A stretch of 34,143 bases of DNA from an uncultured Meiothermus sp. (GTDB taxonomy: Bacteria > Deinococcota > Deinococci > Deinococcales > Thermaceae). This document shows, in pieces, positions 1-34,143 of the stretch. The notes below the pieces were generated by a model that saw nothing but the letters and a program-made list of their open reading frames with translations, made no database searches and was not told the origin of the DNA. The stretch's first letter is position 1, and every line of letters starts with the position of its first letter. The stretch spans positions 1-34,143 of the forward strand of contig CALFDH010000020.1 in the NCBI GenBank assembly GCA_937950405.1. The letters are read 5' to 3'. Made by a program: the position numbers and the translations under genes.

Positions 1-95
1 TCGTTTTGGGGGATATCCAGGTTCACATCCATCAGCACCTTAAGCGGCCCCTTGGCGGTACTGAAGGTTTGGTTGAGGTTGCGTACTTCAATCAT
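1..95 (-). CDS. phnC: Phosphonate/phosphate-type ABC transporter ATP-binding subunit, N-terminus only
   Basis: Only the first 31 codons lie in the window; the gene runs off the left edge. Read leftward from the ATG at 93-95 the peptide begins MIEVRNLNQTFSTAKGPLKV and continues to LDIPQN, which is the start of an ABC ATPase just before its Walker A loop. A GGAGGA Shine-Dalgarno sequence lies about 3 nt upstream of the ATG. It follows the phnD-like binding-protein gene on the same strand, so it is probably the ATPase that powers that uptake system at the inner face of the membrane. The Walker motifs are outside the window, so the family call rests on the N-terminus and the neighbour. Confidence 0.75.
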   Translation of the reverse strand, partial: MIEVRNLNQTFSTAKGPLKVLMDVNLDIPQN

Positions 96-151
96 GCGTC
101 CTCCGCGTTAAACGTGACTTTCCACATCAGTTTCATGTCATCAAATCATAA

Positions 152-174
152 GCCCCCAGCGAAAATCTGGGGGC
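152..174 (-). terminator. Intercistronic hairpin between phnD and phnC
   Basis: GCCCCCAG and CTGGGGGC form a perfect 8-bp stem with a 7-nt loop, located between the phnD stop and the phnC start. On the minus strand it is followed by an A/T-mixed tract, not a clean T run, so it is a weak or partial terminator, or an mRNA-stabilising 3' structure. Such hairpins are common after binding-protein genes, where they keep the binding protein in excess of the ATPase and permease. Confidence 0.55.
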
Positions 175-200
175 AGGGTACTCGTTGGATTTGCAGGCCT

Positions 201-1076
201 TTATTGCCCGGCTACTTTGCGGGCCTGCCGCACCACGTCGTAGTCAGAGTCCTGGGCAGGAATCATGTAGTCAATACGGTATAGGTTGAACAAGAGTTTG
301 TTTTCAGGGGTCTTGATGCCCTGCAAGGCCGCCGCAATCCCACGCGAAAGGGTGGGGTTGCGAGCAAAAAACTGTCTCGAGACCGAGAAGGTATCGCCGG
401 GGATGGGCTTGGAGTAGAAGATAGCAGTCAGTTGGGCGGCTTCCTCGGGCTTGAGGAACTGCGTCCAGGCGCCGCTCTTGTTGCGGGTATCGTTGGCAAA
501 GGTGGCGCAGGCATCCACCGATTTGTTCAGCACGGCCAGCACGCAAGCATCGTGGCGACCCGCAAAGGTCTGCTTGGCAAAGAGCTTATCCGGGTCGAGG
601 CCAGCCCCCACCACCGCCGCACGGGGGAAAACATAGCCGGCAGCCGAGTTTTTGTCCACCCAGGCAATACTCTTGCCGTCCAGGCCTTGCAGGTTCTTGA
701 TGCCCGAGTCCTTACGTACCACGATGGCGCTCCAGTAGAAGGGGCTGGTGCCTCGCACGCTCTTGAGGAGTACCTGGGCGCCCACATCCTGGTTGGCAAT
801 TACGTAGCCGTCGGGGGGGAAGAAGGCAAAGTCGAGGTTGCCGCCGCGCATGGCCTCGATGAGGCCCCGGTACTCGGTGGGGATGAAGATTTCGACTTCG
901 ATGGCCCCCTGGAAGCGGCGCTCCAGATAGTCTGCAATGGCCTGGGCCGCCGGACGAAGCTGGTCGGAGTTCTGGGTGGGGTTGAAACCAATGCGCACCT
1001 TGACCGGGTTCTGCGCGAGGCCAACCGACAAGCCAAAGGCCAGTATGGCCAGAAGGAGAAGCAAGTTACGTTTCAT
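201..1076 (-). CDS. phnD: PhnD-like periplasmic binding protein of a phosphonate/phosphite/phosphate ABC transporter
   Basis: A 291-residue secreted solute-binding protein. Residues 1-21 are a classic signal peptide (MKRNLLLLLAILAFGLSVGLA) without a lipobox cysteine. The mature part starts with VRIGFNPTQNSDQLRPAAQA and has the PhnD-like segments YRGLIEAMRGGNLDFAFFPP and GKSIAWVDKNSAAGYVFPRA, followed by the Cys-containing HDACVLAVLNKSVDACAT region. Length and motif order fit the PhnD/PtxB/phosphate-phosphonate binding family, which delivers oxyanion phosphorus compounds to an inner-membrane permease. The exact ligand cannot be read from sequence. It is the promoter-proximal gene, with phnC following after 105 nt. 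A possible TAGGCT -10 box ends 9 nt before the ATG. Family assignment is secure; substrate is open. Confidence 0.85.
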   Translation of the reverse strand: MKRNLLLLLAILAFGLSVGLAQNPVKVRIGFNPTQNSDQLRPAAQAIADYLERRFQGAIEVEIFIPTEYRGLIEAMRGGNLDFAFFPPDGYVIANQDVGAQVLLKSVRGTSPFYWSAIVVRKDSGIKNLQGLDGKSIAWVDKNSAAGYVFPRAAVVGAGLDPDKLFAKQTFAGRHDACVLAVLNKSVDACATFANDTRNKSGAWTQFLKPEEAAQLTAIFYSKPIPGDTFSVSRQFFARNPTLSRGIAAALQGIKTPENKLLFNLYRIDYMIPAQDSDYDVVRQARKVAGQ

Positions 1077-1229
1077 ACGCCGCCTAGCCTACACCAGCTA
1101 CTGTCAAAATTGAATCAGGTCAAAGTTGTATCTAGCCTGAATGTAGTTTGTAACTTGGTAGGGTTTTGTGAACAACGCGCGTCGGTGGTGCACTCGAGTT
1201 TTCCACCCGCCCAGCCCCAGGACATGAAG

Positions 1230-1235
1230 TACACT
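1230..1235 (+). promoter_or_regulatory. Leaderless-type -10 box for the HAD gene
   Basis: TACACT ends 8 nt before the ATG at 1244, and there is no Shine-Dalgarno between them. This fits the TANNNT leaderless promoter style of Deinococcus-Thermus. No convincing -35 is seen. Confidence 0.4.
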
Positions 1236-1243
1236 TCACAACG

Positions 1244-2071
1244 ATGCAAGCCCTTATCTTCGACTTCGACGGCACCATCCTCGACACCGAAAGCACCGAG
1301 TTCCAGGCCTGGCAGGAGGTCTACCAGCAACACGGGGCCGAGCTTTCGCTGGACTACTGGCTCCCCTTTATCGGCAACAACTCGATTCCCTTCGACCCTG
1401 CGGGCCACCTGGAAAAACTGCTGGGCAGGCCGCTGAACAAGGAGGACATCGAAGACTGGGTTGGGCAGCGCAAACAATCCCTTAACCAGAGCCTGAAGCC
1501 CCTGCCGGGGGTATTGGACTACCTCGAGGCCGCCGAGGCGGTGGGCCTCAAGCTGGCCGTGGCAAGCAGCTCGAGGCGGGCCTGGGTCGAAGGGCACCTG
1601 GAGCGGCTGGGGTTGCTACCGTACTTCCAGGTCATCCGCACCAAGGAAGATGTGGCCCTGACCAAACCCGACCCAGCCCTCTTTTTGCGGGCTGCCGCAG
1701 GGCTCGGGGTATCGCCCCAGGAAACCATTGTGCTCGAGGACTCGCAAAACGGGGTACGAGCGGCCAGGTCGGCGGGGGCTTTTACGGTGGTCATCCCCAA
1801 CGTCCTCACCCGGCACCTGGATTTGAGCCAGGCCACCTGGTGCTTGACTGCCTTTGCGACCCTCCGCTTTGAGACCTGCTGCCCATGGCCCGGGAGTGGA
1901 GCCGCGCCCGGCTACCCACCGTTATTTAGAAAACGCAGGATGCCCAAGGCCAGGGCCTCGGCCAGGGCCTGCCGATACTCGCTTTTCTGGAGGCGGCGGC
2001 CCTCCTCGGGGTGGTTGGCAAAGCCGACCTCGACCAGAATGGCCGGGATGCGGGCATTGCGAATCACGTAA
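1244..2071 (+). CDS. HAD-superfamily hydrolase (beta-phosphoglucomutase/phosphatase-like), probable C-terminal frameshift
   Basis: A haloacid-dehalogenase-type phosphatase or phosphomutase. Motif I is FDFDGT with nucleophile D7 and acid D9, motif II lies in LAVASSS (about 104-110), the motif III lysine in LTKPDPALF (about 139-147), and motif IV in VLEDSQNG (163-170). The helical cap sits between motif I and motif II. The fold ends normally near residue 197 (TRHLDLSQA), but the remaining roughly 78 residues are Arg/Pro-rich and overlap the antisense amidase gene by 160 bp. Reading one base earlier from codon 197 gives HLVLDCLCDPPL and a stop at 1870-1872, a typical HAD ending and a 209-residue protein. 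I infer loss of one C in a CCC run, or a sequencing error. The long tail is probably not a native domain. Substrate unknown. Confidence 0.75.
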   Translation: MQALIFDFDGTILDTESTEFQAWQEVYQQHGAELSLDYWLPFIGNNSIPFDPAGHLEKLLGRPLNKEDIEDWVGQRKQSLNQSLKPLPGVLDYLEAAEAVGLKLAVASSSRRAWVEGHLERLGLLPYFQVIRTKEDVALTKPDPALFLRAAAGLGVSPQETIVLEDSQNGVRAARSAGAFTVVIPNVLTRHLDLSQATWCLTAFATLRFETCCPWPGSGAAPGYPPLFRKRRMPKARASARACRYSLFWRRRPSSGWLAKPTSTRMAGMRALRIT

Positions 2072-2994
2072 AACGGAGCCTGCCGCACCCCCCGGTCTAG
2101 TGCACCGGTGGCCTGGAGCATGGCCCCGTGCACCAAATGGGCCAGTTGACGCGAGAACTTGAGGTTAGACTGGGCAATCAGATCGCGCACCAGCCGCTCC
2201 CCCACACTCTGGGCCTCGAGGGTCAGGCGGCGGCCCAGCTCGCCCCCACCGTTTTCGCGGATGACCTGGGCCAGCAGGCTGGGGTCAATGGTGTGGCCAA
2301 AATAGTAGGTCTCGATGCCCTGGGCCACGTTGGGCGCACTATTGATGTGAATCGAGACGAAGAGGTTGCGTTTGGAGTTGGCCATCTCGGCCCGCATGCC
2401 CAGATCGGTGGCCTTGTCAGAGGAAAGGTGGGTGTCGCTGCTGCGGGTGAGAACGACCTCAACGCCTTGCTGTCGCAAGAGTTTTTGCAGGCGCAAGGCC
2501 AGGTCGAGGGTGACCTCCTTTTCCACTACAAAACCCACCGCGCCGGGGTCTATCCCCCCATGCCCGGCATCGATCACCACAGTCTTGGGCTGGGAGCGGG
2601 GTTTGGGGGGCTCTGGGCGGGTAGACGCTTGCGGCGGGTTCTGGGCGGGTTGGGTCACGCTCACCACATCCACCACCAGACGCCGCCGATTGCCATCATT
2701 GAGCACAGTGGTCTTGACTTCTACACTGGGGCGCAGACGAACAAACACCGTTGCACCGCCCGCCGCGGGCACCACCTGATAAGACGCGACCTGGGGAGAG
2801 CTGACATCGGTATCGCTGGCGTTTGGAGCCACGCCGCTAAAGCGAAGGGTCAGGGTGTCGGGCGTTTGCGAAAGCTGGTACTGGGTTTTGGCCTCGAGGT
2901 CGAACACCAGGCGGGTGTAGCCTTCGTGCAGACCCAGCCTGGGAAAAGCCAGAGCCGGAGCCAGAATTACGATCAGAAAGGCTAATAACCGCAT
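1912..2994 (-). CDS. N-acetylmuramoyl-L-alanine amidase (AMIN + Amidase_3)
   Basis: A 360-residue exported peptidoglycan amidase that cleaves the bond between MurNAc and L-Ala. Residues 1-17 are a signal peptide (MRLLAFLIVILAPALAF). Residues about 20-110 form a beta-rich AMIN-type targeting domain, and 115-138 a Pro-rich linker. The catalytic Amidase_3 domain starts at KTVVIDAGHGG. Expected zinc ligands are visible: H145 in DAGHGG, E158 in VVEKE, and H216 in VSIHIN. The catalytic glutamate is E322 in ILVEVGFANHPEE. The architecture is that of AmiC/CwlM-type enzymes used in septum splitting and wall turnover. A TATACT box lies 9 nt before the ATG. Its 3' end converges with the HAD gene. The call is solid; which of several possible paralogues it is cannot be told. 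Confidence 0.93.
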   Translation of the reverse strand: MRLLAFLIVILAPALAFPRLGLHEGYTRLVFDLEAKTQYQLSQTPDTLTLRFSGVAPNASDTDVSSPQVASYQVVPAAGGATVFVRLRPSVEVKTTVLNDGNRRRLVVDVVSVTQPAQNPPQASTRPEPPKPRSQPKTVVIDAGHGGIDPGAVGFVVEKEVTLDLALRLQKLLRQQGVEVVLTRSSDTHLSSDKATDLGMRAEMANSKRNLFVSIHINSAPNVAQGIETYYFGHTIDPSLLAQVIRENGGGELGRRLTLEAQSVGERLVRDLIAQSNLKFSRQLAHLVHGAMLQATGALDRGVRQAPFYVIRNARIPAILVEVGFANHPEEGRRLQKSEYRQALAEALALGILRFLNNGG

Positions 2995-3098
2995 CTACGT
3001 TGGAGTATAGCCGAAAAACTTGCTTTTTTTTGATGATTTGACCCCGGTTCCCTCTGGCACGGATAGCCAGACTATCTGCACTCCGTTCGCAATTGGTC

Positions 3099-3225
3099 AT
3101 ACCAGATTCGGTTGGTTCGTTACCGAATGGTAACGAACCAACCCGACCGAAGGGAGTGCTCTGGGATTCAAAAAGATAGCCCTGGGGGTTTTTGGTTTGG
3201 TGAAGTATCTTTTTGAATCCAGTAT
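3099..3225 (+). repeat. Palindromic MITE-like repeat, copy A (127 bp)
   Basis: Bounded by imperfect terminal inverted repeats ATACCAGATTC and GAATCCAGTAT. It contains two strong hairpins. The first has 15-bp perfect arms GGTTGGTTCGTTACC (3110-3124) and GGTAACGAACCAACC (3129-3143) with a GAAT loop. The second has 15-bp perfect arms GGATTCAAAAAGATA (3164-3178) and TATCTTTTTGAATCC (3206-3220) with a 27-nt loop. Nearly identical to copy C at 27745-27870. No transposase is encoded, so it is a candidate non-autonomous element or structured RNA. Confidence 0.85.
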
Positions 3226-3226
3226 C

Positions 3227-3424
3227 GCAACAGATTCGGTTAGTTCGTTACCCTTCGGCGGCGAACTAACCCGACCGGAGTTATCCGCGTAGCAAAGGGC
3301 GATACCGCTCCTTGGAAGAAAGACGTTTTTTTTCGCCGACCGAGGGGAGGGGTGTGCGCTAGGATTCAAAAAAGATAGCCCCCTGGGACTTTTGTTTTGT
3401 AAAGTATCCTATTAAACCCGGTAT
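3227..3424 (+). repeat. Palindromic MITE-like repeat, copy B (about 198 bp, diverged and expanded)
   Basis: Starts at CAGATTCGGTT and ends in ACCCGGTAT, directly after copy A. Hairpin 1 has arms GGTTAGTTCG and CGAACTAACC. The stretch AGACGTTTTTTTTCGCCGACC to GTGTGCGCT in the middle matches, on the opposite strand, the middle of copy D. The GATTCAAAAAAGATAG motif of hairpin 2 is kept, but its 3' partner (GTATCCTATTAAACC) has decayed. Confidence 0.7.
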
Positions 3425-3547
3425 CACAAACCCTTGGCTTCCTGCAGCTTTCGGCCTTTGGCAGTGTGTCTCCGCTTCTTTTGCGCATCAGAAATGGGCT
3501 TTATGGCGGTGTTGATGTTTTGCTCATTCGGTTCATCCCAGAGGCTC

Positions 3548-3553
3548 TAGGAT
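3548..3553 (+). promoter_or_regulatory. Leaderless-type -10 box for the lpt-like operon
   Basis: TAGGAT ends 7 nt before the ATG at 3561. The intervening TGGAAGA could also act as a weak Shine-Dalgarno. No -35 is recognisable. Confidence 0.4.
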
Positions 3554-3560
3554 TGGAAGA

Positions 3561-4184
3561 ATGAAGCACTGGATTCTGTTACTCACGCTTCTCTCGCTGG
3601 TGGGGCTGGCCTCGAGGTTTGCCGGCTTCGAGGTGCGGCCCAGGGGCAACTCGGAGCTCGATGTGGGCACCGGGATCTATACTCTGCCCACCGGCGGCAC
3701 CATCACCGACAACAAGAGCGGGCTGGTGCTGGAAGCCCGCTACATCCAGTACCGCGACGGCGACTTTATCAAGGCCCAGGGCGCCACCCTAAAGGCCAGG
3801 GAGGGCGAGTTTGCTGCTACGAGCCTCGAGTACCTGCAAAAGCCCGATACCCTGCGGATGAACGGGGTGCGTTTTAGTTCCAAAGAGTTCAAGGCCCTCA
3901 CGGCTCAGCAGGGCTTGCTCCTCAAAGAGGACGTGCTGGTGCTCAAAGGCGAGGTGCGCTCGAGCGACCCCGCTCTCGAGGCCAGTACCCTGGTGGTGGA
4001 CACCGCCAAAGACCAGGCCCTGGTGCTGGGGGTGTTTACCTATCGGGACGGCGCTACCACCCTGCGGGGCAACCGGCCCGATAGCACCCTGCTGCTCACC
4101 TTTGCCGACGGCAAGGTGCGGGCCAACACCCGCGTGCCTGCCGAGGTCTTGAACCGTCTGCGCCCCTACGCCGATAAACTGTAG
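3561..4184 (+). CDS. LptA/LptC-like (OstA-fold) periplasmic protein
   Basis: A 207-residue protein with an N-terminal signal or anchor (MKHWILLLTLLSLVGLASRFAG). It is followed by a repetitive beta pattern rich in short strands, such as LVLEARYIQYRDGDFIKAQGATL and DTLRMNGVRFSSKEFKAL. This pattern and size resemble the OstA beta-jellyroll of LptA/LptC/YrbK proteins, which form the periplasmic bridge carrying lipid to the outer membrane. The first gene of a tight operon, it is followed 3 nt later by an LptD-like gene and then an LptF/G-like permease, which strongly supports the reading. Sequence similarity alone would be weak. Whether it is the LptA (soluble) or LptC (anchored) equivalent is unclear; the single N-terminal hydrophobic segment allows both. 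Confidence 0.7.
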   Translation: MKHWILLLTLLSLVGLASRFAGFEVRPRGNSELDVGTGIYTLPTGGTITDNKSGLVLEARYIQYRDGDFIKAQGATLKAREGEFAATSLEYLQKPDTLRMNGVRFSSKEFKALTAQQGLLLKEDVLVLKGEVRSSDPALEASTLVVDTAKDQALVLGVFTYRDGATTLRGNRPDSTLLLTFADGKVRANTRVPAEVLNRLRPYADKL

Positions 4185-4187
4185 GGC

Positions 4188-5873
4188 GTGTGGATGGGGA
4201 GAAAAAGGTACAGGGCTCCAGAGCCCACAACAGGCACAGGCGCAAAGGGCCAAGGGGCAGCGAAACCCCCTCTTCCCTGCGCCTTCTCGCCTTTTCTTCT
4301 CCTGGCCCTGCTGTTCAGTGGCCTGGCCTGGGCCTCCCCCGGCCCTGTTCCCTGCGCCGAAGCGTCTTACACCCTCGAGACCCCCGAAGGGCTGGCGGGT
4401 GGGGGAAACTTGGAATTTGATGGTGAGGTGGCCATCTTCAGCGACGGAGCCTGTTTACAGACCAAGGGTTTGTTGCTGCGAGCCCCCAGCCTGCGCTACG
4501 ACCAGACCAGCGGCGAACTGACCGCCCAGCAGATCGAGGTAGAAACCCCTCGCTACCGCTTCTGGGCGGAAAAAAGCCACATCAAGGGCCAGGTCTTGCA
4601 GGCCAGCGGGATTCGGGCGACTACCTGCAAGTGCGGCGACGACCTGCGGCTCTTGTCCGAGAGCCTGCGCTTCGATACCCAGAGCGGGGAGATGGTGCTG
4701 GAGGAGAGCCGGCTCGAGGTCTACCGGTTTGGCCTGGCCCGCTTTAGCGAGCTACGCCTGGATCCCGACCAGCCGCTGGGCGAGAACCTGGGGCTTGCCC
4801 CAGCAGGCACCGAAGCCCCCCTGGCCTTGCCGGTTCGCTTCGACTTCGACCAGGGGCTCAATGTGGGATTGAGCGAGTTTCCCCTGCCCGATTCGGGGGG
4901 TCTTGCTGGCAAGTTCAGCACCCGGCTGACCCTGCTGGGCCTGCGCCTGGGCAGCCCTGACCCCATCCTGCGGCTGGGCCTGGCCGTCCAGGAAAAAAAC
5001 CGCCGGGCCAGCCTGCAATTCGATAGCAAGCCCAGCGGCGTGGCCAGCCGGGGCGAGGTGGTGGATGGCCCCCTGTTCTTTGTGCACGATAGCGAACTGG
5101 GCCGCTATGCCTTCGGGCTCAAACAGGCTTTTGCCCTGGGGCGCTTTACCCTGATCCCTTATGGTTGGATGGCTCAGGACTGGCGCGACGGCACCCCCGC
5201 CACCCAGGTGCAGGGGCTGGCGGCAGGGGCCGAACTGCGCTACCGTTTCGAGGTGCAGGAGGGGCTCTTTCGCTTTCGCCTGGAGCCCTTTGGGGTGCTG
5301 GGCTTCTATGATCAACCCCAGCAGTACCTGGCCTACGGCGGGCAGGCCGAGGGCCGCTACGAGGGCGACTATAGCCTGCGGGTGGGCTATACCTGGGCCA
5401 TTGAGTCCACCCCCGGGCGCTTCTGGATCGAGCGCCGCGAGGCCACCCAGAAGCTCTCGGGCAGCCTGCTATACCCTGGCTTTCGCCTCGAAGCAGAACA
5501 CGATTTCCTGAAGAGCCAGACCGAGTCCAGCCTACGGATAGGCTTCATGCAGGACTACGGTGAGCTATGGGCCCAGCTCCACACCTGCTGGAACTGCGTG
5601 GGCAAAACCCTAAGCAATGGGCGCGACGACTGGGAACGCCGGGAACTGGTGGTGGGCTTCACGCCGGTTCCACTCTCCTGCACCTACGACCTCAACCTGA
5701 CCCCTTTCCTCGGGTATGATTTCCTGCGCCTGGGCGTCAGCCGCTGGGGTCTGGAACTGCGCTACGCCGACTGCTGCTTCATCTGGCGGCTAGGCTACCA
5801 GGAAATCCGCCTGGCCCAGCAGCCCGGCGAGGTGGCCAGCGGCAAACTTACTTTTGGGCTGGAAATTCGATGA
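4188..5873 (+). CDS. LptD-like outer-membrane assembly protein
   Basis: A 561-residue protein. A long polar lead precedes a hydrophobic export signal (PFLLLALLFSGLAWA, about 35-49), so the GTG start at 4188 or the ATG at 4194 both give an unusually long signal. Residues about 55-190 form an OstA-like domain (ASYTLETPEG to GEMVLEESRLEVYRFG). About 200-561 is a beta-barrel-like region with alternating aromatic strands, ending in LTFGLEIR. Cysteines are notable: C147/C149 (TCKCGDD), C467/C470 (CWNC), C498 and adjacent C529-C530 (ADCCFIWRLGYQ). Adjacent C-terminal cysteines are a hallmark of E. coli LptD, where they pair with N-domain cysteines. It lies between an LptA/C-like and an LptF/G-like gene, with a stop/start overlap to the latter. 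The transported lipid is unknown. Confidence 0.78.
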   Translation: MWMGRKRYRAPEPTTGTGAKGQGAAKPPLPCAFSPFLLLALLFSGLAWASPGPVPCAEASYTLETPEGLAGGGNLEFDGEVAIFSDGACLQTKGLLLRAPSLRYDQTSGELTAQQIEVETPRYRFWAEKSHIKGQVLQASGIRATTCKCGDDLRLLSESLRFDTQSGEMVLEESRLEVYRFGLARFSELRLDPDQPLGENLGLAPAGTEAPLALPVRFDFDQGLNVGLSEFPLPDSGGLAGKFSTRLTLLGLRLGSPDPILRLGLAVQEKNRRASLQFDSKPSGVASRGEVVDGPLFFVHDSELGRYAFGLKQAFALGRFTLIPYGWMAQDWRDGTPATQVQGLAAGAELRYRFEVQEGLFRFRLEPFGVLGFYDQPQQYLAYGGQAEGRYEGDYSLRVGYTWAIESTPGRFWIERREATQKLSGSLLYPGFRLEAEHDFLKSQTESSLRIGFMQDYGELWAQLHTCWNCVGKTLSNGRDDWERRELVVGFTPVPLSCTYDLNLTPFLGYDFLRLGVSRWGLELRYADCCFIWRLGYQEIRLAQQPGEVASGKLTFGLEIR

Positions 5874-7003
5874 CCCATCTGGATCGTTACATCCTCCGCG
5901 AAGCCTTGCCGGTTTTTTTGTTCGGGCTGGTGCTGTATGTGGGCTTTGGCCTGATTAGCAATATCCTGCCCAGGGCGCAGTGGATGGGCACCGCCGAGCT
6001 GGGTAGCATCCTCAAGTGGCTGGCCTTGCAGGTGCCTGCCGCCTCGGTGCAGGCACTACCCATTGCGGGTCTCCTTTCGATTCTGCTGGCTTTTGGACGA
6101 CTGGCTCGGGAGAACGAGCTCCTGGTGATGCAGGCCGGCGGCATCTCGGTGCTGCGTACCGCCCGGCTGTTTTTGCTGGGGGGGCTCCTCTTGAGCGGGC
6201 TCTCGCTGGTGCTCTCGGAGTGGGTGGTGCCCTGGGCCAACCGGGCTACGGCGGTGGTGTACTGGAACGAACTTGTTCCCGAGCGCACCGCTCAGTTTCG
6301 CCTGGTCGGGCGTGAGCTTTCGGTGGGTGACTACACCCTGCGCTTTGAGGGTTTCGATGCGGCCAAAGATGAGTTACAGCAGGTGCGCCTCGAGCGCTGG
6401 CAGGGCCAGACCATGACCGTGATTCTGGCCCAGAGCGCCCGCTTGCAGGGCTCGGTGATGGTGTTCCGGGACTACAAGGTATTTACCCTGGACTTTGCCC
6501 GCCTGCCCCTCCCCGAGTTTGCCACCCTCGAGCAGGCCGAAACCGGCTTGCAAGAGGTCTTCCGGGCCCAGAACATCGGCCAGGCCGGGGCCGAGCTTTC
6601 GGTGCGGCTCTCCCGTAGCCGCGAAGACCTGGAAGCCCAGTACGCCGGGGGCGGCTTTGAAACGCCGGTCTCGCTTTCGGAGTGGTGGCGCAAACTCCAG
6701 AATCCCAGCACCCCGCCCCGCGAACGGCGCGAAGCCAAGGCCCAGTGGCATTCCGGCATTGCCCTGGCCCTGGGCAACCTGATGGTGCTCATCCTGGCCC
6801 TGCCCATTGCGGTACGCCGGGCCACCAGCCCCGGTACGGCCCTGGCGTTGGCCCTGGTGCTCACCATTGCCTACTATGTGGCTTTCAGCACCGGCAAAGT
6901 GCTGGCCCTCTCGAGCCCCCTGCCCCCCGAACTCGCGGCCTGGGGCGCCAACCTGCTGGGTCTGGCGGTGGGTCTCTGGCTGGGAAAGGGCATTTACCGC
7001 TGA
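5870..7003 (+). CDS. LptF/LptG (YjgP/YjgQ) family permease
   Basis: A 377-residue inner-membrane permease. It opens with LDRYILREALPVFLFGLVLYVG, the standard YjgP/YjgQ start. There are transmembrane segments at about 12-33, 53-75 and 98-125, a periplasmic beta-jellyroll in the middle (about 130-280), and three C-terminal helices (about 290-375). The motif RLARENELLVMQAGGIS is the conserved cytoplasmic loop that contacts the LptB ATPase. The ATG overlaps the TGA of the LptD-like gene (ATGA), so translation is coupled. Proteobacteria need LptF plus LptG plus LptB; only one permease and no LptB are in this window, so partners must lie elsewhere or the protein works as a homodimer. Confidence 0.9.
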   Translation: MTHLDRYILREALPVFLFGLVLYVGFGLISNILPRAQWMGTAELGSILKWLALQVPAASVQALPIAGLLSILLAFGRLARENELLVMQAGGISVLRTARLFLLGGLLLSGLSLVLSEWVVPWANRATAVVYWNELVPERTAQFRLVGRELSVGDYTLRFEGFDAAKDELQQVRLERWQGQTMTVILAQSARLQGSVMVFRDYKVFTLDFARLPLPEFATLEQAETGLQEVFRAQNIGQAGAELSVRLSRSREDLEAQYAGGGFETPVSLSEWWRKLQNPSTPPRERREAKAQWHSGIALALGNLMVLILALPIAVRRATSPGTALALALVLTIAYYVAFSTGKVLALSSPLPPELAAWGANLLGLAVGLWLGKGIYR

Positions 7004-7077
7004 AAACCACAGGCCACCAGACGACCTGTCAGCAAAAAGTTGCCCTGATGTACTAAGCTAAACGCCAGGTGTGTTGA

Positions 7078-8262
7078 ATGATTCCGATACTGGACCTGAA
7101 GCAAGAGTACCTCGAGCTCAAGAGTGAAATTGATGCCGCAGTGGAACGGGTGCTGTCTTCAGGCGGGTTTGTGGGGGGCCCCGAGGTGGCCGCCCTGGAA
7201 AGTGAGTTGGCAGCCTATCTGAAGGTGCCCCATGTGGTGACCTGTGGCTCTGGCACGGATGCGCTCTTCATTGCCCTCAGGGCCATGGGCATTGGGCCGG
7301 GGGATGAAGTCATTACCACCCCCTTTACCTTTATTGCCACCCTCGAGGCCATCCTGCATGCGGGGGCCAGGCCGGTGCTGGTGGATATCGACCCCCAGCA
7401 CTACAACCTGAACCCCGCACGGCTGGAGGCAGCCCTCACCCCGCGCACCAGGGCTATTCTGCCGGTGCACCTCTATGGGCAGGTCGCGCCCATGCAGGAA
7501 ATCCTGGCTTTTGCCCAGCGGCATGGTTTACAGGTACTCGAAGACGCCGCACAGGCCATCGGGGCCCGCTACTGTGCTTCTGGCTGCCAGCACCTTGGTG
7601 AACAGGCCCAACAGGGCTCTGTCCCGATAGGGGATCGTCTATCAGTAGGCCGGCCCTGCAACTGCCCCCAGCCGCTGGCCGGAACCCTGGGCGATGCCGG
7701 GGCTTTCAGCCTGTACCCCACCAAGAACCTGGGCGCCTATGGCGACGGGGGCTTTATTGCCACCCAAAGCGAGTCCATTGCCGAGGAGTCGCGCCTCCTG
7801 GCCGCCCACGGCTCCCGGGTGCGCTACCACCATGTGCGGGCCGCCGGCTACACCTCGAGGCTCGACGCCTTGCAGGCGGCCATTCTGCGGGTGAAGCTGC
7901 CCTACCTGGAAACCTGGAACGCCCGCCGCCGACAAATCGCCCAGATGTACCACCAGGGGCTTCGGGACAGGGTGCAGGTTCCCTGCGAGATGCCCTACGC
8001 CCTGCATATCTACCACCAGTACACCGTGCGCCACCCCGAGCGCGACCGGCTGGCCGCTTACCTGAAAAACCAGGGCATCGGTAGCAGCGTCCACTACCCG
8101 GTTCCGGCGCATCTGCAACCGGCCTACCGCGACCTGGCCCCCGAAGGCGCGCTCCCCGCCGCCGAGGCCGCCGCCCGCGAGGTGCTGAGCCTGCCCATGC
8201 ATCCTTTTTTGCAGGAGGCCCAGGTCGAAGCAGTGATTCAGGCAGTCCGAAGTTACGCCTAA
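7078..8262 (+). CDS. DegT/DnrJ/EryC1/StrS-family PLP-dependent sugar aminotransferase with Cys-rich insertion
   Basis: A 394-residue PLP enzyme that probably transfers an amino group to a nucleotide-linked keto-sugar. Family landmarks are FVGGPEVAALESELAAYL, CGSGTDALFIALRAMG, DEVITTPFTFIATLEAI, VLEDAAQAIGARY and FSLYPTKNLGAYGDGG, with the Schiff-base lysine at about K216. Between GARY and AGTLGDAG there is an insertion of about 35 residues containing four cysteines (CASGC and CNC). Shorter family members run straight through this site. The ATG at 7078 has a modest AGGTG ribosome site 7 nt upstream and lies 74 nt after the LptF/G gene, so it may be part of that operon. Candidate products include 3-amino or 4-amino sugars for envelope glycans; the substrate cannot be read. 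Confidence 0.85.
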   Translation: MIPILDLKQEYLELKSEIDAAVERVLSSGGFVGGPEVAALESELAAYLKVPHVVTCGSGTDALFIALRAMGIGPGDEVITTPFTFIATLEAILHAGARPVLVDIDPQHYNLNPARLEAALTPRTRAILPVHLYGQVAPMQEILAFAQRHGLQVLEDAAQAIGARYCASGCQHLGEQAQQGSVPIGDRLSVGRPCNCPQPLAGTLGDAGAFSLYPTKNLGAYGDGGFIATQSESIAEESRLLAAHGSRVRYHHVRAAGYTSRLDALQAAILRVKLPYLETWNARRRQIAQMYHQGLRDRVQVPCEMPYALHIYHQYTVRHPERDRLAAYLKNQGIGSSVHYPVPAHLQPAYRDLAPEGALPAAEAAAREVLSLPMHPFLQEAQVEAVIQAVRSYA

Positions 8263-8293
8263 AAGCTGCACATTCTTTATACCCAGTCCCGCT

Positions 8294-8299
8294 TATACT
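8294..8299 (+). promoter_or_regulatory. Leaderless-type -10 box for the M3 oligopeptidase gene
   Basis: TATACT ends 8 nt before the ATG at 8308 with no Shine-Dalgarno in between, a good match to a leaderless promoter. The -35 region is weak. Confidence 0.5.
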
Positions 8300-8307
8300 G
8301 GGGTGCC

Positions 8308-10335
8308 ATGTCGGAGAACCCTTTGCTGGAGATTCGCTACGATATTCGGTTTGACGAAATCCAGCCCCAGCACATCGAACCTGCCATCCAAACCCTGCTC
8401 GCCCGAGCCGAAGAGGAGTTTCAGGCCATCCTGAAGGTAGAGGGGCCGCGCACCTTCGAGAATACCCTGCTGGCCCTGGATCGGCTGGGAGAGACCCTGG
8501 GCTACGCCTTTACCCTGGTAGCCCACCTCGAGAGCGTGGTCTCGAGCCCCGAGCTGCGGGCCGCCTACAACGCCATCATCCCCCCCATCAGCGCCTTCAG
8601 CACCAGGGTGCAGATTTCTGCCGAACTGTACGAGGCCCTCAAGGCCTTTGCCGCGACCCCCGAAGCCGCCCAGCTCTCGCCGGACTGGGCGCGTTTCCTC
8701 AAGCTGCGCCTGGACGAGTTCCGCCGCCAGGGGGCCGACCTCCCGCCCGACCAAAAAGCCCGCCTCGAGGCCCTCAACACCCGCCTTTCGGAGATTACCA
8801 CCCAGTTCGAGCAAAACCTCACCGACTCCACCGCCGACTGGGAGCTTTACCTGGACGAAACCCAGGTGGCCGGGCTGCCCCAAAGCGCCCTCGAGGCCGC
8901 CCGCCAGAGTGCCGGCTCCAAGGGACGGGAGGGCTACCGCTTCACCCTGCAACAGCCCAGCTTTCTGGCCATACAGACCTACCTAGACGACCCCGCCATC
9001 CGCAAACAGGTCTACCTAGCCTACTACACCCGCGCCACCGAGCCGGGCCGCGACAACCGCCCGCTGATTGATGAAATCCTGGCCCTGCGCCGTGAAAAGG
9101 CCGCGCTGCTGGGCTATGCGAACTTTGCCGACTACGTGCTGGAAAACCGCATGGCGGGCAAGGCCGATACCGCGCTGCGTTTCGAACAGGACTTGCGGGC
9201 CGCCTACGAGCCTTACTTCCACCGGGAAATCGAAGCCTTGCAGGCTTTCCGGCGAGAAATGGAGGGCCCCCAGGCACCGCCCCTGGCGCCCTGGGACATC
9301 GCCTACTACGCCGAAAAACAGCGCAAAGCCCTCTACGACTTCGACGAAGAGGAGCTGCGCCCCTACTTTGCGTTGCCAAGGGTGCTCGAGGGCCTTTTTG
9401 AGATTGTTCGGCGGGTGTTTGGCCTGGAGGTGCTCGAGGTCGAAGGGATCAAAACCTGGCACCCCGAGGTCAAGACCTACGAGATTTACCGCAAGGGCCA
9501 GCGCATCTGCCGCTTCTTCACCGACTGGCACCCCCGCGAGAACAAACGCGGCGGGGCCTGGATGAACTCGCTCATCCGGGGGGTGCGCTTCGGCGAGACC
9601 ACCGAGCCCCACCTGGGCCTGATGTGCGGCAACCTGACGCCCCCGGTAGGCAACCAACCTGCCCTGCTCACCCACCGCGAGGTCGAAACCGTCTTCCACG
9701 AGTTCGGCCACCTTCTACACCTGGCCCTCTCGAGCGTCGAAGCACGGAGCCTGGTAGGCACCCAGGTCGCCCGCGACTTTGTGGAGCTGCCCAGCCAGAT
9801 CATGGAGAACTGGTGCTGGGAGCGCGAGGCCCTGGATCTGTTTGCCCGCCACTACCAGACCGGTGAGCCCATCCCCGATGCGCTTTTCGAAAAGATGCTG
9901 CGGGCCCGCAACTACTGGGCGGCCAACCTGGGGATGCGGCAGTTGTCTTTTGGCATGCTCGACCTTGCCCTGCACGTGCACTACACCCCCAGCGATGGCG
10001 ATGTGATGCAGCACGCCCGGCAGGTCATGCAGCCCTTTGTACCAGCCCCCTTGCCCGAGGACTATGCCTTTGTGGCCGGGTTTGCCCATCTCTTTGGACA
10101 TCCCGTAGGCTATGCGGCGGGCTACTACTCCTACAAATGGTCGGAGGTGCTCGACGCCGACGCCTTCTCGCGCTTCAAGACCGAGGGCATCTTCAACCGC
10201 CAGACCGGCGAGGACTTCATTACCCACATTCTGAGCAAGGGCAACGCGGTAGACTCCGCCGAGCTCTTCCGCCGCTTCCTGGGCCGCGACCCCGACCCCA
10301 AGGCCCTGCTGGCCCGTTCGGGGTTGTTGGACTGA
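8308..10335 (+). CDS. prlC: M3-family oligopeptidase (oligopeptidase A-like)
   Basis: A 675-residue cytoplasmic zinc metallopeptidase, matching the usual 670-700 residues of oligopeptidase A/PrlC. The thermolysin-like HExxH motif is HEFGH at 464-468, in [15 protein letters not shown]. The third zinc ligand is in [13 protein letters not shown] about 28 residues later. Other family blocks are [61 protein letters not shown] and the C-terminal [27 protein letters not shown]. It degrades short peptides, including cleaved signal peptides in other bacteria. No signal peptide is present. It appears monocistronic, from its own -10 box to the shared terminator at 10402. Start chosen because the promoter element sits immediately before it. 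Confidence 0.93.
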
Positions 10336-10394
10336 AAACTTGGGTCGTTTTTGACCTTGACGAGGGTTCAAAAGAGTTTAGCGATAGTGGCTAA

Positions 10395-10426
10395 GAAAAA
10401 AGGAGGGCTCGAGCCCACCCTCTTTT
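10395..10426. terminator. Bidirectional intrinsic terminator between convergent genes
   Basis: AAAAAAA, then GGAGGGCTC-GAGCCC-ACCCTC, then TTTT. The core GGGCTCGAGCCC is a perfect palindrome extended by GAGGG/CCCTC with one bulged base. The A tract on one side and T tract on the other let it end both the M3 peptidase transcript and the opposing epimerase transcript. Confidence 0.8.
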
Positions 10427-10438
10427 CGTTCCAGCAGT

Positions 10439-12037
10439 TCAAGCCTGGGGGGTCGTGATGGGGGGGTTTTCCTCGGTGGTGTTTTGCAGATGGGCCCGCT
10501 CAATCAGGTCTTTCTCCCAGCCCAGGTAGTACTGCTTTACCGATTCCGAGGCAGTGTCCTCGGTGAGATACTTGACATTGGAGTATATCGAGGCCCGGTA
10601 GTCGCGTACCTTGCCGCTACGCAGGGCATCAATCACCTGCTGAATGCCCTTTTCTACCGTCCACTGTGGCACAAAGCCCAACAAGTAACGAATCTTGGAA
10701 AAGTCTACGCGGTAGTTGCGCCGGTCGCCATCGCGGCCTGAGTCAATCAGCTCGGCGTCGGGAACCAGTTTCTTGACCAGTTCGCCTACCATGCCCAGGG
10801 TCATGTTGCCGTCGTTTCCGCCCACATTAAAGGTCTCGTTGTGGACGCGCTCCTTGGGAGCCTCCACCGCCAACATCACCGCCAGCGAGGCATCGTCCAC
10901 GTGGACAAAAGGCCGCCACTGATCGCCCCCAAACACCGTGATCTTCTTGTCCACAATGGCCTTGGCAGTAAGCAGGTTGACCACCAGGTCGAAGCGGGTA
11001 CGGCCCGAGAGGCCATAAATGGTGCCAAAACGCAGGATCACCACCGAAAAGTCGTCGCTCTGGAGCTTGTGCAGCACCTGCTCGGAGGCAATCTTGCTGC
11101 GGGCGTAGAGCGAGACCGGGTTCAGGCTGCTCCGCTCGTTGAGCACCATGTCGCTGGCCCCGTACACCGAGCAGGTGCTGGCAAAGATGAAACGCCGCAC
11201 ATGCATACCCTTGGCGATCTCGGCAATGGTGCGGGTTGCCACCAGGTTGATTTCGATGGTCAGGTTTTCATCCAGGGCACAGGCCGGGTCACCCACCAGG
11301 CCGCCCAGGTGTACCACGGTGTCCACCCCGCGCATGGCCTCCACCACTTTGTCCACCTGGCGGAAATCGGCCTGGATGATTTCCAGGTTGGGGTGGTGCA
11401 GGACGTGAGCAATGGGCTCCTTACCGAACATCAGCAGGTCGAGCAAGCGCACCTTGTAGCCCCGCTCCAACAGCCGGGGCAGCAAACCCGAGCCGATATA
11501 ACCCGCACCCCCAATCACCAGGATGGTGCGGTCGTTGGTGTGGAGGTTGGGGATGGGGCTAGCCTTGGCCTCGGCCCTGGCTTTTCGCCCTAGTTCAACA
11601 ATGAACCAGTAATGCACCCAGGCACGGGAGCCCAGGGTAAGTGCTAGCGTGAAGAGAAAGCCCAAAAACACCACCAAGCTGGGTGGGTTGGCCACGGCAG
11701 GAATCATGAAAACGGTAAAGCCATATACCAAATACACCAGGGCAACGGCCTGGGCTACCACCAGCATTTTGTAACGACCCCGGTAGGCACGACCCCTGGT
11801 ATAGAAGCCGTTGGCAGCAAAAATGGCAAAGCTGACCAGCATCAGAATCCAGATGTTCTGGGCGTACACCTGAGCATACTGTCCCAACAGACTGGGGTTG
11901 GCCCCCGCTCCGTTGTAGGCCAGGAGCAAGTGAATCACCATCGCCACCGCAAAGCTTCCTGCAACCATAAGTTGGTCGGCCAGGGCCCGCAACATCACAT
12001 CGGGGCTAAAGCGCAATTCCTTCAAATTCTGAATCAT
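10439..12037 (-). CDS. Membrane-anchored NAD-dependent sugar epimerase/dehydratase (SDR fused to a transmembrane domain)
   Basis: A 532-residue fusion. Residues about 20-155 contain four or five hydrophobic helices (LMVAGSFAVAMVIHLLLAY, NIWILMLVSFAIFAANGFY, VALVYLVYGFTVFMIPAV, LVVFLGFLFTLALTLGS), resembling in layout the membrane part of CapD/WbpM/PglF-type enzymes. From residue about 172 comes a full extended SDR: ILVIGGAGYIGSG (NAD loop), the active-site region ASTCSVYGAS and the YARSK Y-x3-K pair, then VILRFGTIYG and RPFVHVDDAS. The ASTCSVYG site is epimerase-like; the TDE triad of 4,6-dehydratases is absent. A good AGGAG ribosome site precedes the ATG. It lies 18 nt downstream of the aminotransferase gene, so the two probably act on the same nucleotide sugar at the membrane. 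Confidence 0.85.
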   Translation of the reverse strand: MIQNLKELRFSPDVMLRALADQLMVAGSFAVAMVIHLLLAYNGAGANPSLLGQYAQVYAQNIWILMLVSFAIFAANGFYTRGRAYRGRYKMLVVAQAVALVYLVYGFTVFMIPAVANPPSLVVFLGFLFTLALTLGSRAWVHYWFIVELGRKARAEAKASPIPNLHTNDRTILVIGGAGYIGSGLLPRLLERGYKVRLLDLLMFGKEPIAHVLHHPNLEIIQADFRQVDKVVEAMRGVDTVVHLGGLVGDPACALDENLTIEINLVATRTIAEIAKGMHVRRFIFASTCSVYGASDMVLNERSSLNPVSLYARSKIASEQVLHKLQSDDFSVVILRFGTIYGLSGRTRFDLVVNLLTAKAIVDKKITVFGGDQWRPFVHVDDASLAVMLAVEAPKERVHNETFNVGGNDGNMTLGMVGELVKKLVPDAELIDSGRDGDRRNYRVDFSKIRYLLGFVPQWTVEKGIQQVIDALRSGKVRDYRASIYSNVKYLTEDTASESVKQYYLGWEKDLIERAHLQNTTEENPPITTPQA

Positions 12038-12055
12038 CCCTGCTCCTCTCGCACC

Positions 12056-13246
12056 CTAGCGCGAAGCCTCTTGCATCACCTGTTCGGACACATCGGCGGT
12101 AGCCTGGATATGCTCCATGCTCAGGGTGGGGTGAACCAGGAACATCAGGGAGGTCTCACCCAGCTCCTTGGCCACCGGCAAGCGCTCGGCAGGCTGCCAG
12201 CCGCGTTTGGTAAAGGCTTTCTCGAGATAAATTTCTCCACAGCTTCCGGTGGTACATGGAATACCGGCTTCAGAAATAGCTATCATGATGCGGTCCCGGT
12301 TCCAGCCCGACTTGAGCATCTCGGGGCGCACATAGACGTAGTACTTGTAATAGGCGTGGTATAGATCGGCGGGCACCTCTGGTACGCGCAGAGCTGGGAT
12401 CTGTCGGAAGCGCTCACTCAAGTAGTGGGCATGCATCCGGCGTTTCTCGATCCAACCGTCCAGCTTGCGCAAAATCACCCGGCCAATGGCCGACTGCACT
12501 TCGAGCATCCGCCAGTTGGTACCGAAATCCTCGTGCAGCCAGCGGAAGCCCGGAGGGTGCTGGCGGTTGTAGACCGCGTCGTAGCTCTTGCCGTGATCCT
12601 TGAAGCTCCAGGCATTGCTCCAAAGCTCGTCATCGTTCAGAGTGAGCATCCCGCCCTCGCCACCGGTGGTCAGAATCTTGTCCTGGCAGAATGACCAGGC
12701 CCCTGCATGGCCGATGGAGCCCACACTCTTGCCCTTGTACTTGGCGCCGTGGGCCTGAGCACAGTCCTCAATCACCCAAAGGTTGTGCTTACGAGCCAGC
12801 TCCATGATGGGGTCCATATCCGCAGGCCATCCCGCCAGGTGCACTACAATAATGGCCTTGGTGCGGGGGGTGATGACCTTCTCGATGGTCTCGGCAGTAA
12901 TCAGGCCACTGTCACGGTCTACGTCAGCCATGATCGGCCTAGCCCCCCGCATTACCGCTGCACTGGCCGAGGCAATGAAGGTGCGCGGGGTGGTGATGAC
13001 TTCGTCACCTTCCCCCACACCCATCGCATACAAGGCCAGTTCGATCGCTACGGTGCCATTGTGCAAGGCAATGGCATGTTTAGTACCGACATAGTCGGCA
13101 AATTCGCGCTCGAAGATGCGGCCTTCCTGGCCCGTCCAGTAATTCACCTTGCCGGACTGAAGCACCCTGACTGCTGCTTCGATTTCATCGGGCTCAAAGT
13201 AGGGCCAGGGAGCAAAAGGTGTGACGGTAACGGGATTTTTCAACAT
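12056..13246 (-). CDS. DegT/DnrJ/EryC1/StrS-family PLP aminotransferase
   Basis: A 396-residue nucleotide-sugar aminotransferase with no insertion of the kind seen at 7078. Landmarks: ALHNGTVAIELALYAMGVG, DEVITTPRTFIASASA, VIEDCAQAHGAKYKGK and FCQDKILTTGGEGG, where the Schiff-base lysine is K190 of the shorter start. The ORF track starts at 13279, but the ATG at 13246 has a clear AAGGAG 7 nt upstream, while the longer start has its only purine stretch fused to the ATG. I therefore choose 13246. It is followed by the membrane-anchored epimerase and preceded by a long AT-richer gap with a possible promoter, so these two genes may form their own transcript within the polysaccharide locus. Exact sugar unknown. 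Confidence 0.88.
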   Translation of the reverse strand: MLKNPVTVTPFAPWPYFEPDEIEAAVRVLQSGKVNYWTGQEGRIFEREFADYVGTKHAIALHNGTVAIELALYAMGVGEGDEVITTPRTFIASASAAVMRGARPIMADVDRDSGLITAETIEKVITPRTKAIIVVHLAGWPADMDPIMELARKHNLWVIEDCAQAHGAKYKGKSVGSIGHAGAWSFCQDKILTTGGEGGMLTLNDDELWSNAWSFKDHGKSYDAVYNRQHPPGFRWLHEDFGTNWRMLEVQSAIGRVILRKLDGWIEKRRMHAHYLSERFRQIPALRVPEVPADLYHAYYKYYVYVRPEMLKSGWNRDRIMIAISEAGIPCTTGSCGEIYLEKAFTKRGWQPAERLPVAKELGETSLMFLVHPTLSMEHIQATADVSEQVMQEASR

Positions 13247-13671
13247 CGGTGCGCTCCTTCGTAGGCTGGAGACATTCATCTCCGGAGATATGCTAGAAAG
13301 GGTAGGTCAAATAGCGTTATGCCTGCGTTATTCGCCAAAAAGTGCGATGTATAGCTGCATTGTCGCCTTCGTTACGCCTGCTCGCAAGGCTTTTTCACGG
13401 AGCAACACAGCAGTAACGTGCCTGATAACGAAGACTGACGTGAGCACAACCCCAAGGCTGCCTTCGAAATCTACAAGAAATCCCGTTCAGGAAGTTTTTA
13501 TTTCCAGGTATAGAACCATTCCGTTTCTTACCATCCGTAACCGGGTGTTACAGATTAACGGGTCATTTATCCCTATCACACAACGGCGATTCAAGACAGG
13601 TACAAAGCACCTGATTGCATTTTCAGAGTTTTTAGAAAGAATGCCCCTGTCCAATTGGGTTGAAATTTGGT
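13247..13671. other. AT-richer intergenic gap within the polysaccharide locus
   Basis: This 425-bp gap is clearly less GC-rich than the flanking genes and has no credible ORF; the 180-aa plus-strand ORF over it has no family features and runs antisense into both neighbours. It holds a candidate minus-strand promoter at 13566-13594. A small hairpin, CAGGT-GCTTTGT-ACCTG, lies just upstream of that promoter on the minus strand. About 310 nt of leader would precede the aminotransferase. Confidence 0.5.
13566..13594 (-). promoter_or_regulatory. Candidate promoter TTGAAT-N17-GATAAA for the aminotransferase-epimerase pair
   Basis: On the minus strand TTGAAT (13589-13594) and GATAAA (13566-13571) are 17 bp apart. 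Both hexamers and the spacing are the same as in the candidate promoter upstream of the acyl-CoA synthetase at 27858-27886. It would give a leader of about 310 nt. Confidence 0.4.
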
Positions 13672-14622
13672 TCAGAGGGCCCCTAGCCGATAGGCTGACC
13701 AGAATAAAAAAGCCACCACCAAGAGGATCAAAGACGCTCCTACCAGCAAAACAGCGTTGCTGACAATCAGGCCCACTTTGACCAGAATGGCCGTGATTGC
13801 CCAGACCACCAGTACGGTCTTGGCAGGGTTGCGCACATAAAGCTGATCCAGTCGGTCATAGGTGTGGTCCCGATCACCGTCGAAAATGGGCTTGCCCCGC
13901 CGCCAGCGCCGGATAATCCCCGCCGCCATATCGTAGAGTGGGAAACTCACCATGACCCCAGCGGCCAGAAAAGTGATCCAGCCGTGGGTAGCAGAGAGCA
14001 TCAACAGCACGGCCAGCATGTAGCCCGTCGAGAGGCTCCCGCAATCGCCCATGAAGGTTTTGGCCTTTGGATAATTCCACACCAAAAAGCCCACAAGGCT
14101 GCCTACCACAATAATGGCCAGCATGGCCTCGAGTTCTAGCGACCAGAGCATAACTGCCAAACCCGCGGCCGAGATCATGGCGTTACCGGAGGCCAGCCCG
14201 TTCATGCCATCAATCAGGTTCACAGCGTTGGCCATCAGCGGAACCAGCACAATCCCCATAGCCAGCCCCAACCATCCCAACTCGCTCCAGAAGTGCACGC
14301 CCAGAACCACCCCAGCCACCAATTCGGCGGCCAGGCGGGTCTTGGGCGATAGGTTGTAGCGGTCGTCAAGGGTGCCGGTAGCGGCAATAATTAGCAGACC
14401 CAGCAAAGCCCATCCTGACAAGGAGCCCGTGTACAAACCCCAGATGGCGATAGTAGCCACGATACCCATCCCTCCAAAACGCGGGGTAGGCAGGGCATGA
14501 ATCTTGATTTCCCCGGGCTTATCCACAATGCCTAGGGCTCGAGCCAGCGGAATGGACAACCCTACCAGGGCCACCGCAGACACCACCGTGAAGAGCAACA
14601 ACAACCAGTCCAACACAAACAT
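13672..14622 (-). CDS. WecA/TagO-type undecaprenyl-phosphate sugar-1-phosphate transferase
   Basis: A 316-residue polytopic membrane enzyme of the MraY/WecA/TagO family. These enzymes start glycan synthesis by moving a HexNAc-1-phosphate from UDP-sugar to undecaprenyl phosphate on the cytoplasmic face. Visible motifs: the HALPTPRFGGMGI start, the TGTLDDRYNL Asp pair (D86-D87), NAVNLIDGMNGLA (132-144), FMGDCGSLSTGY and the His motif DRDHTYDRL. About ten hydrophobic segments are seen. The NAVNLIDGMNGLA form and lack of MraY-specific motifs point to WecA/TagO, not MraY. It is the last gene of the tight wzx-to-GT run; its ATG is 6 nt from the previous stop, with a GAGAGG purine stretch abutting the ATG. 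It probably supplies the lipid-linked first sugar of the polysaccharide. Confidence 0.9.
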   Translation of the reverse strand: MFVLDWLLLLFTVVSAVALVGLSIPLARALGIVDKPGEIKIHALPTPRFGGMGIVATIAIWGLYTGSLSGWALLGLLIIAATGTLDDRYNLSPKTRLAAELVAGVVLGVHFWSELGWLGLAMGIVLVPLMANAVNLIDGMNGLASGNAMISAAGLAVMLWSLELEAMLAIIVVGSLVGFLVWNYPKAKTFMGDCGSLSTGYMLAVLLMLSATHGWITFLAAGVMVSFPLYDMAAGIIRRWRRGKPIFDGDRDHTYDRLDQLYVRNPAKTVLVVWAITAILVKVGLIVSNAVLLVGASLILLVVAFLFWSAYRLGAL

Positions 14623-14628
14623 CCTCTC

Positions 14629-15783
14629 TCAGACCGGCGTCAGCACCGGCTGGCTGCCCAGTGCTTCGACATAAAGCACTTCATGAAGGTGGATAATGTT
14701 GCGCAGATCATAGGATTTCATGCGCTCGCGCCCCTTGTGCCCCATCTCCTGGCTTGCCTCGGGGTTTTCGAGGATCCACTGCATGGCTTTAGCAATAGCT
14801 TTCACGTCTCCAACCTCGGTCAGGAAGCCGCAACCATCCACCAGCAACTCGTGTACCCCCCGGATATCCGCCCCGATCACCGGGATGCCCAGTGCCAGCG
14901 ACTCCAGCACAGCTCTGGGTAGGCCTTCACGCTCGGAGGGCAGCAGGGTCGCGTTGGAAGCGCGGATGAGGGCAGGAATATCCCGCCTCCATCCCAGGAT
15001 ACGCACCTGATCCTCCAGCCCCAGGTTTTTTGACATAGCCCGGATGTCTTCCATCAGCGGGCCAATGCCTGCCAGGGCCAGCACCACGTCTTTCCGGCCC
15101 AGCTCGGCCAGCGCGTTAATTGCATCGCGGTGGCGTTTCTCTGGAGCGTATTCGGCAATCATGAAGAACAGGGGCTGGCCCTCTTGCAGGCCCAGCTCGG
15201 CCCGTACCTGGGCAACTGCCTCGTCATTTACTGCGTCGGCAGAATAGTAGTTCAGGTCTACCCCGATGCCCGGCATATAGCGCAGGCGGCTCTCGGGCAC
15301 GATCCGGTAGCGGCGGCTGGCTTCTTCATCCTCACGGTTGATGACCACCAGATAGTCTGTCCAGGGGCCGGCAATTTTTTCGATACCGAGGAATACCAAG
15401 TTCTTCAGTGGATGACCCCGCTTGTGAAAGTGGTAGCCGTGTACGGTGTAGATAATCCTGGGACGGCGCGGTACGCCGCGCAGGGCCATGCGGGCAATAA
15501 AGGCCGAGACCGGCGTATGCACATGCACGATATCGTAGCCACCGCGCTCGACCAGATCGCGTACCTGCTGTAGCCCTCGCAGGAAGTTTTGCGTGTCGAG
15601 GGGATTGCGCGTCCACTCCAAATCGAAGACCTGGTCGAAGTGCTCTACACAACGGGTGCAGTCGGGCATTTCCGCTGCAGCTGCATCTACCTGCCAACCC
15701 TGAGCACGAAAGTGATCTGCGAATGGTAACAAAAAGTCGGTGAAAAAGCGGGCGATGTTAGCGAGAAACAGGACTTTGGGCAT
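14629..15783 (-). CDS. GT4-family glycosyltransferase (EpsD-like)
   Basis: A 384-residue GT-B-fold glycosyltransferase. The N-domain begins KVLFLANIARFFTDFLLPF and includes YDIVHVHTPVSAFIARMA, TVHGYHFHKRGHPLKN and the segment IEKIAGPWTDYLVVINREDEE, similar to exopolysaccharide transferases of the EpsD type. The C-domain has the nucleotide-sugar E-x7-E motif in PSEREGLPRAVLESLALG. No membrane segments. The ATG sits inside the end of the upstream glycosyltransferase gene (26-nt overlap) with a strong GGAGGTG 5 nt before it, so translation is probably coupled. Donor and acceptor sugars cannot be assigned. Confidence 0.88.
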   Translation of the reverse strand: MPKVLFLANIARFFTDFLLPFADHFRAQGWQVDAAAAEMPDCTRCVEHFDQVFDLEWTRNPLDTQNFLRGLQQVRDLVERGGYDIVHVHTPVSAFIARMALRGVPRRPRIIYTVHGYHFHKRGHPLKNLVFLGIEKIAGPWTDYLVVINREDEEASRRYRIVPESRLRYMPGIGVDLNYYSADAVNDEAVAQVRAELGLQEGQPLFFMIAEYAPEKRHRDAINALAELGRKDVVLALAGIGPLMEDIRAMSKNLGLEDQVRILGWRRDIPALIRASNATLLPSEREGLPRAVLESLALGIPVIGADIRGVHELLVDGCGFLTEVGDVKAIAKAMQWILENPEASQEMGHKGRERMKSYDLRNIIHLHEVLYVEALGSQPVLTPV

Positions 15784-16930
15784 CTTTCACCTCCATTGTG
15801 AGGCCCTTGCGGCGAAGCTGCTCGGCATAGATGGCTTCCCACTGAGTCAGAACGGACTCAAGGCTATAGTGTTGCTGCACAAAAGCCCGCGCAGCCTCCC
15901 CCATGCGTCGTCTTTGCACCTCTGGCAAGGCCATGAGGCGTAGCATGGCAGCACTCAAGGACTGGGCATTTTTGGGGGGTACCAGGTAGCCGGTCTGCCC
16001 CTCCAGCACCACTTCGCGGTTGCCACCCACGTCGGTTGCCACCATGGGTAGGCCGGTAGAAGCGGCTTCTAGCAAGACCATGGGCAGGCCCTCCCAGGCC
16101 GAGGACATCACGTAACCGTCGGCAGCGTTCATTAGGGCCGAGATGTCTTTGCGTAGACCCAGAAAGCAAACTGCTTCACCTAAGCCCAGGGTTTGGGCCA
16201 ACTGCCGGGTGGCCTCCATCTGCTCCCCCAGACCCGCAATCATCAGCCGGGTTTCGGGGCGCTGGGCATGAACCCTGGCAAAAGCTTGCAGCATGTTGGG
16301 ATAGTCCTTGGCCTCAGCAAACCGGCCCACTGCCAGCCAAACAAACTGCGCATCCCAGCCCAACTCCCCCCGTAACTTGGCCCGGAGTTTGGGATCAGGG
16401 CTGAACTCGAGGCTGTTGATGCCATTGGGCATGAAGCGAATTTTCTCCTTGGGAACAGCCCCTACGCTAACGTAGCGCTCCAGGCCAGCCTGGCTCACCT
16501 GGGTGGTGAGGTCGCACCAAGGGTCGGTCAGGCGGTAGGCAATCTCGCGCCAGCGTGAACCCTCGTTGATGTTGTGGGCGGTGGAAATCAAAACCGGCAC
16601 CGGGGCCAGGAGTCGGGCGGCCCGGCCCAGTAGATTGGCGTGGACCATGTGGGTGTGAACTATTTGCGGCTTCTGCTCGCGCAGGTAGCGGGCCAGGGCC
16701 AGCACCGCTCTGGGATCAGGGCTGCCAGGCCTCATCTCCAGCGAGAGGGTAGGGATCTGAGCCTGCGCCAAGTCCTGAGCAACGTATTCCAGCGGAATCA
16801 ACGAGACCACCGAGACCTGCCATCCTCGCTCTTGGAGGCCCGTGGCCAGGCGCACCAACTGAGTCTCGGCTCCCCCCATACCCAGGGTGGTGATCACAAA
16901 AACAATTCGTTTTGGAACAATTGCGGTCAT
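15758..16930 (-). CDS. GT4-family glycosyltransferase
   Basis: A 390-residue retaining glycosyltransferase. It opens with IVFVITTLGMGGAETQLVRLA, the glycine-rich acceptor-side loop typical of GT4, then PQIVHTHMVHANLLGR and ISTAHNINEGSRW. The C-domain shows FMPNGINSLEFSP, VWLAVGRFAEAKDYPNML and the E-x7-E motif in SAWEGLPMVLLEAASTGLP, followed by MVATDVGGNREVV. Full length. The start is 4 nt after the Wzy-like gene stop, and the 3' end overlaps the next gene. One of four GT4 enzymes in the operon, consistent with a repeat unit of several sugars. Confidence 0.88.
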   Translation of the reverse strand: MTAIVPKRIVFVITTLGMGGAETQLVRLATGLQERGWQVSVVSLIPLEYVAQDLAQAQIPTLSLEMRPGSPDPRAVLALARYLREQKPQIVHTHMVHANLLGRAARLLAPVPVLISTAHNINEGSRWREIAYRLTDPWCDLTTQVSQAGLERYVSVGAVPKEKIRFMPNGINSLEFSPDPKLRAKLRGELGWDAQFVWLAVGRFAEAKDYPNMLQAFARVHAQRPETRLMIAGLGEQMEATRQLAQTLGLGEAVCFLGLRKDISALMNAADGYVMSSAWEGLPMVLLEAASTGLPMVATDVGGNREVVLEGQTGYLVPPKNAQSLSAAMLRLMALPEVQRRRMGEAARAFVQQHYSLESVLTQWEAIYAEQLRRKGLTMEVKDAQSPVSR

Positions 16931-16934
16931 GGTT

Positions 16935-18125
16935 TTAGCTCTTCTCTACTCGCAACGCCAATGCCGGCTGCTTGGCAGACAACCAGGCCGGATAAAGCAG
17001 CTTCCAGTGGGTCAAGATCATGCCGAATACGAACCAGGTCTGCTTGCGCCACTCCCAGTTCTGGGCCATAAAAGCCAGGAATAAGATTGCCAGTGCTGTG
17101 AACCAGAGACCGCGCTCGAGGGGGGGCACCTGCCACAGCACCGCCACCACGCTCACCAGCATCAACATAAAGAGTCCCAGGCCCACCAGTCCCATCTCGG
17201 TGGCAATGGAAACAAACAGGTTGTGTGGGGCTACCCAGTCGCGGAATAGCTCGTGCTCGCGCAAGGATGCACCAAAGGCCCCTGCGCCCACACCCAGAAT
17301 GGGGTGGTCCGAGAAGTTCTGCCAACCAGCCAGCCAGATGTTGGTACGGTCGTTGAGGCTGCCCTGGGTCAGTTCCTCGCTCAAGGTTGCCAGGCGTGAA
17401 AAACTCTCCGCAGGAACCAGCATCGGAATCATCCACAAGGCCACCAAGCCCAATACTGTAGCTAGGACCTTCACCCGCCAGGAAGCTCTGGGCAGGGTGA
17501 AAAACACGAACAAGAGCCCCACCGCCACCCCCAACAAACCCGCCCTGGCTGCGGTTAACAAAATGACCATAACTGCTACAAGGGGATACAGTCGGTAAAG
17601 CCAGACCAGCCGGGAATTCTCCTTGAAGGCCAGGTACCAGGCCATCGGGATGCCCAGGGCCAGTACAAAGGACAGGTCGCCAGGGTCAAAACCATCGGCT
17701 GCAAAGCGCTGGTAATAGGCTTCAGAACCGCTCAAAAAGTTGGAGATGGTGTTGAAACCCGCCACATAGCAGCCCAGCACATAGGCCACCAAAACCCCAC
17801 GCAGTTGCTCAGGTTTTTCCAATACCGAGAACAAAATCCAGAAAAAAGCGAACAGCAATCCATACTGGAAAACACGGTTGAGGGTGTCGGCTGTTTCGAT
17901 ACTCCAGAAATAGCTGAGTGCCGCTAGCAGAGCGAACAGCACGCCCCAAACGTGGGCCTGGTGGAAGCGCAATGAACCGGAAAGCAATACATAGAGCAAC
18001 CCAATCCCTACTGCTCCGATACCCACAAAGCGGCTCAGGGTGCCCAACCCCGGAAGGGTGATGATGTTCTCCCAGGGGACGGTAAACACATACAGCCACA
18101 AGGCAAGATAGGCTAGTCGAGCCAC
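16935..18125 (-). CDS. Wzy/WaaL-type O-antigen polymerase or ligase
   Basis: A 396-residue integral membrane protein with about ten hydrophobic helices. The Wzy_C-type signature lies at about 260-300: GSLNDRTNIWLAGWQNFSDH, PILGVGAGAFGASLREHELF and APHNLFVSIATEMGLVGLG, where the Arg and His are the residues expected in the large periplasmic loop. Family members either polymerise undecaprenyl-linked repeat units (Wzy) or ligate the chain to a lipid or protein (WaaL, PilO/PglL); sequence does not separate these. Presence beside a Wzx flippase and WecA-like transferase favours Wzy. GTG start, 1 nt after the upstream stop, with GAGGGGAAG as ribosome site. Confidence 0.85.
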   Translation of the reverse strand: MARLAYLALWLYVFTVPWENIITLPGLGTLSRFVGIGAVGIGLLYVLLSGSLRFHQAHVWGVLFALLAALSYFWSIETADTLNRVFQYGLLFAFFWILFSVLEKPEQLRGVLVAYVLGCYVAGFNTISNFLSGSEAYYQRFAADGFDPGDLSFVLALGIPMAWYLAFKENSRLVWLYRLYPLVAVMVILLTAARAGLLGVAVGLLFVFFTLPRASWRVKVLATVLGLVALWMIPMLVPAESFSRLATLSEELTQGSLNDRTNIWLAGWQNFSDHPILGVGAGAFGASLREHELFRDWVAPHNLFVSIATEMGLVGLGLFMLMLVSVVAVLWQVPPLERGLWFTALAILFLAFMAQNWEWRKQTWFVFGMILTHWKLLYPAWLSAKQPALALRVEKS

Positions 18126-18126
18126 T

Positions 18127-19224
18127 TTACTTCCCCCTCAGCAATTGCAGGTATTGATTCACCACTACCGCCTGGGTATAGCCTGCATACGCTTCTTCCG
18201 ATGTCAGCTTGCGGGGTTCGGAGAGGGTGGCCGTGATGGCCTGAGCTAAAGCGGAAGCATTATTCATGGGTACCAGGCGACCCAGCATTCCCCCTCGCAA
18301 AATTTCCCTAGGCCCGCTAGGGCAGTCTGTAGCCACCACCGGGGTTCCCAGCGCCAGGGCTTCGATGAGTACCGTAGGCAATCCCTCCCAGTCGGAAGAT
18401 AAGACAAACATAGCAGCCCTTTTCATGTAGGCGTAGGGATTTTGCACAAACCCCGGCAAGCTCACTTCGGCTTGCAGGCCCAGCTCACCTATCAGGGCCT
18501 CGAGCGCCGAACGGTCTTCGCCCTCGCCCAAAATCATCAGGCGGGAGGGGTGCTGCTTGCGAACCTCCGCAAAAGCACGAATCAGGTTGGGAAAATTCTT
18601 CTGCTGGGTCAGGCGGCCCACCCCCAGCAAAACGGGCGGCTGACCGGGTTGGAGCCAGGGGTGCTCGACATGTTCCTCGGCCCGCTTGAAGAGATCAGGA
18701 GTCACGACCGGGTTGTGAATGACCCTCACCTTCTGGCGAATCCCGGTCATCTTGATGAAGTCGTCCACCACGCCCTGCGAAACCCCCACGATACCGGTGG
18801 CCCAGGGGTAAAAAAGCCTCATGGCCAGGGGCGTCAGGCGACCCCGAATGGAACTGGCATGGCTCGCATCCTGGGTCGGGGTGTTTTGCATGCAAACCGC
18901 CACCCGGCTCTGCCCACCCGCCAGCCGCCAAGCCCACAAGGCCACTACATTGGCATGGTCGAGGGCCGAGACCATACCCACCGGTTTTTCTTCTCGCAGG
19001 TAGCGGGTCAGTGCTGGCAAACTCGACAGCACCCGCCCTGCTTTCAAGTCCACCACCCGAACCTGTGGGGGTACCATCTTCAGGTAGGGGCCCGTAGCTG
19101 CGGCCAGCACCAGGTCTACGTCTACATCTTGCTCTGCCATCCCAATGGCCAAGTTGAGCATCGAGCGCTCAGCCCCGCCCCCCAACAAGGCTGGGAGATA
19201 GACCGCAAATCGTTCTCTAGACAT
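18127..19224 (-). CDS. GT4-family glycosyltransferase
   Basis: A 365-residue GT-B glycosyltransferase. It starts RFAVYLPALLGGGAERSMLNLA, a classic GT4 GGGAERxxxxLA loop. It continues with LREEKPVGMVSALDHANVVA, VIHNPVVTPDL, VLLGVGRLTQQKNFPNLI and the E-x7-E motif in SSDWEGLPTVLIEALALGTP, then VVATDCPSGPREIL. The DCPSGPREIL ending is typical of amino-sugar or galactosyl transferases of capsule loci, but that does not settle specificity. It lies 15 nt after the upstream glycosyltransferase and is similar to it over the whole length, suggesting an old tandem duplication. Confidence 0.88.
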   Translation of the reverse strand: MSRERFAVYLPALLGGGAERSMLNLAIGMAEQDVDVDLVLAAATGPYLKMVPPQVRVVDLKAGRVLSSLPALTRYLREEKPVGMVSALDHANVVALWAWRLAGGQSRVAVCMQNTPTQDASHASSIRGRLTPLAMRLFYPWATGIVGVSQGVVDDFIKMTGIRQKVRVIHNPVVTPDLFKRAEEHVEHPWLQPGQPPVLLGVGRLTQQKNFPNLIRAFAEVRKQHPSRLMILGEGEDRSALEALIGELGLQAEVSLPGFVQNPYAYMKRAAMFVLSSDWEGLPTVLIEALALGTPVVATDCPSGPREILRGGMLGRLVPMNNASALAQAITATLSEPRKLTSEEAYAGYTQAVVVNQYLQLLRGK

Positions 19225-19239
19225 CTATTACCTCCCAAC

Positions 19240-20409
19240 TCATACGCTTTTGAGAGCCGCTGTGGGCTGACCCAGCACTGCCTCAAAGAGGGCCACGTAG
19301 TGGGCCACCGCCCGCTCCACCGAAAAGCGTTCCTTGACTTTGGCTCTGGCTTTTGCGCCAAATTCTGCTTGCAGTTGTGGGTCTTGCAAGACCCCGACCA
19401 GTCCATCGGCTAGCGCCTGCGGGTTACCGGTGTCCACCAAAAGCCCGTCTACCCCCGAGTTCACGAACTCCGGGGCCGTCGCAAAGCGGGTCAGCACCAC
19501 CGGCTTACCCAGGTACATGGCCTCCGAAAGAACCAGTGGTGAAGCCTCGCCAAAGGCGGAAGACATCGTAAAAACCGTAGCCCTGGCCATGTACTTGTAG
19601 GGGTTGGCCTGAAAACCGGGCATCCAGACCCATTCCCCGATACCCAGCTCCGCTACCAGCGACTCCAACTGGGGGCGCAGCTCACCTTCACCCAGGATGG
19701 CCAGCCGGGCCTGGGGGATCCGTTCCCGGACCCGTTGGAAGGCCCGCAGCAAGGTGGGAAAATCCTTCATGGTGTCCATGCGACCCACCGAGAGAACAAC
19801 GGGGGTCTGGCCCTGAAACCAGGGGTGTTCTACAGGCTCCTGGGCTTTGCGCTCGAGGTCGGGGGCAATGGCCGGGTTGTAGATGACGCGGAAGTTGGAA
19901 CCGGGATACACCGCCCCGGACAGGCGGGCCACCTTCTCCGAAACCGCCACATAGGCATCCGCATTGCGCACCAGCAAGCGTATCAAGGCTGTTTTGAGCG
20001 CACCTCGCAAGCCCGGCCCCAGGTAACCCTGAATCTCATTGTGTTCGGTGAGAATCCACTTGGGCCGCCGTGCCGGGGGCAACAACCCCAAAGCCATTCC
20101 CACTGTTAGGTGAACCCTAGGCCAGGCGGAGAGGAGCAGGTCAGGTTGGTACTCGTCCAGTATGGACAGCAAGCGCCGCACCTGCCGGGGAATTGCTCGG
20201 TGCTTCATAGCCGAGCGCTCGATAGGAGCGGGCAAGATGGTGACATTGGCGGGTAGCTTGGCCTGGGAAAGCAGGTCGCCCGGTTCGGAACCCTGGGCCG
20301 CCACCAGAATGTCGTAGTGGCCTGCCAGTCCAGCCGACAGGTACTGAACTACCCGCTCCACTCCGCCGTAGCCGAGAATAGGAATGTAGAAAAGGACTCG
20401 AGGCTTCAT
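19240..20409 (-). CDS. GT4-family glycosyltransferase
   Basis: A 389-residue GT-B glycosyltransferase. It opens RVLFYIPILGYGGVERVVQYL and has VIYNPAIAPDLERKAQEP, VVLSVGRMDTMKDFPTLL and an E-x7-E motif in GEASPLVLSEAMYLGKP, with GEASPL replacing the usual EGLP. The ORF track starts at 20457, but the ATG at 20409 overlaps the TGA of the upstream flippase as ATGA, and the protein family starts there; the extra 16 residues lack any family match. I choose 20409. Closely resembles the next gene downstream in layout (VIHNP/VIYNP, LGVGR/LSVGR, QNPYAYMKRA/ANPYKYMARA). Confidence 0.88.
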   Translation of the reverse strand: MKPRVLFYIPILGYGGVERVVQYLSAGLAGHYDILVAAQGSEPGDLLSQAKLPANVTILPAPIERSAMKHRAIPRQVRRLLSILDEYQPDLLLSAWPRVHLTVGMALGLLPPARRPKWILTEHNEIQGYLGPGLRGALKTALIRLLVRNADAYVAVSEKVARLSGAVYPGSNFRVIYNPAIAPDLERKAQEPVEHPWFQGQTPVVLSVGRMDTMKDFPTLLRAFQRVRERIPQARLAILGEGELRPQLESLVAELGIGEWVWMPGFQANPYKYMARATVFTMSSAFGEASPLVLSEAMYLGKPVVLTRFATAPEFVNSGVDGLLVDTGNPQALADGLVGVLQDPQLQAEFGAKARAKVKERFSVERAVAHYVALFEAVLGQPTAALKSV

Positions 20410-21659
20410 AGGATCTTCCGCAGCTTGAGCACTATAAAACGGAACCCGGCAGCCCAAGCCTCTGCCGAGACCACCGCAATAGCCATTCCTAAAGCCCCCA
20501 TGCGCGGGGCCAGTATCAACGCCAGCACCAGGTTCAACGCGCTGGCGCTGAGCACCGAGTACATCACCTCGCGATCCATCTGCCGGGGAAACATGTATTG
20601 CATAGAAAGCGAATACCCAAAGCCCACAATGGGCAGCAGCAGAGACATCACCTGCAACACCGGAATCGAAGCTTTGTACTGCTCACCAAATAGCAAGGTC
20701 ACCAGAAGGGGGGCCAAGGCTGCCAACAGTACCCCTCCCACCAGCCCAATCCCCACCGTGGCCCACAAAGCCAGACGGCTCAGGCGCATGGCCGCGTCGA
20801 CATCGCGCTTGATGAGGTGGTTGATACGAGGATAGATGGCCTGGGCCAGCGGCCACAAAATCGCAAGCCCAGGACGCACCAGCCGATTACCATTCTCGAA
20901 AAAACCCACCTGGATGGGCGAGGTCAAAAGCCCCAGAATCACCCCATTAGCCGAGGTGTAAAAACTGTCCGAGGCCCGAGCCAGAAACAGGCTCCAACTC
21001 ACCCGCAAGGCCACCCAGCTCATACTCAGATTGGGCACCTTGAGGGGGATCTCGCGGTACATAAGCCAAAGCTCGATGATGGTGGCCAGACCATAGGCAA
21101 TGGCCTGCACCGCCAGGGCTAACCAGGTGTCTTCGGGACTGCGCACAAAAATGAAAATTCCGATCAGGTGGCCCAGTCGTATAAAGCCCTCCAAAATCGC
21201 CACTACCCAGGTGCGCTCGATGGCCTGGAAGTACCATACGGGGCTAAGGGATGCAGCCACGGCAATCATCAAGGCCCAAAAGGCCAGGGCGGTATGGGCC
21301 CGAAAGCTCTCTATCGCAAACCAGGCCAGGGCGGTCAGGGCCACCATCCCAATCACCAACAATAACTTGGCCCCCATGATGGACATCACGATTCCGGCCA
21401 CGGCGTCTTTTCGATCCCGCAATCGGGCAATGGAACGGGTAGCGGAATAGTTGAAGCCATACTCTCCCACCACCGCCAGCCAGTTAGCAAAGCTCTGGGC
21501 AAAGGCCACCAAGCCAAAGCTGGGGGGCTCGAGTACCCGTGCCAGGTAGGGCAGTGAAATTAAGGGGAGGACATATGAGAGGATCTGCACGGCATACAAA
21601 GCTGCCGCATTCTGTGCGATGCGGTTACCCAGTACCCGGCGAATTCTCGCTAAAGCCAC
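20406..21659 (-). CDS. Wzx-type polysaccharide flippase (MOP superfamily)
   Basis: A 417-residue membrane protein with about 12 hydrophobic helices, the length usual for Wzx. The N-terminus, RIAQNAAALYAVQILSYVLPLISLPYLARVLEPPSFGLVAFAQSFAN, is the standard start of oligosaccharide flippases. Later segments include YFQAIERTWVVAILE and VLQVMSLLLPIVGFGYSLSM. It moves undecaprenyl-linked repeat units across the inner membrane. GTG start. It is the first gene of the tightly packed run continuing through four glycosyltransferases, the polymerase and the WecA-like enzyme, so its promoter should drive most of the locus. Confidence 0.9.
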   Translation of the reverse strand: MALARIRRVLGNRIAQNAAALYAVQILSYVLPLISLPYLARVLEPPSFGLVAFAQSFANWLAVVGEYGFNYSATRSIARLRDRKDAVAGIVMSIMGAKLLLVIGMVALTALAWFAIESFRAHTALAFWALMIAVAASLSPVWYFQAIERTWVVAILEGFIRLGHLIGIFIFVRSPEDTWLALAVQAIAYGLATIIELWLMYREIPLKVPNLSMSWVALRVSWSLFLARASDSFYTSANGVILGLLTSPIQVGFFENGNRLVRPGLAILWPLAQAIYPRINHLIKRDVDAAMRLSRLALWATVGIGLVGGVLLAALAPLLVTLLFGEQYKASIPVLQVMSLLLPIVGFGYSLSMQYMFPRQMDREVMYSVLSASALNLVLALILAPRMGALGMAIAVVSAEAWAAGFRFIVLKLRKIL

Positions 21660-21729
21660 GCGACAAGCCCCCTGCCAACTGCTAATGCTCAGAAAGCCTC
21701 ACCATATCCCTTCAAGCCTACGCGCTAAG

Positions 21730-21774
21730 GCGTTCCCAAGAAACCAATTCCTCACACCTTAACGGCGGGAACGC
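21730..21774. repeat. Inverted repeat upstream of the polysaccharide operon
   Basis: GCGTTCCC (21730-21737) and GGGAACGC (21767-21774) are perfect 8-bp arms with a 29-nt loop, about 70-115 bp upstream of the flippase start. It could be an operator or a leader hairpin. The rest of the 278-bp gap (21660-21937) shows nothing else I can support. Confidence 0.45.
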
Positions 21775-21937
21775 TCAGATTACGCGCAAAGTATCGAATG
21801 CCATTCACCCCCTGTATGTGGAGCGACTGGCGCCCAGGCTCTGGATTTATGAATACTTTGAACCAGAATCGCCCTTCGGCAGACCCAGGACAGGCTTCAT
21901 ACAACTCCGCTGTGTAAAGCAATACTTCTACAGAAAT

Positions 21938-23044
21938 TTACGGACGGCGCATACCACTTGTCTGGGGCGAGGCACTGCCCGCGCCCGCCAGACGAGCAAA
22001 CTCCTTGGGATCTACCGAGCGCGATTGCCCAACCTCATAGGTGATGAGTTTGCGCTTGAAGAGGTCGGCCAGGTAGGCATCCATGGTAATCATGCCGTAC
22101 TGCCCACCGGTCTGAATCACGCTCACCAGCTGGTGGCTCTTACCTTCACGGATGAGCGCCCGCACCGCCGGCGTTGCAATCATAAGTTCGTAGGCCAGGA
22201 CACGCCCTCCCCCAAAAGCCTTGGGTAGAAGCTGCTGGGTCAGGACGGCGACCAGGTTGTTGGAAAGCTGTACCCGCACCTGTTCCTGCTGGGCCTGGGG
22301 GAAAACGTCAATAATGCGGTCAATAGTCTCCGGAGCACTATTGGTGTGCAAAGTTCCCATTACCAGGTGACCGGTCTCTGCGGCGGTAATGGCAGCCGCA
22401 ATGGTTTCATAGTCGCGCATCTCCCCCACCAGAATCACATCGGGGGCCTGGCGCAACACCGAACGCAGGGCTTTGTCGAAGCCGTGGGTATCGGAGCCAA
22501 TCTCGCGCTGGTTGATGATGGAGGATTTGTGGCGGTGAAAGAACTCGATGGGGTCTTCGATGGTGACAATGTGGCAGCGCTTGCGCTCGTTGATGTAGTC
22601 AATCATCGAGGCCAGGGTGGTGGACTTCCCCGAGCCGGTAGGCCCGGTCACCAGCACCAGACCACGCGGGTTCATGGCAATATCGGCTACGTTCTTGGGC
22701 AGGCCCAATTCCTCGAAGCTCTTTACGTTGGAGGGCACCACGCGCAGCACCCCGCCCACGCTACCGCGCTGCAAGAAGATATTGACGCGGAAGCGGCCCT
22801 TGCCTGGCAGGCTGAAGGAGAAGTCGAGTTCCTTCTCCTCCTCGAAGACCCGCTGCTGCTTCTCGTCCATCAGGGCATAGGTCAGGCGACGGGTTTCCTG
22901 CGGGGTCAGGGGTTCGTATTCGGTGGGGTGGAACTCACCGTCAATCTTGACCATAGGGGGCAGACCCACCGTGATGACCAGGTCGCTCGAGCTACGGTCT
23001 ACAGCCAGGTTAAGCAAATCTACGATATCCGGGGCTTTGGTCAT
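21938..23044 (-). CDS. pilT: Type IV pilus retraction ATPase PilT
   Basis: A 368-residue hexameric ATPase that depolymerises type IV pili at the inner membrane, driving twitching and DNA uptake. Motifs in order: N-domain GLPPMVKIDGEF, Walker A GPTGSGKST, Asp box VTIEDPIEFFHRH, Walker B region APDVILVGEMRDYET, His box GHLVMGTLHTNSAPETIDRI, and a C-terminal AVRALIREGKSHQL matching the PilT AIRNLIREGK motif that marks retraction over extension ATPases. The ORF track starts at a TTG (23080), but ATG 23044 has GGAG 8 nt upstream and fits the family N-terminus, so I choose it. It appears monocistronic. Confidence 0.93.
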   Translation of the reverse strand: MTKAPDIVDLLNLAVDRSSSDLVITVGLPPMVKIDGEFHPTEYEPLTPQETRRLTYALMDEKQQRVFEEEKELDFSFSLPGKGRFRVNIFLQRGSVGGVLRVVPSNVKSFEELGLPKNVADIAMNPRGLVLVTGPTGSGKSTTLASMIDYINERKRCHIVTIEDPIEFFHRHKSSIINQREIGSDTHGFDKALRSVLRQAPDVILVGEMRDYETIAAAITAAETGHLVMGTLHTNSAPETIDRIIDVFPQAQQEQVRVQLSNNLVAVLTQQLLPKAFGGGRVLAYELMIATPAVRALIREGKSHQLVSVIQTGGQYGMITMDAYLADLFKRKLITYEVGQSRSVDPKEFARLAGAGSASPQTSGMRRP

Positions 23045-23201
23045 GCGTCTCTCTCCAGTAGCTACTTCAGAATACGTCAAACCGTGCCAAAGGCATGGTC
23101 ATCTGCCCCCTCAAGGTTCTGGGTTCAGGTCATACCATCCAGTAGAGGCGTAATGAGGACGCAAAGCAATGTGTTGCCTGCGCCTCCAGCAAGCGCGTTT
23201 T

Positions 23202-23463
23202 ATACCAGATTCAAAAAGTTAGTTAACACAACAAAAATTCAAGTGAGGCTGTCTTTTGTAAGTCCTATCACGCTCTTAACGACGTGCTGCCCACCCAGAG
23301 GCCACTGTTCTGTCCAGGATAAAGCTTTCTTGAACTCGGATGGCTCAAAATTTGTGACGAGCGCTCTGGAGCACACCCCTCTCTGATGGTCGGCGAAAAA
23401 AGCGTCTCCCCTGATTCTGGTTGGTTCATCCCCGACCAACGACAAACCAACCGAACCTGCTAT
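23202..23463 (-). repeat. Palindromic MITE-like repeat, copy D (262 bp, long form)
   Basis: Read on the minus strand it begins ATAGCAGGTTCGGTTGG and ends TTTTTGAATCTGGTAT, matching the two ends of copy A. Hairpin 1 survives as GGTTGGTT/AACCAACC (23419-23426 and 23445-23452). The central part shares CGCCGACC-type sequence with copy B, and 23313-23353 is shared with copy E. Its first base is the A of the TGA stop of the CBS-like gene. It fills most of the gap between that gene and pilT. Confidence 0.65.
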
Positions 23464-24002
23464 CACCTGGCTCCTAAATATTTGAAGTAGCGCTCGCGGG
23501 TAATCATGCCGTGAACAGTGTCCCCATCAGCCACAAACACGATCTGGTGCTGACGGAATAGGGAGCTCAGTTCGCTGGCCGCCGTTTCGCCAGGCACTAC
23601 CGGGGCCTCATCCCAGGGAACCAGCGAGTCGGCAATGCCGATGACGCCCACCGGATGCCCTGCCTCGAGCAGTACCGCGATGTTGCCCTCAAAGGATTGC
23701 AGCGCATTGATGACCGGCACGGGCCGGGCCAGCCTGCGTGCCGAGGTAGGGGCAAAAATCCCGGCAGAGAGCAGGGTGGTGGTGGTCACCTTGACGGCCC
23801 GCTTGGCAATCCAGAGGCTAAGGGTGAAGACCAGCAGGAAAAAAAGCCCCTCTACAAGGCCAAAAAAGTTCACACCCTCCCAACCAAACTGGCCCCGCCC
23901 GCCAAAAGCCAGGTGTACGAGTCCAGAAACGATCAGCCCCGCAATGAGGGCGGCAAGATAGGCAATTAGACCCGCCAGGCGTAAATCTCGAACCGTTCGC
24001 AT
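23463..24002 (-). CDS. Membrane protein with CBS-like domain
   Basis: A 179-residue protein. Two hydrophobic helices lie at about 9-32 (LAGLIAYLAALIAGLIVSGL) and about 48-66 (LVEGLFFLLVFTLSLWIAKR). The cytoplasmic C-terminal part (about 85-179) reads like one CBS pair: VINALQSFEGNIAVLLEAGHPVGVIGIADSL, then ASELSSLFRQHQIVFVADGDTVHGMITRERYFKYL. CBS pairs bind adenosyl nucleotides and regulate attached domains, but no enzyme or channel domain is present here. TAGACT lies 9 nt before the ATG as a possible -10. The 3' end is capped by repeat copy D. Function unknown beyond a probable membrane-bound nucleotide sensor. Confidence 0.7.
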   Translation of the reverse strand: MRTVRDLRLAGLIAYLAALIAGLIVSGLVHLAFGGRGQFGWEGVNFFGLVEGLFFLLVFTLSLWIAKRAVKVTTTTLLSAGIFAPTSARRLARPVPVINALQSFEGNIAVLLEAGHPVGVIGIADSLVPWDEAPVVPGETAASELSSLFRQHQIVFVADGDTVHGMITRERYFKYLGAR

Positions 24003-24352
24003 CTGGCTTTTAGTCTACACTGGTTAGAGGAGCAACTTCAGGTCAGTAGATTAGGGTTTGGTGCTTTCTGATAGCTCAAAGGTAGGCTGAAAGCTGAACG
24101 CTCAAGGGTTGCCGACAGCTAATGGGCGTCACATTGACGGCAAGTATAGCCTCTTCCGGAATCTTCCGTACGGTCCGGCCAGGTCTTGAGCCGCACCACT
24201 GCAAACCCCTCATATGTATCACACGAAAGCAAGATTGTACCTCTCTAGCGTAGGCGCATTTAGCATCCTCCCAAGCCCTGGGCGCTCTTGGCTCACTACT
24301 CGAGACGTGCGATCTCTACGCCAGGCTAGGCCAGAGCCAGAAACCGAAATAA
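24003..24352. other. Intergenic region without recognisable genes
   Basis: This 350-bp stretch lies between the CBS-like gene start and the 3' end of the nucleotidyltransferase gene. The first 17 bp hold the likely -10 for the CBS-like gene (TAGACT, revcomp of 24012-24017). I see CCGGA/TCCGG-type short palindromes near 24155-24180, but no tRNA, convincing terminator or repeat copy. A 67-aa plus-strand ORF here has no family features. Confidence 0.5.
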
Positions 24353-25060
24353 CTACCTCAACCACTGCAAATCCTCTTCCTTGTCTATATCAACGCCCAC
24401 CTCGGCATAGGGGGTGATGAGCGCCCTGGCCGGAACCCCGATGATTTGCGAGACCTTGGCCTCGAGCCCGGCAATATCGGCCCGGCCCAGGAGCACCTTC
24501 AGGAGGGTTCCAAAACCGATCATCCGAGCCAGGGCCAGGGGCCTTTTTCGCAGTTCCAGCGCCCGTTTGAGCAAAGGAAGGGCCGCATAAAAGAGCTGTT
24601 TGTCAATCAGAACGATGTTACCCCCCGTAAAGGAGCCCTCCCGGATGCGGGCATAGGTGCGCCGCATGTTGGGAAAGCGTTGCTCGATGGTGGGCCTGGC
24701 AATAATGGTATACACAAAACCCGCCTGGGGCGCATGTTCCAGCACCCAGCGCACGGCTTCCCCGCTCAAAAAAGGCATATCACCGGTTGCAACCAGGACT
24801 TTCTCACCCTCGGCAGCCTGGAGGCCGGCCTCGAGGTTGGCAACCAGGCTGCCGTGGTCGGGCAGGCATAACTTGGGCGGCGGGTTCAAGGGGGCAGGAG
24901 GGCCCACCAAAATCGCTTCCAGCCCCGCCTGCGCCAGGGCTTCCAGGGTGTACTCCACCAGCGGGCGACCCCGGTAGGGCACCAGGGTCTTGCTGGCAAC
25001 GCCGAATTTCAGGGCCAGCGGGTCGTCGGCTTTGCCTCCGGCCAGCACAATCGCTTCCAC
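24353..25060 (-). CDS. MobA-like nucleotidyltransferase
   Basis: A 235-residue protein of the NTP_transf_3/MobA-like group. The nucleotide-binding start is MEAIVLAGGKADDPLALKFGVASKTLVPYRGRPLVEYTL, with the GTG-initiated start placing LAGG at residues 6-9. The metal-binding Asp lies in VATGDMPFLSG, and the second in VGVDIDKEEDLQWL at the C-terminus. The motif order matches MobA and CofC/MocA-type cytidylyl or guanylyl transferases. The segment GSFTGGNIVLIDKQLF is typical of a subfamily of uncharacterised NTP transferases. It is cytoplasmic and stands alone; no molybdopterin or isoprenoid gene is nearby to suggest the substrate. Confidence 0.85.
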   Translation of the reverse strand: MEAIVLAGGKADDPLALKFGVASKTLVPYRGRPLVEYTLEALAQAGLEAILVGPPAPLNPPPKLCLPDHGSLVANLEAGLQAAEGEKVLVATGDMPFLSGEAVRWVLEHAPQAGFVYTIIARPTIEQRFPNMRRTYARIREGSFTGGNIVLIDKQLFYAALPLLKRALELRKRPLALARMIGFGTLLKVLLGRADIAGLEAKVSQIIGVPARALITPYAEVGVDIDKEEDLQWLR

Positions 25061-25122
25061 CGCCCTAGTTTATCGCGCTTCTTTGGTTACCCCGCTCTCT
25101 TTACCCAGCCCTTGCCACCCGA

Positions 25123-25128
25123 TAGGCT
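25123..25128 (+). promoter_or_regulatory. Leaderless-type -10 box for the small unknown gene pair
   Basis: TAGGCT ends 7 nt before the ATG at 25136 without a Shine-Dalgarno. This spacing is the reason for choosing that ATG over the TTG at 25112. Confidence 0.4.
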
Positions 25129-25135
25129 ATGGGTT

Positions 25136-25339
25136 ATGGAGGATCTGCTCGAGCGGCTGGGGAATCATCTGGTCTGGCGCATCGGCAAGGCCGAAGGCGA
25201 GGAGGTACTGGTCGTACGGGTCGGGCTGGCCTCGGCAGCCCCGGAGTTTGGCCACCTGGCCCGCCTGCGAAACGTCACCGACGAAGAAATCGAGCAACTC
25301 TCGCAAGCCGGACAGCTACGGGTCGAGTGGGTCAACTAA
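25136..25339 (+). CDS. Small acidic protein of unknown function
   Basis: A 67-residue soluble protein beginning MEDLLERLGNHLVWRIGKAE and ending QLRVEWVN. It has one alpha and several beta-like stretches and no signal or membrane segment. I do not recognise a named family, though small conserved proteins of this type are known in Thermus and relatives. The ATG is chosen because a TAGGCT -10 box lies 7 nt upstream; the longer ORF starts at a TTG before that box. The TAA is followed directly by the ATG of the next gene, so the two are co-transcribed and probably functionally linked. Confidence 0.7.
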   Translation: MEDLLERLGNHLVWRIGKAEGEEVLVVRVGLASAAPEFGHLARLRNVTDEEIEQLSQAGQLRVEWVN

Positions 25340-25771
25340 ATGGTGCTGGAAAAAGCGTTCCAACTACGGCTAGCCGAACCCCCAGAACATCTGCTACAGC
25401 CCGAGCGGGTGTTCGCCAGCAAGCCACCTTTTGGCGAGCTGGCCCGCCAGGACACCAGCCTGAAGGGCTATCTGGTAGCCGAAGCCCCGCTGTTTGGGGA
25501 AATCCATTTTCCCTTTCAGAGCCGTATTCATCCAGAGGGCAGCAAAGCCCGCCTAGAGGCCCTGCCCCTCCCCGACCCCCCAGCCTTCTGGGCCGAGCTC
25601 GAGGGGGTGGGAGAAGTAGTGGAAGGAGGTATTGCCTACCAGCTCACCCTTCGTATTCATGCCACCCTCCCCCAGGGGGAAAAATGGGGCGGGCGGGCTT
25701 TGGGGCGGCTGGCCGAAGCCGCCTTCGAGCGCAACGTGGAGCGGGTCCTGGAGCGGTTGACCAGAGCCTGA
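25340..25771 (+). CDS. Conserved-looking protein of unknown function
   Basis: A 143-residue soluble protein whose ATG follows the previous stop with no gap (TAAATG), indicating tight coupling. It has mixed alpha/beta content, a Pro-rich middle (LEALPLPDPPAFWAELEG), an ITYQLTLRIHATLP-like strand, and a helical C-terminus (LGRLAEAAFERNVERVLERLTRA). The size and layout recall SRPBCC-like or phylum-restricted DUF proteins, where a C-terminal helix packs on a beta sheet; this is only a structural impression. No catalytic motif is visible. Confidence 0.7.
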   Translation: MVLEKAFQLRLAEPPEHLLQPERVFASKPPFGELARQDTSLKGYLVAEAPLFGEIHFPFQSRIHPEGSKARLEALPLPDPPAFWAELEGVGEVVEGGIAYQLTLRIHATLPQGEKWGGRALGRLAEAAFERNVERVLERLTRA

Positions 25772-25874
25772 CCTGGTATGCCTGCCAGAGATTTTTTAGG
25801 CGAGAGTAATAGTGCTGTTCTTTATTCTGATACCAAAGAAGCCAGGGGGACAAACCAGGAACCGGCAAGGGGCA

Positions 25875-25880
25875 TATACT
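25875..25880 (+). promoter_or_regulatory. -10 box for the UPF0173-type hydrolase gene
   Basis: TATACT lies 22 nt before the GTG at 25903, with a strong GGAGGTG ribosome site at 25891-25897 between them. Unlike most promoters here, this transcript should have a short leader. Confidence 0.45.
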
Positions 25881-25902
25881 GGAAGCATTCGGAGGTGGAA
25901 CC

Positions 25903-26580
25903 GTGGTCGAAGTACGCTACCTGGGACACTCAGCACTGCTCATCAGTGACGGCACCACCCGCATTGTGGTGGATCCCTTCCTGACCGGCAACCCCAAAGC
26001 GGCCCTTAGCGCTGACCAGGTCGAAGCCGACCTGATTGTGCTTACCCATGCCCACGGCGACCATTACGGCGACAGCGTTGCCCTCAGCCAACGCACCGGA
26101 GCTCCCATCATCTCGAATTACGAAATCGTCAGCTACGCCGAGAAGCATGGCGGCAAGGGCGTAGGTATGAACCTGGGCGGCACATACAAGTTCAAGGGCG
26201 GCTGGCTGAAGTGGTTTCCGGCCTGGCACTCTTCATCTTTTCCAGACGGAACTTACGGTGGACTGGCGCAGGGCTTCATAATGGAGTTGGGCGGGAAGCG
26301 CATTTACAACTCCTGCGACACCGCCCTGTTCAGCGATATGGCGCTGGTGGCCCCATATGGTGTGGATCTGGCCATCCTGCCCATCGGCGACCACTTCACC
26401 ATGGGCCCCGACGATGCCCTGCAGGCCCTCGAGCTGACCCGCGCCAAGCAAGTTTTACCCGTGCATTACAACACCTTTCCCCCCATTGCCCAGGACGGCG
26501 CGGCCTTTGTCCAGCGGGCCGGCCTGCTGGGGGTGGGTGGAAAGGCCCTCCAACCAGGGGAGCACATAACCCTTTCGTAA
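25903..26580 (+). CDS. UPF0173-type metal-dependent hydrolase (metallo-beta-lactamase fold)
   Basis: A 225-residue cytoplasmic protein of the YtkL/UPF0173 group. It starts VEVRYLGHSALLISDGTTRIVVDPFLTGNP and carries the metal motif LTHAHGDHYGDSV (HxHxDH), then WHSSSFPDGTYGG, the metal-bridging Asp in YNSCDTALFSDM, and the final His in VLPVHYNTFPPI. Length matches the family. The GTG start is backed by GGAGGTG 5 nt upstream. Members are presumed hydrolases of unknown substrate; some structural relatives cleave lactones or phosphodiesters. It is followed 40 nt later by a protein kinase gene on the same strand. Confidence 0.92.
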   Translation: MVEVRYLGHSALLISDGTTRIVVDPFLTGNPKAALSADQVEADLIVLTHAHGDHYGDSVALSQRTGAPIISNYEIVSYAEKHGGKGVGMNLGGTYKFKGGWLKWFPAWHSSSFPDGTYGGLAQGFIMELGGKRIYNSCDTALFSDMALVAPYGVDLAILPIGDHFTMGPDDALQALELTRAKQVLPVHYNTFPPIAQDGAAFVQRAGLLGVGGKALQPGEHITLS

Positions 26581-26620
26581 CGCATCCTGTGCTGAAATAC
26601 CAAGCGTACCTGGAATCCGC

Positions 26621-27484
26621 ATGGACTACCGCCGACTGACTCGTCAACACTACAAGCTCGAGATGCTCCTGGGCTTAGGGCGGTCGTCGCAGGTGTACCT
26701 GGCCCATGCCCCCGACGGCACCAAGGTAGCCCTCAAAGTGCCCCGACGCGAGGTTCGCACCGACCGGGCCCTTACCGAGCGCTTTGCCCAGGAAGTAGCC
26801 CTGTCCCTAACCCTTAACCACGCCAACCTGGTGCGTGGGCTTTCGGGCCGCCCCGAAGGAGACGGGGCTTTTTTGGCGCTGGAGTATTTCGAGGAAGGAA
26901 CCCTCGAGGACAGCCTTAAAAAAGGCCCCATGAGCCGCGAAGTGGCCCTGGAGTGTCTCAGTCAGATTGCCCAGGCCCTCATCTATCTTCATGACCGGGG
27001 CATCATCCACCAGGATGTCAAACCCTCCAACATTTTCATTGACGGTCTGTTGTTCAAACTCGGCGACTTTGGGGTAGCCAAGACCCGCGAAAACCCCAAG
27101 CCCCTAGAGCGGGCTGGGAGCCCCTTCTACATGGCCCCTGAGCTTTTCATGGGCGAGCCCGCGAGCCCCGCCTCGGACGCCTATTCATTTGGGGTGATGG
27201 CCTTCGAGTTGCTGGTTGGCAAAAGGCCCTTTGTGGGCGAGACTCTCGAGGAGATCAGCCATGCCCACTTGCACAAACTACCCCCTCCGACCAACCTCCC
27301 GCCTCATCTGGATCGGATCGTGCGAAACCTCCTGGCCAAAGACCCCGCCATTCGCGCCACTCTAAAAGCCTTTCTTCAGGTTGTACGTGGCGCCCCCCAG
27401 GGCGAACCCAATTCCAACAAAACCGCCGGAGAAGACAAACCCACTAAAGGCAAAGGGTTGTTTGGGCTGTTTCGTAAGCGATAG
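26621..27484 (+). CDS. Ser/Thr protein kinase (Hanks-type, soluble, HQD variant)
   Basis: A 287-residue cytoplasmic kinase with no transmembrane or extracellular sensor domain. Motifs: glycine loop LGLGRSSQVYLAHA (17-30), ATP lysine K39 in VALKVP, catalytic loop IIHQDVKPSNIFI (H130-Q131-D132, K134, N137), DFG at 149-151 and APE at 172-174. The usual Arg before the catalytic Asp is Gln, so it is a non-RD kinase. That often means the activation loop need not be phosphorylated. The C-terminal 30 residues are a Lys/Gly-rich tail (KGKGLFGLFRKR), perhaps for membrane or nucleic-acid contact. It may be co-transcribed with the upstream hydrolase. Target unknown. Confidence 0.9.
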   Translation: MDYRRLTRQHYKLEMLLGLGRSSQVYLAHAPDGTKVALKVPRREVRTDRALTERFAQEVALSLTLNHANLVRGLSGRPEGDGAFLALEYFEEGTLEDSLKKGPMSREVALECLSQIAQALIYLHDRGIIHQDVKPSNIFIDGLLFKLGDFGVAKTRENPKPLERAGSPFYMAPELFMGEPASPASDAYSFGVMAFELLVGKRPFVGETLEEISHAHLHKLPPPTNLPPHLDRIVRNLLAKDPAIRATLKAFLQVVRGAPQGEPNSNKTAGEDKPTKGKGLFGLFRKR

Positions 27485-27744
27485 CTCTGGCAGAGTGTTG
27501 TGGAAATACCCACACACTTCTACAAGGTTCCAATAGCTACTGTATTGAAAGTCAAGCAGCCTGTGCAGGCATGGGCGGGGCTCTACAGAGGTCGTACAAA
27601 GCCGTTCAACCCCGCCTGAATCCCCCCTCCGCCGTAGGAAGCGACCAAAGGCGCGGGATGTGGTTTTGGTCAGATAACGTAAAACAGGCGGTCGGATAGC
27701 CGTCGAGTCTTGCCGCGATGAATGCATTGCACAAGCATGTGTAC

Positions 27745-27870
27745 TACCAGATTCGGTTAGTTCGTTACCGAATGGTGACGAACTAACCCGACCGAAGGAA
27801 GTGCTCTATGATTCAAAAAGATAGCCCCTGGGGTTTTTGGTTTGGTGAAGTATCTTTTTGAATCCGGTAT
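27745..27870 (+). repeat. Palindromic MITE-like repeat, copy C (126 bp)
   Basis: Near-identical to copy A over its whole length. Ends are TACCAGATTC and GAATCCGGTAT. Hairpin 1 arms are GGTTAGTTCGTTACC and GGTGACGAACTAACC, where the fifth pair is A-T instead of the G-C of copy A. Hairpin 2 keeps GATTCAAAAAGATA and TATCTTTTTGAATC exactly. It lies 43 bp upstream of the acyl-CoA synthetase start, and its right end contains TTGAAT. Confidence 0.85.
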
Positions 27871-27892
27871 ACGACCTACAGATAAACTGTAG
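27858..27892 (+). promoter_or_regulatory. Candidate acyl-CoA synthetase promoter with palindromic operator-like site
   Basis: TTGAAT (27858-27863, inside repeat copy C) and GATAAA (27881-27886) are 17 bp apart. The -10 is embedded in the palindrome CTACAG-ATAAA-CTGTAG (27876-27892), a plausible repressor site. The predicted start near 27893 leaves a 20-nt leader with GAGGTC as ribosome site before the ATG at 27914. Confidence 0.5.
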
Positions 27893-27913
27893 TCAAACAA
27901 AGCGAGGTCGGCC

Positions 27914-29839
27914 ATGAGCGAACCCATCTGGTTTCCATCGGACAACTACAAGCACGGCAGCCACATCGAAGCCTTGCTACGGCACCTGAACCTAGATAGC
28001 TACGAGGCGCTCTACGCCTTCAGCATCCAGCAGCCGGAGGCTTTCTGGGAGGCCACCTTACAGTTTCTGGGCATCGAGTGGTTTGTCCCCTACCATCAGG
28101 TATTGGATGTTTCGCAGGGGCCACAGTGGCCCCAGTGGTTTGTGGGGGGGCAGCTGAACCTGGCCTACAACGCCCTCCATCATGCCAAAACCCGGCCCCA
28201 CGACCAAGCCCTTATCTGGGAAGGGGAAGACGGTGCTGTGGTGAGGTTAAGTTATGGCGACCTCGAGGCCGCCGTAGCCCAGACAGCCCATGCGCTCAGG
28301 TCGCTAGGCATTGGCAAGGGCGACCGGGTAGGCCTCTTCCTGCCCATGCTGCCCGAGACCGCTATCAGCGCCCTGGCCCTGGCCCAGATCGGTGCGATTT
28401 TTGTACCTATCTTTTCTGGTTATGCCGCCGAGGCAGCGGCCACCCGCCTTCAGGATGCCGAGGCCAGGCTCATCATCACCGCCGATGGCTTTTACCGCCG
28501 GGGCAGCCAGGTCAAGCTATTGGACAACGCCCGCGCTGCTGCGGCGCTTTCACCCAGCGTGCAGCAGCTATTGGTGGTCCGCCGTTTTGGAAATGTGGCG
28601 CTAGCACCCAACGAGGTGGCCTGGGATCAAATCGTTCCGCAGCAACCCTCCAAAGCCCCTTACGAACCCATGGGCAGCATGGACCCCTTCATGCTGATCT
28701 ACACCTCAGGCACCACCGGCAAACCCAAGGGCACCGTGCACTACCACGCGGGTTTTCCCATCAAGGCCGCCCAGGACATGGCCCATCTCTTCGACCTGCA
28801 AAAGCACGAGACCCTGTTCTGGTTTACCGATATGGGCTGGATGATGGGCCCGTGGGCCATCCTGGGAGCCCTAACCATCGGAGGCACTGTGCTGCTCTAT
28901 GAAGGCGCCCCCGATTACCCCGATGCAAGCCGGCTATGGTCTATTTGTGAGCGGCACGGGGTCACCCACCTGGGCCTCTCCCCCACCCTGGTACGGGCCC
29001 TGATGCCCCTGGGCGACGAGCCCGTTCGCAAGCATGACTTGTCCAGGCTGCGGATGCTGGGCTCCACCGGCGAACCCTGGAACCTGGAGCCCTATCTGTG
29101 GTTTGCCAGAACCGTAGGTCAGAATCGCGTACCCATCATCAACTACTCCGGCGGTACCGAAATTGGCGGTGGCATCCTGGGCTGCACGGCCTGGCGGCCC
29201 ATCAAGCCCATGGGGTTCAACACCGCTGTTCCGGGCATGCACGCCGAGGTGCTGGACAGTACCGGACAGCCCGTGCGGGACGAGGTAGGTGAGCTGGCCG
29301 TGATGGGGCCGTGGCCCGGGCAGACCAAAGGTTTTTGGAAGGCCCCCGAGCGCTACCTGGACACCTATTGGAGCCGATTTGAAAACATCTGGGTGCATGG
29401 CGACTGGGCCATTCTGGATCGGGAGGGCCACTGGATGATCCAGGGACGCAGCGATGACACCCTCAAAATTGCCGGGAAGCGGGTGGGCCCCGCTGAATAC
29501 GAGAGCGCCGCTGTCGAGCACCCCGCAGTGAAGGAAGCTGCTGCCATTGGCATTCCCCATCCCGTCAAGGGCGAGGCTGCGGTGGTTTTTGTGGTGCTGC
29601 GGGCCGAGCACGCTCCGAGCAAGGAAATGGAACAGGCTATTGCAGAAACCATTGCCACTCGGCTGGGCAAAGCGCTCAAACCCGAAAAAATTCTTTTCGT
29701 CTCCGACCTGCCCAAAACCCGCAATGCCAAAGTGATGCGACGGGTGATTCGAGCCGCTTATCTGGGACAAAACCCTGGCGACCTGTCGGCCCTCGAGAAT
29801 CCACAAGCCGTGGAAGCCATCCAGAATTCCTCGAGGTGA
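27914..29839 (+). CDS. Acetyl/acetoacetyl-CoA-synthetase-like acyl-CoA ligase
   Basis: A 641-residue AMP-forming ligase that activates a short carboxylic acid to acyl-adenylate and then acyl-CoA. Landmarks: N-terminal ACS-type extension (residues 1-100), phosphate loop YTSGTTGKPKGTVHYHAGFP, the acyl-pocket segment WFTDMGWMMGPWAILG, NYSGGTEIGGGILGC (A5), the hinge in YWSRFENIWVHGDWAILDREGHWMIQGRSDDTLKIAGKRVGPAEYE, and KTRNAKVMRRVIRAAYLG with the catalytic, acetylatable-type lysine. ACS proteins usually read KTRSGKIMRR. The pocket differs from canonical Acs (WCTADVGWVTGH), so propionate, acetoacetate or another short acid is as likely as acetate. Repeat copies flank it on both sides. Start chosen for the GAGGTC ribosome site. 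Confidence 0.88.
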   Translation: MSEPIWFPSDNYKHGSHIEALLRHLNLDSYEALYAFSIQQPEAFWEATLQFLGIEWFVPYHQVLDVSQGPQWPQWFVGGQLNLAYNALHHAKTRPHDQALIWEGEDGAVVRLSYGDLEAAVAQTAHALRSLGIGKGDRVGLFLPMLPETAISALALAQIGAIFVPIFSGYAAEAAATRLQDAEARLIITADGFYRRGSQVKLLDNARAAAALSPSVQQLLVVRRFGNVALAPNEVAWDQIVPQQPSKAPYEPMGSMDPFMLIYTSGTTGKPKGTVHYHAGFPIKAAQDMAHLFDLQKHETLFWFTDMGWMMGPWAILGALTIGGTVLLYEGAPDYPDASRLWSICERHGVTHLGLSPTLVRALMPLGDEPVRKHDLSRLRMLGSTGEPWNLEPYLWFARTVGQNRVPIINYSGGTEIGGGILGCTAWRPIKPMGFNTAVPGMHAEVLDSTGQPVRDEVGELAVMGPWPGQTKGFWKAPERYLDTYWSRFENIWVHGDWAILDREGHWMIQGRSDDTLKIAGKRVGPAEYESAAVEHPAVKEAAAIGIPHPVKGEAAVVFVVLRAEHAPSKEMEQAIAETIATRLGKALKPEKILFVSDLPKTRNAKVMRRVIRAAYLGQNPGDLSALENPQAVEAIQNSSR

Positions 29840-30090
29840 CACCGGGTTCAAAAAGACAGTTGACAAAACCAAAAGCCCGCCAGATCGTCTTACAGCGCTC
29901 TTCACAGACGTGGCCGCCCGCGAAAACGAAAAAGTGCCTAGCCCAGACGCACATTACGCACTCGAGCGTGGTCCGGGTTCGGCCCACGGTTGCTCGGGTT
30001 TCGAGTTTCCAGGCGACCATCGTTGTATCCAGGACAAATCTTTCTTGCAATCGGATGGCTTGAATTTTATGAAAAGTGCACCATATAGCG
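29839..30090 (+). repeat. Palindromic-family repeat, copy E (about 250 bp, degenerate)
   Basis: Begins ACACCGGGTTCAAAAAGACAGTTGACAAAACC, resembling the plus-strand start of copy D (ATACCAGATTCAAAAAGTTAGTTAACACAAC). Positions 30027-30072 (ATCCAGGACAAATCTTTCTTG, then TCGGATGGCT) match copy D 23313-23353. Its first base is the last base of the acyl-CoA synthetase TGA stop. The middle has an unrelated insertion, and the far end cannot be fixed precisely. Confidence 0.5.
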
Positions 30091-30117
30091 TTGTATTATC
30101 CTCGAGACCAAAAAATA

Positions 30118-30140
30118 ACCGACTCCAGAGCGGAGTCGGT
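30118..30140 (-). terminator. Intrinsic terminator of the H1-like gene
   Basis: On the minus strand ACCGACTCC-GCTCT-GGAGTCGGT forms a 9-bp stem followed by TATTTTTT, 17 nt after the stop of the H1-like gene. A textbook rho-independent terminator. Confidence 0.85.
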
Positions 30141-30156
30141 TTACTAAACTTGCGCC

Positions 30157-30402
30157 CTACTGCTTGGCAGCCGCTTTCTTGGGAGCAGCCTTCTTCGCGG
30201 CAGGTTTCGCAGCGGCCTTGGCCGCAGGCTTGGCAGCGGCTTTTTTGGGAGCCGCTTTGGTCGCAGCCGGCTTGGCAGCAGACTTAGCGGTAGACTTCGC
30301 AGCAGCCTTGGCCGCAGGCTTGGCAGCAGGCTTCTTGGCTGCGGGTTTGGCGGCGGCTTTCTTGGCAGCAGGCTTCTTGGCGGTTTCTTGGTTTTCAGGC
30401 AT
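30157..30402 (-). CDS. Histone H1-like Ala/Lys/Pro-rich DNA-binding protein
   Basis: An 81-residue highly basic protein composed almost wholly of AAKP/KKAAAK repeats after a short acidic head, MPENQETAKKPAAKKAAAKP. No cysteine or aromatic residue is present. This composition matches the C-terminal tail of eukaryotic H1 and bacterial H1-like proteins (AlgP, HctB, Bacteroides/Chlamydia types), which coat or compact DNA. Expression should be strong: a near-perfect AAGGAGG ribosome site, a TATAAT -10, and an intrinsic terminator. The repeat makes the plus-strand complement read as an Ala-rich membrane-like ORF (84 aa), which is a shadow. Exact role unknown; the repeat number is likely to vary between strains. 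Confidence 0.85.
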   Translation of the reverse strand: MPENQETAKKPAAKKAAAKPAAKKPAAKPAAKAAAKSTAKSAAKPAATKAAPKKAAAKPAAKAAAKPAAKKAAPKKAAAKQ

Positions 30403-30560
30403 GTATGTTCCTCCTTAGTTCAGAGTGGAGTCATCTGAGCAGAAACCCCCGAATCATGCGCTATCCAGCGGACGATTCGCCCATTGCACATAACCAGGTT
30501 TCTGGCATTGCGCGGAATGTGGACGAGCGTTTCTGTTAGATTGTTGCTCCACTGACCTCA

Positions 30561-30595
30561 ATTATACAACATGTTGTGTGGTTTTTGCACGTCAA
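30561..30595 (-). promoter_or_regulatory. H1-like gene promoter with central palindrome
   Basis: TATAAT (revcomp of 30561-30566) is a perfect -10 and TTGACG (revcomp of 30590-30595) a near-perfect -35, but they are 23 bp apart, far from 17. The 12-bp palindrome ACAACATGTTGT (30566-30577) lies in the spacer next to the -10. It could be a repressor site or the target of an activator that compensates for the spacing. Confidence 0.45.
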
Positions 30596-31082
30596 GTACA
30601 ACTTATGGGTGAATTTTCGATTCGTCTGATTGGCATCAATACATCGGTTTTTGCCTTTCTTATCGTGTTTTTTTGCTTTGCAAATTTTCTCGAGGGTATC
30701 TTAATCAATTTCGCCCGCATCGAGTGAATCGGGTGGCTGGCATTTCAGCATGTTCAAACTTCGACCATCATCAAATGCCATTCATACCGTGTCTATCGAG
30801 ACAATGCGGATCTCCAGAATTCCGCCTTACACTTGCCTCGACCAGGCACAAATGAAGAAAAGATGGCGATAATTTTTTGCCGATCGCTGCAACGGTCATA
30901 GCCTAGCGCAATGTGGCAACGTGCAAACTCGGTCAAAAATCAGGGGCAGATAGGCCCGTGTTCATCGCATAATCTCGCGCAGCTATTGAACCCCTCTGCG
31001 ATCTATTGATGCTCGTTGCTTTCTCCAAACCAGTCTCCCGACCCAAAGCGCGATGCTGTACGACCTTTACAAATCCCTGCGA

Positions 31083-31088
31083 TAGAAT
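31083..31088 (+). promoter_or_regulatory. Leaderless-type -10 box for the dynamin-like GTPase gene
   Basis: TAGAAT ends 7 nt before the ATG at 31096 and there is no Shine-Dalgarno in that gap. It fixes the start at 31096, not 31006 as in the ORF track. Confidence 0.45.
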
Positions 31089-31095
31089 ACAGAGC

Positions 31096-32742
31096 ATGTT
31101 GGATTCCAAAATATTGGCCCTGGCCCAAGATGTGCGTGCGTTGCTGACCCGAGGGCTGGATGCATTGGCTCGAGTGGGACTGGAAACCGAACCGCTCAAG
31201 CAAGCCTTGTTGGATCTGGATGGCCCCTTCTTGTTGGTGGTAGCAGGTGAGTTTAATAGCGGCAAGTCGTCTTTGCTCAATGCCCTCCTGGGGGGCGATT
31301 TTTTGAAGGAGGGGGTCACACCCACCACCGACCGCATCAACCTGATCGGCTATGGCCCCGAACCCAAACTACAGCCGGAGTCTCCCGAGCTGGTGCTCAT
31401 CCAGTTGCCGCACCCATTGCTCAAGGATGTACGACTGGTAGACACCCCCGGTACCAACGCCATCCTGCAACATCATCAGGTTCTGACCCAAAAATTTCTC
31501 CCGCGCGCCGACCTGATTCTGTTCGTCACCAGCGCCGACCGACCCTTCACCCAGTCCGAAGCCGACTTCCTAAATTTCATTCGGGCCTGGGGCAAGAAGG
31601 TGGTGCTCATCATCAACAAAGTAGATTTGCTCACCGAGCTTGAGCTACAACTAGTGCTCGAGTTCGTTCGGAAAGGTGCCGACCAGACCTTAGGACACAT
31701 CCCTCCTATCTTCTCTGTGTCGGCCCGCCGGGCCCGGCAAGGCAACGCGGCTCAAAGCCATATTCCCGAGCTCGAGGCCCATATCCGGCAGGTGCTCACC
31801 CACGAGGCCGCCAATCTCAAGCTAGGCTCACCCCTGGGGGTGCTGGCACGGCTCTGCGAGGAAGCCAAAGGGGCCCTCGAGACCAGGCTCAAAGAAGCCG
31901 AGAAGCAGCTTGCCACTTGCCGTGAGCTGGATAGCCTGCTCCAGCGTCATGAAGAACGCACCCGCCGCGACTTCAACGGGCAGGTCGCGATGGCGCTGCA
32001 AGCCATTGACGAGGTTCGCAGCAGGGGTGAACGCTGGCTGGACGAAAAAGTGCGTTTCTCCAAATTTCTCGAGCTGCTGCAATCCAGCAAGCTCAAGCAG
32101 AGTTTTATTGATGATGTGGTCAAAGGGGCCAACCAGGACATCGAGCGCCGCGTACTCGAGGCCATGAACTGGCTGGCCAAGCGTGACCGCGAACTGCTCG
32201 AGGATGCCCTATCGCTGCTGCGGGAAGCACCCGGCCTGCGGCAAACCGAGCAGGTCGGCCCGGAAGAGCGCACCATTGCGGGCAACCTGGAAGAAGCCCT
32301 GCGCTCCTTTGACGCCGAGGCCGAGGCCATTCAGTTGCGCGACTTCATCCAGGAGAGCCTGCGCGGCACCGCCCTGGCTGAAGTGGGGGTGATGGGACTG
32401 GGCCTGACCATCCTGCTGGTCGCCCAAAAAATTGCCTTCGATATTCTGGGCATTTTTGCCACGGTGTTTGGTGCTATCCTGGCTACCTCCATCCTGCCCC
32501 GCCGCAAGGAGACCGCCAAAGCCCGCCTGCGCGAACGGCTGGCGGAGTTGCGCAGCACCCTCGAGCGAGCCCTTAGCGAAACCCTGAACACCGAGATGCA
32601 GCGCACCCGCGAACGCTTCAATAGTCTGTACCGCACCCCCTGCACCCGGCTGGAAAACAGCCGCGACACCACCCTGGCCCAACTGCAACAAACGGAGCAA
32701 TTGAGAAGCGAAGCCCTCGAGCTGCACCGTCGGCTGGGGTGA
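31096..32742 (+). CDS. Bacterial dynamin-like GTPase
   Basis: A 548-residue large GTPase from the chosen ATG. GTPase motifs: G1 GEFNSGKSSLLNALLG (51-66), G2 threonines in GVTPTTDR, G3 VDTPGTNA (115-122), G4 NKVD. The middle and C-terminal parts are long helical, coiled-coil-rich stalk segments (ARLCEEAKGALETRLKEAEKQLATC). Two adjacent hydrophobic segments, EVGVMGLGLTILLVAQKIAFDILGIFATVFGAILATSIL, form a membrane paddle, as in BDLP/DynA proteins that remodel or fuse membranes. The ORF track starts 30 codons earlier, but TAGAAT sits 7 nt before ATG 31096 and the added residues lack family features. It has no partner dynamin next to it. Confidence 0.9.
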   Translation: MLDSKILALAQDVRALLTRGLDALARVGLETEPLKQALLDLDGPFLLVVAGEFNSGKSSLLNALLGGDFLKEGVTPTTDRINLIGYGPEPKLQPESPELVLIQLPHPLLKDVRLVDTPGTNAILQHHQVLTQKFLPRADLILFVTSADRPFTQSEADFLNFIRAWGKKVVLIINKVDLLTELELQLVLEFVRKGADQTLGHIPPIFSVSARRARQGNAAQSHIPELEAHIRQVLTHEAANLKLGSPLGVLARLCEEAKGALETRLKEAEKQLATCRELDSLLQRHEERTRRDFNGQVAMALQAIDEVRSRGERWLDEKVRFSKFLELLQSSKLKQSFIDDVVKGANQDIERRVLEAMNWLAKRDRELLEDALSLLREAPGLRQTEQVGPEERTIAGNLEEALRSFDAEAEAIQLRDFIQESLRGTALAEVGVMGLGLTILLVAQKIAFDILGIFATVFGAILATSILPRRKETAKARLRERLAELRSTLERALSETLNTEMQRTRERFNSLYRTPCTRLENSRDTTLAQLQQTEQLRSEALELHRRLG

Positions 32743-32904
32743 TACTGCAAAAGCCCAAGGCTGTGTCTTCGGGTTGGTCATGTTGCTACTTTGTGCTGTG
32801 GGTTTATTCCTGGCAAATCTCGGGTCTCTATTGCACTCTTGCAGGCGGTGTATTTGCAGCCCTCGGCTTCAGGCTCTGAGTAAGTATTGACCACTGCCCT
32901 TCTT

Positions 32905-33489
32905 CTAAACCTGGTGCGTCTCCTCGAGGTTCAGCAGCACCGCAATACCCAGCAAATACACCACCACCACACCAAGCGCCACCGCCAAAAAGCTGAGGTG
33001 TACGCCCACCCAACCAGCGGCCATCATGGCCACACCAAAGATGATGCCGCCTGCTCCCCAGTAGCTGCCCATGCTGCGGCCCCGGAAAGCCCGGCGTGTG
33101 ATATCGCCCAGGTACACCGCCTCGATGGTGTCCCAAAAACCATCGGTCAGGCCATCCAGCATCAGCACCGCTACCAACACCCCGTACAACCAGGGCTCAC
33201 TCAAATACTGGCTCAGGGGATAGGCCAGGTAAACCCCCACACTCAGCGCCGCGCTTACCAGCAAGAAGGGTTTGCGCCCGTAGCGATCCACCAGCCCCCC
33301 CACAAAATAGGAGCCCAGTGAGTCCATCGCGGTAATAATTCCCAGGCCCACCCCCGCCCCCTCCTTGCCCTCCATGTCGTACTGGAACGCAATTAGAAAT
33401 GGGTAGTAGAACCCATCGGCCAGCGACAAAAGGGCATTGGCCAGATAAATCGTTTGAAAGCCTCGGGTGGACATCTCACTGGCTTTCAT
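32905..33489 (-). CDS. Half-length MFS-type membrane protein
   Basis: A 194-residue protein matching only the N-terminal half of a major facilitator transporter. About six helices are seen, starting FQTIYLANALLSLADGFYYPFLIAF. The loop 2-3 signature is GLVDRYGRKPFLLVSAALS (a DRxGRRP-like motif). The protein ends after helix 6 at LLNLEETHQV. Full-length MFS proteins have 12 helices and about 400 residues. The 162 bp downstream contains no frame that continues the protein, so the second half is absent, not merely frameshifted. It could be a truncated relic or a natural six-helix protein that dimerises. GGAGG 7 nt before the ATG shows it is at least equipped for translation. Confidence 0.75.
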   Translation of the reverse strand: MKASEMSTRGFQTIYLANALLSLADGFYYPFLIAFQYDMEGKEGAGVGLGIITAMDSLGSYFVGGLVDRYGRKPFLLVSAALSVGVYLAYPLSQYLSEPWLYGVLVAVLMLDGLTDGFWDTIEAVYLGDITRRAFRGRSMGSYWGAGGIIFGVAMMAAGWVGVHLSFLAVALGVVVVYLLGIAVLLNLEETHQV

Positions 33490-33690
33490 AACTTGCCTCC
33501 AACTTTCTTTTCTCAGGCACGCGGCATTCCGGGCCGCTCCGAGAAGCTTCGTATCTGCTTATAACGTTTATTGAACAATATGTTTCACGCCTCAAAACCG
33601 AGCCACCATCTCAAAGCTTGTCTAAATCGGATTTGAAACCATAACGCCCTGCCCTGCGACGTTTCTCTGACTGTATTGACCCCAGCGAAG
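33490..33690. other. Intergenic region with candidate MFS promoter
   Basis: About 200 bp with AT-rich TTGTTCAATAAACGTTATAAG on the minus strand 70-100 bp before the MFS-like gene, including an AACGTT palindrome; a promoter is likely but the exact hexamers are uncertain. Nothing else supported. Confidence 0.35.
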
Positions 33691-34068
33691 TTATGGGCTC
33701 CTGACCATCAGCACAGGAATGGTCGAGGCCCTTACCACTCCTTCGGCAACCGAACCGAGGCCCTGGCCCCCTTGACCACTCACACCCATCACAATCAGAT
33801 CGGCCCCCCAGGCTTTGGCCGACTCCACTACTTGCTTAACAGGGCTTCCCTGCACGACCTCATGACCCGGCAGGCTGGATTCGCCTTTCCAGGCATCGGA
33901 TACCAGCATCTCCAGCTCGAGCAAAGCCTCGGTTGCGGTGAAAGGCGATTCCTCGGTTATCACATGCAACACACGAACCTCTGCCTGGGGAAAGTGTACC
34001 CGAGCCAGCTCCAGTGCGCGCTGTGCGCAGGGCGAAAAATCGGTGGCGACCAGTACCTTTTTGAACAT
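33691..34068 (-). CDS. Universal stress protein (UspA family)
   Basis: A 125-residue single-domain UspA protein. It begins MFKKVLVATDFSPCAQRALELA and ends with the nucleotide-loop region DLIVMGVSGQGGQGLGSVAEGVVRASTIPVLMVRSP. ATP-binding family members read G-x2-G-x9-G-S/T; here the loop is G-VS-G-QGGQGL-GS, three residues shorter, so ATP binding may be altered. Cytoplasmic, usually dimeric, induced in stress or starvation. It stands alone after the MFS-like gene on the minus strand. The remaining 75 bp to the window edge show nothing I can support. Confidence 0.9.
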   Translation of the reverse strand: MFKKVLVATDFSPCAQRALELARVHFPQAEVRVLHVITEESPFTATEALLELEMLVSDAWKGESSLPGHEVVQGSPVKQVVESAKAWGADLIVMGVSGQGGQGLGSVAEGVVRASTIPVLMVRSP

Positions 34069-34143
34069 AGCCCACCCCCATCACAAATCCCGGCAGCCTC
34101 GAGCCTAGCCTAGCGGCATGCTGGGGGCTTTGTGTCCCTCTAG

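Follow-up and report, generated by a model that had tools for sequence, protein, structure and literature searches.

Copies in the window

The window, that is, the whole 34,143-nucleotide stretch of Meiothermus sp. DNA analysed here, carries several copies of a repeat family (family 1) whose basic unit is 125 bp long, has the form TACCRGATTC...GAATCYGGTA and contains two hairpins. Element A (3100–3224, plus strand) is a 125-bp short form consisting of modules M1 and M5 only, running from TACCAGATTC to GAATCCAGTA and preceded by its left target copy, TCA, at 3097–3099. Hairpin 1 of this element (3111–3142, plus strand) is made up of GGTTGGTTCGTTACC, a GAAT loop and GGTAACGAACCAACC, and hairpin 2 (3167–3217, plus strand; GATTCAAAAAGATA...TATCTTTTTGAATC) is continuous with the right terminal inverted repeat (TIR). 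Element B (3228–3423, plus strand) is a 196-bp long form comprising M1, a single M2, M3 and M5, in which the 38-bp M2 module with its two hairpins occupies positions 3281–3318 and M3 positions 3319–3343, both on the plus strand. Its left TIR is degraded to CAACAGATTC and its right flank is TCA (3424–3426). The two elements adjoin in the arrangement TCA-A-TCG-B-TCA, with one trinucleotide (the left TNA of B, now TCG) common to both. Element C (27745–27869, plus strand) is again a 125-bp short form, flanked by TAC at 27742–27744 and an identical TAC at 27870–27872; it starts 169 bp upstream, and ends 45 bp before, the ATG of an AMP-binding ORF at 27914. Elements A and C are 93% identical across 126 bp, and a covariance model of 28 copies, A and C both being in the training set, recovered them in the window with E-values of 1e-43 and 2e-42, respectively. 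Their GC contents are 46% (A) and 44% (C), against 59% for the window, the long element B being less AT-rich (51%).

Two further copies are composite. Element D (23203–23462, minus strand) is a long family-1 copy with flanks TTA and TCA, split by a MITE of a second family which is nested within it at a TA (23268–23366; flanks TA and TG). At E, only the right-end fragment of a family-1 element is present (29840–29878, minus strand); its TIR has two mismatches and its outer TGA (29837–29839) doubles as the stop codon for the ORF upstream. This fragment adjoins a long family-2 copy (~29893–30081, right limit approximate). The sequence-only reading had listed at least five copies, A to E, with ATACCRGATTC-type TIRs and lengths that varied through internal expansion. 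A, B and C are genuine and lie where it had placed them, but D and E are composites and E is incomplete. The TIR proper is TACCRGATTC, and the coordinates had been set one base too early since the outer A and T are part of the target copy. Length does vary through discrete 38/39-bp modules, but nesting of the second family also contributes; much of the extra length of D is therefore insertion, and internal expansion alone is not a correct account.

The second MITE family is about 105 bp long and has the form TA-KCGCGCTCTTCACA...TGTGAAGAGCGCTC-TA, with an inner hairpin GTGGCCGCC/GGCGGCCAC. Longer variants reach about 190 bp, dozens of copies occur in the host genome (L031–L072), and the target appears to be TA.

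Module architecture

The architecture of family 1 is M1-M2n-M3-M4n-M5. M1 consists of the left TIR and a hairpin of 14–15 bp, and M5 comprises the right hairpin, the outer arm of which continues into the right TIR. To these the longer copies add M2 (TTATCCGCGTAGCGGAGGGCGATACCGCCCCTTGGAAG, 38 bp; zero to four in tandem), M3, and M4 (TGAAGGGCCATCGGCCCCCGGCTAGCGCCGGTACTCAAG, 39 bp; zero to six in tandem, with six in L298 of Allomeiothermus silvanus). The stepped lengths near 125, 157, 195, 234, 272 and 310 bp thus result from two-hairpin modules of 38/39 bp in tandem. All 77 occurrences of M2 lie in the context of family 1. The modules may multiply by slippage or by unequal recombination, either following a transposition or in the interval between two of them, as has been described for boxB in pneumococcal BOX. 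They are presumably irrelevant to mobility, since the module-free 125-bp form is the most numerous.

M2 and M4 are unrelated in sequence and share one fold geometry, namely a 5-bp stem with a 3-nt loop followed by a 5-bp stem with a 4-nt loop, within 38 or 39 bp. Their folding z-scores are modest (-2.1 and -2.5). Perhaps the two modules are functional, interchangeable structural cassettes which have been gained and multiplied. The family would then be an independently evolved parallel to BOX, propelled by a branch of IS630 that duplicates 3 bp (TNA); we regard this as speculative and rather doubtful.

One locus (L270, G006:C69:24145) holds a minimal TIR pair of about 30 bp (TGATACCGGATTCAAGCGGACCGAATCCGGTATTA), which may have arisen by internal deletion.

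Copy number and distribution

The host genome assembly comprises 2.89 Mb in 237 contigs and is 86% complete. A blast search of it with element A gave 163 candidates, of which 40 were scored, almost all of them full-length. Allowing at most one mismatch, TIR ends numbered 209, against 8 for a reversed control pattern; exact TNA+TIR ends numbered 180, against none for the control, which corresponds to about 90 host elements with two perfect ends. Further copies, which the sequence-only reading had expected in the genome, are thus numerous, and its estimate of hundreds per genome is somewhat high for the host (~90–100) but close for M. hypogaeus (~175).

Blast matches were obtained in 20 of 50 Thermaceae genomes, belonging to the three genera Meiothermus, Allomeiothermus and Calidithermus. 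Exact TNA+TIR ends number 351 in M. hypogaeus (G007), 274 in G019, 203 in G003, 172 in G016, 170 in G005, 108 in G021 and 48 in G001, and several relatives of Meiothermus from hot springs each carry roughly 50 to 175 copies of the family. Named records containing it are those of M. hypogaeus, M. taiwanensis and Calidithermus chliarophilus, together with plasmids of A. silvanus and M. taiwanensis. No exact TNA+TIR ends occur in any of the 27 genomes of the sister genus g4, which we infer to be Thermus, nor in g5. Several genomes of the host genus have no or few copies, and this patchy spread resembles that of a mobile element. Host copies are 96–99% identical to the host consensus and those of other species at most 94%, so that each lineage has amplified its own set. 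Phage records gave no match to the family; a single-ended match in viral contigs (L317) was judged to be due to chance.

Although it reaches about 175 copies in a single genome and its host genera are well-studied thermophiles, the family is apparently undescribed in the literature searched. Some of the intergenic sequence is explained by it, as are, probably, some of the contig breaks in Meiothermus assemblies.

Target duplication and empty sites

The elements range from 125 to 481 bp and carry TACCRGATTC at both ends, which places them among TIR-bounded MITEs of less than 600 bp. Copies are multiple and dispersed, and the 125-bp form is too short for a transposase gene. Across all loci, 154 distinct elements have T at position -3 of the left flank in 95% of cases and A at -1 in 95%; at the mirror positions on the right, T is found in 94% and A in 90%. 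Among the 141 distinct elements with a TNA left flank, 106 have the identical TNA on both sides, against an expectation of 27% from base frequencies. Formally, TNA...TNA might equally be a 1-bp duplication between a fixed T and A. The exceptions are duplicated too, however, element C being flanked by TAC/TAC and one other copy by TAG/TAG, and only a 3-bp duplication fits these. A search for target-site duplications, one of the checks that had been proposed for the family, thus revealed a duplication of 3 bp that is almost always TNA.

Another of these checks, for empty sites in sister genomes, identified sites with a single TNA. The joined flanks of host copies, with the trinucleotide counted once, aligned without gaps to G013 or G007 for L006 (TTA), L003 (TGA) and L002 (TCA), and those of L008 to G013 and G016, where the site itself carries substitutions; at L005, the fifth copy compared, the site is poorly conserved. 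The L008 copy lies at the start codon of a gene, where the ATG is regenerated from the terminal A of the element and the duplicated TGA. At L056 a family-1 copy with TGA on both sides is situated within a family-2 copy, the reciprocal of the nesting of family 2 in D.

In the host genome two copies (L021 and L030) have similar flanks (ACCGGACTGCCG...TTATTCGGCAA), which suggests that their target was another repeat or a duplication.

Probable mobilisation of the family

We propose, with a probability of roughly 0.78, that the family consists of non-autonomous DNA transposons (MITEs) which are moved in trans into TNA targets, putatively by an IS630-type enzyme. The suggestion from the sequence alone that the copies are MITE-like and mobilised in trans agrees with the TIRs, the 3-bp TNA duplication, the high copy number, the lack of coding capacity, the nesting and the empty sites. 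From established transposition biology, the combination of TIRs, a duplication of fixed 3-bp length and no gene of its own points to a DDE transposase acting in trans. A transposase made elsewhere would recognize the TACCRGATTC terminal inverted repeats and insert the element into a TNA trinucleotide, which would be duplicated in the process; the enzyme may belong to the IS630 (Tc1/mariner-like) group.

Two groups of insertion sequences duplicate TNA in these genomes, an IS630-type with TACC... ends and an IS5/IS1031-type with GAG... ends. The former shares both the outer TACC and the TNA duplication with the MITE and is therefore favored; judging from these two features, an IS630-type transposase is probably the mobilizer. 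Identical TNA trinucleotides flank 9 of 10 Thermaceae IS630 records, which represent seven distinct sites. One of these, L225 in Calidithermus (TGA/TGA), interrupts a peptidase-like reading frame, which becomes continuous again when the IS and one of the two TGA copies are taken out. The Meiothermus copy in G005 has the ends TACCAAATC.../TACCAACC... and TCA/TCA, and Thermus plasmid copies have TACCC...GGGTA ends. These elements differ from the MITE in being autonomous and 1.08–1.13 kb long, and their TIRs continue with CCTTTC or AAATC/AACC rather than RGATTC. In none of the IS630 copies examined, a small sample, does RGATTC follow TACC, so the match to the MITE does not extend over the full TIR.

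Mobilization by an IS5/IS1031-type transposase is an alternative that we consider unlikely. A 3-bp TNA duplication is the known rule for this group. IS1031-like elements with such duplications occur in the host genome (G000:C167; L161, TTA) and in its relatives (L152, TAA; L157, TGA), and the inner arm of the hairpin reads GAGGCTGTCTTTTTG in some of these, which over nine bases is similar to their IS1031-like GAGGCTGTCGTAAAAG ends. Against this, the IS5/IS1031-type termini begin with GAG and not TACC, and no examined IS5-type locus has TACCRGATTC ends around its transposase. It is scarcely credible that the copies are REP/BIME-type palindromes moved by RAYT (TnpA-REP). They are extragenic, palindromic and numerous, as that explanation would have it, but they consist of a 125-bp, two-hairpin unit, compared with 20–40 bp for REP. 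They are bounded by true TIRs and duplicate 3 bp of their target, and REPs moved by a Y1 single-strand transposase would leave no such duplication. For the family as a whole the TNA duplications refute it.

A more different proposal is that the repeats are now a structured RNA or regulatory element under selection (a BOX/BIME-like attenuator, stabilizer or terminator), with transposition confined to the past. Folding is strong, with z-scores of -5.3 and -7.8, one per strand. In hairpin 1 pairing is kept in 99% of cells, four pairs are changed on both sides among 28 copies, and none of 500 shuffles scored as high; the common geometry of M2 and M4 despite their different sequences also agrees with this proposal. 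The hairpins fold on both strands, however, as would any palindrome, and template switching alone can give paired changes. Those of hairpin 1, whose loops are often inverted (GAAT/ATTC), could reflect either selection or correction of the palindrome by template switching. The genomic context, counted for 121 copies with usable flanks and based on simple, crude ORF calls, also argues against such a role. After removal of the element, 27 of these copies lie within an ORF and 93 between genes. Relative to tandem flanking genes, 26 copies run in the same direction and 20 in the opposite one (p 0.46), so that a stranded RNA role is unsupported. Gaps between convergent genes, a location that spares promoters and the interior of mRNAs, are enriched (32 of 93, or 34%, versus 31 of 199, or 16%, in the background; p 0.0004). 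Some copies are located within genes or at their start (L006, L008), and between species the number varies patchily down to zero. This placement is a pattern of tolerated insertion and not that of a stranded RNA part, and we think the RNA proposal improbable.

For mobilization in trans, a parent IS with TACCRGATTC ends was sought among sampled PF13586 and PF01609 loci and was found around none of their transposases. PF13359 gave no matches, and neither did PF07592, which had none in the control genomes either, so that its negative result carries no weight. An apparent parent in G019 (L135), with 1.17 kb between TIRs, proved to be a MITE into which an IS1031-type IS had inserted. At L308 (A. 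silvanus, 3003480) 19 bp of the right end of the MITE directly adjoin a degenerate IS630 transposase; the flanks do not match and the locus was rejected as a parent. Searching with altered inner bases in the TIR pattern retrieved, for the most part, variants of the MITE and isolated matches in coding sequence.

The L308 arrangement is perhaps a recombination product or the relic of a parent. Two Thermus thermophilus plasmids (L320 and L322) carry one IS630-type IS, apparently at the same target site and in opposite orientation.

Relation to known elements

In architecture, the closest known system is pneumococcal BOX. BOX elements of Streptococcus pneumoniae and S. suis have the structure boxA-boxBn-boxC, are TIR-bounded and hairpin-rich, occur in about 100 copies with reported target-site duplications, and have an ISSpn2-like enzyme as their proposed mover (PMC3049150). 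Like BOX, the present family is non-coding, has fixed outer modules around a unit of about 40 nt that is repeated in tandem a variable number of times, and nests with other MITEs. It differs in that two distinct inner modules (38 and 39 bp) are amplified, in its TNA duplication and in residing in an unrelated host phylum. The likeness is architectural only, and we do not claim a shared origin; as a second, unrelated BOX-like modular MITE, the family makes the origin of tandem inner modules open to comparison.

RUP of pneumococcus has IS630-Spn1 as its partner. The Thermaceae family resembles this IS630-derived MITE as a short TIR-bounded element without a gene, putatively moved by an IS630-group enzyme. 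Unlike RUP-type MITEs, it duplicates 3 bp (TNA), the duplication usually given for IS630 being TA, and no partner IS with matching TIRs was found among the loci sampled. The IS630-type elements of Thermaceae described above are probably ISTth6 or a close relative. ISTth6 is listed as an IS630 element with a 2-bp repeat (PMC6352166); the copies described here duplicate TNA (3 bp), which, if they are indeed ISTth6, departs from that listing. In elements with TA at both start and end, a TA duplication is a possible misreading.

The family had been called new-looking. No part of the window matched Rfam at the gathering score, and in the open-access literature we found no described MITE for Meiothermus or Thermus and no described repeat family to which it corresponds. 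The family is new, while its kind is already known.

Other repeats

Recurrent TNATACCAAATC ends, several of which continue as CCACATAAACTCCTTGCCTTCTCCCC, were encountered in several species (L008:2265, L032, L043, L049, L126, L142, L212 and L239). They probably belong to a third TACC/TNA repeat family, its ends being similar to those of the G005 IS630 element (TACCAAATCTATG); a simple search found no paired inverted ends for them. Strong direct repeats lie within a gene of the window (30157–30402, minus strand), which encodes a short lysine/alanine-repeat protein resembling histone H1-like DNA-binding proteins.

Follow-up and report, generated by a model that had tools for sequence, protein, structure and literature searches.

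The window analysed here is a stretch of 34,143 nucleotides from an uncultured Meiothermus sp., whose genome (Meiothermus-like, 237 contigs, 85.8% complete) was examined as sequence stretches and by family searches. Three consecutive open reading frames at 3561-7003 (operon A, Table 1) encode proteins of 207, 561 and 377 aa, the second and third frames sharing 4 bases. A first-pass annotation had proposed an Lpt-type operon here, with LptA/C-, LptD- and LptF/G-like genes, and the folds, cysteines, PF03739 match and conservation described below bear this out. The operon is followed by a DegT/DnrJ aminotransferase gene and has a divergent amidase gene as its other neighbour; an AmiC-type amidase also adjoins operon A in genomes G022 and G008. 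A promoter and terminator scan gave no signal above shuffles.

Table 1. Features at the operon A locus and the second Lpt operon of the same genome
Feature	Position	Strand	Basis
LptA/LptC-like periplasmic beta-jellyroll protein, predicted (operon A LptA)	3561..4184	+	AlphaFold2 model, PDB fold matches, profile in Deinococcota
Short LptD, predicted: signal sequence, jellyroll, ~20-22-strand barrel, cysteine pattern	4188..5873	+	AlphaFold2 model, fold matches, cysteines, hhalign
Single LptF/G permease with coupling-helix glutamate E83 (solo LptF/G)	5870..7003	+	PF03739, residue alignment, own clade
DegT/DnrJ aminotransferase, sugar 3-aminotransferase type (QdtB/WbpE-like), candidate GnnB	7078..8262	+	PF01041 1e-113, nearest solved structures
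AmiC-type N-acetylmuramoyl-L-alanine amidase, divergent neighbour of operon A	1912..2994	-	Amidase_3 2.7e-48
Operon B, LptF-LptG-large LptD	L038:399-5516 (contig C237, same genome)

The 207-aa protein gave no usable sequence match in Pfam, NCBIfam or a phmmer search of the PDB, and profile-profile comparison of the operon A proteins with single E. coli sequences was weak (probability 16% for LptD, 33% for LptA and 1% for LptC). AlphaFold2 was run on alignments that drew some 20 relatives from named genomes, among them Meiothermus, Calidithermus and Truepera. The model of the 207-aa protein has a pLDDT of 89.3, and its best Foldseek matches in the PDB are LptD N-domains, LptC and LptA (E 1e-5 to 1e-3); 14 of the 15 matches at E<=1e-3 are plainly named Lpt and one is titled 'Structure of a membrane protein'. 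Judged by its predicted fold, the protein is a beta-jellyroll of the LptA/LptC/LptD-N type that sequence profiles do not reach.

The 561-aa protein matched no family in Pfam, where no LptD profile hit it, or in NCBIfam, and had no sequence match in the PDB. The best 38 PDB fold matches of its model (pLDDT 81.5, pTM 0.59) are LptD structures, although one carries no title beyond 'Structure of a membrane protein'; the best E is 1.4e-16 and TM-scores are low, 0.3-0.4. The two models match the folds of LptA, LptC and LptD, and the jellyroll and barrel, whose absence would have spoken against the first-pass annotation, are both modelled. The barrel of the model has about 20-22 strands, a count taken solely from its secondary structure list; that of E. 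coli LptD has 26. All four cysteines of E. coli LptD are matched, with Cys56, Cys147 and Cys529-530 aligning to C31, C173 and C724-C725. One lies near the signal peptide, one in a 'TTC' motif past the jellyroll (where the pattern is listed as C147/C149) and the vicinal pair near the C-terminus. Around this pair 'LELRYADCCFIWRLGYQ' aligns to 'LGVQYSSCCYAIRVGYE' of E. coli LptD; of 2000 shuffles each, 0 scored as high in local alignment with the E. coli C-terminus and 1 with the whole protein. The N-domain is homologous to that of a second, larger LptD of the same genome (hhalign 93.7%). From the model and these cysteines, we take the 561-aa protein to be a true LptD whose barrel is smaller.

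The 377-aa product matches PF03739 well above the cut-off (E 5e-61, 207 bits against 27.9), and its E83 aligns to E. coli LptF E84 and LptG E88. Strict conservation of this coupling glutamate has been reported for distant LptFG homologues, together with a role of importance in the coupling to LptB (PMC5082905). The 87 Deinococcota genomes usually carry three LptF/G genes each, which in the genomes read are a tandem pair plus a solo copy. A tree built by a quick method, in which the branches to E. coli are long, puts the solo LptF/G in a clade separate from the LptF and LptG of operon B.

A profile of the operon A LptA is strong in about 80 of the 87 Deinococcota genomes, weak in six and undetected in one; five Thermus-like genomes without LpxC are among those where it is detected weakly. 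LptA and LptD are adjacent in most of the operon A loci read, mostly together with the solo LptF/G. The LptD lies about 2 kb off in Thermus-like genomes, and in f2 and f4 g13 genomes the solo permease sits elsewhere, outside the LptA-LptD locus. Because it recurs in nearly all the genomes of the phylum that we examined, operon A is real and not a chance assembly of genes.

The coupling glutamate of the solo LptF/G varies across the phylum. In the Thermaceae-like families, the solo copies from LpxC-bearing genomes form one clade in which the glutamate is kept, and the LpxC-less genomes mostly fall in another clade in which Ala replaces it, as in the Thermus-like genomes without LpxC (L041, L108-L128). 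The Ala clade includes copies from f4 genomes, two of which (G012 and G013) have the Ala-type copy alongside other LptF/G genes. The glutamate is intact in the solo LptF/G of LpxC-less f2 genomes, in G064 and G065 and in the operon copy of G012. We rejected the idea that loss of the glutamate tracks loss of LpxC independently, given that the Ala copies are one clade and LpxC-less f2 genomes keep Glu; on the tree the change to Ala happened once, at the level of a clade, and its coincidence with the loss of LpxC therefore carries no independent weight.

The first-pass annotation had pointed to LptB and a second LptF/G as genes to look for elsewhere in the genome. One LptB lies above the cut-off (C151:17814-18527, TIGR04406, 329 bits against 240) and retains the FRR groove motif, and a second Lpt set is present, made up of LptF, LptG and a large LptD (operon B) and an LptC-LptA-LptA' locus on contig C73, the LptA proteins of relatives passing PF03968. 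The operon B arrangement was also read in G022, G008, G064 and G084, and its LptF and LptG keep the coupling glutamate in every genome checked. The large LptD has an RCCW motif at its C-terminal end and N-terminal motifs (PC..C, LPV...RRP, LPYV) more canonical than those of the short LptD; profile-profile comparison with the single E. coli sequence was weak (1%). The genome thus holds two LptD-containing bridges, the compact operon A and the larger operon B set. As a side observation, the large LptD gene is out of frame at a run of six C in the Thermus-like G041 and G040 (L040:9684-12181, L004); the run has seven C, in frame, in G053 (L005), and the gene is in frame in G050 (L007) too. Sequencing error, phase variation and transcriptional slippage are alternative explanations of this difference.

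Operon A shares with the E. coli Lpt system the LptF/G fold and coupling glutamate, the LptA jellyroll, the jellyroll and barrel of LptD, and LptB. It differs in having one LptF/G gene instead of two and an LptD of 561 instead of 784 aa, and the genome differs in carrying two Lpt sets and in lacking the full Kdo2-lipid A pathway. A single LptF/G together with OstA-type proteins of about 200 aa is also found in the Lpt cluster of Negativicutes and Halanaerobiales; that cluster includes its LptB and had no recognised LptD (PMC5007114), whereas operon A has its LptD inside and LptB elsewhere.

The first-pass annotation held that these bacteria are not known to make standard lipid A-based LPS, and that a complete lpx pathway would count against its reading. 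The genome does encode lipid A chemistry, in a cluster with the order mreB, lpxD, lpxC, gnnA-like, fabZ, lpxA, lpxB-like, msbA-like, but the complete Kdo2-lipid A pathway was not found. LpxC and LpxA exceed their NCBIfam equivalog cut-offs; LpxD is above its subfamily cut-off, with 230.6 bits for TIGR01853 where 242.5 is required. The GnnA-like protein has NF040723 (UDP-GlcNAc 3-dehydrogenase) as its best NCBIfam match, at E 4e-56 and under the cut-off, and the LpxB-like protein is borderline for PF02684 (21.4 bits against a cut-off of 22.6; 26.8 bits in G084) but fits by its position in the cluster. The order recurs in G022, G008, G084 and G075; in G075 alone of these an unrelated ORF separates the LpxB-like and MsbA-like genes from lpxA; mreB lies upstream of lpxD in the clusters read (L057:1805-2851). 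LpxC was found in the present genome and in 49 of the 87 Deinococcota genomes; the genomes of the Thermus-like genus g4 had none. G021 (Meiothermus luteus-like, 99% complete) has no LpxC by this search, unlike the rest of the genus, which may be an assembly gap.

LpxK and WaaA/KdtA were each found in 0 of the 87 genomes by searches in which E. coli, Caulobacter and Bacteroides were positive controls and Synechococcus a negative one. Since both are absent, the Deinococcota pathway looks like the Kdo-less one of cyanobacteria. It shares with the four-enzyme pathway of cyanobacteria and Dictyoglomi (PMC3087551) the lpxD-lpxC-fabZ-lpxA-lpxB order, with the LpxB-like gene in the place of lpxB, and the lack of LpxK and WaaA, whereas Meiothermus adds the GnnA-like gene between lpxC and fabZ, the mreB neighbour and a strongly diverged LpxB-like protein. 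Earlier published work placed LPS in the ancestor of the phylum (PMC5007114), and later work still counted Deinococci as unable to make LPS (PMC10665443); the papers searched gave no report of lipid A from Meiothermus.

For the aminotransferase gene downstream of operon A, the solved structures nearest to the product are QdtB and WbpE, aminotransferases of 3-keto-sugars, and GnnA and GnnB are known to make UDP-GlcNAc3N (PMC5644692). The enzyme could provide the GnnB activity for a diamino lipid A, both it and the GnnA-like protein being assigned at family level. A DegT gene was seen directly downstream of the solo LptF/G only in LpxC-bearing Meiothermus, Calidithermus and g2 and in G008; it is not immediately behind the permease in Thermus-like genomes, and no DegT gene adjoins operon A in LpxC-bearing Trueperaceae. 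The protein has a mid-protein loop that reaches about 30 residues and is longest in the present genome; to see whether it was an artefact, the insert (about residues 168-200) was compared among Meiothermus orthologues, where it proved to be a loop of variable length.

With middling confidence, we infer that the lipid exported by operon A in Meiothermus is most likely a lipid A-like glycolipid without Kdo. We are led to this by the downstream aminotransferase of the 3-aminotransferase type together with the GnnA-like gene of the lpx cluster, by the restriction of this direct neighbourhood to LpxC-bearing Thermaceae and G008 and, as a weak point, by the Ala at the coupling position in LpxC-less Thermus-like genomes. 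The first-pass annotation had the bridge moving some other amphiphile, for instance the glycolipids of the phylum; it was right in that no complete classical LPS pathway was found, but for Meiothermus the lpx cluster and the DegT gene favour a lipid A-like cargo. The enzymes encoded from lpxD to the lpxB-like gene would make the glycolipid, probably on 2,3-diamino-glucose with the DegT enzyme acting as GnnB, and the MsbA-like ABC transporter would flip it. Two copies of the solo LptF/G with an LptB dimer would then extract it from the inner membrane, for which the single LptF/G of Negativicutes is a precedent. It would be pushed along a jellyroll filament formed by the 207-aa protein and then the LptD N-domain, and the short LptD barrel would release it into the outer leaflet. 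The operon B bridge would serve another envelope lipid or export part of the same one.

Lipid A is a best guess for the cargo. Since operon A is phylum-wide and LpxC occurs in only part of the genomes, lipid A need not have been what the bridge carried originally, and the ancestral cargo may be broader. In a rival reading, which we hold to be rather unlikely, operon A would move a phylum-wide lipid other than lipid A (such as a phosphoglycolipid or polar glycolipid) and any lipid A would use operon B. The presence of the operon A LptA in LpxC-less genomes and the intact glutamate of the LpxC-less f2 genomes fit this, as does operon B itself, whose LptD is larger and more canonical in its N-terminal motifs and whose LptF and LptG are distinct, as in E. 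coli. There is also a precedent in Borrelia burgdorferi, a diderm without classical LPS whose Lpt bridge has been suggested by modelling to carry glycolipids (PMC10353723), although Borrelia has no LPS, whereas Meiothermus has early lpx genes and two bridges. Against it, the 3-aminotransferase gene of LpxC-bearing Thermaceae goes with operon A rather than operon B, and the LpxC-less Thermus-like genomes have an operon A transporter without the coupling glutamate and, in five, an LptA that is only weakly detected.

It is more improbable that the cell has a single bridge built from interchangeable parts, the operon A proteins being alternative or condition-specific subunits that mix with the LptF, LptG, LptC and LptA of the other loci. 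The single clear LptB and the homology of the two LptD N-domains would agree with such mixing, but the operon A proteins stay together through most of the phylum and the separate clade of the solo LptF/G suggests a self-contained unit. Least of all do we expect operon A to export a lipid-linked polysaccharide from the locus at 10439-21659, as the first-pass annotation had suggested: this Wzx/Wzy-type cluster lies in the same contig and encodes a Wzx-like flippase, several glycosyltransferases and a Wzy_C/O-antigen ligase domain protein, but it reads from the opposite strand and lies past a peptidase gene, nothing ties it to the bridge, and operon A itself is conserved phylum-wide. The locus also encodes a second DegT aminotransferase and a nucleotide-sugar dehydratase/epimerase.

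A survey published in 2022 never found lptD in Deinococcus-Thermus, used the absence of lptD from 'atypical diderms' in an argument about the outer membrane of the last bacterial common ancestor, and raised the question of how lipids are moved outward in such phyla (PMC8871954). The genomes read here contradict this absence, provided that the structural and cysteine evidence is accepted: an LptD-type protein missed by standard profiles occurs in nearly all of those inspected in detail, and two are present where both loci were read. What is new, as predicted from the genomes, is an LptD in a phylum reported to be without one, and two parallel Lpt bridges per cell. We put forward, tentatively and as less than an even prospect, that Deinococcota run two separate bridges simultaneously on a shared LptB, an E. 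coli-like one with an LptFG heterodimer and the large LptD and a compact one with an LptF/G homodimer and the short LptD, each for a different glycolipid, and that Meiothermus uses the compact one for a Kdo-less diamino lipid A. A hidden LptD bears on the argument about the outer membrane of the last bacterial common ancestor. With two bridges and culturable hosts with and without LpxC, the phylum is a direct test system, and the finding bears on what an Lpt bridge carries once lipid A has been lost.
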